Below are positions 1-64,000 of a DNA stretch of 64,000 nt, piece by piece; the first letter of the stretch is position 1, and the number at the start of each line of letters is the position of its first letter. Below the pieces are notes generated by a model. That model was not told the origin of the DNA. It worked only from the letters and a program-made list of their open reading frames with translations, and did not search any database. The position numbers were made by a program, and so were the translations under genes. Source of the DNA: Gimesia fumaroli (GTDB lineage: Bacteria > Planctomycetota > Planctomycetia > Planctomycetales > Planctomycetaceae); assembly GCF_007754425.1 (NCBI RefSeq), contig NZ_CP037452.1:2889164-2953163 (forward strand). The letters run 5' to 3'.

Positions 1-1
1 C

Positions 2-2239
2 GACGTGAAGCCGGGCAACCTGCTGGTTGATTCCAAAGGTGTCGTCAAGATTCTTGATTTGGGGCTGGCCCGTTTTTTTCACGAAGGCGAAGACAAATCG
101 CTGACGATTGCCCATGACGAAAAAGTACTGGGAACGGCTGATTACTTGGCGCCCGAGCAGGCGATCGACAGTCACATGGTCGATTCCCGGGCCGATATTT
201 ACAGCCTGGGATGTACGCTCTACTTTATGTTGACCGGACACCCCCCCTTCACCGAAGGCACGCTCGCGCAGCGGCTGATGGCACATCAAACCAAAGAACC
301 ACCGCCGATTACCAAAGACCGCCCTGATACTCCAGAGGATCTGGTTCAGATCCTGGAGAAGATGATGGCGAAAGATCGCGATGCACGCTATCAGACGGCC
401 GAAGAAACTGCCGATGCGCTGTATGAATGGCTGCAGAATAATACCGATGAAGAGTGGCGGCAAAACAATCTGAGTAGTGGCCTGGGGTCTGGTGTTGGTT
501 TATCGCAGGCGGGATCCGACGCTAAGGATCAACAGAAAAAAAATCCGGAACTGGCTGCCTTTCTCTCCAATCTGAAGGATGAACCAGCGAGCGCCAAGGG
601 GCCGGGCTCCGGTGAAGTCAAACAGACGCCGAGCCGTCCACAGCAGCCGGCTGCCAAGCCCTCTTCGGATGTCCGTGATTCATCAGTCATCAAAGAGGAT
701 AAAATCAGTACTGCGTCGACGCGAATTGCCGGAGCAGAAGAGACAAGGCAGAAACTGGAACCGAAACCGTCTGCTCCCCCTGCAAAGCCAGCAGCAAAGC
801 AGACAGCAAAACCTGTCGCGAAGCCCGTCGCAAAACGAGCTGCAAAGCAGGTTGCCAAGCCGGTGAAACGCCCTGTGAAAAAAGCGGCGCCGGTGGTCGA
901 AGCCCTGCCTTCCGACTCGGCTGTGATGGAAGCGGAGCCCGATGAAATCGAAGCAGAAGTTGTCGAAGAGGCAGCGCCGGCTGAACTCTCACTGACCAGC
1001 CAGAAATGGTTTCTCCCTGCCGTCGTTGGCGGCGGAGTGGGTTTGCTGCTGATTGCAGGTGTGGTGATGTTCGCGCTGTCCGGGGAAGAGAATGCAAAGC
1101 CACAGGAAGTCAAAGTCGCCCCTCCGAAAGAAAAAGAAACAGAGAAAAAAGCTCCGACTCCAGAGACACTGCCTGAGGAAATTAAAGTAGGTCCGAAAGA
1201 AGATTACAAAACGATTGCCGCGGCTTTGAAAGACATTCAGATCGTCTTCGACAAAACCTTTGGCGTCGACAGCAAAACATATACGATCAAAGTGACCGCA
1301 GGACAGGAACTGAAAGAACGCATTCAGATCGATAATTCGGATCTGAATTACCCTAAAGGAATTACGATTGTCGCTGAAAGTGGAAAACCGGTGATCCTGG
1401 CACCGGATGGGCCAGAAGCGGTGATTCAACTGAAGGGCATCGAAGGGCTGGCCATCGATGGTTTTCTCATTCGAGCGCAAGGGAAGAAGGTCGCGGTTGA
1501 ACTGTCTGAATTTCTGGTTGGTACGAAACTGAAAAACCTGAAAATCAATGATTTTCAGGAAACGGGCATTTTGGCAAGAGGCATTTCCGGATTAGGGAAT
1601 TTGCCATTCCTGCTGGAGAACGTGAGACTCAAAGCGGGAAGTCCTCAGGCGGTCGGACTCGATTTCACCGGTGATACGAATAGTAGTATTGTGATGTCCA
1701 ATGTGCGTTGTCTGAACGCGATGCAGACAGGCCTGCGGTTTTCCTCCAGTGTCAGAGACACTCAGATCAAAGAGTCGATCTTTTCTGAATCGTCGACCGG
1801 CATCCGTTTTGAGTCTCTCGGACAAGACCTGACGAATCTGAAATTGACCAACAACACGTTTTTTATTGTAAAATCGGGAATCGTCTTCTCTGTCATGCCC
1901 GGGCCCGGTAGCGAAACAATTCAGATTTCGCGCAATCTGTTTGCCGCCATTGAAGGTCCTGAAGCGAAAGTCGAGCAGCAGAATGACCCCAAAGTCTGGG
2001 CCAAAATTTTAACGGCGCAGGAAAATGAATCGTCCCGTACGGCACCCACACCTGTGCCCGCTGATGAACTGGACCTGTTCAAGAACAAAGGCAAACGAGG
2101 AGATGCGAATTTGAGCAATTTCGTTTCGACCACTCCCGGCGATGAGAAATTCCTCTCCCCTGCCCCGGATAATCCAGCCCGCAAAGTCGCTGGCACGCCC
2201 GGCGGCATGAAACCGTATGTAGGTGCCGTTGGTCCGTAA
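2..2239 (+). CDS. Ser/Thr protein kinase, C-terminal part, with TM segment and extracellular beta-helix-like domain (5' truncated)
   Basis: The gene enters the window inside the catalytic loop of a Hanks-type kinase: the first codons read DVKPGN, the Asp being the catalytic base of the HRDxKPxN loop. [11 protein letters not shown] follows (DLG in place of DFG), then the activation-segment APEQ and the [13 protein letters not shown] helix; the kinase domain ends near residue 145. Next comes an Ala/Pro/Lys-rich linker (about 170-330), one hydrophobic segment (about 336-358, [20 protein letters not shown]) and a 340-residue C-terminal part with short strand-turn repeats resembling a parallel beta-helix. 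The inferred topology is a cytoplasmic kinase with an external sensor or scaffold. The N-lobe is missing only because the window starts here. The kinase call is firm; the beta-helix call is inferred from spacing. Confidence 0.9.
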
Positions 2240-2269
2240 GCGACCTCACTTTTCAGCCTGTAGCAAAAT

Positions 2270-2404
2270 GTAGGGGTCGCCCTGTGTGGCGACCCGCGGT
2301 ATCGACGTCGTTTGTGTGCTTGTGTGCGGCGTTGATTCCGGTTCCGTTCTGCGTATGATTTGAAGTTGCATATCGCGAGGCGGGCGGGCACATAGACCTG
2401 CTCC
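2270..2404 (+). repeat. Family B palindromic element, copy 1 (right hairpin degenerate)
   Basis: It starts with the GTAG foot, then a perfect 8-bp stem, GGGTCGCC (2274-2281) with GGCGACCC (2288-2295), around the loop CTGTGT. The core contains ATCGACGT and TTTGTGTG. The right hairpin (about 2381-2404) is decayed. It lies between two convergent genes. Confidence 0.8.
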
Positions 2405-2421
2405 AACAACTCAAGAATCAT

Positions 2422-3516
2422 TTACGTCAGTCCCAGGTCTTCGTAAATCGCGTCGTTGATCTCTTTCGCGCGGCGTTGATGTTTGGGTTCACCCGGTCTG
2501 CCGTTGGCGACGACGGCCACCACCAGTTCCCGTTCCGGGTCTGCAAAGGCAATCGATGACTGGGAACCGCCGTGCCCAAAGGTCGCTTCGGATGCATATT
2601 GGCCGAAGCCATAAGGGACGGTTTCTGCGCCGTAGCGGTTGGAGTTCACGATGAAGCCCAGACCGTAGTCGACCGTATGCTGCAACGTTAAATCGAATTC
2701 GCCGACCCGGTGCCGACTGGTCATGGTTTCAACAGTCTGTGGTTCAAACAGCGGCATGCCTTCATTCAGCAGACATTCATAAAACCAGCCCAGTTCGTGA
2801 ATCGGACCACGGGCATTGCCGCCCGGCGAAGGGGTTACACAGCGCGGCGCTGCATGCCAGTCGGTGAGCTGCATCTCTCCTTTTTCGCGCTGATAGACAT
2901 ACGCGATGTTGTCTTGTACCTGCTCGTAGACCTCAGGCGGCATGCCGACCCAGCTGTCTGTCATGCCCAGCGGTTCCAGAATTAACTCTCGGATTAACTT
3001 GGGATACGGTTTTTCCGTGAGCCGTTGCAGAACTTCTCCCAGAATGAACCAGCTGGATGTGACGTGATAGCCGGCCGTTTTTCCGATTTGCCAGTTCTCT
3101 TCCAGGGGCGCATCATAAATTCGCTGCAATGTTTCGTTCCAGCTTAACTCCGGCCAGCCGGTATTCACGGGACGAAAGCCGGCAGTGTGGTTGAGTAGAT
3201 GGAGTAACGTGATTGGTTCTTTGCCGTGTGTGCCGAACTCGGGGATGAATCTGGTGACGCGATCATCGAGATCCAGTTTTCCCTGCTCCCAGAGACGGGC
3301 GATGGCCATTGCGGTTAATGGTTTGCCGGCGGAGAGCCAGAGATTGATCGTGTTTTCCGTCATCGGTACGCCGGGGCGGGCTTCGCCAACGCCGGTATCA
3401 GCGATCACTGCTCCCTGGTATGAGACATAAATCTGAACGCCGGTATGCAGTTCTTGTTCAATGCCTTCCAGAATACGCTGATGGGTTGTAGGCAGACGGT
3501 CTTGCAGAGGCGGCAC
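2422..3516 (-). CDS. Serine hydrolase of the beta-lactamase / penicillin-binding-protein-like family
   Basis: 364 residues from a GTG start. S62-A-G-K65 fits the SxxK nucleophile motif, followed by the LWEQGKLDLDDRV helix typical of class C beta-lactamase-like esterases. The LLNHTAGF motif (about 108-114) and the C-terminal FGHGGSQSS (HGG, third active-site motif) are present. The second motif is odd: the Tyr lies at Y150-H-V rather than Y-x-N, so the usual Asn is replaced. No signal peptide is visible, so a cytoplasmic esterase or peptidase is likely; the substrate is unknown. It is transcribed toward the kinase gene with a family B repeat between them. Confidence 0.88.
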   Translation of the reverse strand: MPPLQDRLPTTHQRILEGIEQELHTGVQIYVSYQGAVIADTGVGEARPGVPMTENTINLWLSAGKPLTAMAIARLWEQGKLDLDDRVTRFIPEFGTHGKEPITLLHLLNHTAGFRPVNTGWPELSWNETLQRIYDAPLEENWQIGKTAGYHVTSSWFILGEVLQRLTEKPYPKLIRELILEPLGMTDSWVGMPPEVYEQVQDNIAYVYQREKGEMQLTDWHAAPRCVTPSPGGNARGPIHELGWFYECLLNEGMPLFEPQTVETMTSRHRVGEFDLTLQHTVDYGLGFIVNSNRYGAETVPYGFGQYASEATFGHGGSQSSIAFADPERELVVAVVANGRPGEPKHQRRAKEINDAIYEDLGLT

Positions 3517-3792
3517 GGGAGACTTTCTGATTTGATGGAACGAAAAAAACAGTCTTGTTGAATTTCGCTTTTAGCGGAAGCGAGTTGGTAATTCAACTAT
3601 AGATGAGAAATGGGGGACACAACTGGAACAAAAAAAGTAGCGACTAATTGAGGATCGAATAAATGGGTATCGAACCGTGCTGTTGATTCCGGTCTGAAAC
3701 GGGTTCTGATATGATGCATGCTGCATTCGTCAGACGGCGCAAGGTGACGAATAATTGACTGCCTGTTTTGAAGGGAAGCGAGGCGACCTGCC

Positions 3793-4911
3793 ATGAAGAT
3801 TACCGCGATTCAAACCTATCCCGTGCGAATTCCTCTCAAGCCGGAACGTCGGATGATCTCGGCTTTGGGGAAGCATGATGTCTCCCACTATCTGGTGTTA
3901 CGTGTGGAGACCGATGCCGGCATCGAAGGAGCCGGTGAAGCGACGGTCCTCTGTCGCTGGAGTGGAGAAACGGTCTGGGGCGCGCAGGCAATTGTAGATC
4001 ATGTTTTCACTCCCCTCTTGCTCGGGCATGATCCGTGTGATATTGACGGGATCAATCAGATTCTCGATCGAACCGCACAAGGCAACTGGTTTGCCAAGTC
4101 GGCGATTGAGATGGCCTGCTGGGACATTAAAGGCAAAGAGGCTCGCCAGCCGGTTTATGAACTGTTAGGTGGAGCCGCCCGCAGTCGTTCGATTAAGTGC
4201 CGGTTTTCGATGGGTGCCTATTCGCTGGAACGGGCCGAACGTAGAACGAAAGAACTGGTGGCCGCCGGCTTCACGACCATCAAAGTCAAAGTTGGAACCA
4301 ATCCGGATGAAGACGTCGCGCGGGTCAAAATCGTGCGCGAAACAATGGGACCTGATTTAGAACTGACCATTGATGCGAATGCCGGCTGGGATGCGCGGAC
4401 TGCGATTGCCGCGATGGCGCGGATGCAGGAATATAACGTGGCGCTGTTCGAGCAGCCCACGCCCCGCGGGGACTTTGCGGCGCTGGCCGAAGTGCGGCGG
4501 GCGATTGAACCGGAAGTGATGGCCGATGATATCTGTTTTGATCTGGCGGATGCGAAAGAGTGTATTCGCAACGAGGCCTGTGATGTGATCAACGTCTATC
4601 CCGGCAAAAACGGCGGCATCAGCAAGACGGCAGCGATTGTCAAATACGCGGGTGAACATGGTATCCCCTGCAGCATCGGCTCCAATCTGGAGCTGGATAT
4701 CGCATCGGCGGCCATGTGTCATTCCGTCGTCGCCTGCCCGAACATGAATATCGAACAGTACCCCGGTGATATCCTTGGCCCCGAATACCATGAAATTTCC
4801 GTCGTCAAAAATCCGCTGGTGATTGATGGCCCTGTGATCACAGTCCCGGACACGCCGGGCCTGGGGATTGAAGTCGACTGGGGTATTGTCGAAGCGAATG
4901 CGACCAGTTAA
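3793..4911 (+). CDS. Enolase-superfamily enzyme (mandelate racemase / muconate lactonizing enzyme family)
   Basis: 372 residues, the full family length, starting at ATG. The N-terminal capping domain runs to about 125 and a (beta/alpha)7 barrel follows. The catalytic set is visible: K164-V-K166 (KxK), metal ligands D194 (TIDANAGW), E220 (LFEQPT) and D245/D246 (MADDICFD), and K272 (NVYPGKNGG). The KxK plus distal Lys arrangement is that of the MLE / dipeptide-epimerase subgroup, which removes a proton alpha to a carboxylate. The gene directly precedes an SDR dehydrogenase on the same strand (45-bp gap), suggesting a shared catabolic pathway for a sugar acid or aromatic acid. The substrate cannot be read from sequence. 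Confidence 0.9.
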   Translation: MKITAIQTYPVRIPLKPERRMISALGKHDVSHYLVLRVETDAGIEGAGEATVLCRWSGETVWGAQAIVDHVFTPLLLGHDPCDIDGINQILDRTAQGNWFAKSAIEMACWDIKGKEARQPVYELLGGAARSRSIKCRFSMGAYSLERAERRTKELVAAGFTTIKVKVGTNPDEDVARVKIVRETMGPDLELTIDANAGWDARTAIAAMARMQEYNVALFEQPTPRGDFAALAEVRRAIEPEVMADDICFDLADAKECIRNEACDVINVYPGKNGGISKTAAIVKYAGEHGIPCSIGSNLELDIASAAMCHSVVACPNMNIEQYPGDILGPEYHEISVVKNPLVIDGPVITVPDTPGLGIEVDWGIVEANATS

Positions 4912-4956
4912 AACTCTGTAAACTAATCACAATCAAATAAAAAAAGAATTACTCTC

Positions 4957-5703
4957 ATGAATGAAAATAATGTTGCCTTGATTACCGGATCAGCGACAGG
5001 TGTGGGGCGTGCTTGTGCCCTGCGGTTTGCAGAAGAAGGCTTTGACATTGTGGTGAATTATTCCCGCAGTAAAGAGGAAGCCCTCGAAACGAAATCGCTG
5101 GTTGAAGCGGAAGGTGTGAATGCATTACTCATTCAATGTGATGTGAGCAATGACGGTGCCGTGAAACAGATGATCGGCCAAGTGGAATCCGAGTGGGGGC
5201 GGCTGGATGTGCTGGTGAATAATGCGGGCACAACCGAGTTTATCGAACACAAAGATCTGGATTCGCTGAGCGAAGAGATCTGGGATCGCCTGCTGGGCGT
5301 GAATCTGAAAGGCCCCTTTTTCTGTATTCGCGCCGCCGCCCATTTATTGCGCGAGAGCGAATTCGGCTCGGTGGTAAATGTCAGTTCGACGGCCGGCATT
5401 GATGGTCGCGGTTCCAGCGTTGCCTATTGCGCCAGTAAAGGGGGCCTGAATACGATTACGAAATCCCTGGCCCGTGCACTGGGGCCCGAAATTCGCGTGA
5501 ATTCAGTCTGCCCCGGCCCGATCGACAGCCGCTGGCTCAAACGTGTGATGACCGACGAACAACTGGCAGAGATGACCGCCGACTATCCGATCCCCCGCCC
5601 TTCCCTGCCCGATGATATCGCCGATACAGTGCTCTATCTTTCATTGGGAACGACACTCACCACCGGGCAACTGCTGGTCGTCGACGGCGGACGAACGATG
5701 TGA
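4957..5703 (+). CDS. Short-chain dehydrogenase/reductase (FabG-like SDR)
   Basis: 248 residues, classical SDR length. The cofactor glycine motif is T10-G-S-A-T-G-V-G17, NNAG lies at 88-91, and the catalytic residues are Ser143/144, Tyr157 and Lys161 (YCASK). The C-terminus TTGQLLVVDGGRTM is the usual SDR end. N34YSRS after beta2 suggests NADP(H) preference (inference). It follows the enolase-superfamily gene and is probably co-transcribed, so it may oxidise or reduce an intermediate of the same route rather than work in fatty-acid synthesis. Confidence 0.9.
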   Translation: MNENNVALITGSATGVGRACALRFAEEGFDIVVNYSRSKEEALETKSLVEAEGVNALLIQCDVSNDGAVKQMIGQVESEWGRLDVLVNNAGTTEFIEHKDLDSLSEEIWDRLLGVNLKGPFFCIRAAAHLLRESEFGSVVNVSSTAGIDGRGSSVAYCASKGGLNTITKSLARALGPEIRVNSVCPGPIDSRWLKRVMTDEQLAEMTADYPIPRPSLPDDIADTVLYLSLGTTLTTGQLLVVDGGRTM

Positions 5704-5788
5704 TTCCTCAAACGAACCACATCGATTTCGCGGGCAATCACACTACAGAGTAGCCTCTGATTTTCGATTATGATGGCGTTCTCTCATT

Positions 5789-5817
5789 CACTGTTGGGCA
5801 AGCCAACAGCGCTACCC
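5789..5817 (-). repeat. Family A REP-like hairpin
   Basis: Arms CTGTTGG and CCAACAG around GCAAG; the foot on the minus strand reads GGGTAGC. The 5704-6068 gap holds three such hairpins and no credible gene. Confidence 0.75.
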
Positions 5818-5883
5818 TCTGAGCCAGCAATGCCACAACGTACGTGTTTCCTGTTTGTTTTTTCAAGATGAATTACCGCTGGC

Positions 5884-5912
5884 GTGTGCCACTGTCGGCT
5901 TGTCCGACAGTG
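5884..5912 (+). repeat. Family A REP-like hairpin with paired stem substitutions
   Basis: Stem ACTGTCGG with CCGACAGT. Relative to the common ACTGTTGG / CCAACAGT stem, both arms changed together, so pairing is kept. Confidence 0.75.
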
Positions 5913-5976
5913 CTGGTGCAACTGCTAAATCAAGCGCCCAATCTCAAGGTAGATCCATCTTTTCGATGCCCCTTTC

Positions 5977-6007
5977 GCAGGGGCTGACCCATGTGTCAGC
6001 CCGCCGG
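5977..6007 (+). repeat. Family B hairpin, solitary left end
   Basis: GGGCTGAC (5981-5988) pairs with GTCAGCCC (5995-6002) around CCATGT. The foot is GCAG instead of GTAG. The following 50 bp contain the family B core in reverse orientation (complement of GGTTCCATTCCG), so this copy is rearranged. Confidence 0.7.
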
Positions 6008-6068
6008 GTGATTTGCAACGTTGTCTCACACACGGAATGGAACCAGAACCAACTTTGTGCCCCGTAAT

Positions 6069-7253
6069 CTACTTGGACTGGTTCCAGTAAACTTTCAGGT
6101 TGTGCGAATTGCGACCGGCGGCGACAACATCGATTTTGCCGTCTCCGTTCAGGTCGCCCAGGCGAATGTCTTCGCAGGCCATGCCGTTCTCGTCGATCCA
6201 GGCTGACTTCCAGTTCTTGCCAGATTCATCGGTTGCCCAGTAAATTTTGACGCCGACCTTCTGGTCTTTGTTGGGAGTTCGCCAGCCAGCGACAATTTCC
6301 TCTCGTCCGTTACCAAACAGATTGGCGGTCGCAACGGCATGGCCGGCTTTGATGTTGTCGTCGAGAATCTGGCGACTGATAATGGAGAGCGGCCTGGTTT
6401 TCGTATCTTCATTGCGATAATCGGCCTGATATAAAACCAGCTTATCGCCGTGCAGAGGTTCAATGGTGGCGATGAACTGGCTGGTGGGGGCCAGCAACCC
6501 CATGCGGATTTCGCCGCTGCCTTCGATGACAGGGAATGGTTCTTTGCTCCATTTTCCCTGATCAAAGGAGAGCAGCATGGCGCCTTCACGGCCCGCGTAG
6601 AGAATCTCTTCGGCTTCCGTATTCGGATTCCATTGCGCCGGGTCGAGATTGTGTGTGACGTGCAGTGTGTCTTCGATGACGGTCTGTTTCCACTGGTCGT
6701 TCGGGTTGGCTGGTTTTTCGTAAGCGATCAGTTTGACGCCGGCCCCTTCGCCTTTTTTATTTCCCTTACCGTGCAGTGGAGAGACGACGAGAGCAAAACG
6801 GTCTTTCGCCAGCTTGACCCACCGCATGCGATGAATGACCGGCTGGTTAGGGAGCTGGATCGGGTTCCAGAGTTGTGTCCGGTCAGCCGGCGGTTCCAGG
6901 TAAAACACTGCGCCGGAGTTGAGCGTATCGCCCGGATTCCATTGCGCACCCACGGCGATTTCGACTTTGCCGTCGCCGTTAATATCGCGGGCGGCGATGC
7001 AGACATTGTCCCGCTCGGTCAGGTTCTCGGCGATCACGTGCCGTTTCCAGGTCGGGTTTTGATACCAGACGAATTCTTTTTTGTCGGCGAGCAGAATATC
7101 GGGCTTGCCATCGCCGTCGACATCACCGATAGCGGTGCCGTATCCGATTTCGACCGTGTCATCGATGGTCTGCGGTTTGAAGTTAGGAGTATTCTCCGCG
7201 GCGAATGAAATCGTAGTGAAGCACAGGCTGGCGATTAGAATGAAGCGCATCAT
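6069..7253 (-). CDS. Exported FG-GAP / VCBS-repeat beta-propeller protein
   Basis: 394 residues with a clear signal peptide (MMRFILIASLCFTTISFA, cleavage near AENTP). At least three calcium-binding FG-GAP type blades are visible: IGDVDGDGKPDI near residue 41, ARDINGDGKVEIAVG near 88 and LGDLNGDGKIDVVAAG near the C-terminus. The repeats form an integrin-alpha-like propeller; such proteins are common in planctomycetes, outside the cytoplasmic membrane. No enzyme motif is visible. The 3' end faces family A/B hairpins. Confidence 0.88.
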   Translation of the reverse strand: MMRFILIASLCFTTISFAAENTPNFKPQTIDDTVEIGYGTAIGDVDGDGKPDILLADKKEFVWYQNPTWKRHVIAENLTERDNVCIAARDINGDGKVEIAVGAQWNPGDTLNSGAVFYLEPPADRTQLWNPIQLPNQPVIHRMRWVKLAKDRFALVVSPLHGKGNKKGEGAGVKLIAYEKPANPNDQWKQTVIEDTLHVTHNLDPAQWNPNTEAEEILYAGREGAMLLSFDQGKWSKEPFPVIEGSGEIRMGLLAPTSQFIATIEPLHGDKLVLYQADYRNEDTKTRPLSIISRQILDDNIKAGHAVATANLFGNGREEIVAGWRTPNKDQKVGVKIYWATDESGKNWKSAWIDENGMACEDIRLGDLNGDGKIDVVAAGRNSHNLKVYWNQSK

Positions 7254-7428
7254 CGGAAAACCTTGTCAGGTGGAGGACATCGATTCGAAAACAAAGTACA
7301 GCTATGATTGAAGCTGATTGAGCGCCGGAATGCAAGGAATTCCCGGATTGTTATGGCGAACGATCTGCCCCGATGATTTTGAAATCCTTTAACCGGGGTA
7401 GAGGCAGCCTGATTCAACCGCTGGACGA

Positions 7429-7520
7429 GCACTGTCGGACAAGCCGAGCAGTGGCACCCTGCTTGGGTTTCGTTCTCAAATGAAAAGACGCCGTGTGGCA
7501 CTGTTGGCTTGCCAACAGTG
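7429..7520. repeat. Inverted pair of family A hairpins (BIME-like)
   Basis: A minus-oriented hairpin (7429-7459, stem with CACTGTCGG) and a plus-oriented one (7493-7520, GTGGCACTGTTGG / CCAACAGTG) flank a 33-bp spacer. The same arrangement with a similar spacer recurs at 10968-11059, so the pair moves or was copied as a unit. Confidence 0.8.
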
Positions 7521-7546
7521 AATGGGAAAACGCAACTATACTTAAC

Positions 7547-7682
7547 GTAGGGGCCGCCCTGTGTGGCAGCCCGCACTATCGACGTGTTTTGTATTGAGTC
7601 ACGAAGTTGTCTCTTGTTCCATTTTGCGCGTTATATGAAAACGATAGACGTTAGGCGGGGAGACACATGGGTCTCCCCCTAC
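7547..7682 (+). repeat. Family B palindromic element, complete copy
   Basis: 136 bp. The left GTAG foot with GGGCCGCC / GGCAGCCC hairpin (one mismatch) and the right hairpin GGGGAGAC / GTCTCCCC end in CTAC, i.e. a GTAG foot on the other strand. The core has ATCGACGT. It lies just downstream of the DUF1501 gene's 3' end. Together with the family A pair, this explains most of the 7254-7692 gap. Confidence 0.85.
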
Positions 7683-7692
7683 TGAGATGAAA

Positions 7693-9132
7693 TCAGCCAA
7701 ACAACTGCTTGAGTGGCTGGCCGCCGTCGTTGATGGGGATCGGGCGATCCAGCGAGTCGGGCAGCATCAGACCGGGGTCGATGCCCAGTGCCCAGTAGAT
7801 AGTGGCGGCCAGGTCTTCCGGGCTGACGGGATGCTCTGTCGGTTTGGTGGCCTGACGATCGGACTTTCCGTAGGTCGTCCCCCCTTGAACGCCGGCGCCG
7901 GCAATCAGAGCCGGGAAGAGTTGGCTCCAGTGGCCGCGTCCCCAGGTCTTGTTTGGTTTGGGGGTGCGTCCCATTTCGCCCAGTGCGACAACGAGTGTGT
8001 CGTCCAGCATACCCCGTTGATCGAGATCCGCCAGCAAGGCCGCGCATCCCTGATCGAGCGTGGGCAGCAGATTATTTTTGACGTCATCACTGTTGCGGTG
8101 TGAGTCCCAGCTGTAGCCGTCGACGCAGTCGTAATGCACGGTGACGAATCGGACACCTGCTTCGACCAGACGACGGGCCATCAGGCAGGACTGACCAAAC
8201 AGGTGCCGTCCATATTGATCGCGGAGTGGTTCCGGTTCGTCTTTGATATCGAGGGCGTTGCGGGTGTTGTCGGAAGTCAAGAGAGCTAACGCACGCTGGC
8301 GGAAGCGATCGAAAACCATCGAATCTTCTTTGTCGAAGTTGCGCTTCATGTGATCGAAGTGTTTGAGTAGATCAATCCGCCGTTTGATCGTGGAGAGCGG
8401 TACTTCCGGCGCGAGCCCTTCAATTTCGAAACTGAGTTCTTCATCGGTGCAGTCGCGCCAGTAGGGGTTGTCGGTGGAATCGCGACTGTCTACGGTGGTC
8501 GGCAGCGGATTGTAAGCCCGTCCCAGCCAGCCTGCGTATTCACCCGGACGCATGTAGCGACCGCCGGCCTGAAGACGTCCCAAACGATTGGGAAGTACCG
8601 AGTAGTTCGGCAGATCGCGTTCCAGTCCGCCAGGTGCTTGCTGTGTTAAATACTCAACGACCGAACCCATGGAAGGCCAGTCTTTGGGAGTCGCATCGAA
8701 GCCGCCGCCGACGGGAACGTGCCAGCGTTTTCCGGTTTGAATATAATGGCCGCCGCCACTGTGATCGTTAAAGGTGTGTGTCATGCTGCGGACGACGGAA
8801 AATTTATCAGAGATATTCGCGAGGTGCGGCAGATGTTCGCTGATTAAGAGCCCGGGCGTGCGACAGGCGATTGGTTGAAAGGGCCCGCGGATTTCACTGG
8901 GCGCTTCCGGTTTCATATCGAAGGTTTCGAGTTGACTCGGGCCGCCAAACAGAAACAGGAAGATGACCGACTTGGCGCGTCCCCCTGCAAAGGGATCGAC
9001 GTTCTGCTGCTGTTCTGCCTGCATCAGTTGAGGGAGTGAAAGCCCTAAGAGGCCGGCACCACCCGTAGTCAGAATCTCGCGGCGTGACATGCCCTGTGAA
9101 AATCGCTGTGGCTGATTCAGAATCGAGAACAT
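7693..9132 (-). CDS. DUF1501 family protein with Tat-type signal
   Basis: 479 residues from the ATG at 9132, chosen because AAGGAA lies just upstream and the N-terminus then reads MFSILNQPQRFSQGMSRREI. The twin-arginine stretch SRRE followed by LTTGGAGLLGLSLPQLM is a Tat-like export signal. FLFGGPSQLETFDMKPEAP, DHSGGGHY, GRDLF-type loops and the C-terminal ALGEMGRTPK / GRGHW are typical of DUF1501, an alkaline-phosphatase/sulfatase-like fold abundant in planctomycetes. Members are often encoded beside DUF1549/DUF1553 cytochrome-like proteins, but none is adjacent here. The biochemical role is unproven. Confidence 0.92.
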   Translation of the reverse strand: MFSILNQPQRFSQGMSRREILTTGGAGLLGLSLPQLMQAEQQQNVDPFAGGRAKSVIFLFLFGGPSQLETFDMKPEAPSEIRGPFQPIACRTPGLLISEHLPHLANISDKFSVVRSMTHTFNDHSGGGHYIQTGKRWHVPVGGGFDATPKDWPSMGSVVEYLTQQAPGGLERDLPNYSVLPNRLGRLQAGGRYMRPGEYAGWLGRAYNPLPTTVDSRDSTDNPYWRDCTDEELSFEIEGLAPEVPLSTIKRRIDLLKHFDHMKRNFDKEDSMVFDRFRQRALALLTSDNTRNALDIKDEPEPLRDQYGRHLFGQSCLMARRLVEAGVRFVTVHYDCVDGYSWDSHRNSDDVKNNLLPTLDQGCAALLADLDQRGMLDDTLVVALGEMGRTPKPNKTWGRGHWSQLFPALIAGAGVQGGTTYGKSDRQATKPTEHPVSPEDLAATIYWALGIDPGLMLPDSLDRPIPINDGGQPLKQLFG

Positions 9133-9348
9133 GGAAATTCCTTTCGCTCGCTTCAGTCTGGCACGTGAAATCAACTCAATCTGCTGCTGAAAGCATGTCC
9201 GGCGAGGCGGCCGGAACAGACCGCGCGCCATTCTAACAATTGATCGGCTGGCTGTCTCTATAATATGCAGGTTTTTTGATATGTTTTTAAAGGAGATTAA
9301 AAAAACGGAAATCGGTGGTGGGTTTTACGGAAAGGTTCGGGTACAGTT

Positions 9349-9381
9349 GAGTCTGACTCTCTTGAAGCGAGGGTCAGACTC
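9349..9381. repeat. Inverted repeat in the leader of the PQQ-propeller gene
   Basis: GAGTCTGAC (9349-9357) and GTCAGACTC (9373-9381) form a perfect 9-bp stem with a 15-nt loop. It lies 46 bp before the chosen start. There is no T-run, so it is not an obvious terminator; it could be a leader hairpin or an operator. Confidence 0.55.
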
Positions 9382-9427
9382 CAGCGCGCACGCTAACGGC
9401 TTCTTTGATTTTCAGGAGACTTCACTT

Positions 9428-10927
9428 ATGCTTTCGATGCGGAAACAGGCGGTTTTACTGGGTTTAGTCGTTTATGGTTTTAGTTTCCTGTCTGAGATCT
9501 CTCAGCTGCAGGCAGAAGACTGGCCTCAGTTCCGCGGGCCGAATTGTGCCGGCGTTTCGACCGCAAAGAATTCATTACCGGTCGAATTCGATGATCAGAA
9601 AAATGTGATCTGGTCTGCCAAATTGGGCGATGGCATTGGCTGCCCGGTGGTGGCCGCCGGTCGCGTGTTTACTTCCGGCATGGTTGGCAAGGACAAAGTG
9701 GCGTTGTATGCTTTTGACGCAGAGACCGGAAAAAAACTCTGGGAGCGTGTCTGGAAGACCGGCGATCTTTTAGAGATTCATAAAACCAACAGCTTCGCTG
9801 CTACGACCCCGGCGGCGGACGACGAGCGAGTTTATTTTTACTTTAGTACGCTGGGCATGTTGGCAGTCGATGCCGAAACGGGAGCCGACGTCTGGGAGCA
9901 GAAACTGCCGGTCCCCTACTTTGTGTTCAAATGGGGCGCGGGCATGTCGCCGACCCTTTATAAGGATCTGGTTCTGTTCTGTCAGGACGATGATCTGGAG
10001 CCCGCCTTTTATGCGTTTAATAAAAAGACTGGGAAGATTGTCTGGAAAGACGACCGCAGCGATCAGGCAGTGAACTATTCGCATCCCGTAATCTGTGAAA
10101 CCAATCAGGGAGATGAAATTGTGGTCGCCGGAACCGGAAAGCTGATCGGCTACGATCCGAAGACGGGGAAACGATTGTGGACCGCGCAGACTCTGTTGCG
10201 GAACATTAAAACGACCCCCGTGAGTCGCGACGGCATTATCTATGTCGCACTGCAGAGTGGTGGGATTGCCAATCAATGGCTGGCTTCCATCGACCGCTGG
10301 GAGACCGGCAACAGTGACGGCAAAGTCACCAAAGACGAAATTCAGGCGTTTGTCGGGAAAACAAAAGTGCCGGAAGCCTTCTACAAAAAGACCTTTGATC
10401 GCGGCGATCTGAATAAGGATGGGGCGCTCGAAGGCAAAGAACTCGATATCGCCTTTCTGCCGCCCGGTAACGAAGCGGGGGCGAAGTTTGGTGAAGAGCC
10501 CGCCCAGCAGTTTGTTCTGGCCGTCAAAGGGGGAGGTCGCGGCGATGTGACGAAAACACATCTGCTCTGGAAGCATCCCACCAAACACACCGATCATATT
10601 GTCTCGCCCCTGGTGACCGCAGATCGCATGTTCCTGGTCAAAGGGGGCGGCATCTCGACCTGTTTTGAAGTTGAGAAAGGGAAAAAAATCTGGGGACCCA
10701 AACGAATTCAGAACGAGAGTGAATACTTCGCCTCTCCCATTTATGGCGATGGCAAAATTTATGTCGCCGGCGAGAACGGCAAGATCGTGGTTCTGGAAGA
10801 CGGCCCCGAGCAGAAGATCCTCGCCAAAAACGATATGGGCGATTCGATTCTGGGCACGCCCGCGATCGCCGACGGCCGGATTTTTATCCGCACCCGCGGC
10901 AAGTTGATTTGTGTGGGTGAGAAATAG
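9428..10927 (+). CDS. Exported PQQ-like beta-propeller protein with inserted EF-hand pair
   Basis: 499 residues from the ATG at 9428; AGGAG at 9414-9418 and the resulting signal peptide (MLSMRKQAVLLGLVVYGFSF, cleavage near LQAEDW) support this start over one 147 bp upstream. After DWPQFRGPNC, repeats such as ALYAFDAETGKKLWE, AVDAETGADVWE and YAFNKKTGKIVWKD are quinoprotein-type propeller blades. About residues 285-340 interrupt the propeller with two EF-hand-like loops, TGNSDGKVTKDE and GDLNKDGALEGKE. The protein belongs to the large planctomycete family annotated as PQQ-binding-like; real PQQ binding is not shown. It probably acts outside the cytoplasmic membrane. Confidence 0.9.
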   Translation: MLSMRKQAVLLGLVVYGFSFLSEISQLQAEDWPQFRGPNCAGVSTAKNSLPVEFDDQKNVIWSAKLGDGIGCPVVAAGRVFTSGMVGKDKVALYAFDAETGKKLWERVWKTGDLLEIHKTNSFAATTPAADDERVYFYFSTLGMLAVDAETGADVWEQKLPVPYFVFKWGAGMSPTLYKDLVLFCQDDDLEPAFYAFNKKTGKIVWKDDRSDQAVNYSHPVICETNQGDEIVVAGTGKLIGYDPKTGKRLWTAQTLLRNIKTTPVSRDGIIYVALQSGGIANQWLASIDRWETGNSDGKVTKDEIQAFVGKTKVPEAFYKKTFDRGDLNKDGALEGKELDIAFLPPGNEAGAKFGEEPAQQFVLAVKGGGRGDVTKTHLLWKHPTKHTDHIVSPLVTADRMFLVKGGGISTCFEVEKGKKIWGPKRIQNESEYFASPIYGDGKIYVAGENGKIVVLEDGPEQKILAKNDMGDSILGTPAIADGRIFIRTRGKLICVGEK

Positions 10928-10967
10928 GAAAACCTGATTTTCGGGGCCTGATTCAACGGTTGGACCA

Positions 10968-11059
10968 GCACTGTCGGACAAGCCGACAGATGGCACCCTG
11001 GTTGGGTCTCGTTCGCAAATGATTCGACGTTGGGTGGCACTGTTGGCTTGCCAACAGTG
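10968..11059. repeat. Inverted pair of family A hairpins, second copy
   Basis: The minus-oriented hairpin 10968-10998 (CACTGTCGG arm) and the plus-oriented one 11032-11059 match the 7429-7520 pair in order, spacing and most spacer bases. Confidence 0.8.
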
Positions 11060-11085
11060 AATGGGAAAACGCTTGTTCTTTCTGA

Positions 11086-11164
11086 CAATTTCTGTTGCCT
11101 GCGGCAATCCCGAATTGCATTCGGGACTACCCCCTGTTCGAGACTGTTCGTGTTTTTCGTGGTA
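11086..11164 (-). repeat. Family C dispersed element, minus orientation
   Basis: Read on the minus strand it starts CTACCACGAAAAACACGAA and ends with a GGGATTGCCGCAGGCAACAG segment. The same order of blocks occurs at 55498-55594 and 63521-63652. Confidence 0.65.
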
Positions 11165-11216
11165 GTAAAAAACAGGATAGATAATAACGTTGGGTGGCAC
11201 GGTTGTGATGTGAAAA

Positions 11217-11354
11217 GTAGGGGTAGACCCATGTGTCTACCCGTGATGTTGACGTGGTTTGTGTGACGAGTTGCAATTTTGATAATGGTCCCGTTCCAAC
11301 CGTATTATGCTGTCGAACATCTCCAGGCGGGCTGACACATGGGTCAGCCCCTAC
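11217..11354 (+). repeat. Family B palindromic element, complete copy
   Basis: 138 bp. The left hairpin is GGGTAGAC / GTCTACCC, the right hairpin GGGCTGAC / GTCAGCCC, both with an ACCCATGTGT-type loop. The element begins GTAG and ends CTAC. The two ends are inverted copies of each other, as in a MITE. Confidence 0.87.
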
Positions 11355-11436
11355 GTTTTCCAGGAACTCCTTTCACAGCGCCCACCTTCGCTAAAAATCT
11401 CCAACTCTCTTGATCTTTGACCCTGATTTGCTAATA

Positions 11437-11454
11437 TGCACAATCGATTGTGCA
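11437..11454. promoter_or_regulatory. Perfect 18-bp palindrome, probable LacI-family operator
   Basis: TGCACAATCGATTGTGCA is perfectly self-complementary with a central CG, the hallmark of LacI/PurR/RbsR-type operators. It ends 10 bp before the regulator's start codon and overlaps its leader, so the encoded repressor probably controls itself and the downstream ribose/nucleoside genes. The binding protein is inferred. Confidence 0.75.
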
Positions 11455-11464
11455 AAGGGGTTCT

Positions 11465-12499
11465 ATGAGCAAGTCCAGGACGAAAGCGATTACGTTGAAA
11501 GAGGTGGCCGAAGCCGCTGGGGTGAGCGTGTCGACCGCGTCCCGGGCACTATCGGGGAAAGCGGAAGCGTATCGCATCAGTCGGGCGACCGAACAATCGG
11601 TACAGGCGGCGGCAAAGCGCTTGCAGTTTTCACCCAGTCTGCTGGCGAAGTCGCTGCGCTCGCAGCGCACCAGACTTTTAGGCGTGGTGCTGCCGAACGT
11701 GGCGAACCCCTTCTTTGCGGCGATCGCCCGCGAGATCACACTGGCGGCCGAAGAGAATCAGTTTTCGGTGCTGCTGGCGGACAGTCAGGAAAACAGCGAG
11801 ACCGAGGTCCATCTGGTCGAACAGCTGCAGGCCCGGCAGATTGAAGGGCTCGTCGTCTGTCCGGTCGGGATTGCCCATCGGCATCTGAGCAAACTTGCAA
11901 AACAGAAACTACCCCTCGTGCTGGTCGACCGGGGCTTTGATCATAAAGATCTCGTGACGGTGACGTCCGATCACCGGGGCGGCGCACGAGAAGCAACGAC
12001 GTTGCTATTGGAATCGGGGCATCAGAAGATCGGCATTCTGCAGGGGCTGCCGGATACGTTGCCCAACACCGAACGTCTGGTTGGCGTGCGTGACGCATTC
12101 GCAGAGCATGGTCTCCCCTTTGATCCGACATTGATTGCCGGAAAACATTTCGATGAAGTGTCCGGCTATCAGGCCGCTTATAAACTGCTGTCTGATCATT
12201 CCGAGATCACCGCACTGTTTGCCTTCAGTAATCAGAATGCATTGGGTGCGTTACGGGCGGCGGCGGAACTGGGGCGCACGGTTCCCGAAGATCTGTCGCT
12301 GATCGCGTTCGACGATCACCCCTTTGCCGCATATCTGGCAGCACCGATGACGTCGGTCTGTCAGGATGTGACTCAACTGGGACGCCTCGCGGCCCGGCTG
12401 CTGATCGAACAAATCAAAACGGGTCAACCTCCGAAACAGAAACAACATCCAATTCCGGTCCAGCTTATCAATCGCAGTTCAATCAAGAACATCGGATGA
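11465..12499 (+). CDS. LacI-family transcriptional regulator of the nucleoside/ribose operon
   Basis: 344 residues from the ATG at 11465, preceded by AAGGGG; the frame extends upstream only through the operator palindrome. Residues 10-32 (LKEVAEAAGVSVSTASRALSG) are the LacI helix-turn-helix, followed by the hinge helix region SPSLLAKSLRSQRT and a periplasmic-binding-protein-like effector domain (LLGVVLPNVANPFFAAIARE, LIAFDDHPFAAYLAAPMTSV). It heads a six-gene co-directional cluster for nucleoside hydrolysis and ribose uptake, so ribose or a nucleoside is the likely inducer (inference). Confidence 0.93.
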   Translation: MSKSRTKAITLKEVAEAAGVSVSTASRALSGKAEAYRISRATEQSVQAAAKRLQFSPSLLAKSLRSQRTRLLGVVLPNVANPFFAAIAREITLAAEENQFSVLLADSQENSETEVHLVEQLQARQIEGLVVCPVGIAHRHLSKLAKQKLPLVLVDRGFDHKDLVTVTSDHRGGAREATTLLLESGHQKIGILQGLPDTLPNTERLVGVRDAFAEHGLPFDPTLIAGKHFDEVSGYQAAYKLLSDHSEITALFAFSNQNALGALRAAAELGRTVPEDLSLIAFDDHPFAAYLAAPMTSVCQDVTQLGRLAARLLIEQIKTGQPPKQKQHPIPVQLINRSSIKNIG

Positions 12500-12539
12500 T
12501 GCGCGGGACGATGATTCAACAGAATAAGGATCAAATGAA

Positions 12540-13586
12540 ATGAAACAACAAACTCAGACGCTCACCTTTCTCATGCTCGGTGCGTTGGCCCTGCTGTTCT
12601 GTGACAACAGCTTGGCCGCGGAGCCGGAACGACCCGTGCCACTGATTTTTGATACGGATATCGGGAACGATGTGGACGATGTGCTCGCGCTGGGCATGAT
12701 TCACGCGCTCGAAGACCGCGGGGACTGTAAACTGCTGGCGGTCACGATTACCAAAGACAACCCGCTGGCCGCTTCCTTTACGGATGCCGTGAATACGTTT
12801 TACGGGAAAGGAAACATTCCGATCGGCATCTGTAAGAGTGGCGTGACGCCCCAAACAGGTAAGTTCAATGTGCTGGCGGAAAAGATGGACAACGGCAAGC
12901 TGCGGTATCCGCATGATCTGAAGGACCCCAGGCAGATTCCCTCGGCGGTCTCCGTGTTGCGTAAAGCGCTGGCGGGCGCGAAAGATCATTCGGTCGTCAT
13001 CGCGCAGGTTGGGTTCTCGACGAATCTGGCGGATCTGCTTAAGTCACCCGCAGATGAGATCTGTCCGCTGACGGGGCAAGAACTGGTGAAGCAGAAAGTC
13101 AAACTGCTGTCGGTCATGGCAGGCGCGTTTGAGAAAATTCCCCATAAGGGCAAGCTGGTCGATCACCGTGAGTACAATGTGGTGAAAGATATTCCGGCGG
13201 CGAAGAAACTGGCTAACGACTGGCCGACGCCAATCGTCTGGAGCGGGTTTGAAATCGGGCTGTCGGTCCCCTACCCGCACGAGAGCATCGAAGAGGATTA
13301 TAACTACACGCCGCATCATCCGCTGGCAGAAGCGTATATTTTGTACAATCCCCCGCCTCATGATCGACCGACCTGGGACCTGACGAGCGTGTTGTACGCG
13401 GTCTATCCGCACCGGGGTTATTTCGATCTCTCTGAAGTCGGTACCGTGACCGTAGAGGACGACGGCCTGACGACCTATAAGAAAAGCGACCAGGGCCGGC
13501 ACCAGTATCTGAAACTAAATGATCTGCAGCGGGCCCGTCTGATTGAAGCACTCGTGCAGCTTTCCAGTCAGCCTCCTCAGAAATAG
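12540..13586 (+). CDS. Exported nucleoside hydrolase (IUNH family)
   Basis: 348 residues. The signal peptide (TLTFLMLGALALLFCDNSLA) is followed by LIFDTDIGNDVDDVLAL at about 36-51. This is the Asp-rich calcium site of inosine-uridine nucleoside N-ribohydrolases, though one residue longer between Asp clusters than the classical DTDPGxDD. The family splits a ribonucleoside into base and ribose. AAGGA lies just upstream of the ATG. Its position directly before ribokinase and an Rbs-type importer argues that it releases ribose outside the cytoplasm for uptake. The signal peptide is unusual, since most characterised family members are cytoplasmic. The pathway role is inferred. Confidence 0.85.
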   Translation: MKQQTQTLTFLMLGALALLFCDNSLAAEPERPVPLIFDTDIGNDVDDVLALGMIHALEDRGDCKLLAVTITKDNPLAASFTDAVNTFYGKGNIPIGICKSGVTPQTGKFNVLAEKMDNGKLRYPHDLKDPRQIPSAVSVLRKALAGAKDHSVVIAQVGFSTNLADLLKSPADEICPLTGQELVKQKVKLLSVMAGAFEKIPHKGKLVDHREYNVVKDIPAAKKLANDWPTPIVWSGFEIGLSVPYPHESIEEDYNYTPHHPLAEAYILYNPPPHDRPTWDLTSVLYAVYPHRGYFDLSEVGTVTVEDDGLTTYKKSDQGRHQYLKLNDLQRARLIEALVQLSSQPPQK

Positions 13587-13600
13587 AACGGGAGACTTTG

Positions 13601-14533
13601 ATGAGTGAAACGCGACAGGCGAAGATCGCCGTGCTGGGTTCAATCAATATGGATCTGATGATCCGTTCGGCCAAACTGCCGTTGCCCGGCGAAACGGTGA
13701 TTGCGGATTCAAAAGTCGAAAACCCGGGCGGTAAAGGCGCCAATCAGGCAGTCGCTGCAGCCCGGATGGGCGCGGACGTGACGATGATCGGCTGTGTGGG
13801 AGATGACAGTTTTGCGGAGCAACTGCTGGCGAACCTGAACGCGGAATGCGTCGATACATCACACGTTTCACAGCTGAAGCAGACGACCAGCGGCGTGGCT
13901 GTCGTCATGGTGGAGACGAGCGGCGAGAACGCGATTCTGGTGGTTCCTGGTGCCAATGGATTAGTGGGAAGTGCTGAACTGGAACAGGCGCGGCGTGTGA
14001 TCTGTGAGAGCGACGTGTTGTTGATGCAGCTGGAAGTGCCGGTGGAGACGGTGATCGCAGCAGCGGCAATCGCGCGGGAGGCGGGAGTGCCTGTGATTCT
14101 GGATCCGGCCCCTGCACCGGCAACGGTTCCCGCGGGGTTACTCAATGTGGATCTGATCTGCCCGAATCAGTCCGAGGCGGCTGCGTTGTTGAACCGGCCC
14201 GCTGATTCGCTTCAGGAAGCCGCGGCACGGGTATCGGAACTGACAACGCTGGGACCGCGGCAGGCGATTATCACACTGGCGGAACAGGGCGCCGTGGTGT
14301 TTGATGGAGAACGGGTCGAACAGATTCCGCCGTTTGAAATCAATGCCGTCGATTCCACGGCAGCCGGCGATGCGTTTGCCGCGGGTCTGGCGGTGCGGCT
14401 GGCAGAAGGGGCGACATTGTTCGACTCAGCCCGGTTTGCCTCTGCCGCGGGAGCGTTGGCGGCTTCGGGGGCGGGCGCACAAACTGCGATGCCGACGCGC
14501 GAACAAATTTTAACACTTTTACAACAACGATAA
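13601..14533 (+). CDS. rbsK: Ribokinase
   Basis: 310 residues from the ATG at 13601 (GGGAG eight bases upstream). PfkB-family signatures: the N-terminal sheet AVLGSINMDLMIRSAKLPLPGE, substrate motif NPGGKGANQAVAAARMG, and C-terminal motif DSTAAGDAFAAGLAVRL, in which the Asp of AAGD is the catalytic base and the glycines form the anion hole. It phosphorylates ribose to ribose-5-phosphate with ATP in the cytoplasm. It sits between the nucleoside hydrolase and the importer genes, 12-15 bp from each neighbour, so is clearly operonic. Confidence 0.92.
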   Translation: MSETRQAKIAVLGSINMDLMIRSAKLPLPGETVIADSKVENPGGKGANQAVAAARMGADVTMIGCVGDDSFAEQLLANLNAECVDTSHVSQLKQTTSGVAVVMVETSGENAILVVPGANGLVGSAELEQARRVICESDVLLMQLEVPVETVIAAAAIAREAGVPVILDPAPAPATVPAGLLNVDLICPNQSEAAALLNRPADSLQEAAARVSELTTLGPRQAIITLAEQGAVVFDGERVEQIPPFEINAVDSTAAGDAFAAGLAVRLAEGATLFDSARFASAAGALAASGAGAQTAMPTREQILTLLQQR

Positions 14534-14546
14534 CAGGAGCGCTTTC

Positions 14547-15530
14547 ATGTATGAATTCAGGAGAACATTAATCCCTTGTGGGTTGTTGCTGCTGTGTGCC
14601 GCGATCATGGGCTGTGATTCGCAGACGGAGCAGTCACAAAAGACAAGCGATGCGAAACCGGAAAGCAAAAAACCGAAGATCGCGTTGATTATGAAATCGC
14701 TGGCGAACGATTTCTTCTCGACGATGGCCAAAGGAGCCGAGACGCATCAGCAGGCACACAGCGACGATTACGAACTGGTGGTCAACGGCATCAAGGATGA
14801 ACGGGACTTGAGCCGTCAGGTGGCGCTGGTGGAAGAGATGGTGGCCAATGGCGTCGATGCGATTGTGATTGCACCCGCCGATTCGAAAGCGCTGGTGCCG
14901 GCGCTCCGGCGGGCACGCGAAGCGGGTGTGGTCGTGATTAATATCGATAATAAACTGGATGAAGAGATTCTGGCGACGGAGAAAATTGAGATCCCGTTTG
15001 TCGGTCCCGATAACAAAGCGGGTGCGAAAAAGGTAGGCGACTATCTGGCGTCGAAGTTGAAAGCCGGCGATGAAGTGATCGTGCTGGAAGGGATTCGGAC
15101 TTCGTTTAACGGCACACAACGAAGGCTCGGCTTCGAAGAAGCGATGAAAGCAGCCGATATCAAGATTGCCGACAGTCAGTCGGCCCAGTGGGAGATGAGC
15201 ATGGCGAACACGCTGGCGCTGTCGATGCTCAGCGAACATCCCAACGTGAAAGCGATCCTGGCGGCGAACGACAGCATGGCGCTGGGGGCGCTCGCGGCGG
15301 TCAAGAATAATGGCAAAGCGGGGGAAGTCGCGGTGGTCGGTTTTGATAATATCGCCGCCGTGCAGCAGGCGATTAAAGAGGGACAGATCCTGGCGACCGC
15401 CGACCAGCACGGCGACCAGCTGGCGGTGTTCGGCATTGAATACGCGCTGAATCTGCTCAAAGATCCCAACGCGAAACTGGAAGATCGGGAAACGCCCGTC
15501 GATCTGGTGACGGCTGAGGATCTGAAATGA
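14547..15530 (+). CDS. rbsB: Ribose-type ABC transporter substrate-binding lipoprotein
   Basis: 327 residues, AGGAG at 14534-14538. The N-terminus MYEFRRTLIPCGLLLLCAAIMGC has a lipobox-like IMGC, so the protein is probably lipid-anchored. The body is a sugar-binding periplasmic domain (PF13407 type): KIALIMKSLANDFFSTMAKGAE, VDAIVIAPADSKALVPALRRA and VAVVGFDNIAAVQQAIKEG. The stop overlaps the ATG of the ATPase gene (ATGA). Ribose is the most likely ligand given ribokinase next door; another pentose remains possible. Confidence 0.9.
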   Translation: MYEFRRTLIPCGLLLLCAAIMGCDSQTEQSQKTSDAKPESKKPKIALIMKSLANDFFSTMAKGAETHQQAHSDDYELVVNGIKDERDLSRQVALVEEMVANGVDAIVIAPADSKALVPALRRAREAGVVVINIDNKLDEEILATEKIEIPFVGPDNKAGAKKVGDYLASKLKAGDEVIVLEGIRTSFNGTQRRLGFEEAMKAADIKIADSQSAQWEMSMANTLALSMLSEHPNVKAILAANDSMALGALAAVKNNGKAGEVAVVGFDNIAAVQQAIKEGQILATADQHGDQLAVFGIEYALNLLKDPNAKLEDRETPVDLVTAEDLK

Positions 15531-17083
15531 CGGTGGAAACGCAGTCGCTACGGTTTGCAGCGCAACACCTTTCGAAAGACTACGTCGTGCGGGTGCTGGA
15601 TGATGTGTCGTTCGAACTTCGCGCAGGGGAAATTCACGCGCTGTTGGGGGCCAATGGAGCCGGGAAAAGTACGCTGTGCAAAATCATTGCCGGTCTAACA
15701 CCGGCGACGGAAGGGAGTATGCAGCTGAACGGCGCACCCTACTCTCCCGCGGACAAACGGTTTGCGGAGTCGTGCGGCGTGCAGATTGTGCAGCAGGAAC
15801 TGAATCTAATTCCGACGCTCTCGGTTGCCGAGAACTTGTTACTAGGACGGTATCCCCAGCGGTGGGGCGTTATTGATCGCCGGGAATTGCATCAGCGGGC
15901 GCGGGCGGCGCTGGATCGATTTGGCTTGAGTGACATTCGCACCGATCAAAGTGCCGGGAGCCTGGGCGTGGGACAGCAACAGATGCTGGAGATCGCGGCG
16001 GCTCTGGACCGGAAGTGTGAGCTGTTGATTCTGGATGAGCCGACCGCGGCGCTGAGTGCAGGTGAAACCGAACGACTGTTTGCCCGGCTGGATGAACTGC
16101 GTTCTCAGGGTGTGGGAATCATTTATATCAGCCATCGCCTGGATGAAATTGCACGCATCGCCGATCGGTTGACGGTGCTGCGGGATGGGAAATATGTGAG
16201 CATGCATGCGGTGAGTGAATTTGAACCGATCGAGCGGGTCGTCGATCTGATGACGGGAGAAACCCAGGCGGTTGAGCACGCGCTCGCGGAGCATACGAGC
16301 CGAGCGACGGCGCGAACGATGATTCGTATGCAAGGACTGAGCGGAGGCCCGGTGAAGGATGTTAGTTTCTCCGTTCATGCGGGCGAACGCTATGGCATTG
16401 CTGGTCTGGTGGGTGCGGGACGGACCGAACTGCTGCGATTACTGTTTGGCGCGGATCGGGTGGAACGCGGGGAACTGTATCTGCGCGACGAGACAACGCC
16501 GCGCCGGTTTCGTCATCCCCATGAGGCAGTGGAAGCGAAGCTGGCGATGGTGACGGAGGATCGCAAGCAGAACGGGCTCTTACTTTCACAGTCGATCCGC
16601 GTGAATACGACGCTGACGAGCCTGGATCTGCTGACCGGTGCGACGGGTGTCATCAATCGACGCCAGGAAGCAGCGGTGGTCGAAGCGGAGCGCACACGTC
16701 TGCAGATCCACGCGCGGGACATTGAACAGAGTGTGGGTACATTGAGCGGCGGGAATCAGCAGAAGGTGGCGGTGGCGAAGTGGCTGTTGAAGGAGGCGGA
16801 TGTGTTTTTGTTCGACGAGCCGACGCGGGGAATCGATGTTGCAGCGCGGCGGAACATTCATCAGTTGTTTGATCAACTGGCCGCGCAAGGCAAGGCGCTG
16901 ATTATCGTCAGCAGCGATCTCGAGGAACTGTTCGAGACCTGCGACCGGATCGGCGTGATGTCGGCGGGGCGACTGGTGAGTGAATACGCACGCGCAGACT
17001 GGTCGTACGACGCCATTATGCAGGATTGCTTTTCAGGATATTCCACTCAAGAGAGAACGACTGTTTCAGGATCAACGCCATGA
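15527..17083 (+). CDS. rbsA: Sugar ABC transporter ATPase with two nucleotide-binding domains
   Basis: 518 residues, the usual length for RbsA/MglA-type double ATPases. Domain 1 carries Walker A GANGAGKST (41-49), a signature region (SLGVGQQQMLEIAAAL) and Walker B LLILDEPTAALS. Domain 2 has the degenerate P-loop GLVGAGRTELLRLLFG typical of this family, then LSGGNQQKVAVAKWL and VFLFDEPTRGIDV. It overlaps the genes on both sides by four bases, implying translational coupling in the RbsB-RbsA-RbsC importer. Confidence 0.95.
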   Translation: MTVETQSLRFAAQHLSKDYVVRVLDDVSFELRAGEIHALLGANGAGKSTLCKIIAGLTPATEGSMQLNGAPYSPADKRFAESCGVQIVQQELNLIPTLSVAENLLLGRYPQRWGVIDRRELHQRARAALDRFGLSDIRTDQSAGSLGVGQQQMLEIAAALDRKCELLILDEPTAALSAGETERLFARLDELRSQGVGIIYISHRLDEIARIADRLTVLRDGKYVSMHAVSEFEPIERVVDLMTGETQAVEHALAEHTSRATARTMIRMQGLSGGPVKDVSFSVHAGERYGIAGLVGAGRTELLRLLFGADRVERGELYLRDETTPRRFRHPHEAVEAKLAMVTEDRKQNGLLLSQSIRVNTTLTSLDLLTGATGVINRRQEAAVVEAERTRLQIHARDIEQSVGTLSGGNQQKVAVAKWLLKEADVFLFDEPTRGIDVAARRNIHQLFDQLAAQGKALIIVSSDLEELFETCDRIGVMSAGRLVSEYARADWSYDAIMQDCFSGYSTQERTTVSGSTP

Positions 17084-18075
17084 CGGACTCCCCTGCCCCT
17101 GTTGTTGAAATCAGTGCCAAGCCGCGCGGCGGACTGACGTATTCGGTCTTTCAATACGCGGGCCTGCTCGGCGTGTTGGTGTTGCTGGTGCTGATCTTCA
17201 GTCTGATGAGCAACAATTTTCTCTCGAAGCAGACGCTGGTCACGGTGGCGAATAATATTCCGGATCTGTTAGTGATTTCGGTCGGGATGACGCTGGTGCT
17301 GATCATCGGTGGCATTGATCTTTCCGTCGGTTCACTGCTGGCGCTGTCGTCGGCGGTGCTGGGCGTCTGCATGGTCGACTGGGGCTGGTCGCTGTGGGCG
17401 GCGGTGCCGGTCTGTCTGGGCGTGGGGGCGCTGTGTGGGATGCTCAACGGCGTGATCAGCGTGAAGGCGGGCATTCCGTCGTTCATCGTGACGCTGGGCA
17501 TGCTGGAGATGGCCCGCGGCAGTGCGTACCTCTTGACCGATTCGCAGACGAAGTACATCGGCTCCTCCATTGAATGGATCGGCGTGCCTGTGAAAGGTTT
17601 TCTATTCTCCCCCGCGTTTTTGCTGGCACTGGTGATTGTGGCGGTGGGACAATATCTGCTGACGCGCACGGTCTTCGGTCGCTATTGCGTGGCGATTGGA
17701 ACGAATGCGGAAGCAGTGCGGATGTCGGGCATTCGAACGGCCCCCTGCTCGATTATCGTGTTTACGATCAGCGGCCTGCTTTGCGGCCTGGCGGGCGTGA
17801 TGCAGACCTCACGACTTTCCACAGCCGACCCGAACGCAGCGGTGGGTTTGGAACTCTCGGCCATCGCCGCTTGTGTAATCGGCGGCACCAGCCTGATGGG
17901 GGGCCGGGGTTCGGTGATCAATACGTTCTTCGGCGTACTGATCATCGCGGTCCTGCAGACCGGCCTGGCACAGATCGGGGCGACCGATCCGATCAAACGT
18001 GTGATTACGGGCGCGGTGATTATCGTCGCGGTGCTACTCGATGCAGCCCGGCAGCGGTGGAAACGACGCGGGTGA
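17080..18075 (+). CDS. rbsC: Ribose-type ABC transporter permease
   Basis: 331 residues from the ATG at 17080, which overlaps the ATPase stop as ATGA; a longer in-frame start would lie deep inside the ATPase gene. About eight to ten hydrophobic segments are visible, and the family signature IGGIDLSVGSLLALSSAVLG (near 86-105) together with VIGGTSLMGGRGSV matches BPD_transp_2 permeases. This is the last gene of the operon; a family C/A repeat composite follows directly. Confidence 0.94.
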   Translation: MTDSPAPVVEISAKPRGGLTYSVFQYAGLLGVLVLLVLIFSLMSNNFLSKQTLVTVANNIPDLLVISVGMTLVLIIGGIDLSVGSLLALSSAVLGVCMVDWGWSLWAAVPVCLGVGALCGMLNGVISVKAGIPSFIVTLGMLEMARGSAYLLTDSQTKYIGSSIEWIGVPVKGFLFSPAFLLALVIVAVGQYLLTRTVFGRYCVAIGTNAEAVRMSGIRTAPCSIIVFTISGLLCGLAGVMQTSRLSTADPNAAVGLELSAIAACVIGGTSLMGGRGSVINTFFGVLIIAVLQTGLAQIGATDPIKRVITGAVIIVAVLLDAARQRWKRRG

Positions 18076-18090
18076 GCTGTTGTTTTTTGC

Positions 18091-18177
18091 TACCATGAAA
18101 AGCACGAAATGGCACGAAAAGGTTTGTTGTTCCGTTGCTGGCTCTTCTCACTGTTGGGCAAGCCAACAGTGCCACCC
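18091..18177 (-). repeat. Family C micro-repeat joined to a family A hairpin
   Basis: TACCATGAAAAGCACGAAA (from 18091) is followed by a conserved GCTGG-TCTTCTCA link and the hairpin at 18149-18177. The same C-link-A order recurs at 20892-20977 and 22822-22905. Confidence 0.7.
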
Positions 18178-18446
18178 TATGAGTATTGGGCTTGTAATAT
18201 TAGTCTATTTGTTCGGGATTAAGTTTGGCTCTTAGAAAACTCTTTGTCCTTAAAAACGTTTACAGTCACATTCTTACTCAGTAATCTTGTTACTGGTTTT
18301 TTACACAATGATGATTTAAGTTCGGAGTAGGAATTCTGAGAGAATAATGTCTGTAAGTCACAAGAAGCGTTTGAGTTCCATCATGTTTTGATAGAAGCTC
18401 GCCTAAGAGAACTTACCTTTTAAATTAACCGTTCGTTTAATATGGG

Positions 18447-18473
18447 GTGGCACTGTTGGCTCGTCCAACAGTG
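18447..18473 (+). repeat. Family A REP hairpin, left flank of the RAYT gene
   Basis: GTGG foot, arm CACTGTTGG, loop CTCGT and arm CCAACAGTG. The loop variant CTCGT is shared only with the right-flank copy at 19168-19194, which is in opposite orientation. The rest of the 18178-18548 gap shows no gene. Confidence 0.8.
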
Positions 18474-18548
18474 TTCGAATTCAGCTCCCTTCGCTGATCA
18501 AATTCATAAGAAAAACAGTTTGTCAAAGAAGCATTTCTGGTACAGAAA

Positions 18549-19133
18549 ATGACAAAGAATCGAAAACAGATCAGGCATTATCATGAACCGGGGGACTGCC
18601 ATGAGTTGACGTTTTCGTGTTATCAGAACAAAACTCTCTTAAACAACGTTGACTGGAATCTGATGTTATGCCAGTCAATTGATCGAGCGCTCGTTCGTTA
18701 TGATCTGGGCCTGATCGCGTTTGTGATTATGCCAAACCATGTGCATCTGCTGGTTTATCCTAAACAGCAGGAGTGCCAGATTGATCGGTTTCTGTCTGCT
18801 GCCAAACGTCCATTTTCGTATCGGATCAAGCAATTGTTGGCGCAGGCAGAAGATCCTTTGCTGGATGAATTGATGATTCGGGATCGACCTGGAAACACGA
18901 CTTTTCGATTCTGGCAGGAAGGGGCCGGGTACGATCGCAATCTTTCGTCTCGGAAAGTGGTCGAAGCTTCAATTAGCTATATTCATCTTAATCCTGTGAG
19001 AAAGGGGCTGGTGGACCAGGCACGTGACTGGAAGTGGTCCAGTGCACGCTGGTATGAAAGTGAAGGGCAAATTGTGGATTCGGATTTGCCTGTTATTTCA
19101 GGTTTGTCTTGGGATTTCTTTGAAGCCAGTTAG
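18549..19133 (+). CDS. REP-associated tyrosine transposase (RAYT), Y1/HUH family
   Basis: 194 residues. The HUH metal site is IMPNHVHLLV with H64 and H66. The helix SISYIHLNPVRKGLV, with Y144 as candidate nucleophile, and DWKWSSARWY are typical of IS200-like/RAYT proteins. RAYTs are single-copy, domesticated-looking relatives of IS200/IS605 transposases that recognise hairpins with a GTAG or GTGG foot. This gene has hairpins of that form within about 75 bp upstream and 35 bp downstream in inverted orientation, the classical REPtron layout. It lacks left/right ends of a normal IS200. Single-strand nicking of the REP hairpins is inferred from family knowledge. Confidence 0.92.
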   Translation: MTKNRKQIRHYHEPGDCHELTFSCYQNKTLLNNVDWNLMLCQSIDRALVRYDLGLIAFVIMPNHVHLLVYPKQQECQIDRFLSAAKRPFSYRIKQLLAQAEDPLLDELMIRDRPGNTTFRFWQEGAGYDRNLSSRKVVEASISYIHLNPVRKGLVDQARDWKWSSARWYESEGQIVDSDLPVISGLSWDFFEAS

Positions 19134-19167
19134 ATGTAAGTTAAGTGTATTGTGAGCTGGTTCTCAT

Positions 19168-19194
19168 CACTGTTGGACGAGCCAACTGTGCCAC
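19168..19194 (-). repeat. Family A REP hairpin, right flank of the RAYT gene
   Basis: On the minus strand: GTGG foot, one mismatched arm, loop CTCGT, arm CCAACAGTG. It is the inverted partner of 18447-18473. Confidence 0.8.
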
Positions 19195-19211
19195 CCCGGG
19201 ACGTCTAATAA

Positions 19212-20780
19212 TCATTCAAACTGGAACGAATACAGATCCGCGTCTTTGAGTTTGATTTTTAGTTTGACTGGTTGGCCGGCCAGCTTGCTCACGTCAGAAC
19301 CATTCTTCCAGTGGACAGGGCGGGAGATGGTGTCGCCGAAGAGTTCGGTGCAGTCGGCTTCGGTGAAACCTTCGATCGGTTTTCCTTTGGGGGTTTGCAG
19401 TTCGACGGTGATGCCGCCGGCGGCGGAAGTGGAGAAGTTGAGCTTGAGCTCTTTCCCCGTGAAGGTGATCGGTTTTGTGGTGATCTCGCCTCCCTTGAGC
19501 GGTGCATTGATGGAAACGAAGCCGTCGATCCGCATTGTGTAGCGGCGGAGTTTGCTCCCCTTGCCCGTCCAGTAGCCTTCGGTGGCGTACAAGGAGATTT
19601 CGTTGGGGGCGCCTGCGGTATCTGATTTCGTTTTGACTAACTGCCAGGCGATGTATTGATGGCCGTAGTTCCAGGTGTCTTTACGTTCGATGCCGGGACG
19701 CAGGAAGGCTTCGGGCCAGCGTTTAAAGTTCACGCCGTCGCGGCTGGTCATGAAGAGGCCTTCGGTAATCGCCATGCCGTACCGGTTGGAGATCGAGGAA
19801 CGCATTTTACGATGCTTCAATTCGGGCAGTGCTTCCATCGATTTCGACCAGCCCCGTTCGATGTAGCGTGTGGGAAAGCCGACGAGGATGTGCGGCGCGC
19901 GGTAGTAGGGTTTGATCTGGTTGGTGTAAAGCTGCTCGGGTGGTGCGTCGCCGTACTTCAGATCTTGCGGTTTGCTCCAGGTGAGGAGGTCGTCGGAAGT
20001 CGCGGTGCGGATATCGCGCAGGCCGGATGGCTTCCAGTTTTTTTCATTGGTTGTGCCTTTGGTGAAGTAGCGCCAGTAGGCGCGATATTGTCTGGTGGCA
20101 GGGTCCCAGAAGGCGAGGTTTTCCGAATCGAAGGCGCCGTCGGTGATGACCGGCTTTTCCGAAAGCAACGACCAGTGGATGCCGTCGTGGGATTTGAGAA
20201 CCAGTAAGCCGTGCGGGCCGCGAGAGCGGAGAATGGCTTTGTATTTTGCGTCAGCAGGACAGGCGGGATTTTCGTCTTTGAAGACGGCGGGATGGACGGG
20301 GTCGGGCTTGGCGGATTTCATCCAGTCGCGATAAGCTTTGCCGATGACGATGTTATTGTGTTTGTCGCCGGAACCGGGAGGAAATGAGAAGAGTCCCAGG
20401 TCGGGGCGTTTCCAGTGAATGCCGTCGTCACTCTCGGCGTAGCAGGTGAAGTTGCTGTGATTGGGGCCGAGCTTCTTTTCCTGCACGTCGAGATTCCAGG
20501 CTTTGTAATACATACGATATTTGTCGCCGTCTTTGAAGATGCTCTGATAGCCGCAGCCGGTGCCTTCCCAGGGTTTGTCGTAAGTGAAGACGATTTCTTT
20601 GGGCGTGGGGTGATGTAGTTCGAAGCGGGCAGTTTCGCTGCGGGATTCGATCAGCGTGTCGTCGACCAACAGTTCGAGCCGTGAGCCGATATCGATGGGT
20701 TCTGCTGCGAAACTGGTGGCGGTGGTGAGCAGGCTCAGGGAGAAACAGACGAGGAAAACGAGGCGGGCATTGCGTGGCAT
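19212..20780 (-). CDS. Exported protein, probable five-bladed propeller (glycoside-hydrolase-like fold)
   Basis: 522 residues with a signal peptide (RLVFLVCFSLSLLTTATSFA). The mature part begins EPIDIGSRLELLVDDTLIES, a start seen in many planctomycete secreted proteins. The repeated pattern YAESDDGIHWKRPDL, LKSHDGIHWS, TATSDDLLTWSKP and MTSRDGVNFKRWPE marks blades of a GH32/43/sialidase-like propeller. A C-terminal beta-sandwich (about 430-522) has VELQTPKGKPIEGF. No complete catalytic triad can be assigned, so activity on a glycan is a guess. Unrelated genes flank it. Confidence 0.75.
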   Translation of the reverse strand: MPRNARLVFLVCFSLSLLTTATSFAAEPIDIGSRLELLVDDTLIESRSETARFELHHPTPKEIVFTYDKPWEGTGCGYQSIFKDGDKYRMYYKAWNLDVQEKKLGPNHSNFTCYAESDDGIHWKRPDLGLFSFPPGSGDKHNNIVIGKAYRDWMKSAKPDPVHPAVFKDENPACPADAKYKAILRSRGPHGLLVLKSHDGIHWSLLSEKPVITDGAFDSENLAFWDPATRQYRAYWRYFTKGTTNEKNWKPSGLRDIRTATSDDLLTWSKPQDLKYGDAPPEQLYTNQIKPYYRAPHILVGFPTRYIERGWSKSMEALPELKHRKMRSSISNRYGMAITEGLFMTSRDGVNFKRWPEAFLRPGIERKDTWNYGHQYIAWQLVKTKSDTAGAPNEISLYATEGYWTGKGSKLRRYTMRIDGFVSINAPLKGGEITTKPITFTGKELKLNFSTSAAGGITVELQTPKGKPIEGFTEADCTELFGDTISRPVHWKNGSDVSKLAGQPVKLKIKLKDADLYSFQFE

Positions 20781-20891
20781 GGTGTTGATCCTGTGCTTGA
20801 GTATGTGTGAGCATCTTTATTCTAACCAGATTTTCTGCGGGAATGAAAGTCTGTGGTGGGGACCACGAAGGAGTACAAACGATTTATTTTC

Positions 20892-21089
20892 TACCACGAA
20901 AGACATGAAAAATCACGAACGGTTGTGTTGTTGGAAGCTGGTTCTGAGCACTGTTGGGCAAGCCAATAGTGACACCCGGTGTATCGATGTGGTTTGTGTG
21001 TTGAGTGGGGGAGGTGATTCTGGTTCCATTCCGAGCTTGATACAACGACGATCATCATCCGTCGGACAGGCACATAGACCTGCCCCTAC
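20892..21089. repeat. Composite of family C, family A and the right half of family B
   Basis: It runs from TACCACGAAAGACATGAAA (20892) to a minus-oriented family A hairpin (20949-20977), then directly into the family B core (TATCGATGTGGTTTGTGTG) and the family B right hairpin (GGCAGG-type arm, ending CTAC at 21086-21089). The family B left hairpin is replaced by family A. No gene is seen in 20781-21217. Confidence 0.75.
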
Positions 21090-21217
21090 CTCGGTCAGTA
21101 CAAAATTGTGAAAAAAGGGTGAACCTGATGTGGGTGACCTTGTCGTATAATATACACTAAGGTAGGATGAGGAAGAATTAATCAGAATAGAAAAAAGAAT
21201 GAGAAAGGATTGTTGAA

Positions 21218-22084
21218 ATGAAAAGTCGATCAGGACGTGCTTCGCTGGCGAAGACGACGCTGCAGGTGATGGAGGTAGGTCAGTATGTGAATCCGCAGGG
21301 GGAATCGGTGGCGATTGCTGCGGAGATGGAAGCCTGCAAGGCGGGGTCGGAGTATTTTGAGCCGGGACAACTGGAACAGTTGCGGGATGAAGTAGCAGCG
21401 GTGCCCTGCCCCTTTGAAGAAACCCGTTTTGAACTGGTGAATGAAACGACGCTGGAAGGTGCCCGGGCGCTGGCTGCTGAGGAGACGGGTCGGATTGGTG
21501 TGTTGAACTTTGCGTCGGCCAAGAATCCGGGGGGCGGATTTCTGGGAGGGAGCCAGGCCCAAGAAGAGAGTCTGGCACGAAGTTCGGCCCTCTATGGTTC
21601 GCTGAATCTGTTTCATGAGGAATACTATGAGACGCATCGTAAGTTGCGGGATGCGTTTTACTCGGACCGGATGATATACTCGCCCGGCTGTCCGGTGTTT
21701 CGTGATGATGCGGGTGCGTTTCTGGAAGCCAGTTACGAGGTGGATTTTCTGACGAGTGCCGCCCCGAATGCGGGAGCGATTCAGAAACAGCGGCCGTTGA
21801 TGGTGGCGGAAATTCCGGGAATATTTCAGAGACGAATGGATAAGGTGCTGGCATTGTTCGCGGCAAAGGGCTGTGATACGCTGGTACTGGGGGCCTGGGG
21901 CTGTGGCGTGTTTCGCAACTGTCCTCAGATGGTGGCTGCGAGTTTTGCGGAGTTTCTGAAACCAGGTGGATCCTATCATGGCCGGTTCCGACGTGTACGG
22001 TTCTCGGTGCTGGATCGTACGGAAACAGAGCCGATTTATGGGGCGTTTGCGGAGTGTTTTGCTACTGCGATCGAGACGAGCTGA
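21218..22084 (+). CDS. Bacterial-type poly(ADP-ribose) glycohydrolase (TIGR02452 / microbial PARG family)
   Basis: 288 residues with AAAGGA before the ATG. The catalytic signature is complete: N103-PGGG-FLGGSQA-QEE (GGG at 105-107, QEE at 115-117), as in macro-domain-fold PARGs. An N-terminal microbial-PARG extension (about 1-85) and later GAWGCGVFRNCPQMVA fit the family. It should remove ADP-ribose chains or handle free ADP-ribose derivatives in the cytoplasm. A second macro-domain protein lies at 41.7 kb. No ADP-ribosyltransferase is visible nearby. Confidence 0.9.
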   Translation: MKSRSGRASLAKTTLQVMEVGQYVNPQGESVAIAAEMEACKAGSEYFEPGQLEQLRDEVAAVPCPFEETRFELVNETTLEGARALAAEETGRIGVLNFASAKNPGGGFLGGSQAQEESLARSSALYGSLNLFHEEYYETHRKLRDAFYSDRMIYSPGCPVFRDDAGAFLEASYEVDFLTSAAPNAGAIQKQRPLMVAEIPGIFQRRMDKVLALFAAKGCDTLVLGAWGCGVFRNCPQMVAASFAEFLKPGGSYHGRFRRVRFSVLDRTETEPIYGAFAECFATAIETS

Positions 22085-22118
22085 TAGGGAGGTTGTGTTA
22101 TTTGACGCTGTTTTCAAG

Positions 22119-22193
22119 CACTGTTGGGCAAGCCAACAGTTGTGCCTTGGCGGACTGTTTTGCTACCACGAAAAGCACGAAATGACACGAAAA
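22119..22193 (-). repeat. Family A hairpin followed by family C micro-repeat
   Basis: Hairpin arms CACTGTTGG / CCAACAGT at 22119-22140, then ACCACGAAAAGCACGAAAT from 22165. Here C lies to the right of A, the reverse of the usual order. Confidence 0.65.
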
Positions 22194-22246
22194 TTAGAGT
22201 GGGTTGGATTCTGATACTGTTCTTCGATATCGAAAGAGCGAATTTC

Positions 22247-22810
22247 ATGTTTAATGATGGTCATGGTACAATCCTGAAATATGTCTGGGAATTTTACTTT
22301 GCAGACGGGGCGCCGCGACTTTCCGAAATCAGCGGGAAGATGACTGAAATCACATCGCTGCCAGTGCGGGGGACTGGAAGGGATACAGTCGAGCCTGTTG
22401 AGTTTTCTACAGACCTTTCATTTGAGTGTGTTTCTGATGTGAAGGTGCATCTTTATACTCACAACTCTCAACAGCGGAATACAGAATCAGACCGTTTCAG
22501 TGTTGAACGAGGTCAATTCATTAAACTCAAAGGAACTAAAACCGACTCAACTCTGTTGTGGACCACCATATTGGCTCTGGAAGCGCTGGGAGGAGTCGAT
22601 ACATCTGCGAATCTTGATGAAGATCGAAGTGAGCGAGGCAGGAAGCAGCGCCAGAAATACAACTATCGGATTAGCGAGGCCGAGTTACTGAAACGCCATC
22701 GCAAAACACGTTTCTGGAGTCGGGTTTTGTTTCTGATTTTGATATTATTATCACCGGTTCTACTACTTTGGATGATCTGCTTGAGTTTGTGGGAGGGAAT
22801 TCGAAAGTGA
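22247..22810 (+). CDS. Uncharacterised C-terminally anchored membrane protein
   Basis: 187 residues if the ATG at 22247 is used; longer readings would translate the family A/C repeat upstream and are unlikely. The N-terminal 100 residues look like beta-rich soluble sequence (MFNDGHGTILKYVWEFYFAD, SVERGQFIKLKGTKTDSTLL). A basic segment (GRKQRQKYNYRISEAELLKRHRKTRFW) then precedes one strong hydrophobic helix near the C-terminus (VLFLILILLSPVLLLWMICL). The layout suggests a tail-anchored protein facing the cytoplasm. No family recognised. Confidence 0.65.
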   Translation: MFNDGHGTILKYVWEFYFADGAPRLSEISGKMTEITSLPVRGTGRDTVEPVEFSTDLSFECVSDVKVHLYTHNSQQRNTESDRFSVERGQFIKLKGTKTDSTLLWTTILALEALGGVDTSANLDEDRSERGRKQRQKYNYRISEAELLKRHRKTRFWSRVLFLILILLSPVLLLWMICLSLWEGIRK

Positions 22811-22821
22811 TTTATTTGCAT

Positions 22822-22905
22822 TCATGAAAAGCACGCAATGAGACAAATTATCGTGTTGTTCGACGCTGGTTCTCATCACTGTTGGGCAAGCCAACAGAGC
22901 CACCC
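22822..22905 (-). repeat. Family C micro-repeat joined to a family A hairpin
   Basis: TCATGAAAAGCACGCAATG, a CGCTGGTTCTCAT link, and the hairpin at 22877-22905 (one arm CACTGTTGG, other CCAACAGAG). Confidence 0.65.
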
Positions 22906-23000
22906 AATCGAGTCTTTCTGGAGTAGTGTGTGGGATGTAAGCCAGGTATGATGTTGGTTCTTAGAGTCTGTTCTGGTTTCGCAGTGATGAAGGAGATTTC

Positions 23001-23546
23001 ATGAGTCGTGCTTTGCTGGTGATTGATGTGCAGAATGAGTATTTTACGGGAGCGCTGCCGATAACTTATCCGGCGGGGCATCTGGAACGGATCCTGGAGG
23101 CGATGGACGGGGCGATGGCTAAACAGGTGCCGGTGATTGTGGTGCAGCATCATTTTACTGATCCCGCCAAGCCATTCTTTCAGAAAGGGACGTCGGGCTG
23201 GGAACTGCATCCGGAAGTGGCGCGGCGGCCGCATGATCTGCTGGTAGAGAAAGAGTTGCCGGGCTGCTTCACCGGGACGGAACTGGAAATGTGGCTCCGG
23301 GAGCAAAAGATCGATACGCTCACGATCGGCGGTTACATGACACATATGTGTTGTGATACGACGGCCCGGCAGGCCGTGCATCGCGGGTTTACGGTTGAAT
23401 TTCTGAGCGATGCGACGGGCACGCTGGCCTTGTCGAACTCAGCCGGCGACGTCACCGATGAAGAACTGCAACGTTCCATTCTATGTGCGCAGCAGATGAT
23501 GCTGAGTGAAGTGCTGGATGTGGAAACCTGGCTCAAACGGCTGTGA
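23001..23546 (+). CDS. Isochorismatase-like cysteine hydrolase
   Basis: 181 residues, full family length. The catalytic triad is readable: D9 in [12 protein letters not shown]84 in VEKELPGCF and C117 in [16 protein letters not shown]. The cis-peptide-containing segment before the Cys is also conserved. Members hydrolyse amides (nicotinamidase, N-carbamoylsarcosine) or vinyl ethers (isochorismate); the sequence does not reveal which. The protein is cytoplasmic and stands alone, preceded by a family A repeat and AAGGAGATTTC-type ribosome binding site. Confidence 0.9.
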
Positions 23547-23682
23547 AAATAGCCTGTCAATCTTCTTTTTTCTGAAATAGGAATTCCCGCGATCTCGAAA
23601 ATATTTTCTTAGAACCGATAGAGGATCTCATGTAAAATAGGCTTTAGACTTCTTTGATGACTCGATTAAGGAAGGAAAAGCC

Positions 23683-24681
23683 ATGCAGACAGTAACCCCG
23701 GAACGAGTGGCGGCGAAATTAACGGAACTGAAGCTGGAGCTGTCGCCGGCGATATCCTATCGACTGGAGACGCTGTTTCCCCAGCTTGAGGGCTGGTTTG
23801 TGAATCGCAGGCTCAGGAAAAAATTCCAGCAAATACAAAAGCTGGAGCCTTTGCTGGCTGATTTGCTATTGGAGCACGAGGAAGTTCAACTGGTTCTGCA
23901 CGGTAATCAGGGAACACTCGCAGATATCATACTGACAGGGTCTCTCTGGATTGGAACCACGTCCTGCACGGCTCTGGTTTTCACGAATCTACGCCTGTAT
24001 TGTATTCGGACCGATGATCAAGACACTCCTCAGAAAACGTTCTGGTCGATTTACTACAGTCAGATTCACAATCTGCAACTCACACTATTTGGAAGTGCCA
24101 GATTTTCTCTGAAAGATGGACGAAGGCTATTATTTTCGGGCGTAATAAAAGAAGATTTAGATCGGATGCAGGCGACCGTTCAGGAAAACTGTGACCGGTT
24201 TCGGAATACAGGATTTGATCCCGCGGTCACACAGTCTCGCGAGCAGCTTTGTGGACACTGCTTCGATGTCATTCCCCCTGGTCTTTATGATTGTGAAAGT
24301 TGTGGGGCCACGTACTGGACGCCTTCCGAAGTCGGGATTCGCAGTTTTCTCTTCCCTTCCTGGGGGGACTTTGTGATGAAGCACGAGGTGCTGGCATTCA
24401 TGGAACTCATTGGTTTTTGTCTGCTACTGTTATTCACGCTGACTTCGTTTTCCGAGGGGAAGTATGGGACAGGACTGGCGGTTTTCTTTCTGGCGAACCT
24501 GGCAGATGCTTTGATGAGCGTGCAAATTGCAACCCGAGCCTTACATCTGAAGTCGGTTCCTTCCTTCACAGATTTTCAAAATCAAAATGCGTTTGATTGG
24601 GAACAGGAGCGATCTGTGCAATTGGATCTCCGCTCGGATTATGCGGATTATCGGGTTGCGGCCTCTGCGGATGAGTTATGA
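23683..24681 (+). CDS. Uncharacterised protein with zinc-ribbon and two C-terminal membrane segments
   Basis: 332 residues; GGAAGG-like site just before the ATG. Residues about 60-165 resemble a PH-like domain (VQLVLHGNQGTLADIILTGSLWIG, TALVFTNLRLYCIR). Then follows a four-cysteine zinc-ribbon, CGHCFDVIPPGLYDCESCG (about 186-204), and two hydrophobic helices (LIGFCLLLLFTLTSF, TGLAVFFLANLADALMSV). The PH-like reading is inferred from the pattern of polar and aromatic residues only. No partner genes are suggested by context. Confidence 0.65.
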   Translation: MQTVTPERVAAKLTELKLELSPAISYRLETLFPQLEGWFVNRRLRKKFQQIQKLEPLLADLLLEHEEVQLVLHGNQGTLADIILTGSLWIGTTSCTALVFTNLRLYCIRTDDQDTPQKTFWSIYYSQIHNLQLTLFGSARFSLKDGRRLLFSGVIKEDLDRMQATVQENCDRFRNTGFDPAVTQSREQLCGHCFDVIPPGLYDCESCGATYWTPSEVGIRSFLFPSWGDFVMKHEVLAFMELIGFCLLLLFTLTSFSEGKYGTGLAVFFLANLADALMSVQIATRALHLKSVPSFTDFQNQNAFDWEQERSVQLDLRSDYADYRVAASADEL

Positions 24682-24834
24682 AGCCTGCGCGGATCGTATT
24701 TCGTTGATTTGGTGATCCCCGCTGTTTTTCTGAGATGCGTCAACGGTTGACGCTTCCGATTCACGATAAAGAGTACACGGATGATTGTAATCCGGGCCTG
24801 TATTCTTGAGTTTTGTGTGTGGGGAGTTTTGCTG

Positions 24835-26013
24835 ATGACTGTTTTACGACGCTGGGCTGCTCTGTTCATGATTGGGGGCACTCTGATCCTCCAGCAGAAC
24901 GCTTTGCAGGGACAGACGATTAATCACAAATTAGAGCCTTATCTGAAATCGGGGAATCTGCCGGCTGTAGCGGCCGCGGTGGTCGAACGGGGTGTACTGA
25001 CTGAATATGGTGCGGTCGGGACGCGGAAAATGGGTGCCGATATCCCGGTGACGATTTTTGACAAATTTCATCTGGGTTCCGATGGCAAAGCGATGACCGC
25101 GACGCTGGCGGGGATGATGATTGAAGAAGGCAAGCTGAAGTGGGATTCGACACTGGGCGACGTCTTTCCCGAATTGAAAAAATCCATGGCACCCGGCGTT
25201 GAGAAAGTAACGCTGGAGCAACTGCTGTCACATACGAGCGGCATGCGTGCCGACGATGAAAACCTGATGAAACTGCTGAAAGATTCGTTTGATGTCGACG
25301 GCGATTTGAACGACCAGCGGTACTGGCTGCTGAAAGAGTCGGTTAAGCTGCCTTTAGTGGCTGAACCTTCGAAGGCGTGGGCGTATAACAACCGCGGGTA
25401 CACGATTGCGGGTGCGATGATTGAACGCGTCAGTGGCAAACCGTGGGACGAGTTGATTGTAGAACGCATTTTTGAGCCGTTCGAATTGACGACCGCCGGT
25501 CTGGGAACGCAGTCAACACTCGGAAAAATTGATGCTCCCCTGGGCCATGTGATACAAAAAGATGGCAAGGTCAAGTCGTATATGGCGGGGCCGAATGCCG
25601 ATAATTCGATGATCCTCGGACCCGCGGGATGCGTGCATCTCTCGATTCTGGATTTTGCGACCTGGGCAGGCTGGAACGCCGGGAACGGGACGCGGATGCC
25701 TTGTAATATTGTCAAGCCGGAAATGGTGGAGAAAATTCATACTCCGGTGTTTACGATCAAAGGTGAAAATCGTCCGGGCACGCCGCCTGAAGGGAAATAC
25801 GCACATGGATGGGGCTGGGTGACCGTCGACTGGGCACCGTATCCCCTGCTCTATCATGGCGGCTCAAACGGCAAGAACCTGGCGCAGGTCTGGATCGATA
25901 AGAAGAAGGACATTGCGATCGTCGTCATGACCAACATCGGCGGGCAGCAGGCCGATAACGCGTTGCGTGGAATTGCGAAAGAACTGTATGAGGAGGCCGT
26001 CGCACAGTATTAA
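24835..26013 (+). CDS. Exported serine hydrolase (beta-lactamase-like)
   Basis: 392 residues from the ATG at 24835, preceded by GGGGAG with good spacing; the protein then starts with a signal peptide (MTVLRRWAALFMIGGTLILQ). All three class C motifs are present: S82-D-G-K85 in HLGSDGKAMTATL, the YNN motif in AWAYNNRGYTIAGAM, and HGG in LLYHGGSNGKN. LLSHTSGM is also typical. It is a more canonical relative of the protein at 2.4-3.5 kb. Likely an esterase, D-aminopeptidase or related enzyme outside the cytoplasm; the substrate is unknown. Confidence 0.9.
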   Translation: MTVLRRWAALFMIGGTLILQQNALQGQTINHKLEPYLKSGNLPAVAAAVVERGVLTEYGAVGTRKMGADIPVTIFDKFHLGSDGKAMTATLAGMMIEEGKLKWDSTLGDVFPELKKSMAPGVEKVTLEQLLSHTSGMRADDENLMKLLKDSFDVDGDLNDQRYWLLKESVKLPLVAEPSKAWAYNNRGYTIAGAMIERVSGKPWDELIVERIFEPFELTTAGLGTQSTLGKIDAPLGHVIQKDGKVKSYMAGPNADNSMILGPAGCVHLSILDFATWAGWNAGNGTRMPCNIVKPEMVEKIHTPVFTIKGENRPGTPPEGKYAHGWGWVTVDWAPYPLLYHGGSNGKNLAQVWIDKKKDIAIVVMTNIGGQQADNALRGIAKELYEEAVAQY

Positions 26014-26150
26014 TTCATGCGGCTGACAACTGGGATTACATCTGGACTCTGCTCTCTCATCAATTGATGGGGGGGCGGAGTCTTGTTATAAGGTGGGGTG
26101 ACTGACGCGGGATATTTTCTAAGACCACTTCTACCCGGAACGGCCGCACC

Positions 26151-26849
26151 ATGTTGAATCCCATGTATTCTGATCACGCTGACGACTATGCGGCGGCGAT
26201 TCGCAATAACAGCTATAACGCACATTACGAACGCCCTTCTCTATTGGCATTACTGCCTGATTTGAAAGAGAAAGCGGTAATCGATCTGGGCTGTGGGCCG
26301 GGCGTGTATGCGGAATATCTACTGAGCCAGGGAGCTCGCGTGACGGCCGTTGATCGTTCTCCGGAAATGGTGGCGCTGGTCAAACAGAACCTGGGTGAGG
26401 CGGTCGCTTGCTACGAGCAGGATCTGGTGTTGGGGCTGCCTCAGGAAGCGGACGGGGTGTATAATCTGGCGATCTGTCCTTTAGCGATTCATTACCTGGA
26501 AGATTTCACACCCCTGTTTCGTGATGTCCGGCGCGTCTTGAAGCCAGGCGGACTGTTTGTGTTTTCGACGCATCACCCGTTTGTCGACTATCCGTTCTCG
26601 CCCAGCGGCAATTATTTTCTGACGGAAAAGATCGTGGATGAGTGGGATACGGTCGGGCGGCCGGTGAAGGTGGAGTTTTATCGGCGGCCGCTGTCGGCGA
26701 TCATTCAACCTGTGCTGGAAGCGGGCATGATGCTGGTGGCACTTTCCGAGGGGAAACCCGATCCGCAAATGGAACAAACTGACCCGGACAGCTTTCGAAA
26801 GCTGTCGACGGAACCGGGATTTCTGTTTGTGAAGTGTCAAGCGATGTAA
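26151..26849 (+). CDS. Class I SAM-dependent methyltransferase
   Basis: 232 residues. Motif I is VIDLGCGPGVYAEYL (about 43-57), the acidic end of beta2 is VTAVDRSPEMV, motif II/III is NLAICPLAIHYLEDF, and VLKPGGLFVFSTHHPF follows. This is the Methyltransf_11/25 pattern. An alternative start at the Met four codons later is possible. The substrate is unknown; HHPF in the post-III loop is seen in small-molecule methyltransferases. Confidence 0.88.
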   Translation: MLNPMYSDHADDYAAAIRNNSYNAHYERPSLLALLPDLKEKAVIDLGCGPGVYAEYLLSQGARVTAVDRSPEMVALVKQNLGEAVACYEQDLVLGLPQEADGVYNLAICPLAIHYLEDFTPLFRDVRRVLKPGGLFVFSTHHPFVDYPFSPSGNYFLTEKIVDEWDTVGRPVKVEFYRRPLSAIIQPVLEAGMMLVALSEGKPDPQMEQTDPDSFRKLSTEPGFLFVKCQAM

Positions 26850-27271
26850 TTCAATGTGGCATCATATTGTGCGGTCTGTATGTTTGCACATCGGGCATGC
26901 AGTCCGTATTATTGAAATACGGTTGGACCTGTGTGTTTTGACAAGGTCGGGACGGTTGCTGAATTTATACTCGCCTTTCAATCTTTTTTTTGACTTGATG
27001 TGGGGGCGTGGATCAGGATTGTCAGTCTCTGACAGATCGTTTTGCAGGTACCTGTGTTGTCAGAAAGCATGCGGAACCGGTCGGCCGTTCTGATATTCAT
27101 TTTGCCTACTACACGGCTCTCTGCTTTTGCTATTTCTATCCGTGTGTGATTCCTCCCCGCGAGATAGTACAAGGTGAAGTCGGTTAAAAGTTTGATCCCG
27201 GTTTAGAAACGCTATGTTAGTATAGAAGCGAAATTACTGATATCAGAATCTGAATTAACGGAAATGGAAAA
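26850..27271. other. Intergenic gap without recognised feature
   Basis: 422 bp. A short open frame (26854-27093) has no credible ribosome site or family and is not called. None of the A, B or C repeats is present. A T-rich stretch lies near 26982-26990. Confidence 0.5.
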
Positions 27272-27601
27272 ATGGACCCGGCAACAATTGGATTGATTGG
27301 TGCTGTTGGCGGCACATTGTTGGGAGTGCTGGGAGGCGTGTTTGGTGCCTGGAACGAACTCAGAAATACGAATGGGCCGCGGGAACGGGCTTATGTGAAA
27401 AAAATGGCCTTGCTGTATGTGATTGTGGTTTCGTCGTTTGTGGCACTGGTGTTTTTCTTGCCTGATCCCTGGAATCAGTATATTTGGCTGCCTTACGGGT
27501 TGTGGCTGACTTATACAATTCGTCGTAGCGCCCTCAAACAGCAGGCGATTCGTACGGCGGAGGTTAAGGGGGAATCTTTGCCACAGACTGAGGTGAAATG
27601 A
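27272..27601 (+). CDS. Small uncharacterised membrane protein
   Basis: 109 residues. A glycine-rich hydrophobic segment at 5-27 (TIGLIGAVGGTLLGVLGGVFGA), a helix at about 47-65 (LLYVIVVSSFVALVFFLP) and a shorter one at 70-85 (YIWLPYGLWLTYTI) suggest three membrane segments with a charged C-terminal tail. The ATG is preceded by GGAAATGGAAAA, a moderate site. No family recognised; the gene stands alone. Confidence 0.65.
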   Translation: MDPATIGLIGAVGGTLLGVLGGVFGAWNELRNTNGPRERAYVKKMALLYVIVVSSFVALVFFLPDPWNQYIWLPYGLWLTYTIRRSALKQQAIRTAEVKGESLPQTEVK

Positions 27602-27646
27602 AACGAACTCAAATCACCTCAGTGTTGTAATTCCGATAAACGCGGT

Positions 27647-28156
27647 TTATCCAAAGACCGGTTTCATACCCAGCGAGGAACGAATCGTGGCAAGTTGACC
27701 GTTATGGAAGAAGTCGTGATGCGCTAGTGTGTGCACTGCGGTGATCGCATTTTTGGCAATCGGTGCCACGGATTCGGGAGACGCTTCCCAGAGAGCATCT
27801 CCTGCCAGTGTTTCCGCCCAGTTGATAAACCGCGTGCGTGCCGTCTGCATACGGTCTAACAGTTCTTCCCGGTCCGGGTAGTCTGCAGGGTTATCGCTAG
27901 GGGTCGTTCCAAAGGCGAACAGTTCATGATGTCCCTCAGGCAGACTACCTGGTTCGTCGAGAAATGCTGAGGCGAACAAGTCGTCTGCGAATGCGAGGTG
28001 GCCCATGACCCACAGAGCGTGGTTTCCACCGCCGACTCTCACGTGCAGTTGATCATCTGCAAGGGTTTCCAGTAGAGCCAATACAAAATTTCGCGATTGA
28101 TGCAGTTGTTCGATGGCGAGTTCGGTTATTGAGCATGTTTGTTGTTGCGTTGTCAT
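27647..28156 (-). CDS. DinB-like metal-binding four-helix protein
   Basis: 169 residues. Histidines in HALWVMGH (about 46-53) and HTLAHHDFFHNGQL near the C-terminus form the three-His metal site of DinB/YfiT-type four-helix bundles (DinB_2). Such proteins act as thiol-dependent S-transferases or have unknown roles. It is the third gene of a minus-strand operon after an ArsR regulator and an SRPBCC protein, with a 60-bp gap. This grouping is common in bacteria and suggests a stress- or xenobiotic-linked response (inference). Confidence 0.85.
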   Translation of the reverse strand: MTTQQQTCSITELAIEQLHQSRNFVLALLETLADDQLHVRVGGGNHALWVMGHLAFADDLFASAFLDEPGSLPEGHHELFAFGTTPSDNPADYPDREELLDRMQTARTRFINWAETLAGDALWEASPESVAPIAKNAITAVHTLAHHDFFHNGQLATIRSSLGMKPVFG

Positions 28157-28216
28157 TACGAATCTCCTGAGCGGGGTTTAAAGAAAGTTGTTTAATCTGT
28201 TTTCAAGTTGCGGTTA

Positions 28217-28666
28217 TTAAGTCGTCTGTTGGGCCCGTTGTTTTATTTGTTCCAGGATATGTTCCCAGCCGGGCACAACGTGCTCCGCATGTGACGGATC
28301 GATATTGCCCGTGGCGCGATGCAGGAACTCGAGTGTCGTCGTGTCTCCTGTTTCGACGAGGCGATATTGAATATGCGACATGACGGGATAGGACATAAAC
28401 AGAGGGCCGGTGATTTCAATCAGAGTGGGGGACTTGATGACCTGCACGTGGCCCCACAAATGCCCTGCTCCTTCTCCTAGATCGCGATACCAGCGTCCGC
28501 CGGGCCAGGCTTCCAGTTTCATGGGGAGCGGTGTGCCATCCGGCATTGTGGAACCGGGGCCGAGTTGCTCGAGCAGCGCTTCAAATGTTGCTTGAACGGG
28601 CGCTGCGATTTCCAGTTTGCGTTCAATGTGTAAAGATGAGAGCGAATTGTCTGTCGCTAAAACCAT
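28217..28666 (-). CDS. SRPBCC / AHSA1-like ligand-binding protein
   Basis: 149 residues. The N-terminal IERKLEIAAPVQATFEALLEQLG is the typical first strand and helix of the START/SRPBCC fold; W-GG-W motifs (EAWPGGRWYRDLGEG) and the long C-terminal helix (GWEHILEQIKQRAQQ) fit. It starts six bp after the ArsR stop, so the two are translationally linked. ArsR plus AHSA1-like pairs are frequent; the bound ligand is not known. Confidence 0.85.
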   Translation of the reverse strand: MVLATDNSLSSLHIERKLEIAAPVQATFEALLEQLGPGSTMPDGTPLPMKLEAWPGGRWYRDLGEGAGHLWGHVQVIKSPTLIEITGPLFMSYPVMSHIQYRLVETGDTTTLEFLHRATGNIDPSHAEHVVPGWEHILEQIKQRAQQTT

Positions 28667-28672
28667 GTGTCT

Positions 28673-29041
28673 TTACCCTTCTTTTTGTTTGCCGGGTTGT
28701 TTTTGTTCTGCCGCTTTCGCTTCCGCGACGGCTTTAATATTTGATAACTGGTGATCCCAGAAACGCTCGAATGTTTGTACCCATTCGTAAACAGGCTTGA
28801 GCTGGTTCGCATTCAGGCTGTACCAGCGGTGTTTGCCGTCTTGTCTTACATTCACGAGTTTCACCTCACGTAATACGCGAAGATGTTTGGAAATTTGCGG
28901 TTGCGCAACGCCGAGCAACTCAGCCAGGTCATTGACGGAACGTTCTTTTCCCGCCAGTTGATGGATGATGTCGCGTCGCCGTTTTTCGGCAATTGCATTA
29001 AAAGCGTCTGTCGTTGTGGGTGATCTTGGCATGTCGGTCAT
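28673..29041 (-). CDS. ArsR-family winged-helix regulator
   Basis: 122 residues from the ATG at 29041; an upstream alternative would translate through the 18-bp palindrome and is rejected. The winged helix is clear: AFNAIAEKRRRDIIHQLAG, SVNDLAELLGVAQPQISKHL (recognition helix) and VRQDGKHRWYSLN (wing). There are no CxC metal ligands, so it is not an obvious arsenic sensor and belongs to the SRPBCC-associated subgroup. It probably represses its own operon through the palindrome just upstream. Confidence 0.9.
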   Translation of the reverse strand: MTDMPRSPTTTDAFNAIAEKRRRDIIHQLAGKERSVNDLAELLGVAQPQISKHLRVLREVKLVNVRQDGKHRWYSLNANQLKPVYEWVQTFERFWDHQLSNIKAVAEAKAAEQKQPGKQKEG

Positions 29042-29043
29042 TC

Positions 29044-29061
29044 TATTCCCATATGGGAATA
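29044..29061. promoter_or_regulatory. Perfect 18-bp palindrome, probable ArsR-type operator
   Basis: TATTCCCATATGGGAATA is fully self-complementary and lies two bases before the regulator's start codon on the minus strand. ArsR repressors bind such dyads near their own promoters. An AT-rich TATAAAAT segment, a possible -10, lies just beyond it. Binding is inferred. Confidence 0.72.
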
Positions 29062-29494
29062 TGTAAAGGGGCATTTTATAAAAAAATGATTTTCAATGCG
29101 AGTTGACTGATTTGGCTGACCTGTGTTGGGGTTAAGTGTGTGGCTGATGTTTTAGTCTCATGCACATGAGAGGATGGTATGTTGCTTCTGTTCTGAGATG
29201 GCGATGCAGGAGCTGAGACTGGCCTGTTTGTTCAACTTACGATTGTGGGTAAGATATGTGTGTGATTGAAAAAGATTCGATGCGTCTTGAATGTGATAGA
29301 GATTTCTGAATTTTACTGAGAAGAATTCGCACTCGATTACGAATGATTTGATAGCAGGCAGCACTAATTTGACAGGACAAGTGAAAACAGAAGACGAATT
29401 GTGACGAATAAATTGAAAGATTTACGAAACGTCAGTGATTGATTTCTGTATCGCATTCAATATTTATATTTCAAACGGCGGGAGTAAAACAGGC
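29062..29494. other. Gap between divergent genes
   Basis: 433 bp, AT-rich. It should carry the promoters of the minus-strand ArsR operon and of the membrane-protein genes from 29495. A 68-codon minus-strand frame at 29158-29364 has no support and is not called. Confidence 0.45.
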
Positions 29495-29851
29495 ATGTTC
29501 GCTGCGAATGTTGTGTATGAGATTGGCTCCTGGCTCCTGTTGATCATGCAATGTGGGGCCTTACCTCTGGCTATGAGCTGGCCTGTGTTAAGAGGAAAAG
29601 GCTGGCTGGTGGCCTCGCTGTCGGTGTTGGTTCTGGCCGAGGTCTGTTCTCTGTTACTACGATGGTATCTGAATCATCCCGGAAATAATCTGATGGGACC
29701 GGAAGGCTATCGGCAGATGATGACTTATTCGTTTCTGATCAGCCTAATGACGCTGGTAGGCTGGGTTTTGTTTGTCGTGGCGCTCTCTCAGTTGCGTTCC
29801 CAATTGAGACAGTTAATATCACTCCTCAAAGTGGAACAAGGAGAAACCTGA
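29495..29851 (+). CDS. Uncharacterised membrane protein
   Basis: 118 residues from the ATG at 29495 (GGGAG 11 bases upstream). Three hydrophobic segments: GSWLLLIMQCGALPLAMSW, WLVASLSVLVLAEVCSLLL and FLISLMTLVGWVLFVVAL. The C-terminal segment SQLRSQLRQLISLLKVEQ is amphipathic. Its stop overlaps the next start by one base, so it is co-transcribed with the two following membrane genes. No family recognised. Confidence 0.7.
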   Translation: MFAANVVYEIGSWLLLIMQCGALPLAMSWPVLRGKGWLVASLSVLVLAEVCSLLLRWYLNHPGNNLMGPEGYRQMMTYSFLISLMTLVGWVLFVVALSQLRSQLRQLISLLKVEQGET

Positions 29852-30096
29852 TGGACTTCATGCAGATCTGTGTGCTGGGGGGATTGATTCTGGTTGTCAT
29901 TCTGACGCCCTGTATGATGGTGATGTTTATTAAGGATCTGTTTAGCCACAAAAGCAGAACAGGGTTAGGATCCGGCGGCGGTGGTGGAATCATTGGTGCG
30001 ATGATGGAAATGGATCGAATCGTGAATCCCGCAGGGCAACATGTGCAGGAAGCGAAAGAAGTGGAACATGAAGAAGAAGGCATCGGCGGGGAATAA
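29851..30096 (+). CDS. Small single-span membrane protein
   Basis: 81 residues, AAGGAG eight bases before the ATG. There is one N-terminal membrane helix (ICVLGGLILVVILTPCMMVMFI), then a glycine run (GLGSGGGGGIIGAM) and a very acidic tail (EAKEVEHEEEGIGGE). Middle gene of a three-gene membrane cluster. Function unknown. Confidence 0.65.
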   Translation: MDFMQICVLGGLILVVILTPCMMVMFIKDLFSHKSRTGLGSGGGGGIIGAMMEMDRIVNPAGQHVQEAKEVEHEEEGIGGE

Positions 30097-30106
30097 ATGT
30101 TCGAAG

Positions 30107-30742
30107 ATGAAAACCAAAGACTGGATTTATCTGGCTTTGTTGTTAATCCTGTCCTTTTTGCCGATCGTGGTCATTCCGTGGAGTGAACGGGCAGCATTGT
30201 CGCCGGACTCCTCGTTTCTGTTTTACTATCCCCTTTACCAGTGGGGACTCTTAGTAGCCGGGGTCTATATTCTATGGAGTTTCGTGAAAGCGGTTGACAA
30301 CAAAGCGGGAAACCGCGCGTTGCTCTGGCTGCTGCCGGTTCTGATTTGGTTTGTGAGTACGTTTGTGGGATTCCGCATGAGCCGCGAGTCCCGGATGCAG
30401 GGGATGGCTGAGTTTGCCAAACGAAGTCAGACCTTGATTGCTGCGATCAAAGAGTTTGAACAGGATCAGGGACAGCCTCCCACAGCACTCACAAATCTGG
30501 TGCCTGCTTACTTGCCTGAAGTTCCCGAGACGGGAATGCCGGCTTACCCGGAATATGTTTATTACAGTGGGGATGAATCCCGGGAATGGTATGCCAATAA
30601 TTCGTGGGTGCTGATTGTGAATACGCCCAGCGTGTTCTTGAACTGGGATCAGATGTTCTACTTTCCCCGTCAGAACTATGCTGATGTCCCTTTTAACGCG
30701 GGAGTGGAACGCGTGGGAGACTGGGCCTACAATCATGAGTGA
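30107..30742 (+). CDS. Uncharacterised membrane protein with pseudopilin-like soluble tail
   Basis: 211 residues from the ATG at 30107; an in-frame ATG at 30068 inside the previous gene is the alternative. Three membrane segments (WIYLALLLILSFLPIVVI, WGLLVAGVYILWSFV, ALLWLLPVLIWFVSTFVGF) precede a tail whose LIAAIKEFEQDQGQPPTAL and LVPAYLPEVPETGM resemble type II secretion GspG-like domains, which carry an AIxxY..xxGxYP..L..L pattern. Last gene of the cluster starting at 29495. Function unknown. Confidence 0.65.
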   Translation: MKTKDWIYLALLLILSFLPIVVIPWSERAALSPDSSFLFYYPLYQWGLLVAGVYILWSFVKAVDNKAGNRALLWLLPVLIWFVSTFVGFRMSRESRMQGMAEFAKRSQTLIAAIKEFEQDQGQPPTALTNLVPAYLPEVPETGMPAYPEYVYYSGDESREWYANNSWVLIVNTPSVFLNWDQMFYFPRQNYADVPFNAGVERVGDWAYNHE

Positions 30743-30812
30743 TGCACAATGTATGTGAATTTGCTAAAGTAGACTACAACGATTTCGTGAGATTTTTGCT
30801 TCTGGAGGCATT

Positions 30813-31412
30813 GTGGGTACGGATATTACTGCGTTTGTTGAAAAAAAATTTCGTGATGAGTCGCCCGGCTTTTCCGGCAGACCGGAAGAGCCTCCCTGGA
30901 TATTGGGAAGGTTCTGGATGGGGCGGGATTATGATCTGTTCGACGCACTGGCGAACGGAAGGAGTGATCGGTTGGACCCCGCAGAGGTCGATCGACATGC
31001 CTTGATCCCTCCCCGCGGCATTCCGAGGGATCTCAGTTATGAAGTGGCGCTCGAATATTATGACCTGATGATCAACCCTGCTGATATCGATCCCCGAATT
31101 CCCGTTGGTTATCAGACTATTTCGAAATCAGAAGCGAAGCAGCGGGTCGAAGCAGGATTGGCCCATTATGGGAAAGTCGCTGCGTTCTGGCCGTACTCAG
31201 AGAAAACACCCTTGTGGAACGTGGTTTCAAAGCCGTACTTACATAATATGGGGTGGTTGACGCTCGAAGAGATCAAACAAGCCCTGGACCATTTCAAGTT
31301 GCCTTTAGATGACGTGGATATCGAGTTTCGGGCCTTGATGCAGGCCATGGAAGTATTCGATCAGGAATCAAGTCCGATGGAAGTGCGTTTGACTTTCTGG
31401 TTCGAGTCTTGA
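30813..31412 (+). CDS. Uncharacterised protein of the MGTDI-type accessory family
   Basis: 199 residues from a GTG start with GGAGG five bases upstream. The N-terminus MGTDITAFVEKKF resembles a group of proteins beginning MGTDIHxYVE found in phages and accessory regions. The rest is soluble and acidic, with no enzymatic motif; a C-terminal ALDHFKLPLDDVDIEFRAL helix follows WLTLEEIKQ. Its stop touches the next gene. The family resemblance is from memory and weak. Confidence 0.6.
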   Translation: MGTDITAFVEKKFRDESPGFSGRPEEPPWILGRFWMGRDYDLFDALANGRSDRLDPAEVDRHALIPPRGIPRDLSYEVALEYYDLMINPADIDPRIPVGYQTISKSEAKQRVEAGLAHYGKVAAFWPYSEKTPLWNVVSKPYLHNMGWLTLEEIKQALDHFKLPLDDVDIEFRALMQAMEVFDQESSPMEVRLTFWFES

Positions 31413-31426
31413 AAACAAGAGTGAGC

Positions 31427-31936
31427 ATGACTCCCGAACAACTGGTTCAAACAACCGGACTTTTCTACCAAAGTCTGATCCATCCTGCTTTAGATGATCC
31501 GACGTTTCTGGCTGATCTAGATCGGTTCTGTCAGATGCGGGATAACCTGGATCGAGGTCTGGCACTGCAGCTGATTGAGGAAGTGAACTGGCGGGATCGC
31601 CTGCTGGGCTTTGCTGTGGCGGCGTTGCTTCAGGATTGGTCACTCTCATCCGCTATTCTGGAGACATTGCAGCGGCGACTCACAGGCATGGCTATTGTGC
31701 CCGCGGGCGCCTGGTTGGTAATTCAGCATCAACGTGTCCCGGAAGCGTCACCTGCACTCATTCTGACTCGGTTTGATCTGACTCTGTTTGACGGTGAAGT
31801 CGGTTGGGTTCTGACCCGATTGCAGGCGGTTCGTGAGGGAACTTTCTCCGTCGCAACAGAAGAGGCCGGGCCACACTCGGGACAGTCATTTCAGGACCAA
31901 CTCGAACTCTATGAGTCACTCTGCGAATCTGCCTGA
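31427..31936 (+). CDS. Uncharacterised soluble protein
   Basis: 169 residues from the ATG at 31427; a TTG at 31409 overlapping the previous stop is an alternative. The N-terminal two thirds are helical and leucine-rich (DRGLALQLIEEVNWRDRLLGFAVAALLQD), suggesting an alpha-solenoid or HEAT-like piece. The C-terminal part is acidic. No family recognised. Probably translated with the upstream gene. Confidence 0.6.
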   Translation: MTPEQLVQTTGLFYQSLIHPALDDPTFLADLDRFCQMRDNLDRGLALQLIEEVNWRDRLLGFAVAALLQDWSLSSAILETLQRRLTGMAIVPAGAWLVIQHQRVPEASPALILTRFDLTLFDGEVGWVLTRLQAVREGTFSVATEEAGPHSGQSFQDQLELYESLCESA

Positions 31937-32014
31937 TTTGTGGCGAACGTGAGCCGGGCTGTTGTGTCTTGACTGGTGTCAATCACTGTCTGTTTCCCTG
32001 ATGCGAGAGAACTC

Positions 32015-32353
32015 ATGGCTGCTCAATTGAATCTGCTGGTATTGCGTTGTCGAGATCTGGAAGCTTGTAAACGCTTTTATGAGCAACTGGGGTTTGAATT
32101 CCAGCAAGAGCAGCATCGAACGGGGCCCGTGCATTATGCAGCGCAGCTGGAAGGAATGGTGTTTGAACTGTATCCACTGAGCGAGGGAGCCGAATTAGAG
32201 CTGACGCGGCTGGGGTTTCAGCTGTCATTCGAGGGTGATCTGAGAGAGAGCCTTGATCGAGCCGGGATTGGCATTTGCAACGTGCTCCAACACGCGGAGT
32301 CTTTTGTGTATGTCGTTCAAGATCCGGAGGGAAGGAAAGTCGTACTTTCCTAA
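32015..32353 (+). CDS. VOC / glyoxalase-like protein
   Basis: 112 residues from the ATG at 32015. NLLVLRCRDLEACKRFYEQLGFEFQQEQH is the first beta-alpha-beta-beta-beta module of the vicinal oxygen chelate fold, and FVYVVQDPEGRKVVLS closes the second. The metal-binding His/Glu set is incomplete as far as can be read (FELYPL retains one Glu), so it could be a catalytic or a binding-only member. Confidence 0.8.
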   Translation: MAAQLNLLVLRCRDLEACKRFYEQLGFEFQQEQHRTGPVHYAAQLEGMVFELYPLSEGAELELTRLGFQLSFEGDLRESLDRAGIGICNVLQHAESFVYVVQDPEGRKVVLS

Positions 32354-32444
32354 TCGGGATAAAAACAGAATGGGGAGGAACCGGGGCTGATTGGGGTGTT
32401 CTGTATGATGGAACTGACTGGTTAAAACCGAGTGAGAAAAAAAG

Positions 32445-33038
32445 ATGACGAGCCTGTATGAAATTCGCGCTGACTATGATCGTGAGTCGATCGTCGTGTA
32501 TCAGGCTTACTCGTCGCAGATTGCCGATGCGGCATTGAAGGCGCAGAAGTTTGTCGCACCGTTTTCGTTTCAGCGGATGACGTGGATCAAACCTTCGTTT
32601 CTGTGGTTGATGCATCGCAGCAACTGGGGGCAGAAATCGGGACAGACGCGGATTCTGGCTGTGCGGATCAGACGTGAGGGTTGGGAGAAAGCGTTGTCGC
32701 AGGGTATGCTGACGTCGCCCGAAAAGCAGGTATATGCATCGGGAAAAACGTGGGAACAGGAATTCAATCAGGCTTCCGTACATATTCAATGGGATACCGA
32801 GCGGAGTCCACGGGGGGCGGCCCTGTCCTGTTTCAGTATTCAGGTTGGCTTGAGCAGGCACATCATTCAAGAGTTTGTGGATGAGTGGATCGTGGGTATT
32901 AAAGACCTGACGCCTCTGGTACGCAAACTGAATCAGATCCGAAAGAGGAGCAGTAAAAGTCTGAAGCGTTATCTGCCTGAAGAAAAAGTTTATCCGGTGC
33001 CTGCGGAATGGGGGCGAAAGTTGTTGATTTCCCGCTGA
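32445..33038 (+). CDS. DUF4291 family protein
   Basis: 197 residues with a strong match to remembered DUF4291 landmarks: [19 protein letters not shown] at the N-terminus, [27 protein letters not shown] and [14 protein letters not shown]. The conserved Arg/Tyr/Trp residues suggest an enzyme or nucleotide-binding protein, but the function is unknown. It stands alone; the 191-bp gap behind it has no repeats. Confidence 0.85.
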
Positions 33039-33229
33039 TATTGATTACAAGTAATGCCTGCTGCTTGGTGAATCATGTCGGCGGGAAATTTCTGTTCCGC
33101 GTTACGTTCGTCGTGTTGCTCTAGATCGCGTCACATTTAATCATAGCGTATTTCAATCTAATCTACTCGGTCCAAATTGCCCTGGAGACGCTACAGTAAA
33201 ACTGGATACAGTCTGAAAGGAGTACCGGG

Positions 33230-34030
33230 ATGGCCATTGATGGAGTCAAAATTGTTGACAGCGATTTTGCCTGGGACATTTTTGATGACTTTTTCGAACG
33301 CTTTGATGCCGGGGCCTCGCCAGCTGCGTTGCGCGAGGAATTGACGGAGGAGTACGAGGGAGAAATTCTCAGCGCGCTGGACCGGGAACTGTTTCTGACG
33401 ACCCTGGCCGAGTGTCTGTGGAGTGTGGGAGAGCCGGTGGTGGAACTGGCGGATCAGATTCAGGACATGCTGGACCGCGATGCGACGGCGGCGGAATGGG
33501 ACGACCTGTATCCGGAACGGAAGAAAGTCCTCAAACGGTTTCTGACCAGATTGAATAAACCGAAAACGAAACCGGTATCGCGGAAGAAAAATCGTGCACC
33601 GAAAAAACTGTTGTTTGAGGTCGGCGACTATCTGGTCTTCACCAAACAGAACGGCAAGCAGGTGCCTGTGATCATGTGGGGACTGGAACGTCGTGGCGGG
33701 TTGACCTATCTGTTTGTCTGTCCCAACCTGTCGAAAACGGACGATGCGGCCTTGATTCGGAAGCTGCTCGATACCAGTCAGCCGCTGTCGGATCTGGAAC
33801 TGACGACGTTTTTCCATCGGGACAAACATGCGAAAAACACGGGGATCGAACACAAGACTCTCAAACCCTATGCGGAACGCTTTCGCAAATTTGGCAACCG
33901 GAAATTCAGTGATGACTGGTATGGCAGCCCTTCCCTGACCGCATTCGATTTTGATACGTTTGAGAAGTGTATCAACGAATGCGGATCGCGGGCATTTACT
34001 CCCGAGGAACTGAAACTGACGGACGGATGA
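33230..34030 (+). CDS. Uncharacterised soluble protein
   Basis: 266 residues, AAGGAG before the ATG. N-terminal IVDSDFAWDIFDDFFERFDAGAS and the helix SALDRELFLTTLAECLWSVGEP resemble small accessory proteins of the DUF4259 kind. A basic linker (KPKTKPVSRKKNRAPKKL, about 118-135) leads to a second domain with VGDYLVFTKQNGKQVPVIMWG. The two-domain layout is visible; the function is not. Confidence 0.6.
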   Translation: MAIDGVKIVDSDFAWDIFDDFFERFDAGASPAALREELTEEYEGEILSALDRELFLTTLAECLWSVGEPVVELADQIQDMLDRDATAAEWDDLYPERKKVLKRFLTRLNKPKTKPVSRKKNRAPKKLLFEVGDYLVFTKQNGKQVPVIMWGLERRGGLTYLFVCPNLSKTDDAALIRKLLDTSQPLSDLELTTFFHRDKHAKNTGIEHKTLKPYAERFRKFGNRKFSDDWYGSPSLTAFDFDTFEKCINECGSRAFTPEELKLTDG

Positions 34031-34052
34031 ACTCAGAGCGGGAAAGGGAACC

Positions 34053-34922
34053 ATGTCAAACACGGATTCAAGAACCTTTACGACGTCCGATGGTGTCGAA
34101 CTGCATTATCTGGAGGCAGGTGTGGGGCCGACGCTGGTCCTGTTGCCGGGCTGGTCGCTGACGGCGGCGCTGTTTCATAAGCAGCTCGATGAATTGAGCG
34201 ACTCTTATCGTTGTCTGGCGCTCGATTACCGCGGGCATGGCGAGTCGGCAAAGCCCGATTATGGTTACCGCGTCTCACGGCTGGCGAAGGATCTGCGCGA
34301 ATTTCTGCAGGCGCTGGAACTGAGTGATGTGATTTTGCTCGGTCATTCCGCGGGTTGTGCCGTGATCTGGAGTTATCTGGATCTGTTCGGTGAAACGGGG
34401 ATTCGCGGGTTGATTTTCTGCGATCAGATGGTCGCTCGTCTCCGTCGGCCCGAATGGTCTGACGAACAATGCCGCCACTATGGTGCTGAGGTGGGGGGAG
34501 ACGAACTGCTGGCACAGGCGGAACTCGTGGGAGGACATGAGGGTCCCGGGAAGTCAGCTGAGTTTCTGGCGAGCATGTTTACGAAATCGTTTTCGGAAGC
34601 GGAACTGTTGGAAGTGATTCAGGAGAGTCTGAAATTCCCCCGCACGTATGCGGCCCAACTGCTGCTCAGTGTGAGTGAAGCCGATTATCACGATCTGCTG
34701 CCGCGAATCACATTGCCTACCCTGTGTATCGGCGGCGAAGCCAGCCATCTGGGACCGGCTGTGATGCCCTGGATTGCGGAGCAGATTCATGGGGCAGACG
34801 TTGTGATGATCGACGCGGACGCAGGCGGCAGCCATTTCATGTTTCTGGAAAACCCACGGGCGTTTAATTTAGCCGTGCGGGAATTTTGTGATACACTGCG
34901 GACAGACGATGAACGAATTTGA
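34053..34922 (+). CDS. Alpha/beta hydrolase
   Basis: 289 residues. VLLPGWSLTAALFHKQLDEL carries the oxyanion-hole region, CLALDYRGHGESAKP follows, and the nucleophile elbow is GHSAG (about 100-104). A late Asp/His pair is in TLCIGGEASHLGP and GGSHFMFLENPRAFN. The pattern is that of small-molecule hydrolases and non-haem haloperoxidase-like proteins. Soluble; it starts 22 bp after the previous gene and could be co-transcribed. Substrate unknown. Confidence 0.9.
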   Translation: MSNTDSRTFTTSDGVELHYLEAGVGPTLVLLPGWSLTAALFHKQLDELSDSYRCLALDYRGHGESAKPDYGYRVSRLAKDLREFLQALELSDVILLGHSAGCAVIWSYLDLFGETGIRGLIFCDQMVARLRRPEWSDEQCRHYGAEVGGDELLAQAELVGGHEGPGKSAEFLASMFTKSFSEAELLEVIQESLKFPRTYAAQLLLSVSEADYHDLLPRITLPTLCIGGEASHLGPAVMPWIAEQIHGADVVMIDADAGGSHFMFLENPRAFNLAVREFCDTLRTDDERI

Positions 34923-34946
34923 ACTTCAATGAAAAGGAAAACTGAC

Positions 34947-35198
34947 ATGCGTGACGTCCTCTTTTTTGATTCGATGCTGACACCGAAAGTGATTACGTTC
35001 GTCTATTGGCTGATGCTGGTGGTCGTGCTGATTTCCGGTTTGAAAACTATTTTCGGTGGTTTCGGGTTCTCCTTTGAGAAACTGATCGTCGGTTTGTTAA
35101 TGATGGTCACTGGTGCGGTCGGTGCCCGGATCTGGTGTGAACTGCTGATCGTGTTGTTCAAAATTCATGACAACGTAAAAAAGATGGCAGAAAAATAG
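34947..35198 (+). CDS. DUF4282 family small membrane protein
   Basis: 83 residues from the ATG at 34947, chosen because AAGGAA lies about eight bases upstream; another ATG lies 18 bp earlier. LFFDSMLTPKVITFVYWLMLV, VGLLMMVTGAVGARIWCELLIVLFKIHDNV match the DUF4282 pattern with two membrane helices. It overlaps functionally with nothing recognisable; the next membrane gene starts 10 bp later. Confidence 0.8.
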   Translation: MRDVLFFDSMLTPKVITFVYWLMLVVVLISGLKTIFGGFGFSFEKLIVGLLMMVTGAVGARIWCELLIVLFKIHDNVKKMAEK

Positions 35199-35208
35199 GA
35201 TCGGTGTG

Positions 35209-35844
35209 ATGCGACATCTGGCGTTTGGCAGAATATTGGGTTTGTTGCTGGCGGTGATTTCACTGGTCGGAGCCGTTGTGTTTGTGAAAGCGTCTGAGTA
35301 CTTCAATTCGCAGTATCACCAGTGGACGACTGCCAGACCACTGGAAACGAAAATCGATCTGTCGCAGCCGGGGTCCGTGACGGTTCCATTTCATCAGACC
35401 TGCTCGGTCTCACATGGCGAGTACATGATGCTGGAGTGTGATCTCGGGGAGGAACAGGAAGAGACGCTGGAAGAACTTTTTCAAGGACTTTCCGGTTCGA
35501 TTGTGATCAAAGATCAAACGGGTGAAGAAGTCGTCAATCAATCGTTTAAGGTTCATAACCCTCATGGTACATTGAATCGGGAGATTGTGCTGGTTGATCT
35601 TCCCACCTTCGCTGAAGGAAAATATCAGGCGACCATTTCCGTGGAAACGGGGGTGCCTGCGTTAGCTGATTCTCCGCAGATTGTTTATGCAAAGTATCTC
35701 TTGTGTGGCATGGAGCAGATGCCAGGTGTTTTGTCAGGTATCTATGCGTTTTGTGCCAGCGTGGTATGTTTAATTGCCGGTCTAATCGTATTGCCAAACG
35801 TCATTAAGTATAGTATATGGTGCGAGATGACTTCTACGGATTAA
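35209..35844 (+). CDS. Uncharacterised two-span membrane protein
   Basis: 211 residues from the ATG at 35209 (AGGA eight bases upstream). The N-terminal helix ILGLLLAVISLVGAVVFV and the C-terminal helix LSGIYAFCASVVCLIAGLIVL enclose an external, beta-rich domain (about 35-165) with a pattern like a galactose-binding-like or C2-type sandwich (GSVTVPFHQTCSVSHGEYMM, EGKYQATISVETG). Similar architecture is seen at 45493-46203. Function unknown. Confidence 0.65.
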   Translation: MRHLAFGRILGLLLAVISLVGAVVFVKASEYFNSQYHQWTTARPLETKIDLSQPGSVTVPFHQTCSVSHGEYMMLECDLGEEQEETLEELFQGLSGSIVIKDQTGEEVVNQSFKVHNPHGTLNREIVLVDLPTFAEGKYQATISVETGVPALADSPQIVYAKYLLCGMEQMPGVLSGIYAFCASVVCLIAGLIVLPNVIKYSIWCEMTSTD

Positions 35845-35904
35845 ACTTTTGAATGAATTGACTTCGACAACACAAGGTAATTTATAAACTGGAATGAATA
35901 AAAA

Positions 35905-36330
35905 ATGAGATCAATGATTTTGATTATTCTTTGTTGTACTTCATTTATGCTTGCAGAAGATACAGAAGAAAATACTCCGCATGACGCGCTAAAGTTAGGC
36001 ATAAAACTATTGAAGACAGAAGACTATGAGGGCTTCTATAAAAAAATGTTTACAGATGAAGTACATAAAATTCCTGAAGCGAGAAGAAAAGGTCCTTACA
36101 AAAAGATCCTTAGCGAAAAAAAAGAAGTACTTTTGAAACGCTTTCAGACTGCTTTGAAAATACAGCCACAGTTTGGAACTTATGATAAACGAAAAGCGGC
36201 TTACTTCCCTTTTGCACAACAGACAAAAGATAAAATGGGGTTTATCCTTTTGTTAGAAAATCAACATTATAAATTTGGATTATCAGAGACTGTGGGGCAA
36301 AGTACACTGAATCACGTTGTTTTTGACTGA
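35905..36330 (+). CDS. Small exported protein of unknown function
   Basis: 141 residues with a short signal peptide (MRSMILIILCCTSFMLA). The mature part is lysine-rich and helical (HDALKLGIKLLKTEDYEGFYKKMFTDEV), a form seen in planctomycete secreted proteins with a stress-like DUF. The gene is clearly AT-richer than its neighbours and rich in AAA codons, which hints at different origin. Confidence 0.65.
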   Translation: MRSMILIILCCTSFMLAEDTEENTPHDALKLGIKLLKTEDYEGFYKKMFTDEVHKIPEARRKGPYKKILSEKKEVLLKRFQTALKIQPQFGTYDKRKAAYFPFAQQTKDKMGFILLLENQHYKFGLSETVGQSTLNHVVFD

Positions 36331-36390
36331 ATGATCAAATCATCATACCAAGAAAATGTAATGTGACTTTTAAACGAGAAGATATGAGTA

Positions 36391-36894
36391 ATGAAACTCC
36401 AACAGGAAATCGCGAACTGGGACGGGAAATCGGCCGAGGCGTTGCAGGCGATTTATGATTGTCACGGCCTGGAAGCTGAGTTCGGTGCGGCTCTCATTCC
36501 ACTGTTGAAAGAACCGAATCTCGCGCGGGGGGCGAGCTGGCTGTTGAAACTGTATCTGGAAGAAGGGGGCGTGTTGTCCTCGGCTGAGGTCAAACGGGTG
36601 TTTCAGTCTCTGTCTGAAGTGGAAGAGTGGGAAACCCGGTTACACCTGCTGCAGTCTCTGCCTTATCTGACGATTGGGAAACGGGACGTAAAACAGGTCG
36701 AAGCGTTTCTGCGGCGTTGTCTGCCGAGTGAAAACAAATTTGTGCGGGCCTGGGCCTATAACGGGTTTTATGAACTTTCGCTGCAGCATCCGCAATTCAA
36801 AGCCGAGGCGGATCAACTGCTGGAACAGGCGCTCGAAGACGAAGCGGCGTCGGTCAAAGCGCGGGTGCGGAATATTTTGAAACAACGTCTTTAA
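36391..36894 (+). CDS. HEAT-repeat-like protein
   Basis: 167 residues, entirely helical: ALIPLLKEPNLARGASWLLKLYLEE, WETRLHLLQSLPYLTIGKRD, VRAWAYNGFYELSLQHPQFKAEAD and EAASVKARVRNILKQRL form four helical pairs of HEAT type. It probably mediates protein binding in the cytoplasm. GC content is back to the window norm after the AT-rich upstream gene. Confidence 0.7.
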   Translation: MKLQQEIANWDGKSAEALQAIYDCHGLEAEFGAALIPLLKEPNLARGASWLLKLYLEEGGVLSSAEVKRVFQSLSEVEEWETRLHLLQSLPYLTIGKRDVKQVEAFLRRCLPSENKFVRAWAYNGFYELSLQHPQFKAEADQLLEQALEDEAASVKARVRNILKQRL

Positions 36895-36921
36895 ACTGCC
36901 GAGTGGTGAAGGAGTATCGAT

Positions 36922-37164
36922 ATGGATCTTGAGACAATAACCTCATTTTTTATGTGGTGTACCATTTTCAATGGCGGCCTGTTGATTTTCTGGTCCCTGT
37001 TCTGCCTGTTTGCGCCGAATCTGGTGTACCGCGTGCAGAGTAACTGGTTTCCGATGCCACGCGAGACGTTTGATGTGGTGATCTATTCCTTTATCGGTGC
37101 GTTCAAATTGCTGTTTATTGTGTTTAGTTTAGTGCCTTATCTGGCGCTGTTGATGTTGGGGTGA
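36922..37164 (+). CDS. DUF6868-like small membrane protein
   Basis: 80 residues, AAGGAG before the ATG. FFMWCTIFNGGLLIFWSLFCLFAPNLVYR and FKLLFIVFSLVPYLALLML are two membrane helices; the ITxFFMWCTIxN start and LVPYLAL end match the DUF6868 family as remembered. Its last 26 bases recur at 37890-37915. Confidence 0.8.
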   Translation: MDLETITSFFMWCTIFNGGLLIFWSLFCLFAPNLVYRVQSNWFPMPRETFDVVIYSFIGAFKLLFIVFSLVPYLALLMLG

Positions 37165-37169
37165 GTTGA
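37144..37169 (+). repeat. Direct repeat, first copy (3' end of the DUF6868-like gene)
   Basis: GCGCT followed by G-TTGATGTTGGGGTGAGTT; the second copy at 37890-37915 differs at two positions. Confidence 0.6.
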
Positions 37170-37204
37170 ACTCGTTGGTTCCCAGAATCTTGAAAAGCAA
37201 GCTT

Positions 37205-37852
37205 ATGACTGAGACTGAGAACGAGGTTACAGACAATTCAGAAATCATATTTAGCATTCGGTCTCTTATAATTGTTTATTGCATTTGGTCTTGGCCGTTT
37301 ACTTTATTTGGGCTGGCAGTCAATGAAGCGAATCGAAGAATGGGAGAACCGATCGTTTTTCCGTTTCTGTCCCCTTCGGGTTCAGAGGGGGTCTATGAAT
37401 TTATTTTCTTTCCCACTGCAACTACCGCAGATCTATTTATCCTGCTTTGGCTATTGCGATTCGTCTTGCCATTAAGGCTGAAACGTAAATTGGTCTGGAA
37501 TAGCTCCTCGGTTTATCAGAAAGAGAAACCAATCAAAAATGCAAAACCGGCTATTTTTACGGCTGTATTTGGTTTAGCGGGGACAGGAGTGTTATACTTT
37601 GCGGCAACTCATCTACGAAATGATCGATCACAGCGACAACCTTTCATTTATTGGGAAGGACCTGCTGCGGATGATATGGAATGGATTCTGGCTCTGGGCT
37701 GGACGTTGTCTTACCTGGCGGTGTGTGGATATGTTTTTGTATCGAATTATTTCGACAGCCGCTGGAATCTTTTAGCGGTCGTGGGAGTATTCTTCGGTTG
37801 CATGAATTTTATTTTGAGTTGTGCGATCGGCACAATACTTCAGGCTGACTGA
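37205..37852 (+). CDS. Uncharacterised multi-span membrane protein
   Basis: 215 residues from the ATG at 37205. About four membrane helices: LIIVYCIWSWPFTLFGLAV, LFILLWLLRFVLPL, PAIFTAVFGLAGTGVLYFAA and WNLLAVVGVFFGCMNFILS, with another near WILALGWTLSYLAVCGYVF. AT-richer than the surrounding genes. No family recognised. Confidence 0.65.
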   Translation: MTETENEVTDNSEIIFSIRSLIIVYCIWSWPFTLFGLAVNEANRRMGEPIVFPFLSPSGSEGVYEFIFFPTATTADLFILLWLLRFVLPLRLKRKLVWNSSSVYQKEKPIKNAKPAIFTAVFGLAGTGVLYFAATHLRNDRSQRQPFIYWEGPAADDMEWILALGWTLSYLAVCGYVFVSNYFDSRWNLLAVVGVFFGCMNFILSCAIGTILQAD

Positions 37853-37889
37853 TGGGATGATCTGGTTTTCGAACAGGAACCCCCGGCGA

Positions 37890-37915
37890 GCGCTTTTGAT
37901 GTTGGGGTGAGTTAA
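37890..37915 (+). repeat. Direct repeat, second copy (gene-tail remnant)
   Basis: Matches 37144-37169 in 24 of 26 bases, including the stop region of the DUF6868-like gene. It suggests that a second gene copy once stood here, or that the inserted 0.7-kb gene duplicated its target. Confidence 0.6.
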
Positions 37916-37938
37916 GTTTAAGAGAAATTTGCAGAAGT

Positions 37939-38442
37939 ATGTCACAAAAACAATTTCAGGATCGATCCGGTCCCCTGCCCGTTGAACGGGATTTTGATCC
38001 TCATGAAGGGGATCTGGATGCACTGGTGGCTTGGGAAAACTTTGGCGGCTTGACTCTGTCAGAGGCGTACCAGAAATTTTTGGAGAATCCCAGTGCATAT
38101 GCGGAAGATTTCATGTGGATGGGGGCGAAGGCGTTTGTTTATTATTTTCCGGTGCTCGAACGCTATCTGCTGGTGACGCCGGTCTGGAGCGAAGAGCACG
38201 GGAGTGAATGGTGTCAGGTATTGGGGCTGGGAGCGGCAATTCAGTTTCAGTTTACCGAGGACTGCCTGCCGGTAGTCCGGGAACTGGCACCACGCGTGTT
38301 GCCGTTGATCACTCAGGTGAAAGAATCAATCGATGCCTGTGTCGCCAGCGGTCATCCTTATTATTCCGATCCGGAAGTCCATCAACATGTGAGCAAAGAG
38401 TGGGATGAACTTGAACATCACCTGCAGCAGTTTGAGGAGTGA
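37939..38442 (+). CDS. Uncharacterised soluble acidic protein
   Basis: 167 residues. The sequence is strongly acidic (VERDFDPHEGDLDALVAWENF) with aromatic patches (YAEDFMWMGAKAFVYYFPVLERYLL). Such small acidic proteins are often immunity-like or accessory proteins, but no family is recognised. The next gene starts 14 bp later. Confidence 0.6.
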   Translation: MSQKQFQDRSGPLPVERDFDPHEGDLDALVAWENFGGLTLSEAYQKFLENPSAYAEDFMWMGAKAFVYYFPVLERYLLVTPVWSEEHGSEWCQVLGLGAAIQFQFTEDCLPVVRELAPRVLPLITQVKESIDACVASGHPYYSDPEVHQHVSKEWDELEHHLQQFEE

Positions 38443-38456
38443 AAAGCGCATTCTTT

Positions 38457-38774
38457 ATGAAACAGCGACTCCGCATTCGATTTAAGAACAGACAGGAACT
38501 GCGACAGGGATCTCTCTGGAACCGATGCGATCTGCAGATGTCGGGCGAATGGATTCCTGCGTTATCGCTGGGAAACTGGCAGGACCTGAAAGCTGTCAGC
38601 CCGGATCAGAGGTACGTTGCTCTGGTTCAATGGAATACGAAAGAAAACCAGCCTGGTTTTCATGTTGTCCGCATCGATACTCACGCCAGAACGTATCATA
38701 AAACGAAACGAATTGCCGGGCTCTGCCGAGAGTTGAAGTGGCAGCAGGACAGGTTTGTCTGGGAGAAATCCTGA
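38457..38774 (+). CDS. Small uncharacterised protein
   Basis: 105 residues from the ATG at 38457; a GTG at 38439 overlapping the previous stop is the alternative. The sequence is basic and beta-rich: GEWIPALSLGNWQDLKAVSPDQRYVALVQWNT looks like one WD40/propeller-type blade (SPDQRYVAL). A single blade cannot fold alone, so this may be a fragment. Confidence 0.5.
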   Translation: MKQRLRIRFKNRQELRQGSLWNRCDLQMSGEWIPALSLGNWQDLKAVSPDQRYVALVQWNTKENQPGFHVVRIDTHARTYHKTKRIAGLCRELKWQQDRFVWEKS

Positions 38775-38988
38775 CGCTGTGAATACGCTTTTATTTTTCG
38801 AACCTTCTCGGGAATCAACGTGTCATATCCTGATTCCATTCTCCAGTTGGTGTCCTGAAAATCGATGCGTCTTTCGCAGAAATCAACGGCGAATATATTC
38901 CCCATTCATGCTATAATATTCTTCAAGAGAGCGAGCTTCTAAACCGTAGTTTTCCAATAAGTAAACCAGACTTTTTGAGTGAGATTGC

Positions 38989-39552
38989 ATGTTTAAAATT
39001 GATTCGAATCAGCCCTACATCCTCGAAATTCCCGATCTCTTATCACCAGAGGAATGTGCGCAACTCATTGAGCGAATCGAACGACTCAAGCCTGAAATTG
39101 CGACTATCAACACGGTCTCGGGTACTGAAGTGAATCCGAACGTTCGCAATAATGACCGGGTGATGTTCGATGATCCAGAGTTGGCCGAAACGCTACTGGA
39201 GCGTGTTGGCGATCGGGCACCCAAAGAAATTCACAACATGTCGCTTGTGGGAGCAAACGAACGCTTTCGGTGTTACCGTTACAAGCCCGGCATGCAGTTC
39301 CGTACGCACGCCGATGGTTCATTCTATCGCAATGAATATGAGCAAAGTTGCTATTCATTTCTGGTCTATCTTAACGAAGATTTTACCGGCGGGGCGACCA
39401 CATTTGTCACAGAGCCGGAAGTGGCCATTCAACCCCAAACGGGAATGGGGCTGCTTTTTCAACACCCCCTGATGCATGAAGGCACCTTAGTGACAGAAGG
39501 TGTCAAATACGTGGCACGCACCGATCTGATGTATCGCAGGTCAAAGATCTAA
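38989..39552 (+). CDS. 2OG-Fe(II) oxygenase, prolyl-4-hydroxylase type
   Basis: 187 residues. The iron ligands are H107 and D109 (FRTHADGSF) and H163 (HPLMHEGTLV); K173 in GVKYVARTDLMY is the 2-oxoglutarate anchor. The double-stranded beta-helix core YSFLVYLNEDFTGGATTF is typical of P4Hc domains. N-terminal LLSPEECAQLIERIE is the usual start. Soluble; target unknown. Confidence 0.92.
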   Translation: MFKIDSNQPYILEIPDLLSPEECAQLIERIERLKPEIATINTVSGTEVNPNVRNNDRVMFDDPELAETLLERVGDRAPKEIHNMSLVGANERFRCYRYKPGMQFRTHADGSFYRNEYEQSCYSFLVYLNEDFTGGATTFVTEPEVAIQPQTGMGLLFQHPLMHEGTLVTEGVKYVARTDLMYRRSKI

Positions 39553-39584
39553 GTCGCTGACACATTTTATGATTCTAACTTTCA

Positions 39585-39791
39585 TCAATCCTCACCTGGT
39601 AAAATGATGACAACAATCATTGGCAAAGCAACCGACCCAAAAAATGAAACAGTTAAAATAAGCATTCCGTAAGGTGCTGGAAACGATGATAAGTCGCAAA
39701 TATCAAAAAACACGATCAGAATTAAAAAAACGCTGGTAAAAAACGTCAAAGTAAAGAAAACGAAATGGAAAATACGTTTTTTAATTTTCAT
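39585..39791 (-). CDS. Possible small two-span membrane protein
   Basis: 68 residues, AT-rich. MKIKKRIFHFVFFTLTFFTS starts a basic, then hydrophobic helix, and GMLILTVSFFGSVALPMIVVIIL is a second one. Composition and start look like a genuine membrane peptide, but no clear ribosome site was identified. Confidence 0.45.
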   Translation of the reverse strand: MKIKKRIFHFVFFTLTFFTSVFLILIVFFDICDLSSFPAPYGMLILTVSFFGSVALPMIVVIILPGED

Positions 39792-39828
39792 TAGATTGAC
39801 TACTTTGCCTTTTAAGACCCACTAGCAA

Positions 39829-41514
39829 TTAATCGGTTGGCTTTTGTAACTCATTCCCCTGCACCATGCCGGCGTCGCCGCTGATCGAGACCACTTTGTC
39901 TTTCGGGTTGACTGAGACTGCAGTATTGTCGAAGACATTCGCGGGGACTTTTGCATTCTGGATCACCAGGGCGGTGCCGTGGAAGTTGCTGATTTTGTTT
40001 CGGGTCGCGAGAACCGTCGCTTCGCTGGCCTGCAGCGCGTGTCGCCAGTGATGGAATTTGTTGGCGATCAGGGTGACGTAGGAACCGGGGAGTGCCCAGA
40101 CTCCGAAGTTGGGGGGGCCGACCTTGCGGAGTGAGGTCCCTGCGAATTCGTTGTTTTCGGCGCGAATCTTACCGGCGACGCGAATCCCGGCGACCCCGCC
40201 GCCGCGGATGATGTTGTCGGTGAGTGTGACCTCGGACCCATTGAAAACCATCATGATGGGGGGCATGCCCCCTTTGCGTGAGAGTTCATTGCCCACCAGA
40301 CGTACGGTCCAGCCCCCGTTGACGCCGACCGCGACCCGGGCGTTGTCGATGATGCGGTTGTTGATCAAAGTCGAGCGGCCCGCTTTGCAGGGAGCGAAAC
40401 CGATGCCGGAGGCTTTGTTGTGGTGACAAAAATTGTTGATCAGCATGGTGACGGCGTCGCTCTGCTGGCCGATGCCGGATTGTCCGTTTTCAAAACATTC
40501 GTTGCCGACAATCGTGGGCGTGGCGTGAGTGCGCGAGCCGATGCCCGCGAGTTTGTTTTTATAACAGCGATTGTTGCGAATGAGCGGCGCTGCTTCTTCC
40601 CGCGTGCCGATGCCCGCCATGTCGTTTTCGTAACACTCGTTGTTTTCGATGATGGGACGCGTCTCGCCGCCGGTCCGCACGCCGATGCCGGCGCGGCGGT
40701 TGTGATAACATTTATTGCCGCGAACCAGCGCGTGCGAGCCTTCACTGATGCCGATACCGGCGCGGATGTTTTCGTAGCAGGTATTGTTGATGACGGTCGG
40801 GCTGGCGTCGTCGTGACCGATGCCGGCGTAGAAGTTCTGGAAGCAGATGTTTTCTTCGATGACGGCGGTCGACTTCTGCATCGAACCGATGCCGCCCCCC
40901 ATGTTGCGGTAGGTGACGTTGCGATAGATGTGGGGCGAACAGCGTTTGCTGGGGGCGCTCTGGATGGCGATGCCCGTATAGCCGATATGATGCACAATGT
41001 TATTGGTGACTGTGCAGGTCACGCCGATGATACCGATGCCGGCGGTGCCCGGTGCGCCGATGTGTTCGTGTGACTGCTCTTCGCCGTGCGTGGCGTGATG
41101 TTTGTTCCATTTCGCATCGTCATACAGGCCGACGTTGGTGACGGTGAACCCGTCGAGCGTGTTGCGCTCGGCCATTGTGACGCCGGCTCCCTCCCCCTGC
41201 TCTCCGCCGCCGTCGATGATGGTGGCTTCAGCCCGTTTTAAGCCGAGCGCGCCTTTCGTGTCGTCGCCGACACTTTTCAGGCTAATGCCTGGTTTGAGTT
41301 TGATGCGTTCTTTGTAGGTTCCGGGGGCAACCAGAACGGTATCGCCTGCTTGTGCGGCATCAACGGCGGACTGGATCGTTGCGTGCTGTTCCGGCACGCG
41401 GATCGTTTCGGCGGCGAGGGAGGAAACTGCGAGTAGGGGAACGCACAGGATGCCTGTTCCCAGTAGTCGTAAGCGGCGGATATTTGCCTGTTGGTGATCG
41501 TTGCTTGAGCACAT
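39829..41514 (-). CDS. Exported right-handed beta-helix protein with Asn/Cys ladder
   Basis: 561 residues. The signal peptide (LRLLGTGILCVPLLAVSSLA) is followed by the pectate-lyase-like cap ATIQSAVDAAQAGDTVLVAP. From about residue 150 at least eight turns of about 23 residues repeat the pattern AGIG-x(5)-A-x-P-x-I-x-x-N-x-CYxN; examples are NNTCYENIRAGIG, GNKCYHNRRAGIG and NNRCYKNKLAGIG. The Asn and Cys positions line up in consecutive turns, so stacked ladders are predicted. Related NosD/DUF1565 proteins bind carbohydrate or copper. No catalytic residues can be named. Confidence 0.9.
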   Translation of the reverse strand: MCSSNDHQQANIRRLRLLGTGILCVPLLAVSSLAAETIRVPEQHATIQSAVDAAQAGDTVLVAPGTYKERIKLKPGISLKSVGDDTKGALGLKRAEATIIDGGGEQGEGAGVTMAERNTLDGFTVTNVGLYDDAKWNKHHATHGEEQSHEHIGAPGTAGIGIIGVTCTVTNNIVHHIGYTGIAIQSAPSKRCSPHIYRNVTYRNMGGGIGSMQKSTAVIEENICFQNFYAGIGHDDASPTVINNTCYENIRAGIGISEGSHALVRGNKCYHNRRAGIGVRTGGETRPIIENNECYENDMAGIGTREEAAPLIRNNRCYKNKLAGIGSRTHATPTIVGNECFENGQSGIGQQSDAVTMLINNFCHHNKASGIGFAPCKAGRSTLINNRIIDNARVAVGVNGGWTVRLVGNELSRKGGMPPIMMVFNGSEVTLTDNIIRGGGVAGIRVAGKIRAENNEFAGTSLRKVGPPNFGVWALPGSYVTLIANKFHHWRHALQASEATVLATRNKISNFHGTALVIQNAKVPANVFDNTAVSVNPKDKVVSISGDAGMVQGNELQKPTD

Positions 41515-41715
41515 CGCAGCGTCTCCCTTTTTGGAACCGATGATGGATTCTATAATGTCTCTCTATCTATAAAGCTACCAGAATAACTCTGCCGATCAAG
41601 GGGGGAAACGGACGCGAAGCTGTTTTAGGAAACTCTGGTGACTGCCGACTTGTCACCTGAACAAAGCTGTGTTATAAAGTCGGGCGCGTCATTTAGAAAG
41701 GACCCCTTCTGACTT

Positions 41716-42348
41716 ATGGCATTGCCCATTGATCTCTGGTTGATTCATCCTCAAACTGAAATGTGCGACGCGTTTCGCGATCGCTTTCAAAATCTCCCTC
41801 GCGTAACGGTGATTGAGAGCCGCTTTGAAGACCTGCCTACGCACGACTGTTTTGTGACGGCGGCAAATGCGTTTGGAATTATGAACGCGGGCATCGATGC
41901 AGCCGTTGTACATTTTCACGGCGAAGATCTGATGCGGCGGATTCAACATCGGATTATGGACGCGTATCTGGGCGAGCAGCCACTGGGGACGTCGTTCATC
42001 GAGCCGACGGGCAATCCCGATTATCCGTATGTCGCGCATAGCCCGACGATGCGTGTGCCCGGCTCGATCTCGGGGACCGATAAAGTGTATGCGGCGACCT
42101 GGGCGTCGCTGCTGGCCGTGTATCAGCACAACGTCAGTCAACGTGAGAATGAAGACGCGAAAATTAAAACCCTTGTGTTCCCCGCGATGGGGGCCGGCTT
42201 TGGTGGTGTGCCTTTTCAGGAAGTAGCCCGGCAGATGGCGGTCGCCTATCAGCATTATCTGGATCCGCCGCACCGGATGGACTGGGATATGGTGATCCGG
42301 CGGCAGAAAGCGATTGCCTACGATCAGGGGCAGTTGGTCATTCGTTGA
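41716..42348 (+). CDS. Macro-domain family protein
   Basis: 210 residues. CFVTAANAFGIMNAGIDAAV is the substrate loop of macro domains (usual form VNAANxxLxxGGGVAxAI), and VFPAMGAGFGGVPFQEVARQMAVAY is the phosphate-binding GxGxGG-type loop and its helix. It should bind ADP-ribose or a related nucleotide; the loop lacks the GGG and thus may not deacylate. Together with the PARG at 21.2 kb it makes two ADP-ribose-type proteins in the window. Confidence 0.82.
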   Translation: MALPIDLWLIHPQTEMCDAFRDRFQNLPRVTVIESRFEDLPTHDCFVTAANAFGIMNAGIDAAVVHFHGEDLMRRIQHRIMDAYLGEQPLGTSFIEPTGNPDYPYVAHSPTMRVPGSISGTDKVYAATWASLLAVYQHNVSQRENEDAKIKTLVFPAMGAGFGGVPFQEVARQMAVAYQHYLDPPHRMDWDMVIRRQKAIAYDQGQLVIR

Positions 42349-42494
42349 CCTGTTTGCCTTTCAGATTCCCCTGCAATTCTCTGAAATTCCGAATTCAAGA
42401 CTCATCATCCGGGGACGGCCGACTATAATCCCGCGGAAATAATCGAATCCCCGCTGTCCCGTTTTGACTTCTGTTCTGATTATATGGGTGAAAC

Positions 42495-44000
42495 GTGTCG
42501 GAGAATCACAAAGCAAATGAGGATCTTGATGAGGCCGGGTTGATCTTATTGACCGGGGCGACGGGATACGTGGGCGGTCGGTTGTTGCTGGCGCTGGAGC
42601 AGCGCGGGGCGAAGCTGCGTTGTCTGGCGCGGCGGCCGGAGATTTTGGAACCGAAGCTGGCAGAGACGACGGAAGTGGTCGCCGGCGATGTTCTGGATCG
42701 AGCGAGCCTGGACCCGGCGCTGGAGGGCGTGAAGGTGGCCTACTATCTGATCCATTCGATGGGGGCGAAAGGTTCGTTTGAAGAAAATGATCGTCAGGCG
42801 GCCCGCAATTTCGCGGAGGCGGCCCGAGAGGCGGGCGTCGAGCGGATTATTTATCTGGGTGGACTGGGAAACGAGGACGAAGAGCTATCGGCACACCTGC
42901 GGAGTCGACAGGAAGTGGGGCAGATTTTAGGTGCGACAGGCGTGCCTGTGCTGGAATTTCGCGCGTCGATTGTGATCGGTTCGGGAAGCTTGTCGTTTGA
43001 GATGATCCGCTCGCTGGTGGAACGGCTGCCAATCATGATTACGCCCAAATGGGTGATGCGGGCGGCCCAGCCGATCGCCATTGAGGATTTAATCGCCTAC
43101 CTGATCGGGGCGCTCGAAATGCTATTTACGCAGAGCCGGGTGTTTGAAATCGGGGGCGCCGATCAGGTGTCTTACGCCGAGATCATGCGCGTGTATGCGA
43201 AGTGCCGCGGCACGCGCGTGCGGATGATTCCGGTACCCGTGCTCACGCCTTATCTTTCGAGTCTCTGGCTGGGTCTGGTGACTCCGTTGTACGCACGCAT
43301 TGGTCGCAAGCTGATTCAGAGCATCGTGCATTCGACGGTCGTCCAGGATCAGAGTGCGCTGGCGGCGTTTGACATTCAGCCGATGGGAATTGAGGCGGCG
43401 ATCCGCCGTGCGCTGGTCAATGAAGACCAGGAGTTCGCCGAGACACGCTGGTCGGACGCGCTCTCTTCTTCGGGCGCGCTACCGGCCTGGGTGGGCGTCC
43501 GCTTTGGCTCACGGCTCGTTGATTTGCGAAGTATCGAAGTGAACCAACCACCTGAAATTGCGTTTCAGCCCATTCAACGCATCGGGGGTGAAACCGGCTG
43601 GTATGCCTGCAACTGGCTCTGGCATCTGCGCGGGGCGCTCGATTTACTGGTGGGGGGGATTGGCGTGCGTCGCGGTCGTGCGCACGCCGAGAACCTGCGG
43701 GTGGGCGACACGGTCGATTTCTGGCGGGTGGAAGCGTATGAGCCGAATCATCTGTTGCGGCTGTCTGCCGAGATGAAGCTGCCCGGACGTGCCTGGCTGG
43801 AGTTTGAAGTGACGGGAGACGAAGTATCGTCTACGATCACCCAGACGGCGATTTTCGATCCGATTGGTCTGTGGGGCCGGATTTACTGGTACGCGGTCTG
43901 CCCGCTGCATCATTTTGTCTTTTCTGGCATGCTGAAAAATATCGCCGTCGCGTCACAGAAGAGTGAGAGACGCGCGCCCGATGCAATTTCGCAAGGCTGA
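42495..44000 (+). CDS. NAD(P)-binding SDR-type protein with C-terminal DUF2867 domain
   Basis: 501 residues from GTG. ILLTGATGYVGGRLLLALEQ (about 17-36) is the TGxxGxxG cofactor loop of atypical SDRs; HSMGAKGSFEENDRQAARNF and ERIIYLGGLG follow the usual pattern. From about 330 a DUF2867 domain begins (WYACNWLWHLRGALDLLVGG, VGDTVDFWRVEAYEPNHLLRL) ending with WYAVCPLHHFVFSGMLKNIA. The two-domain architecture is common, of unknown substrate. The HGxxDxxxxG-type membrane-proximal helix may bind the membrane (inference). Confidence 0.9.
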   Translation: MSENHKANEDLDEAGLILLTGATGYVGGRLLLALEQRGAKLRCLARRPEILEPKLAETTEVVAGDVLDRASLDPALEGVKVAYYLIHSMGAKGSFEENDRQAARNFAEAAREAGVERIIYLGGLGNEDEELSAHLRSRQEVGQILGATGVPVLEFRASIVIGSGSLSFEMIRSLVERLPIMITPKWVMRAAQPIAIEDLIAYLIGALEMLFTQSRVFEIGGADQVSYAEIMRVYAKCRGTRVRMIPVPVLTPYLSSLWLGLVTPLYARIGRKLIQSIVHSTVVQDQSALAAFDIQPMGIEAAIRRALVNEDQEFAETRWSDALSSSGALPAWVGVRFGSRLVDLRSIEVNQPPEIAFQPIQRIGGETGWYACNWLWHLRGALDLLVGGIGVRRGRAHAENLRVGDTVDFWRVEAYEPNHLLRLSAEMKLPGRAWLEFEVTGDEVSSTITQTAIFDPIGLWGRIYWYAVCPLHHFVFSGMLKNIAVASQKSERRAPDAISQG

Positions 44001-44129
44001 TTGAAATTCAGCGGCCTCCCTGCTCTGTTTCTGATTCCCTCTGGAATGAGTTCGTCTGAACCGGTACTCTATTAGACAGACAAATTCATTGCGAAACTTC
44101 ATTTGAAACCGGTCCGGGAGGGATCAGAG

Positions 44130-44798
44130 ATGACGAACGTATTACTCACAGGCTACGGACCTTTCGGAAATACTCCCGTGAACCCGGCGGAGTCCGTGGC
44201 GCGGGCTCTGGACGGGACCGTGATTGGCGAAGCGAAAATTGTCTCGCGGATTGTGCCGAACGTGTTCTTTGAATGCATCGATGTGGTGAGCGCGGCGATC
44301 GCCGAACTGCAACCCTCGCTGGTGGTGATGCTGGGAGAATACGGGGGCCGCTCAATGATTACGGTAGAGCGACTGGCACAGAATCTGAATGATGCAACGC
44401 GCTACCAGTTGGCCGACAATGCGGGGGCGGCACCGCAGGGAGTGTTGACGGCGCCGGAGGGACCGGTGGCCTATTATTCAACAGTGCCGTTACGTGCGAT
44501 GGTCAAGGCGATGCGTTCCGAAGGGATTCCAGCTGATATTTCAGATGCGGCGGGGACCTTCGGTTGTAATCACCTGATGTACGGCATTCTGCATCACATC
44601 GCACAGAAGCAATTGCCGATTCGCGCGGGCTGGATTCATCTGCCGCACCTGCCTTGTGTGGCGGCGCTGGAGGAAAATCTGGGGGCGCCGAGTATGTCGG
44701 CTGAGACTGCAACGGCAGGGGTGAAACTGGCTATCCAGGCGGCGTTGGAACACTTGGAAGATATTAATGAGCCGAGTGCCTCGCGGTTGCAGATTTGA
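44130..44798 (+). CDS. pcp: Pyroglutamyl-peptidase I (peptidase family C15)
   Basis: 222 residues from the ATG at 44130 with GGGAGG eight bases upstream. TGYGPFGNTPVNPAE is the conserved N-terminus. The triad is E80 (GEYGGRSMITVER), C146 (AGTFGCNHLMY) and H170 (WIHLPHLP), close to the classical E81/C144/H168. The enzyme removes N-terminal pyroglutamate from peptides in the cytoplasm. Catalytic neighbours deviate slightly (GC for VC, EYGG for QAxG), so activity is probable, not certain. Confidence 0.9.
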   Translation: MTNVLLTGYGPFGNTPVNPAESVARALDGTVIGEAKIVSRIVPNVFFECIDVVSAAIAELQPSLVVMLGEYGGRSMITVERLAQNLNDATRYQLADNAGAAPQGVLTAPEGPVAYYSTVPLRAMVKAMRSEGIPADISDAAGTFGCNHLMYGILHHIAQKQLPIRAGWIHLPHLPCVAALEENLGAPSMSAETATAGVKLAIQAALEHLEDINEPSASRLQI

Positions 44799-44940
44799 CA
44801 TCGTGGGAGAAACGGCCTGCGAAGTTCAATAAATTCTTGATATTCGAATGGTAAGTGTCATAATGTTTATTAGTGCCGGGTTTGGTGCATTTCCGTAGCC
44901 CTGGCCAGAAAAACAGACCCTGTAATTCAAGGGTTCTTTG

Positions 44941-45462
44941 ATGACACGAACCGAGAAACTGCTGACAATTTCGAAGCGCCTGATCATCATGACGGCGTGC
45001 GCGCTGTGCTTCATCGTTGCATTGTTCGCGTACACGTTGATTTACGGCGAACGCTTTCTGGCATCATGGGCCTGTTTTGGCTGTGGCCTGTTGGGGGGAT
45101 TCGTCAGTATTCAACAGCGCCTGAAACGGATCGGCGATGAAGAGTTGACGCTGCTGGCACAATCCTGGTTTCAGGTACTGCTGATTCCGGTTTACGGGGG
45201 GATCTTTGCGCTGGTGCTGTATATTGGATTTCTGAGCACGATCATCGAGGGGTCTTTGTTCCCTCAGTTTTCCAGTCCGCCGTTTTCTGAGCCGGTACCG
45301 ACGACGAAAGACATTCAGGATTTTTTTATGCAGACGTATCCCGCGACGGGAACTGATCTGGCGAAGCTGTTGTTCTGGTCGTTTCTCGCCGGTTTTTCCG
45401 AACGGTTTGTGCCTCAGGTTCTGGATCAGACACAGAAGAAAGAGACAGCGAAAGAAGCATGA
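44941..45462 (+). CDS. Uncharacterised membrane protein, partner of the next gene
   Basis: 173 residues from the ATG at 44941. Four hydrophobic segments: LIIMTACALCFIVALFAYTLI, FLASWACFGCGLLGGFVSI, VLLIPVYGGIFALVLYIGFL and LAKLLFWSFLAGFSERFV. The last, with GFSERFVPQVLD, matches a motif seen in several bacterial membrane proteins of unknown function. It is followed after 30 bp by another membrane gene on the same strand. Confidence 0.65.
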   Translation: MTRTEKLLTISKRLIIMTACALCFIVALFAYTLIYGERFLASWACFGCGLLGGFVSIQQRLKRIGDEELTLLAQSWFQVLLIPVYGGIFALVLYIGFLSTIIEGSLFPQFSSPPFSEPVPTTKDIQDFFMQTYPATGTDLAKLLFWSFLAGFSERFVPQVLDQTQKKETAKEA

Positions 45463-45492
45463 CATGGAAACCGAAATCAACAAGGATTTATC

Positions 45493-46203
45493 GTGAACGA
45501 GTCAGCTAAGGACACCAGGAAACAAAACTGGGAATACAAGCTGTTTTATAGTCTTGTGTCGATCATTCCGCTTTATCTGGTCTTTTATTTTGCGGGAGAC
45601 GTGTATTATATGCGTGGGGGCCCCGAGGAGAATCCGCCTTTCGACTTCCCTGTTCCCAACAGCGTCGATCAGCTGCTGAATGAGATGGATTTGGGATCAA
45701 TTGCCTTCAATGCGCCGACAGAGATTAATATCGATGATACTCCACAGATTCAGCTGATTCTGAGCCTGACTGACACAGCAGAACAACTGAAACAATCCAT
45801 CACCGCGGCAGGTGACAAGCTGGGCGCCAAAATTAAGGTCAGTAACAGAATGGAAGCGCGTCTGACTGGTTACCAGTTTCAAATTACGAAGGTCACTCCC
45901 GAAGTTCAGGCCGTTTCCAGAAATGAGCAGACCGAGTGGAAATGGGAAATCGAGCCGAAAGAAGCCGGTCGGCACAATTTGTATCTGACCATCAATGCGC
46001 TTCTGGAGATAGACGGTCAGAGCACTCCCCGTTCGATCAAAACGTTCGATAAACAGATCGAAGTGCATGTGACGACCACACAGTGGGCAAAACGTTTCTT
46101 TGAGAAAAACTGGCAATGGCTGTGGACGGCCCTGCTCGTGCCCGTTGTGGTATGGCTCTGGAAACGGCTCAATCATAAACCGGAAATTCCACTGGCGGAC
46201 TGA
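45493..46203 (+). CDS. Uncharacterised two-span membrane protein with external beta domain
   Basis: 236 residues from GTG, AAGGA seven bases upstream. An N-terminal helix (LFYSLVSIIPLYLVFYFAGDV) and a C-terminal helix (WLWTALLVPVVVWLWKRL) enclose an external domain with VQAVSRNEQTEWKWEIEPKEAG and LYLTINALLEIDG, a beta-sandwich-like pattern. The layout resembles 35209-35844. The paired upstream gene suggests a two-protein membrane complex (inference). Confidence 0.65.
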   Translation: MNESAKDTRKQNWEYKLFYSLVSIIPLYLVFYFAGDVYYMRGGPEENPPFDFPVPNSVDQLLNEMDLGSIAFNAPTEINIDDTPQIQLILSLTDTAEQLKQSITAAGDKLGAKIKVSNRMEARLTGYQFQITKVTPEVQAVSRNEQTEWKWEIEPKEAGRHNLYLTINALLEIDGQSTPRSIKTFDKQIEVHVTTTQWAKRFFEKNWQWLWTALLVPVVVWLWKRLNHKPEIPLAD

Positions 46204-46272
46204 GCCGGAACGCTGTCTGAAGAATTTCGTGACAATCTCAGCTTACTCAAATACAAGTAAAAGTGAGAATCG

Positions 46273-46764
46273 ATGCTGACTGACATTGGTGAATTTATTG
46301 TCGGGGCTTACCTGCAACTCATTGTTAAATGTGATTTTATTGACTACAACGTTCGGACTCCTGGTGGAGGCCAAAAAGGACTGAATGAGTTGGATGTAAT
46401 TGGTTTCAATTTTGATACAGAAACGGCCTATCTGTGCGAAGTGACGACGCATATCGGCGGTTTGTTGTACGTGAATAACCAAGAGACAATAAGTCGAATC
46501 AAAAAGAAGCATCAACATCAAAAAGCATACGCCAAACAACATTTGACAAAGTTTGCTCATCACGAATTTATGTTCTGGTCTCCTGTCGTGCCTGTCGGGT
46601 ATCTGACGAATCATCTGGAGAAAATGAAAACGCTTGATGTGATTATAAATGGTGAATACAAAAAACGCGTTGAAGAGTTGAAAACGTTAGCGAAAAATAC
46701 AACCTATGATGCGCGAAATCCGTTCTTTCGAATGTTGCAAATTATGGAACATATGAGAGACTAA
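46273..46764 (+). CDS. PD-(D/E)XK-nuclease-like protein
   Basis: 163 residues, AT-rich. GEFIVGAYLQLIVKCDFIDYNV is a typical N-terminal helix-strand unit, followed by GLNELDVIGFNFDTETAYLCEVTTHI, where D41 and E56-x-T58 stand where the D and E-x-K of PD-(D/E)XK nucleases occur. The Lys is replaced by Thr. A conserved later motif is not seen. Likely a restriction-endonuclease-like protein; it stands alone without a methylase, so a repair, defence or inactive role are all possible. Confidence 0.6.
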   Translation: MLTDIGEFIVGAYLQLIVKCDFIDYNVRTPGGGQKGLNELDVIGFNFDTETAYLCEVTTHIGGLLYVNNQETISRIKKKHQHQKAYAKQHLTKFAHHEFMFWSPVVPVGYLTNHLEKMKTLDVIINGEYKKRVEELKTLAKNTTYDARNPFFRMLQIMEHMRD

Positions 46765-46830
46765 TCACAAATCAATCAACACTTTGATTTCCTGTTATAT
46801 TGACTGAGCAAAGCGGGATCGGAGAACGTG

Positions 46831-47559
46831 ATGTCCTGTTTTGATCAGGAACAATATGACATTCGATGTGAATGGGGCCTTCCCGGCGTGGAGCAAATTG
46901 CGTCGTCTGATGTGATCGTGATCGTCGATGTGTTATCGTTCTCGACGAGTGTCGAAGTCGCGGTGGGCCGGGGAGTGACTGTGTTTCCCTATCGCTGGAA
47001 AGACGACACTGCGAAAGCCTATGCACAACAGCGTTCGGCAGAACTGGCGGGTTCGCGTAACAACGAGTCGGGCAAGTACTCGTTGGCACCCTCTTCTCTG
47101 ATTAGAGCTCACCGGGGATTGCGGCTGGTGCTTCCCTCTCCCAACGGTTCTGCTCTCTCTTTCGAGGCGATGTCGCATGGTGCCGTCGTGTTCGCGGGCA
47201 GTTTAAGGAATGCGACGGCCGTTGCCAGCGAGGCACAAGCAGTCGGCCAGCGAATCACAGTCATTCCGGCAGGGGAACGATGGCCCGATGGTTCATTGCG
47301 CCCCGCGATTGAAGATTTGATCGGTGCGGGAGCGATTATCAAACAGCTAAAGGGAACGCGCTCCCCAGAATCGTCTGTGGCTGTCGCTGCTTTTGAGGAG
47401 GCAGCGGCACAATTGCAAAACCGTTTATTCTCCTGTTCGTCGGGACGCGAACTGATAGCACGTGGTTTTGTTGATGATGTTGAAATCGCTGCGGAACTTA
47501 ACGTGAGTCGTGTTGTTCCGAAGCTGGTTGATCAAGCATTTGTTGCAGAACTTCGCTAG
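46831..47559 (+). CDS. 2-phosphosulfolactate phosphatase-like protein (ComB family)
   Basis: 242 residues from the ATG at 46831 (GGAG six bases upstream). DVIVIVDVLSFSTSVEVAVGRG (about 28-49) and LVLPSPNGSALSF with the SPNG substrate loop are family landmarks; VIPAGERWPDGSLRPAIEDLIGAG completes it. ComB acts in coenzyme M biosynthesis in archaea, but in bacteria it occurs without that pathway and the natural substrate is unclear. No other coenzyme M gene is visible here. Confidence 0.85.
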   Translation: MSCFDQEQYDIRCEWGLPGVEQIASSDVIVIVDVLSFSTSVEVAVGRGVTVFPYRWKDDTAKAYAQQRSAELAGSRNNESGKYSLAPSSLIRAHRGLRLVLPSPNGSALSFEAMSHGAVVFAGSLRNATAVASEAQAVGQRITVIPAGERWPDGSLRPAIEDLIGAGAIIKQLKGTRSPESSVAVAAFEEAAAQLQNRLFSCSSGRELIARGFVDDVEIAAELNVSRVVPKLVDQAFVAELR

Positions 47560-47978
47560 CCGACATGATTGATGAGGCGTTCAAAAATTGCAGATACGCG
47601 GGGACCGTCTCCGATTCTGCTTTGCCCCTGAACTGGATTCTCACTGAATTTCACTTTTTTAGACAGGATCAGTGCAAAACTGGTTGACGATAGGGGGAAT
47701 CGTTGACTATATTGGTGAAACTGAGACTCAGTGTCAGTTTTGTTTCTGGGTGTCATGTGTTCGTAGGTTTATTATCCGGGATAGCCCGCAAAGGTATTTT
47801 GGTTGTACCAGTGTCTTCGAGACGGCTGAGAAGTCGATTTTCTTTTTCCGTCCACTGCAGTCACATTCACAACCACTTCTATCAGTAGCCAGCCAATCAC
47901 TCCGGTGGACTTTTCACTTCCTGGTTGGAAGTGAATTTCTATCACTTATCTGGTTTCTGTTAGAAGGAGATACCAACT
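47560..47978 (+). other. Leader region of the first DUF1559 gene
   Basis: 419 bp without gene or A/B/C repeat. It ends with AAGGAG at 47965-47970, a strong ribosome site for the following gene. A small perfect palindrome CTGAGACTCAG lies near 47728. Promoter elements could not be assigned. Confidence 0.45.
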
Positions 47979-48962
47979 ATGTTGTCTCGTACAACAACGC
48001 GTCTGGCTCGTTCCAGATCACACAAACGTTCCGCTTTTACATTGATTGAATTACTCGTTGTGATTGCAATCATTGCGATTCTGATTGCTTTACTCCTGCC
48101 TGCGGTACAACAGGCCCGTGAAGCGGCCCGTCGTTCTCAGTGCAAGAATAATCTGAAGCAGATTACTCTGGCGACGCACATGTTCCATGATACGTTCAAT
48201 GTGTTTCCGTATGCCATTTCAGATTATACGGTAACCGCTGATCTTTCTGATCCTGATAACCTTCCCTCTTCAACCTGGGTCACGGGGCATATTCAGATCA
48301 TGCCTTATCTGGAGCAGGATGCCGTTGCCAGTCGCTGGGATAAGGAAGAAAGACGGAACAGTACAAATGACACAGACGGTGATGGATATACCAACGCAAT
48401 GCTGGTTCAGATGCTGGTCCCTACCTTTCTGTGTCCGTCCATGCCCTTACCAGGGCCCTTGCCAGAAAACCGGGCTCCCTGCAGTTATATTTTTTCTTCT
48501 GGAACTGCCCCCACGTCAGACCTGCATTATGCCAGTTACTATGGTTTACCTGAACCAGTCTATGACGGCGCGATTATTCCGCGCATCCTGAATCCGAAGA
48601 AATCGACCGTTCCAAGCTTTGAGAAAAAAACGAAAATGCGTGACATTACGGATGGGACCACGAATACATTCCTGTTAGGAGAAATCGATCATTCACCAGC
48701 GGGAGTACCCGATACATCCGGAGATGTTGTGGGTGGCGTCTGGGCTTATGGCTATGCCGGTTTTTCTTATGGTTCTACAGGTACCCGGTTAAATCTTCAT
48801 GATGGTACGACGACGTATGGTGTCTTCCGCAGTCAGCACCCTGGTGGCGCCCACTTTGCGATGGTTGATGGCTCGGTTCACTTTATCTCTGAGAATATCA
48901 ACAGCGATTTGTACAAGAGCTTATCGACTCGCGCCGGTGGTGAAGTTGTGGAATTCCCATAG
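47979..48962 (+). CDS. DUF1559 prepilin-like protein with H-X9-DG tail (copy 1)
   Basis: 327 residues, strong ribosome site. After a basic leader, [18 protein letters not shown] is a type IV prepilin cleavage and methylation motif (FTLIE, Glu at +5), followed by [20 protein letters not shown], the DUF1559 signature. The C-terminal [17 protein letters not shown] has the H-X9-DG motif. These abundant planctomycete proteins are thought to form pseudopilus-like surface structures; function unproven. A terminator and a small lipoprotein gene follow. Confidence 0.95.
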
Positions 48963-48979
48963 AGAAACTTCTTCCTGTC

Positions 48980-49023
48980 GCACGCGACCAAATCAATATC
49001 CAGATGGTCGCGTGCTTTTTTTT
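48980..49023 (+). terminator. Intrinsic terminator after the first DUF1559 gene
   Basis: GCACGCGACCA (48980-48990) pairs perfectly with TGGTCGCGTGC (49005-49015), followed by eight T. The next gene's ribosome site lies only 12 bases beyond, so partial read-through could set the DUF1559-to-lipoprotein ratio. Confidence 0.92.
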
Positions 49024-49045
49024 ATGTGATATTCAGGAGTTGGCA

Positions 49046-49348
49046 ATGTTTCGTGTCTTGTGTCTGATCATAATTTTAATTCCCATTCTGTCTACTGGTT
49101 GTGGTGGTTCTTCGGGGGCAAATATTGAAGTAGGAGTACCAGCGGATATTCCTCCACCTGCTCCGCTTGCTGTAGATGAGTGGAAAGCGATGACGGATCT
49201 GAACCAGAAGTATGAGATCTCAACACTCGAGCGGTTGAGAGCCAGTGATCCTTCGCTGGAAAGCGAGAAAGCGTGGGAGAAATTTATGAAGGAGGTCGTG
49301 GGCCCGCAAATGAAAAAGGAAAAACCGCGACCAAAGGAATCGATCTAA
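49046..49348 (+). CDS. Small lipoprotein paired with DUF1559 copy 1
   Basis: 100 residues from the ATG at 49046, AGGAG six bases upstream. The signal MFRVLCLIIILIPILSTGC has the lipobox LSTGC. The mature part is proline-rich, then helical and charged (AMTDLNQKYEISTLERLRAS), unlike the transthyretin-like lipoproteins that accompany the other two DUF1559 genes. Function unknown. Confidence 0.8.
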   Translation: MFRVLCLIIILIPILSTGCGGSSGANIEVGVPADIPPPAPLAVDEWKAMTDLNQKYEISTLERLRASDPSLESEKAWEKFMKEVVGPQMKKEKPRPKESI

Positions 49349-49382
49349 CCGCTGCTGTGACATTGGATCGACGAATCCAGGC

Positions 49383-49416
49383 AACTGTGGGGCTGCTTTA
49401 GTCCCGCAGTTTTTTT
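49383..49416 (+). terminator. Intrinsic terminator after the small lipoprotein
   Basis: AACTGTGGG (49383-49391) pairs with CCCGCAGTT (49403-49411) with one G-T pair, followed by a seven-T run. Confidence 0.8.
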
Positions 49417-49609
49417 ATGCTATTCTGAAGTCGTTTTGAATGTGAATGAGTTTGCGCGACGGTTTTTCAGGAAGCTTGACTGCAGAGTTGATACTAATAA
49501 TGCGCACATTGTTGACATCAGAACATGATTTGCCATAATGTTTTTTTGTTCGGGTCCAGGTGTGTATTCAGGTTTCTTTCCTTGAGGCGGGTTGGCGAAA
49601 GGTGCGGCG

Positions 49610-50416
49610 ATGATTATTTACGGCTCTCGAATGTACTTCAAAGAAAATGTAGTGAACTCGCAGGGCACGTGTGAGCATTGCGGTCACTATACAAGCCAGA
49701 CCAGTTACGAGGCACGCAAGTTCGGGCACATTTATTTTATCCCGCTGTTTCCGGCCGGACCCCGTTCCCAAATTTTAAACGAGTGCGGGAAATGTGGGAT
49801 GGGCACGCATATTCCGCTGGAGCAGATGGAGCCGATCCGGGAAGACATTCGCGGCAATTTCAAGAACTGGATCGAACAGGTTCAGAGCGGCAAAAATGAG
49901 ATTCATCTGGATGACGATCCCGAGCCGATTAACGTCGGGCTTTTGTTTTCGGGGGCGCTGGAGAACCTGTATCTGCTGCAGGAAATCGATGATGCAAATT
50001 CGATTCTCGCCGTTTTGAAATCGCAGGAGATGCATCACGAAGCGGAAATCGTTTCGGCCCGCTGGCATGAAATTCAGGGAAATCTGGATCGTGCCGTCCA
50101 AAGCTATCAGGCCGCTCACGAATTGAGCCCGGAAGATATTTTTATTCTCTATCGAATCGGAAAAATGGAACGATTGATGGGAAAAACCGGCAAAGCGATG
50201 CAGGCGTTTGAAAAGTGCCTGTCGATTGAGCCGGATAATCTGGATGTGATTATTGAGATCGCCGGCATTCATGAAAACGCGAATGACTATCCCAAGATTG
50301 TGGAAACCTACGACAAGATTTACGATTTGCGGCCTGATCTCGTTTCCGAAAAAGGAATGAAGAAGGTGTATAAAAAAGCGTGTAAGAAATCAGGAGTGGA
50401 AGGCAAGTATCAGTAA
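49610..50416 (+). CDS. Zinc-ribbon and TPR-repeat protein
   Basis: 268 residues from the ATG at 49610 (AAAGG seven bases upstream). The N-terminal CEHCGHYTSQTSYEARKFG and CGKCGM pairs form a zinc-ribbon (about 21-68) around FGHIYFIPLFPAGPRSQ. From about 125, TPR helices follow: VSARWHEIQGNLDRAVQSYQ, FILYRIGKMERLMGKTGKAM and IIEIAGIHENANDYPKIVET. A scaffold or regulatory role in the cytoplasm is inferred. The next gene starts 75 bp downstream on the same strand. Confidence 0.82.
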   Translation: MIIYGSRMYFKENVVNSQGTCEHCGHYTSQTSYEARKFGHIYFIPLFPAGPRSQILNECGKCGMGTHIPLEQMEPIREDIRGNFKNWIEQVQSGKNEIHLDDDPEPINVGLLFSGALENLYLLQEIDDANSILAVLKSQEMHHEAEIVSARWHEIQGNLDRAVQSYQAAHELSPEDIFILYRIGKMERLMGKTGKAMQAFEKCLSIEPDNLDVIIEIAGIHENANDYPKIVETYDKIYDLRPDLVSEKGMKKVYKKACKKSGVEGKYQ

Positions 50417-50491
50417 TGCTTCCATGCCTGATGTGTTGATGAAGATTCAAAGAAGAGCGCATCTACTTCAGTCCTTGATGGAAATGAGGAA

Positions 50492-51025
50492 ATGGTTCCC
50501 GAAGAAAAACGAAATCCAAGACGGAAACGAAAACGCAGGCCGGTTGCAGGAAAAGACGAGGCGAACAAAGCGAGCAGGCCTTCGACCAGACCAAAGAAGA
50601 AACGGAAGAAACAAGAGGACGATGAACCATCAACTCATAAAGTGATCGGAATGTTGATGGTGGCGATTGCGTTATTTGGCTGGGCGTGTGCGGCGGCCGC
50701 GTATGCGCATGCGGAAGAAGGCTGGCGAGCCAATGAAGCAGAGCGCTTTATCGAAGAGAATTCCACCGATGATCTGGACGAAACCCGGTTTGCCAGACGC
50801 AATCGCGTCCGGGGGGCCATGGTCAAAACAGTGTTTGTTGCATTGAAGGATTTCGTCTGGAATGCCTTCCGCCAGATTCCGAATGCGTTTTCGGTGATCG
50901 CCTTTAACTTCAAGCATCGTCTCTGGCTGATCATTCTGTTTGGCTGCCTGGAAGGTGCCGCCGTGGGATTAGGCTATCTTATGGAGAAAGTGGGCGAGAG
51001 TTTTACGGAAACGCCTAAGTATTAG
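50492..51025 (+). CDS. Uncharacterised membrane protein with basic N-terminal tail
   Basis: 177 residues. The first 45 residues are highly basic (RRKRKRRPVAGKDE, RPKKKRKKQEDDE), then one helix (VIGMLMVAIALFGWACAAAAY) and a second near the C-terminus (LWLIILFGCLEGAAVGLGYL). The basic tail could bind nucleic acid or phospholipid. No family recognised. Confidence 0.65.
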   Translation: MVPEEKRNPRRKRKRRPVAGKDEANKASRPSTRPKKKRKKQEDDEPSTHKVIGMLMVAIALFGWACAAAAYAHAEEGWRANEAERFIEENSTDDLDETRFARRNRVRGAMVKTVFVALKDFVWNAFRQIPNAFSVIAFNFKHRLWLIILFGCLEGAAVGLGYLMEKVGESFTETPKY

Positions 51026-51119
51026 CAGCCTGAAATCATGTATTGTATTTCACAGGATGCCGTTGAGCGATTGTCAAACGCCCAAGTGGCGAAGCCTGTT
51101 TGCGTTCGATTCTGTGTTC

Positions 51120-51258
51120 GTAGGGTGCGGACCCATGTGTCCGCCCGCCTGGTGATTTTCGATGTGGGAGTCCCCTCGCGAAGGCATCGGCAAACACGTT
51201 CGAATTGTTTCATGTTAAACACGTCATTTCCACGGGTAAGCATATAAGGACGCCCCTG
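51120..51258 (+). repeat. Family B element, partly decayed
   Basis: GTAG foot at 51120; left stem CGGAC / GTCCG with extension and a 2-nt bulge. The right hairpin is eroded. The 51026-51426 gap holds this element and a degenerate family A hairpin. Confidence 0.7.
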
Positions 51259-51288
51259 CTTTTCCTATTGCAGTTGCTGTTTCTCGAT

Positions 51289-51314
51289 CACTGTCAGCAA
51301 GTTAACAGCGACAC
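51289..51314 (-). repeat. Degenerate family A hairpin
   Basis: CACTGTCAG with a GCAAG loop and a mismatched second arm GTTAACAGCG. Confidence 0.5.
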
Positions 51315-51426
51315 ATCGGTCGCTGGTAGAACAATCTACCGAACTTTTTTCGTTCTCTTGTGTCTGTTCAGAATGTGAGAACTATTACTATTTTATTCTC
51401 TTATTTATGATCGAAAGAACAGACTC

Positions 51427-51735
51427 ATGCGGGTTTATCTGGACGATGAACGACAGGCGCCGCCGGGCTGGCGGCAGGTACGTTGGCCTCAAGAAGCGAT
51501 TTCCTTGCTCAAAACAGACACGGTGCGAGAGATCAGTCTCGACCATGACCTGGGCGATGACGCACGGGGAACCGGCTATGATGTGCTGCTCTGGATTGAA
51601 GAAACCGTTGCGACCAGTGATTTCGATCCCCCCGTGATCCAGGTGCATACTGCCAACCCCCCTGCCCGCAATCGCATGACGGCTGCAGTGGCAGCCATCA
51701 ATCGACTGGCAGAACGCTGTCGCGGAGCGGATTGA
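51427..51735 (+). CDS. cREC-like (cyclic-phosphate processing receiver) domain protein
   Basis: 102 residues. MRVYLDDERQAPPGWRQVRWP and SLDHDLGDDARGTGYDVLLWIEE match remembered landmarks of the cREC domain, a receiver-like fold with acidic D6-D7 and the DHDLGDD loop for metal binding. GTGYD is also typical. The domain has been linked computationally to nucleotide-based signalling or phosphate ester processing. It stands alone between family A/B repeats. The function is not established. Confidence 0.8.
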   Translation: MRVYLDDERQAPPGWRQVRWPQEAISLLKTDTVREISLDHDLGDDARGTGYDVLLWIEETVATSDFDPPVIQVHTANPPARNRMTAAVAAINRLAERCRGAD

Positions 51736-51771
51736 CTCGTTCCAAGTTAGTTCGCGTTCAATCTCGTTTTT

Positions 51772-51910
51772 GTAGGGTGCGGACCGATGTGTCCGCCCGC
51801 CTGGTGAGTTTCGGTGTTGGAGTTCCCTTGCAAAGGGACCGGCAAACGCGTTTGAATGAGTTCACGCGAAGTGAGTCAACCCGACGGGGAGACACATGGG
51901 TCTCCCCCTT
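51772..51910 (+). repeat. Family B element
   Basis: GTAG foot, left stem with CGGAC / GTCCG, right hairpin GGGGAGAC / GTCTCCCC ending CTTC. It lies directly behind the 3' end of the sialidase-like gene. Confidence 0.78.
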
Positions 51911-51931
51911 CTTTGAGGTGTTAGGAAGTGA

Positions 51932-53074
51932 TTAATGATCCGACTTGAGCGGCAGGTCGTCCAACTTGAAACGGACAGAGACAACCGAATTTTTGGCGGC
52001 GTCATCACGGTATTTGACATAGGTGGTCGCGACGATCGTTCCGTCCGGCAGAAGTTCGACGCCCGGGTAGCCACAGTCGCCTTTGCGTCCGTAATGGTGT
52101 AACAGTTTGATGCGATACTTGCCGTCTCGACCGTTAATAATGTCATCGTAGGTGCCGACCCAGGCGACAAAATGGCCGCGGGTGGAACTGCCGGGAGCCT
52201 GATCGCGAAAACAGACGACCAACTGACCATCTTTCGTGAAGACCTCTTTGTGTCGATCGCCGGTTAATCCCCAAGGGGTGTCGACGGGCTTCGTCCAGGT
52301 TTTTCCTTCGTCATTGCTGAACATCATCAGGCTGCGGCCTTTGTGTGTATTTTCTCGCATCAGGCAACAAAGCTGCTTTCCATCCGGACTGCGGAAGACA
52401 CAGGGTTCGCACGGGTTTTTTCCTTCCACTTTGGCGACCACATGCGGTTTGGACCAGGTGAAGCCGCCATCAGCAGAGATGGTTTGTAAGACCTCCAGCG
52501 GGGCACGATCTTTGCCATCGGGCCCTTTATGATACAGGCCCAGGTAGCGCCCGTCTTCTAATTGCACCATACTGCTGAACGTCATCACGCAGGGAAAACC
52601 AAGTGGCGGCATTTCTTTCCAGGTCTTGCCGTCGTCTTCACTCATGATGCTGGGCATGCCAGGGCCGCCTCGTTTTCCTTTTGCCGCGGAGAAGACCCAG
52701 AGCCGTGCTTTGCCCGCTGGATCAACCATGCGGTAGATGCTGGGGCAATTCTGATGGGTGGTGTAGCCGGCGGGTAATGTTTGATCGACTCGCTGCCAGG
52801 TTTTTCCCCCATCAGTGCTGCGTGCCATTGGGCCGGCTGAACCGCCGTGATTGACACACCAGACACAGAACAGGGTTTTCTGATCGGGCATCAGTAGCGT
52901 GGTCGGGTGCCCCTGATAGACTTTAGGAGTTCCAGCGGCGATGACTGTTTGCCGGTCTGCCTGTTGGGAGACATCGACCAATGGTAGTGGGTCTGCGGCG
53001 TTGAGGTTGATCTGGGAACCGCCGATTGCGAGCAGTGTCAGCAACAGTGTCGGGAGCGAGCACAGGGGTTTCAT
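51932..53074 (-). CDS. Exported sialidase-like BNR-repeat propeller protein
   Basis: 380 residues with a signal peptide ([20 protein letters not shown]). At least four Asp-boxes are seen: [27 protein letters not shown] and SNDEGKTWT, one per blade of a six-bladed sialidase propeller. An arginine triad cannot be assigned with confidence, so sialic acid cleavage is only one option; many planctomycete members act on other glycans. A transthyretin-like lipoprotein and a DUF1559 gene lie upstream on the same strand. Confidence 0.88.
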
Positions 53075-53152
53075 AGGTGGGTTTTCCTTTGTATTGAAAA
53101 GGGAAATATTTGTCAGGTAGGAGCTTAAGATTCAAGCAGGCCAGTTTAATGT

Positions 53153-53578
53153 TTATGGTTTCAAGTCAAAATCGATTTCAAGCGGATCGGAACTCGCTTT
53201 GATGTCTGCAGTGAGTTCGGTTTTCTCATTATAACGCGCGGGCAGGTATTGTCTGGTGGGAATCTCTTCCGGGCCGCCATCGGCCACGATTTTCACGTTG
53301 GCCTCAGGGCGTTCGGCTGTGATTTTGACCTGACAGGAGCCAATGGGCACGCCCCCTTTATTTTCGACGCGATATGAGCCGTCTGTGATCGTGGCACCGG
53401 CCTGGGGGGCTTCCCTGCCTGCCGCGGGGAGAAACCAGATCTGGCCTTGTGAAACCGGTTTACCTTCGAAGGTGACCTTACCTGTGACGATGGCCCGATC
53501 CGGACCTGTGTCGGCACTGCCGCAGCCTGCCAGGGAAAGACTCAGCGCACATGCGATTGTCATGAAACGATGTTTCAT
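53153..53578 (-). CDS. Lipoprotein with carboxypeptidase-regulatory-like (transthyretin-like) domain
   Basis: 141 residues. The signal ends in lipobox SLAGC. VTGKVTFEGKPVSQGQIWFLPA and GSYRVENKGGVPIGSCQVKI are the repeated strands of a transthyretin-like fold, and LPARYNEKTELTADI ends it. The same domain and ending (LPAKYNTKTELEADV) are found in the lipoprotein at 57777-58223, also next to DUF1559. Probably a surface partner of the DUF1559 protein (inference). Confidence 0.88.
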   Translation of the reverse strand: MKHRFMTIACALSLSLAGCGSADTGPDRAIVTGKVTFEGKPVSQGQIWFLPAAGREAPQAGATITDGSYRVENKGGVPIGSCQVKITAERPEANVKIVADGGPEEIPTRQYLPARYNEKTELTADIKASSDPLEIDFDLKP

Positions 53579-53643
53579 TGGTACGTTCCTCGTTGATGTC
53601 TTTAGAAATGTCGTTGTACAAAAAACATGAGCCGCGGGGCTGA

Positions 53644-54555
53644 TTACTGTCCGAATGCGGAAACCGCTTCGCGTCCGATGCGTGTGGTTACGGCACTCAG
53701 GACGCCGGAATCAATGTTTTCCGACACAAAATGCACACTCCCATCAGCCAGTAAGAAATGACATCCTCCGACGTGCCAGCTCGAAGCCTGTTGACCGCGC
53801 AGGCTCCAGGTTCCATTTCCGGGAGTCGTATTAGGGCCATTAATGCCGCCCGCTGTATCGATGTGGTTCACCACGCTCCAGTAGTTGCAGTCAAATGAGC
53901 CGGGTAAGCCTCCCGTGACTTCACCGACCATCAGCGTATTACTCGTACCGTCAATAACGTCTCTTATTTTCGTGTTCGAGTTGTTGTACAAAATACCGTT
54001 GCCGTCGGTACGGCCCCAGTTTGCGGCACATTCCCAATCGCGCGAGTCGGCAACACCGGCCATGTTAGAACGTCCGAGGTCGTCTTTGTTTCCCGGTCCG
54101 CCGTTATTGATGCCCCCGGTGCGGTTGCAGCGTGCATCCGATTGAGGATCAGAAGGACAGATGAAGACGGGAATCGTGGCCCCGACAGCGTCAATACTGT
54201 TGGAGGGAGTAACATTATAGTTTCGACTGAAATCGAAATTGTTATAGACGGCGTTGGCTTCCAGGAAAGGAAGAATCATCGCCCCCCAGCTATAGCGATA
54301 GACCGCGTTTTGAGACCAGACGCCGCCCGAGCAGCCACGACCCGAGTCGCGATGATCGGAAAGAGGAAATGAGCGGTGTGTCTCATGGTAGTTATGCAAG
54401 GCCAGTCCCACCTGTTTGAAGTTGTTTTTGCAACTGGAGCGGCGGGCAGCTTCGCGTGCCTGCTGGACGGCAGGCAACAGGATCGCGATCAGGATTGCAA
54501 TAATGGCAATCACGACCAGAAGTTCAATCAGTGTAAATCCGCGTTTCTTGTTCAT
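53644..54555 (-). CDS. DUF1559 prepilin-like protein (copy 2)
   Basis: 303 residues from the ATG at 54555 with GGAG upstream; an earlier start would add a tail before the prepilin signal. [18 protein letters not shown] is the prepilin motif, [20 protein letters not shown] the DUF1559 signature, and HVGGCHFLLADGSVHFV the H-X9-DG tail. It is transcribed with the following transthyretin-like lipoprotein (65-bp gap) and perhaps the sialidase-like gene. Confidence 0.95.
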   Translation of the reverse strand: MNKKRGFTLIELLVVIAIIAILIAILLPAVQQAREAARRSSCKNNFKQVGLALHNYHETHRSFPLSDHRDSGRGCSGGVWSQNAVYRYSWGAMILPFLEANAVYNNFDFSRNYNVTPSNSIDAVGATIPVFICPSDPQSDARCNRTGGINNGGPGNKDDLGRSNMAGVADSRDWECAANWGRTDGNGILYNNSNTKIRDVIDGTSNTLMVGEVTGGLPGSFDCNYWSVVNHIDTAGGINGPNTTPGNGTWSLRGQQASSWHVGGCHFLLADGSVHFVSENIDSGVLSAVTTRIGREAVSAFGQ

Positions 54556-54698
54556 GGTGTTCTCCGGAGCACACAGGTGGATGAAAGGTTGATGAATCTG
54601 TCCGCTGTTTCCCGGCTTCCGGCTAATAGTCATAAAAGGCCGAAATGCCTCTGAAACAAACTGTTTTGGGTTAAAAAACGGACATATGTCAAAAGATC

Positions 54699-54727
54699 TT
54701 GACGATTGGGATAACGTGTTATAACAT
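54699..54727 (+). promoter_or_regulatory. Candidate promoter and palindrome before the GntR gene
   Basis: TTGACG (54699-54704) and TAACAT (54722-54727) are spaced by 17 bp. The palindrome TGTTATAACA (54717-54726) overlaps the -10, as expected for a self-repressing GntR regulator. A second short palindrome, GACATATGTC, lies at 54681-54690. Confidence 0.45.
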
Positions 54728-54780
54728 GATGTTACACATTGTCATCAAATTGAATACGCTTGTCAACCAGAAAATGAAAA

Positions 54781-55488
54781 ATGTATGAAGTCACCGAAAA
54801 TCTGGCGGATCGTGCTTATCGATTCATTAAGCAGGAAATGCAGGAGGGGACGCTGGTTCCCGGTGTGCAGCTGGTGAATCGGAAACTGGCGTCGAAAATC
54901 GGCGTGAGTGTGATTCCGGTACGCGAAGCCATTCATCGGCTGGTGTCGGAAGGTCTGGTTGAGCATGTGCCCGGTGCGGGGGCTTTTGTGCGGAATCCGA
55001 ATCGGGAAGACTTGGAAGAACTGTATGTGCTGCGGGATGCGTTAGAAAGCTGCGCGGCGGCAGAGGCGGCCCGGTACATTACGCCGCACCAACTGGATGA
55101 CCTCGACGCACTGCTGGTCGAGTTTTACGAAATCCGGGAACTGATTCGTGGTCGGAGCGACGGACATGCCACCCCGGCCCAGTTTCATCGCTGGCTCGAC
55201 TGTGAAGAGGCCTTTCATGAAATCGTGATCGATGCCTCGCGCAATCGGCTGATTGCCAAAGTGATTCGAGAACATCGCGCGGTGTCGACCGTGTTCGAGT
55301 CGCAGCGAAACAGTTCCAAACTGCTGACGCTGGAGTTGGCCGAGAAAACCTGTGACAGCAAACAGCAGTTACTGGAAGCGCTCCGCGCCGGCGATGGTCC
55401 CCTGGCCCGTGAGGTGATGAGCGCCCAGATTCAACGCGGCTGCCGCGACGTGCTGGCGTTTTTACGACAGCAGGAACGCCGGTCCTGA
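54781..55488 (+). CDS. GntR-family regulator, FadR subfamily (FCD domain)
   Basis: 235 residues. The winged helix is LADRAYRFIKQEMQEGTLVPGVQLVNRKLASKIGVSV, with recognition helix VIPVREAIHRLVSEGLVEH. The helical FCD effector domain follows (LYVLRDALESCAAAEAARYI, HRWLDCEEAFHEIVIDASRN), containing the Asp/His metal-binding pattern of the family. It is divergent from the DUF1559/lipoprotein/sialidase genes, so it may control them, or act on an unlinked sugar-acid pathway. Confidence 0.9.
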   Translation: MYEVTENLADRAYRFIKQEMQEGTLVPGVQLVNRKLASKIGVSVIPVREAIHRLVSEGLVEHVPGAGAFVRNPNREDLEELYVLRDALESCAAAEAARYITPHQLDDLDALLVEFYEIRELIRGRSDGHATPAQFHRWLDCEEAFHEIVIDASRNRLIAKVIREHRAVSTVFESQRNSSKLLTLELAEKTCDSKQQLLEALRAGDGPLAREVMSAQIQRGCRDVLAFLRQQERRS

Positions 55489-55497
55489 ACAGGATTT

Positions 55498-55594
55498 GCG
55501 ACCACGAAAAATGTCCAAGCTTGGATGGACCCGAATGCAATGCGGGATTGCCACAGGCAACAGGAGGTTGCAGAGAACGCGGCCAATTTCAGAA
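55498..55594 (+). repeat. Family C dispersed element
   Basis: From GACCACGAAAAATGTCC to the segment GGGATTGCCACAGGCAACAG and GCGGCCAATTTCAGAAC. The same blocks occur at 63521-63652. Confidence 0.65.
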
Positions 55595-55615
55595 CGCGCG
55601 ATCGATTCATAAAAC

Positions 55616-55752
55616 GTAGGGGCAGGTCTATGTGCCTGCCCGCCTGGCGGGTTTGATGTTGGATCACACTTGCGATGGAGTCGCCTGAAGCATTCAAACG
55701 CCTTTACAGAAAGTACGTCGATACCGCGGGCAACCACACAGGGTTGCCCCTA
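55616..55752 (+). repeat. Family B element carrying a group II intron at its right end (copy 1 site)
   Basis: GTAG foot, left stem GGGCAGG / CCTGCCC, and right hairpin GGGCAACC / GGTTGCCC followed by CCTA. The intron starts at the next base. Without the intron the element would end just as the other copies do. Confidence 0.85.
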
Positions 55753-55927
55753 GTGCGCCTGCAAGCGCATTGAATCAGCGAAGTGAAAGTCCTTGCCGAA
55801 GTTTGACCTGAACTTCGTAACAGAAGGTAACTGCGTTCTCGTGAGAGGAGGTGGAGAGCAACCGGATGTGAACGACTAGTCCGTAGGATAACGAACTCGA
55901 TTCGGCTTTTCGTTGTGGTGAGCCAGC

Positions 55928-55932
55928 TAGGG
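55928..55932 (+). other. Candidate EBS1 of the group II intron
   Basis: TAGGG, 176 bases into the intron, is complementary to CCCTA, the last five bases of the 5' exon at both insertion sites. This is the pairing expected between EBS1 and IBS1. The same bases exist in the second copy at 61673-61677. Confidence 0.5.
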
Positions 55933-56262
55933 AATGGCGAAGCCCAAGTGACGTCGTGCGAAACTCTGCCGAGTGGGTGCGGGACCGCTGCCAGCGGTTC
56001 CGCGACGGTCAGCCCCGTGGTTCAAAACCAGGTCGGTCCCGGGGGCAACGAGGGGTGGTTGGAGACGGAATGGTCTGAAGGTTTGATGTGATGAAGCAGG
56101 GAGACCTGCCCGATCTTAAGGATGGCGTTCATGTGCCGGATTCCGGATTCTCTGGAGCCGACCGGTACGAAGAGCCAGTTGGGTAGGAGTCAGAGCATCC
56201 ATATTAGCGAAGAAGCGGGGTAACGCCCGTGGAGCAAAGGGATGCAGGAAGGTAGATGTGGA

Positions 56263-57594
56263 ATGAACCGAAACAGGGAACAAAAACCGACGCGAGTGCC
56301 GTTTGCGGCTAAACAAGTCGGAGAAGCTTCGTCCCGCTGGGACTGGGTAGAACCATGTGTCTGGACAGACCGCATGTTGACGGCCCTCGAAACGGGGGTG
56401 AAAGGAGGCCAATGGTTCAGTCTGATCGATAAAGTCGATCGTGATCGAAATTTGTATCAGGCGTTTCGTAGAGTAGCCGCCAACGGCGGTGCAGCTGGTG
56501 TGGATCACGTCAGCTGCGAACGCTTCGCCGAGCGATTGATCCCGAACCTGAGAAAGCTGTCGCAACAACTGCGGGAAGGAAACTACCAACCGCAGGCAAT
56601 CCGGCGACAGTGGATTCCCAAGCCGGGGAGCAGGGAACTGCGTCCTCTGGGGATTCCCACAGCTCGGGATCGGGTGGTGCAGACCGCATTACGCCAAGTG
56701 CTGGAACCAATCTTCGAACGGGATTTCGCCGAGCAAAGCTATGGTTTCCGTCCCGGGCGCGGCTGTAAGGATGCGCTACAGCGTGTCGATACGCTGCTCG
56801 AAAGCGGTTACACATATGTGGTGGATGCAGATTTGAAGAGCTATTTCGACACAATTCCCCACGATAAGTTGATGAATCGGGTCCGGGAGAAAATCAGCGA
56901 CGGCCAGGTGCTGACGCTGATCGAGATGTTTCTGCGTCAACAGATTCTAGATGACCTTGCCGAATGGACTCCCGATCGTGGGAGCCCCCAGGGAGCGGTG
57001 ATCAGCCCGTTGCTCAGCAACATCTATCTCGATCCCCTCGACCATTTGATGGCGGGAGCCGGAATTGAGATGGTCCGTTACGCAGACGACTTCGTGATTT
57101 TGTGTCGAACTCGGGAAGACGCCGAGCGAGCTTTGGAGATGGTGCGGCAGTGGACGGCGGAAGCCGGCCTGACGCTGCATCCGGACAAGACTCACATCGT
57201 CGACATGGCCGAGGGGAGCTTCGATTTTCTGGGTTACACTTTCCAGGGGCGTTATCGCTTCCCTCGAAAGAAAAGTCTCCAGAAATTCAAAGACTCCATT
57301 CGGCAGAAGACGAGGCGGACGAACGGGCATAGCCTTCAATGCATCATTGCACAGCTCAACCCGACGCTACGTGGCTGGTTCAATTATTTTCAACACTGCC
57401 AGCCTTCCACGTATACCATCCTGGATCAGTGGGTTCGCATGCGTCTGCGAAGTATACTTCGGAAACGTCGTAAAGGCAAAGGTCGCGGACGAGGACACGA
57501 TCATTTACGCTGGCCCAATGCTTATTTTGCCGAACAGGGACTGTTCTCCTTGAAACAATCCCATGTTCTGGCCAGTCAATCCTCGCAGAGGTAA
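56263..57594 (+). CDS. Group II intron reverse transcriptase/maturase (copy 1)
   Basis: 443 residues from the ATG at 56263; an ATG 21 bp upstream has no spaced ribosome site. RT motifs in order: LRPLGIPTARDRVVQTALRQ (RT1, about 128-147), SYGFRPGRGCKDALQ (RT2), VVDADLKSYFDTIPH (RT3), RGSPQGAVISPLLSNIYLD (RT4), RYADDFVILC with catalytic YADD (RT5), and FDFLGYTF (RT7). A maturase X domain follows (RGWFNYFQHCQPSTYTILDQ). There is no HNH endonuclease domain, which is typical of class C enzymes. The gene lies in domain IV of the intron RNA. Confidence 0.96.
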   Translation: MNRNREQKPTRVPFAAKQVGEASSRWDWVEPCVWTDRMLTALETGVKGGQWFSLIDKVDRDRNLYQAFRRVAANGGAAGVDHVSCERFAERLIPNLRKLSQQLREGNYQPQAIRRQWIPKPGSRELRPLGIPTARDRVVQTALRQVLEPIFERDFAEQSYGFRPGRGCKDALQRVDTLLESGYTYVVDADLKSYFDTIPHDKLMNRVREKISDGQVLTLIEMFLRQQILDDLAEWTPDRGSPQGAVISPLLSNIYLDPLDHLMAGAGIEMVRYADDFVILCRTREDAERALEMVRQWTAEAGLTLHPDKTHIVDMAEGSFDFLGYTFQGRYRFPRKKSLQKFKDSIRQKTRRTNGHSLQCIIAQLNPTLRGWFNYFQHCQPSTYTILDQWVRMRLRSILRKRRKGKGRGRGHDHLRWPNAYFAEQGLFSLKQSHVLASQSSQR

Positions 57595-57608
57595 AACTAC
57601 CAACCGGA

Positions 57609-57641
57609 GAGCCGGATGCGGGAGAACCGCACGTCCGGTTC
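57609..57641 (+). ncRNA. Group II intron domain V, copy 1
   Basis: GAGCCGGATGCGG, a GAGA tetraloop and ACCGCACGTCCGGTTC form the two stems of domain V. AGC near the base is the catalytic triad. Confidence 0.9.
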
Positions 57642-57716
57642 GGAGGGAGGGGGGACCGGAAGCAACCGGTCCTTCCTACCCCTATTCAAATTGTATCGGG
57701 TAGGCGAGTTCTCACT

Positions 57717-57744
57717 CACCGTTGGACAAGCCAACGATGACACC
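57717..57744 (-). repeat. Family A hairpin beside intron copy 1
   Basis: Arms CCGTTGG / CCAACGA around ACAAG. A similar hairpin lies just as close behind intron copy 2 at 63462-63490. Confidence 0.7.
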
Positions 57745-57776
57745 GGACGGTTTTAGTAACGGTGTCGCCTGTCAAT

Positions 57777-58223
57777 TTATTTCTTCAAGTCGAAATCAAT
57801 CGTGTTTTCGCCTGCTTTGACATCGGCTTCGAGTTCGGTTTTGGTGTTATATTTCGCGGGTAGTTTTTCTGTTGTTGCGGCGGCATCAGCCGGTGCGTCG
57901 TCGCCTTCGGCTTCCATTTCATTTTCCCCTTCACTGACGGAAGTGATCATGACTTTGCTGTGGCCGATTTTGCAGCCGGGGGTATTACGGATGTAAATCA
58001 ATTCATACTTGCCGGCGGCATCTGTGGTTCCACTGGCAGGACGGCCACTGTCGGGCATGAAGGTAATCGAGGCTCCAGCCAGAGGGGAACCTTCGAAGGT
58101 GACCGTTCCTTGAACCAGACCGAGATCGGGTTGATCGCTTGCTTCGCCGCCACAGCCGGCGAAACTGACACAGAACACCAGGAGGGCTACTTGAACAATT
58201 CGATTTTGGCAATGAAGATCCAT
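57777..58223 (-). CDS. Lipoprotein with carboxypeptidase-regulatory-like domain, partner of DUF1559 copy 3
   Basis: 148 residues; the signal LLVFCVSFAGC carries the lipobox. VQGTVTFEGSPLAGASITFMPD and GKYELIYIRNTPGCKIGHSKV are transthyretin-like strands. An acidic, alanine-rich insert (about 108-124, EMEAEGDDAPADAAATT) precedes the ending LPAKYNTKTELEADV. Paralogue of 53153-53578. It is separated from the DUF1559 gene by a perfect hairpin. Confidence 0.88.
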   Translation of the reverse strand: MDLHCQNRIVQVALLVFCVSFAGCGGEASDQPDLGLVQGTVTFEGSPLAGASITFMPDSGRPASGTTDAAGKYELIYIRNTPGCKIGHSKVMITSVSEGENEMEAEGDDAPADAAATTEKLPAKYNTKTELEADVKAGENTIDFDLKK

Positions 58224-58288
58224 AGTTGAAACTCCCTGTAATTATGGAGGTTGTGGTATCAAGGGAAATCAAACTTCCCTGTAAAGCA

Positions 58289-58318
58289 GATCGTTCCTGA
58301 GAGGGCTCAGGAACGATC
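58289..58318 (-). promoter_or_regulatory. Intercistronic hairpin between DUF1559 copy 3 and its lipoprotein
   Basis: GATCGTTCCTGAG (58289-58301) and CTCAGGAACGATC (58306-58318) form a perfect 13-bp stem with a four-base loop. On the minus strand it is followed by TGCTTTAC rather than a T-run, so it may stabilise the upstream message or only partly terminate. Confidence 0.75.
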
Positions 58319-58375
58319 GATTGGATTGAAGCTCATACGCTGTGTGATTGTGAAACAGTCAGCGGAAGACTGCGA

Positions 58376-59329
<954 letters not shown>

Positions 59330-59864
59330 GACTCTCTCTTTTCTTTCAATAAAAACAGGATGATGAATGAATCAGAAATGAATTTCCTATTCAGGAAAAA
59401 TGCTTTCCGGTCCGGAAATATCAGAAATAGATGGGTCGTTTTCGATTTATGTTTTGCTGGTGAAATCAGTTCTTTCGAAGCTGCCAGATTGTTTGAAAGG
59501 ATGATGATCCAGAAATGAATTTTGTGCGGATTCTAGACGGCTATTATGAAGTTGGTGTGAAGAAAGTGTTATCTTCAAAAGAGTTAGGGCGATCTTGGGG
59601 TCCAGCATTTCGATGAAGATTCAGTGAATAAAATGCACGTTTGGTTTTGAATCGCCCTCTTCCCTCGATTATTTCAATCAAGTTATGGTGCGGTACAAAG
59701 TGCCGTATGACGAAACGATCTCAAAATCAGGAGTCATTTTATGGATTACGATTCTTCATGTTTTCTTCATCTGGAATAAAAGAAAACATCATAAATGGGT
59801 GCATGGTGTTGTGAGACAGGCACTCCGTGTTATCCGCTGGTAAGTTGTCCGGTTTTCTTTTTTT

Positions 59865-59977
59865 CGGGAGCGACCCGATACAGCTGCCCGCCTGGCGAGG
59901 TTGGAATTGGATCACGCCTGCAAAGGTCGCGGGTTTGACGTTCGAGCGGCGATTCATCGAAGACATCAACCCCGCGG
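59865..59977 (+). repeat. Family B element, truncated (right hairpin missing)
   Basis: The left hairpin is degenerate (GGGAGCGACCC to GCTGCCCGCC). The core GGAATTGGATCACGCCTGCA to CATCAACCCCGCGG matches 61360-61497 and 63653-63791. It breaks off into the block GCCAAATTCAGAACTCGTC. Confidence 0.65.
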
Positions 59978-60008
59978 CCAAATTCAGAACTCGTCAGCCA
60001 ACATCAAC

Positions 60009-60149
60009 GTAGGGTGCGGACCCATGTGTCCGCCCGCCTGGCGAAGAGCGATATGAAATGATTTTTGCGAAGGGACCGGCAAAAACGTTTGAACGAGTTC
60101 GCGCGAAGTGAGTCAACCCGACGGGGAGATACATGGGGCGCCCCCCTGC
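60009..60149 (+). repeat. Family B element
   Basis: GTAG foot, left stem CGGAC / GTCCG; the right end GGGGAGATACATGGGGCGCC is partly decayed. Core similar to 51772-51910. Confidence 0.72.
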
Positions 60150-60292
60150 TTTTCCTGTTAAGGGGTGGAGTAAAAATGGCATTGACTTCGACTTCTCAGC
60201 CGGTAGTTTAAGGAGTATCTGCTGCGATTCGGGGCTGTCCGGTGCCTGGGTTCCGTCGTGGTTTTGCCTTTCTTTAAATGAAATGAAATTCG

Positions 60293-60940
60293 ATGCTTCG
60301 ACGACTGCTCCGCACTCTGACGATTGCCCTGCTCTGTGGCTTCGTCATCTTCGTGATTCTGTTCGTGGCGGCCTGGTATGATCTCCGTAAATATCGCGAC
60401 TTTTCCAGCCGGCAAGGCTCCACACGCCACCTCATGCGAGGTGTAGAGTTGTTGATTGAGAAGTATCAGAAAGAGCATGGTTCGCTGCCTCAAAAACTAA
60501 CCGATCTTCCCGATGCAAATCAAATCTGGAGTACGCCCGACGGGATACCGGCGGATGCCTGGGATCGTGCCTTCCAGTATCATCCTCGGGAGACTTCGTA
60601 CGAGCTGTTCTCATTCGGCAGCGACGGGAAAGTGGGAGGCATCGGTCTGAATGCCGATCTCTATCTGGATGAACGAAATCGTAAAAAGTCGATGGTAACC
60701 TTCAGCCAATATCTTTTGTCGAGCGACGATAGCGAAGCCCGCCGAAACACCTTCTTACATGTCGGTACAATGGCTGGCGGCTTTGTTGCGCTCTATATCT
60801 TTTGCGTGCTTTGGACTTTGGAAAGAGCCGATGATCGGATGACACCGCGCCATTTGATTCTGTTTGCCGGGGCCATTGTTCTCATTTCCTCAGCGATCGG
60901 CCTGTTTCTGCTCCCCGTGCACCTTTCCAGTGGGCATTGA
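60293..60940 (+). CDS. Membrane protein with GspG-like (T2SSG) domain
   Basis: 215 residues. The N-terminal helix (LTIALLCGFVIFVILFVAAW) is followed by LIEKYQKEHGSLPQKLTDLP and ADAWDRAFQYHPRETSYELF, then SFGSDGKVGGIGLNADLYL, a good match to the C-terminal part of type II secretion pseudopilin GspG. Two more membrane helices end the protein (LHVGTMAGGFVALYIFCVLW, LFAGAIVLISSAIGLFLL), which a pilin would not have. Co-directional with the next membrane gene, four bases apart. Confidence 0.75.
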   Translation: MLRRLLRTLTIALLCGFVIFVILFVAAWYDLRKYRDFSSRQGSTRHLMRGVELLIEKYQKEHGSLPQKLTDLPDANQIWSTPDGIPADAWDRAFQYHPRETSYELFSFGSDGKVGGIGLNADLYLDERNRKKSMVTFSQYLLSSDDSEARRNTFLHVGTMAGGFVALYIFCVLWTLERADDRMTPRHLILFAGAIVLISSAIGLFLLPVHLSSGH

Positions 60941-60943
60941 CGG

Positions 60944-61330
60944 ATGCGGTTTCTATATTTGCGAGATCCCTTGTTTCTGACGGCACTGGTGCTGTTTCTG
61001 GTCAACCGCTGGTTGCTCAAGCCGCTGGTGGTGGGCGGGTTCGTACACAATCACTTTAACGATCTGCTCTGCTTGCCCCTGTTTGTGCCGATTGTGGTGT
61101 TGATTGCCCACGTCTGCCGTGCCCGTCCGCATAATGGGCCGCCGGAACTGTATGAGATTATGCTGCCTTTGTTCGTCTGGTCAATCCAGTACGAAATTCT
61201 CTTCCCCCAGTTCGCCTATACATCAAAGGGAGTCACCGGCGATCCCCTGGACATCCTCTGGTACAGCATCGGAGCCGGTATCAGCGCGCTCTGGTGGCGG
61301 TTTTATTATCGAAGACAAACGGCGGGATGA
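60944..61330 (+). CDS. Small uncharacterised membrane protein
   Basis: 128 residues. Three to four hydrophobic segments: PLFLTALVLFLVNRWLL, LLCLPLFVPIVVLIAHV and LPLFVWSIQYEILFP, and LWYSIGAGISALWW. It starts three bases after the GspG-like gene, so they are one unit. VDFVHNHFND-type loop GGFVHNHFNDLL resembles a family of planctomycete membrane proteins; function unknown. Confidence 0.7.
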   Translation: MRFLYLRDPLFLTALVLFLVNRWLLKPLVVGGFVHNHFNDLLCLPLFVPIVVLIAHVCRARPHNGPPELYEIMLPLFVWSIQYEILFPQFAYTSKGVTGDPLDILWYSIGAGISALWWRFYYRRQTAG

Positions 61331-61359
61331 ATGGAGAGAACCGGTGCGATTGCAGAATT

Positions 61360-61497
61360 GTAGGGTGCGGACCCATGTGTCCGCCCGCCTGGCGAGATTG
61401 GAATTGGATCACGCCTGCAAAGGTCGCGGGTTTGACGTTCGAGCGACGATTCATCGAAGACATCAACCCCGCGGGTCGTCACATGGGTCTCCCCCTA
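61360..61497 (+). repeat. Family B element carrying a group II intron at its right end (copy 2 site)
   Basis: GTAG foot, left stem CGGAC / GTCCG. The right hairpin GGGTCGTC / GGTCTCCC is imperfect, then CCTA. The intron starts at the next base. The first base after the intron is C, which would restore CCCCTAC. Confidence 0.85.
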
Positions 61498-62007
61498 GTG
61501 CGCCTGCAAGCGCATTGAATCAGCGAAGTGAAAGTCCTTGCCGAAGTTTGACCTGAACTTCGTAACAGAAGGTAACTGCGTTCTCGTGAGAGGAGGTGGA
61601 GAGCAACCGGATGTGAACGACTAGTCCGTAGGATAACGAACTCGATTCGGCTTTTCGTTGTGGTGAGCCAGCTAGGGAATGGCGAAGCCCAAGTGACGTC
61701 GTGCGAAACTCTGCCGAGTGGGTGCGGGACCGCTGCCAGCGGTTCCGCGACGGTCAGCCCCGTGGTTCAAAACCAGGTCGGTCCCGGGGGCAACGAGGGG
61801 TGGTTGGAGACGGAATGGTCTGAAGGTTTGATGTGATGAAGCAGGGAGACCTGCCCGATCTTAAGGATGGCGTTCATGTGCCGGATTCCGGATTCTCTGG
61901 AGCCGACCGGTACGAAGAGCCAGTTGGGTAGGAGTCAGAGCATCCATATTAGCGAAGAAGCGGGGTAACGCCCGTGGAGCAAAGGGATGCAGGAAGGTAG
62001 ATGTGGA

Positions 62008-63339
62008 ATGAACCGAAACAGGGAACAAAAACCGACGCGAGTGCCGTTTGCGGCTAAACAAGTCGGAGAAGCTTCGTCCCGCTGGGACTGGGTAGAACCA
62101 TGTGTCTGGACAGACCGCATGTTGACGGCCCTCGAAACGGGGGTGAAAGGAGGCCAATGGTTCAGTCTGATCGATAAAGTCGATCGTGATCGAAATTTGT
62201 ATCAGGCGTTTCGTAGAGTAGCCGCCAACGGCGGTGCAGCTGGTGTGGATCACGTCAGCTGCGAACGCTTCGCCGAGCGATTGATCCCGAACCTGAGAAA
62301 GCTGTCGCAACAACTGCGGGAAGGAAACTACCAACCGCAGGCAATCCGGCGACAGTGGATTCCCAAGCCGGGGAGCAGGGAACTGCGTCCTCTGGGGATT
62401 CACACAGCTCGGGATCGGGTGGTGCAGACCGCATTACGCCAAGTGCTGGAACCAATCTTCGAACGGGATTTCGCCGAGCAAAGCTATGGTTTCCGTCCCG
62501 GGCGCGGCTGTAAGGATGCGCTACAGCGTGTCGATACGCTGCTCGAAAGCGGTTACACATATGTGGTGGATGCAGATTTGAAGAGCTATTTCGACACAAT
62601 TCCCCACGATAAGTTGATGAATCGGGTCCGGGAGAAAATCAGCGACGGCCAGGTGCTGACGCTGATCGAGATGTTTCTGCGTCAACAGATTCTAGATGAC
62701 CTTGCCGAATGGACTCCCGATCGTGGGAGCCCCCAGGGAGCGGTGATCAGCCCGTTGCTCAGCAACATCTATCTCGATCCCCTCGACCATTTGATGGCGG
62801 GAGCCGGAATTGAGATGGTCCGTTACGCAGACGACTTCGTGATTTTGTGTCGAACTCGGGAAGACGCCGAGCGAGCTTTGGAGATGGTGCGGCAGTGGAC
62901 GGCGGAAGCCGGCCTGACGCTGCATCCGGACAAGACTCACATCGTCGACATGGCCGAGGGGAGCTTCGATTTTCTGGGTTACACTTTCCAGGGGCGTTAT
63001 CGCTTCCCTCGAAAGAAAAGTCTCCAGAAATTCAAAGACTCCATTCGGCAGAAGACGAGGCGGACGAACGGGCATAGCCTTCAATGCATCATTGCACAGC
63101 TCAACCCGACGCTACGTGGCTGGTTCAATTATTTTCAACACTGCCAGCCTTCCACGTATACCATCCTGGATCAGTGGGTTCGCATGCGTCTGCGAAGTAT
63201 ACTTCGGAAACGTCGTAAAGGCAAAGGTCGCGGACGAGGACACGATCATTTACGCTGGCCCAATGCTTATTTTGCCGAACAGGGACTGTTCTCCTTGAAA
63301 CAATCCCATGTTCTGGCCAGTCAATCCTCGCAGAGGTAA
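62008..63339 (+). CDS. Group II intron reverse transcriptase/maturase (copy 2, P132H)
   Basis: 443 residues, identical to copy 1 except that the RT1 motif reads LGIHTARDRVVQ instead of LGIPTARDRVVQ (Pro132 to His). The Pro of LGIP is highly conserved in group II intron reverse transcriptases, so this copy may be impaired and depend on the other protein. All other motifs, including YADD, are intact. Confidence 0.95.
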   Translation: MNRNREQKPTRVPFAAKQVGEASSRWDWVEPCVWTDRMLTALETGVKGGQWFSLIDKVDRDRNLYQAFRRVAANGGAAGVDHVSCERFAERLIPNLRKLSQQLREGNYQPQAIRRQWIPKPGSRELRPLGIHTARDRVVQTALRQVLEPIFERDFAEQSYGFRPGRGCKDALQRVDTLLESGYTYVVDADLKSYFDTIPHDKLMNRVREKISDGQVLTLIEMFLRQQILDDLAEWTPDRGSPQGAVISPLLSNIYLDPLDHLMAGAGIEMVRYADDFVILCRTREDAERALEMVRQWTAEAGLTLHPDKTHIVDMAEGSFDFLGYTFQGRYRFPRKKSLQKFKDSIRQKTRRTNGHSLQCIIAQLNPTLRGWFNYFQHCQPSTYTILDQWVRMRLRSILRKRRKGKGRGRGHDHLRWPNAYFAEQGLFSLKQSHVLASQSSQR

Positions 63340-63353
63340 AACTACCAACCGGA

Positions 63354-63386
63354 GAGCCGGATGCGGGAGAACCGCACGTCCGGTTC
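63354..63386 (+). ncRNA. Group II intron domain V, copy 2
   Basis: Identical to the copy 1 domain V. Confidence 0.9.
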
Positions 63387-63461
63387 GGAGGGAGGGGGGA
63401 CCGGAAGCAACCGGTCCTTCCTACCCCTATCGATTTTGTTGGTGTGGGGCGATCTCTCATT

Positions 63462-63490
63462 CACCGTTGGACAAGCCAACGGTGCCACTC
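63462..63490 (-). repeat. Family A hairpin beside intron copy 2
   Basis: CACCGTTGG / CCAACGGTG around ACAAG, perfect 9-bp stem. Relative to the common stem both arms carry the paired change T-A to C-G. Confidence 0.75.
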
Positions 63491-63520
63491 GGGTGTGGAT
63501 TTTCATAACGGATTTACTAC

Positions 63521-63652
63521 TACGAAAAACAAGAAAGGAAACGAAAAACATCCAGGATCGGATCGTCTCGAATGTCATTCGGGATTGTCACAGGCAACAG
63601 GAGGTTGCAGAGAGAACGCGGCCAATTTCAGAACTCGTCAGCCAACATCAAC
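63521..63652 (+). repeat. Family C dispersed element
   Basis: CTACGAAAAACAAGAAAGG, then GAATGTCATTCGGGATTGTC, ACAGGCAACAGGAGGTTGC and GCGGCCAATTTCAGAAC, the same order as at 55498-55594. Confidence 0.65.
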
Positions 63653-63791
63653 GTAGGGTGCGGACCCATGTGTCCGCCCGCCTGGCGAGATTGGAATTGG
63701 ATCACGCATGCAAAGGTCGCAGGTTTGACGTTCAAGCGACGACTCATCGAAGACATCAACCCCGCGGGTCGTCACATGGGACGACCCCTTG
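63653..63791 (+). repeat. Family B element, complete and uninterrupted
   Basis: Almost identical in its core to the intron-bearing element 61360-61497, but with an intact right end: GGGTCGTC / GACGACCC, then CTTG. It serves as the empty-site comparison for the intron. Confidence 0.85.
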
Positions 63792-63840
63792 TATCTGCTC
63801 TTGACTGTCTAGAGTTCTTTGTTTTGATAGGCAGATAAAG

Positions 63841-63876
63841 CCAATGTTTCCCGCCTTTAAAGGCGGGAAACATTGG
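63841..63876. repeat. Perfect 36-bp palindrome at the window end
   Basis: CCAATGTTTCCCGCC and its exact complement flank TTTAAA. Around it, TATCTGC (63792) and GCAGATA (63831) and, further right, GCGAGTG and CACTCGC with an inner GGTCTT / AAGACC hairpin suggest a larger structured region up to about 63950. No gene lies in 63792-64000. Confidence 0.75.
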
Positions 63877-64000
63877 TGGCGAGTGTCAGATCGTGACGAC
63901 CCCTGGTCTTAAAGACCGATTCGTAGCTAGATCGCCACTCGCTTCTCATGCCTTAACCCGTACAGTCGCCAGAGCGGTGCCACAACACCAGCTCGTATTT

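Follow-up and report, generated by a model that had tools for sequence, protein, structure and literature searches.

The stretch of DNA analysed here (the window, 64,000 nucleotides, positions 2,889,164-2,953,163 of the single 7.70-Mb contig of Gimesia fumaroli, genome G000) was found to carry what is very probably a REPtron, namely a domesticated HUH/Y1 single-strand transposase gene bracketed by its own cognate pair of REP hairpins and acting on them by the mechanism outlined below. The gene, designated RAYT1, lies at 18549-19133 on the forward strand and encodes a TnpAREP-like HUH/Y1 transposase of 194 aa. Broad comparative evidence supports it as a REPtron of ordinary kind within a group that has few described members; what appears to be new is the GTG[G/C] form of the hairpin foot, specifically GTGC, and its link to residue 27 of the RAYT protein.

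The RAYT1 product passes the NCBI model for REP-associated tyrosine transposases (NF047646; 94.3 bits, cut-off 80), and Y1_Tnp is its sole Pfam match at E ≤ 0.001, no HTH tail being found in that search. The HVH motif, consisting of H64 (codon 18738-18740) and H66 (18744-18746), is located within MPNHVHLLV, and the candidate tyrosine Y144 (18978-18980) within SYIHLNPV, such that the single tyrosine followed by NP that marks class 2 (Y---NP) is present as Y144-IHL-NP. In the alignment to the E. coli TnpAREP chain 4er8, Y144 falls on the first of the tyrosines in YIYINPV, which by our count would be its catalytic Y115. Both HUH histidines are invariant, and the tyrosine nearly so, in alignments of 10 and 29 rows (A2 and A3). 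The open reading frame, the NF047646 match and the 4er8 alignment agree with the first-pass annotation of the gene as a Y1 transposase with these residues.

An AlphaFold2 model of RAYT1 built from 29 sequences (pLDDT 89.7, pTM 0.85) gave 4ER8, a RAYT-REP complex, at rank 1 in both Foldseek and VIA-align; in the latter, the superposition had Z 17.0 and 2.4 A over 146 residues, with 21% identity in the aligned part, and the best IS200-type chain reached Z 11.8. The predicted fold is that of TnpAREP. The motifs NHVH, WQ and YIHLNP together with the length of 194 aa match no single row in Table 1 of PMC6006769, in which YIHLNP is given for subclass 2.1, comprising longer proteins with HTH-like tails and no reported REPs.

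RAYT1 is flanked on each side by a hairpin of the T-type (stem CTGTTGG/CCAACAG). The left REP (18447-18473, forward strand) consists of the foot GTGG at 18447-18450, within a G run that begins at 18444, and a stem-loop at 18451-18473 (CACTGTTGG-CTCGT-CCAACAGTG), while the right REP (19168-19194, reverse strand) has its stem-loop at 19168-19190, with one A.A mismatch in the stem, and its GTGG foot at 19191-19194, read as CCAC on the forward strand. About 75 nt separate the left hairpin from the start codon, and 34 nt separate the stop codon from the right hairpin. The arrangement is inverted, as the first-pass annotation had it, with both feet pointing outward and both having the form GT[AG]G expected at the base of a REP hairpin. 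The loop CTCGT had been said at first pass to be absent from every other copy in the window, which is correct for the copies found there. It is not unique genome-wide: it recurs at 801577, 3510948 and 4193992 (the last with a C-type stem) among the 50 of 52 core positions listed. Uniqueness of the loop was rejected as proof of a common origin, since other genomic copies share it.

The window had also been said to hold more than a dozen related hairpins, and 13 were indeed counted when no more than one change was allowed in each arm, one of which (15258, inside a gene) looks like a chance occurrence, together with imperfect copies near 7430 and 57717. Nine contain the exact core CTGTYGGN{3,6}CCRACAG. 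T-type REPs were located at 18149-18175 (reverse strand, upstream of the left REP, loop CTTGC, foot GTGG), 5789-5815 (reverse), 7495-7520 (forward, 4-nt loop), 11034-11059 (forward), 20949-20975 (reverse, one change in the stem, no copy being seen at the orthologous site of the congener G120) and 22877-22903 (reverse), and a T-type core with no recognisable foot at 22119-22145 (reverse). C-type REPs (stem CTGTCGG/CCGACAG) occur at 5886-5912 (forward, foot GTGC) and 10967-10993 (reverse, ends approximate, core 10971-10989), the latter 51 nt from the T-type REP at 11034. A dispersed REP with a paired change in the stem (CCGTTGG..CCAACGG) lies at 63462-63488 (reverse), and a degenerate one at 57717-57743 (reverse). 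The copies at 5-23 kb are situated between the ORFs taken as genes; opposite-strand mechanical ORFs overlap those at 10971, 11040, 20951 and 22879.

Other repeats were observed in the same stretch. A second palindromic family, GGNGCNGACCCATGTGTCNGCCCGCC (family D4, to which D7 is related), has copies at 5980-6021, 11328-11369, 51124-51165, 51776-51817, 55619-55660, 60013-60054, 61364-61405 and 63657-63698. A motif similar to CTACCACGAAAAGCACGAAATGGCACGAAA (families D8 and D12) adjoins several hairpins to give composite units of about 100 nt, with copies at 18083-18132, 20884-20933, 22156-22205 and 22812-22861.

Across the 7.70-Mb genome the exact core was found 52 times, and the reversed pattern used as a control twice. 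The hairpins are thus dispersed and multiple, in a modest number that is low for a REP family, which usually exceeds 100 copies per genome (PMC2817692). Thirty-four T-type copies have the longer form ACTGTTGG..CCAACAGT, and 20 of these carry an exact GTGG foot; 11 C-type copies have the longer form, and among the 14 C-type copies read with their flanks the foot is GTGC in 11 and GTGG in none (GTGG, 20/34 versus 0/14, Fisher p=8e-5). For the T-type the count was taken from these longer-form copies, another set having been gathered mostly by requiring GTGG and hence not being used; the GTGC tetranucleotide was identified through its spacing to the stem, in the manner used for the GTGG type. The expected preference for GTGG was in this way recovered for T-type hairpins, and GTGC is also present on some T-type copies of the same genome. 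Among 37 copies read in the congener G120, GTGG was found in 16 of 23 T-type and 3 of 14 C-type hairpins, these three forming one tandem triplet.

A second close RAYT gene of this genome, RAYT2, is located at 1.763 Mb and its product is 63% identical to RAYT1. It is flanked by C-type hairpins (CTGTCGG) with the foot GTGC, whose spacing to the stem equals that of GTGG and which falls outside GT[AG]G. The two paralogues thus have different flanking hairpins: each has its own foot, and the two stems are distinguished by one base pair, T-A in the one and C-G in the other. The proposal that the dispersed hairpins are related to RAYT1 accordingly stood for the T-type but not for the C-type part, mostly with the foot GTGC, which goes with RAYT2. 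From sequence comparison we infer that the gene may be the source of its dispersed copies. The string GGGTGCC is contained in two Stenotrophomonas REPs, where it is seemingly paired within the stem (table in PMC2817692).

A REPIN is a mobile unit formed by an inverted pair of REPs. Among 50 of the 52 core positions, six pairs of neighbouring hairpins lie no more than 170 nt apart, four of which combine a C-type and a T-type hairpin. These heterotypic pairs, spaced by 50-170 nt and found in both relative orientations, are at 5791-5910 and 10971-11057 of the window and at 248966/249135 and 801476/801577 of the genome; they would call for the two paralogues together, or for a single one whose specificity is relaxed. 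G120 contains, at 699706-700376 (locus L208), three tandem copies of a 237-nt unit that includes one hairpin of each type. Nine of the 52 exact cores are found within 17 kb round RAYT1 (window 5791-22897), and nine of the 50 listed positions are within 20 kb of the gene, against 0.27 expected, while RAYT2 has only its own two hairpins within 50 kb. The cluster was dropped as a sign of local movement, as it is mostly shared with G120 and represents about one historical event. A third Y1 gene of the genome (locus L003, 268441-271854; 232 aa, NHWH) is bordered on both sides by a 22-nt non-palindromic inverted repeat recognised by eye, GAAAAAGGTGTCAGGAACCTTA, and looks like a TIRtron; most of the GAAAAAGGTGTCAGGAACCTTA motif also adjoins a broken Y1 gene in locus L004.

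The history of the RAYT1 locus was traced through the neighbouring hydrolase gene (19212-20780), which has orthologues in 15 of 17 congeners. Five genomes (G000, G120, G121, G123 and G124) have the RAYT facing it, the distance ranging from 85 to about 1900 bp; in G122 and G038 a sugar-transporter gene and the hydrolase gene are close together with no RAYT between them, and at this site G038 has a different hairpin with a long loop. Hairpins of the window are mostly matched by a counterpart in G120, where the region is about 90% identical; the copy at 20951 has none, and G120 has extra copies. No clean empty site for a single REP was seen at four places compared between the window and G120, where the differences consist of larger mosaic units. 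That most window hairpins are shared with G120 suggests that recent REP movement is slight, and turnover appears to be slow and to take place inside mosaics of several repeat families. Separately, in the comparison of window 19000-19197 with G120, the 3' end of RAYT1 and the right REP are nearly identical while the 5' flank has diverged strongly, a pattern suggestive of gene conversion or recombination.

These data bear on a reading that overlaps with the REPtron itself, in which the locus would be a once-active RAYT-REP pair that persists today through a host function or drift and no longer disseminates. The hairpins common to G120, the low copy number and the gene's shared neighbourhood in five congeneric genomes, this one included, speak in its favour; on the other hand, the open reading frame and catalytic residues of RAYT1 are intact, and some hairpins do differ between the window and G120. 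Loss of activity is regarded as rather unlikely, while being the alternative that keeps most weight.

The abundance of the repeat follows the presence of a close RAYT in the genus. In seven genomes with a close RAYT (>340 bits) the core counts are 15, 19, 21, 37, 52, 84 and 101, and in ten without one they are 1, 2, 6, 8, 9, 10, 11, 11, 13 and 26 (17 genomes, G. fumaroli included; Mann-Whitney one-sided p=0.001, kinship ignored). The second group includes G122, which has only a distant relative (84.6 bits), and two genomes less than 80% complete, without which p stays 0.001. Restricted to the T-type, the counts are 6-53 with and 0-12 without a close RAYT, five of the latter ten genomes having none (p=0.0024). 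The idea that genomes lacking this RAYT lack the repeat therefore held as to fewer copies (1-26 against 15-101 in the 17 congeners) but not as to absence; treating RAYT-less congeners as repeat-free proved wrong, as C-type copies persist in them. Two genomes depart from the pattern: G097 has 40 T-type hairpins, yet only a RAYT with C-type flanks, and G130, an assembly of 820 contigs, has 26 cores and no RAYT was found in it.

A search of 120 family genomes gave a RAYT (E ≤ 1e-15) in 65. T-type hairpins occur in four of the 120 (34, 40, 1 and 1 copies), and the stems CTGCTGG, CTGGCGG and CTGTCGG in 41, 17 and 9, respectively. A RAYT with plain CTGCTGG flanks was seen in nine genomes, all of which have at least eight CTGCTGG hairpins, compared with 11 of the 111 others; these others, the RAYTs of which were inspected in part, include G001, whose longer CTGCTGG stem the pattern cannot match and whose count is thus 0. 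The two genomes with a CTGGCGG-flanked RAYT have 7 and 21 CTGGCGG hairpins, and four other genomes also reach at least 7. Thirty-one family genomes reach at least five hairpins of the four types; at the same E threshold a RAYT is found in 25 of them and in six it is not.

In order to score flank pairs across relatives, the left flank of each locus was aligned to the reverse complement of its right flank. Ninety-eight RAYT loci were assembled, 38 from searches and 60 fetched; they comprise the 91 stronger of 147 family matches, the 56 weaker ones being left out, and seven further loci from a genus search, whose four distant matches (<90 bits) were excluded. Six had flanks too short, leaving 92, of which 84 scored above the maximum of 11 among 28 control loci, a narrow set comprising the surroundings of a single hydrolase gene and of its paralogues within the genus. 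This gene control was used because cross-locus flank scores, tried as a null, run too high through genuine homology among genomes, with 40 of the 92 loci exceeding the 99th percentile of these scores. With 80 loci from named genomes added (the best 80 of 423 relatives), the wider set held 178 loci, reduced to 161 by dropping 17 duplicates and to 151 usable ones by setting aside 10 with short flanks. An inverted flank pair (score at least 14) is present in 135 of these and absent from 16.

Within the 135 paired loci the motif [GT]GTG[GC]C is found on at least one side in 122 and on both sides in 102, and the base preceding GTG in 224 feet is G in 173 and T in 51. Feet of the G[G/T]GTG[G/C]C type were seen also in Phycisphaerae and in a Fimbriimonadales genome among the best 80 of the 423 relatives. 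The stems vary by locus, including CACTGTTGG, CACTGTCGG, CACTGGCGG, CACTGCTGG, CACTGGC, CACGGCTC, CATGCTTGC, CACGCCCT and GGCTGGGG, and some flank pairs of the wider loci fold into no clean hairpin. In 25 genomes with at least two loci, the flank of the own partner beats that of any paralogue in 48 of 56 loci (own score at least 12) and the opposite is true in 8. Repeat and protein distances are correlated (Mantel rho 0.39, N=77, 0 of 2000 permutations); this is co-divergence, which alone does not separate co-evolution from shared descent. The ensemble suggests that each RAYT lineage has its own matching hairpin.

The fourth base of the foot could be labelled at 116 loci, that is the 135 pairs less 13 without a readable GTG[GC]C foot and six mixed ones, and was C in 66 and G in 50; 112 of the proteins were unambiguous and of sufficient length for a tree, built without the first 30 alignment columns. 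On this tree, many branches of which are weakly supported, the foot changes at least 16 times. Arginine at residue 27 (codon 18627-18629 in RAYT1) is found in 55 of 62 proteins with a C foot and in 16 of 50 with a G foot. In 16 phylogenetically independent pairs R27 was on the C side only in 11.6 on average and the reverse in 1.0, and among the 194 columns residue 27 took the top rank as the median of 40 pairings and never fell below rank 2, with a max-statistic sign-flip family-wise p of median 0.006 (quartiles 0.002-0.013). When only the well-supported (starred) branches were considered, four independent pairs were left, too few for a test, and R27 agreed in 3.3 of them. Residue 4 was rejected as the determinant (H with foot C in 39/62 against 0/50, pairs 7 to 0), its family-wise p being 0.465, and is suggestive; the other residues tried, K94, P114, A83, R5 and P126, were weaker. 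Positions 29 and 153 also rank high in the independent pairs.

In the predicted model, residue 27 sits just past strand beta1 (17-24). This location fits a putative foot contact, because the contacts of E. coli TnpAREP with GTAG involve beta1, the surroundings of beta4 and the C-terminus (PMC8266576). In the same work an altered foot led to an altered cleavage dinucleotide for the Marinomonas TnpAREP, and the S. maltophilia enzyme no longer cleaved once base 4 had been changed. We tentatively propose, while giving it somewhat less than an even chance, that planctomycete-type RAYTs form a group with the foot G[G/T]GTG[G/C]C in which residue 27 reads base 4, arginine going with C and mostly other residues with G, and in which guide and enzyme would switch together.

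The hairpins might instead be passive, that is, terminators or mRNA-stabilising palindromes that stand near the gene by chance and spread in intergenic mosaics with no action of RAYT. Their position between the ORFs taken as genes, the larger units in which G120 differs and the copies kept in some genomes with no RAYT match would suit this, and yet it is improbable in view of the inverted pairs at 135 of 151 RAYT loci, none as strong being seen at the 28 controls, of stems and feet that track the RAYT paralogue, and of a foot base that covaries with a RAYT residue. Still less probable is a TIRtron, in which terminal inverted repeats as in TIRYTs (subclass 2.1), not REPs, would delimit the gene: RAYT1 likewise has a Y1 protein between inverted copies, and GGGGTGGC is similar to the TIRYT motif GGGGWSAS (PMC3733652), but the left-right similarity spans about 30 nt and is self-complementary with a one-sided foot in place of the long, non-hairpin TIR, the copies are dispersed, and Y1_Tnp as the only Pfam match (E ≤ 0.001) leaves no HTH C-terminal domain.

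The REPtron remains the preferred reading. Binding, cleavage and movement by RAYT1 are what we infer for it: the protein would bind the folded hairpin on single-stranded DNA and take the 5' foot GTGG as a guide, Y144 would cut at a dinucleotide picked by base interactions with that guide, and strand joining would copy or move REPs or REP pairs to other intergenic sites. Stem and foot diverge alongside the protein, each RAYT lineage retaining its own hairpin. By analogy with the rule described for the Marinomonas TnpAREP (PMC8266576), the predicted cut sites are CC or CA for the GTGG guide and GC or GA for the GTGC guide of RAYT2.

Among known systems, the E. coli REPtron (TnpAREP, 4ER8; subclass 2.2, group 2) shares with RAYT1 the HUH motif with one tyrosine, the fold of the predicted model (the Z of 17.0 given above), foot-tagged hairpins beside the gene and dispersed copies. 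It differs in its GTAG foot, against GTGG or GTGC here, and in sequence, the identity over the aligned part being that low 21%; E. coli REPs, moreover, have a bulged stem (PMC8266576), whereas the stem here has no bulge. Pseudomonas REPtrons (subclass 2.5, group 3; P. fluorescens SBW25) are similar in their GTGG foot, short perfect stem and CTTG loop (GTGGGAGGGGGCTTGCCCCCGAT, PMC2817692); the stem itself is different, the 52 exact cores contrast with 387, 557 and 607 copies in the table of that paper, where the counting definition may differ, and the motifs DH[LF]H and YI[VI]ANP (PMC6006769, Table 1) stand against NHVH and YIHLNP.

RAYTs had been described at first pass as tied to REPs in proteobacteria; such pairs are published outside that phylum as well, planctomycetes included (PMC3733652). 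The GTAG repeats and REPtrons reported there for R. baltica and O. terrae place REPs with RAYTs in the PVC superphylum, as here, so that planctomycete REPs and RAYTs are already on record; GTGG was noted for O. terrae GTAG-20. GTGC, by contrast, is absent from the main text of that paper, figures excluded. It does not appear in the main text of PMC8266576 either or, as a word, in that of PMC6006769 (figures and supplements excluded), and a full-text search of the open-licence PMC literature, without figures and supplements, gave no match for GTGC with TnpAREP or for Gimesia with 'repetitive extragenic palindromic'.

In the published REP search a GTAG or GTGG foot was a requirement (PMC6006769); the present data extend this rule, and a search made by it would miss GTGC-footed REPs. 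In vitro tests of RAYT-REP recognition have dealt with three pairs from proteobacteria (PMC8266576). The more than 100 natural RAYT-REP pairs gathered here, with varied stems and a two-state foot, constitute a comparative data set with a single residue to mutate, and matching transposase-hairpin pairs make the reading of the DNA target by the enzyme a testable question. If the role of residue 27 is true, these planctomycetes would offer a natural recoding series for guide-directed cutting of single-stranded DNA, in which a single cell has paralogues for the two codes and REP pairs combine one hairpin of each.
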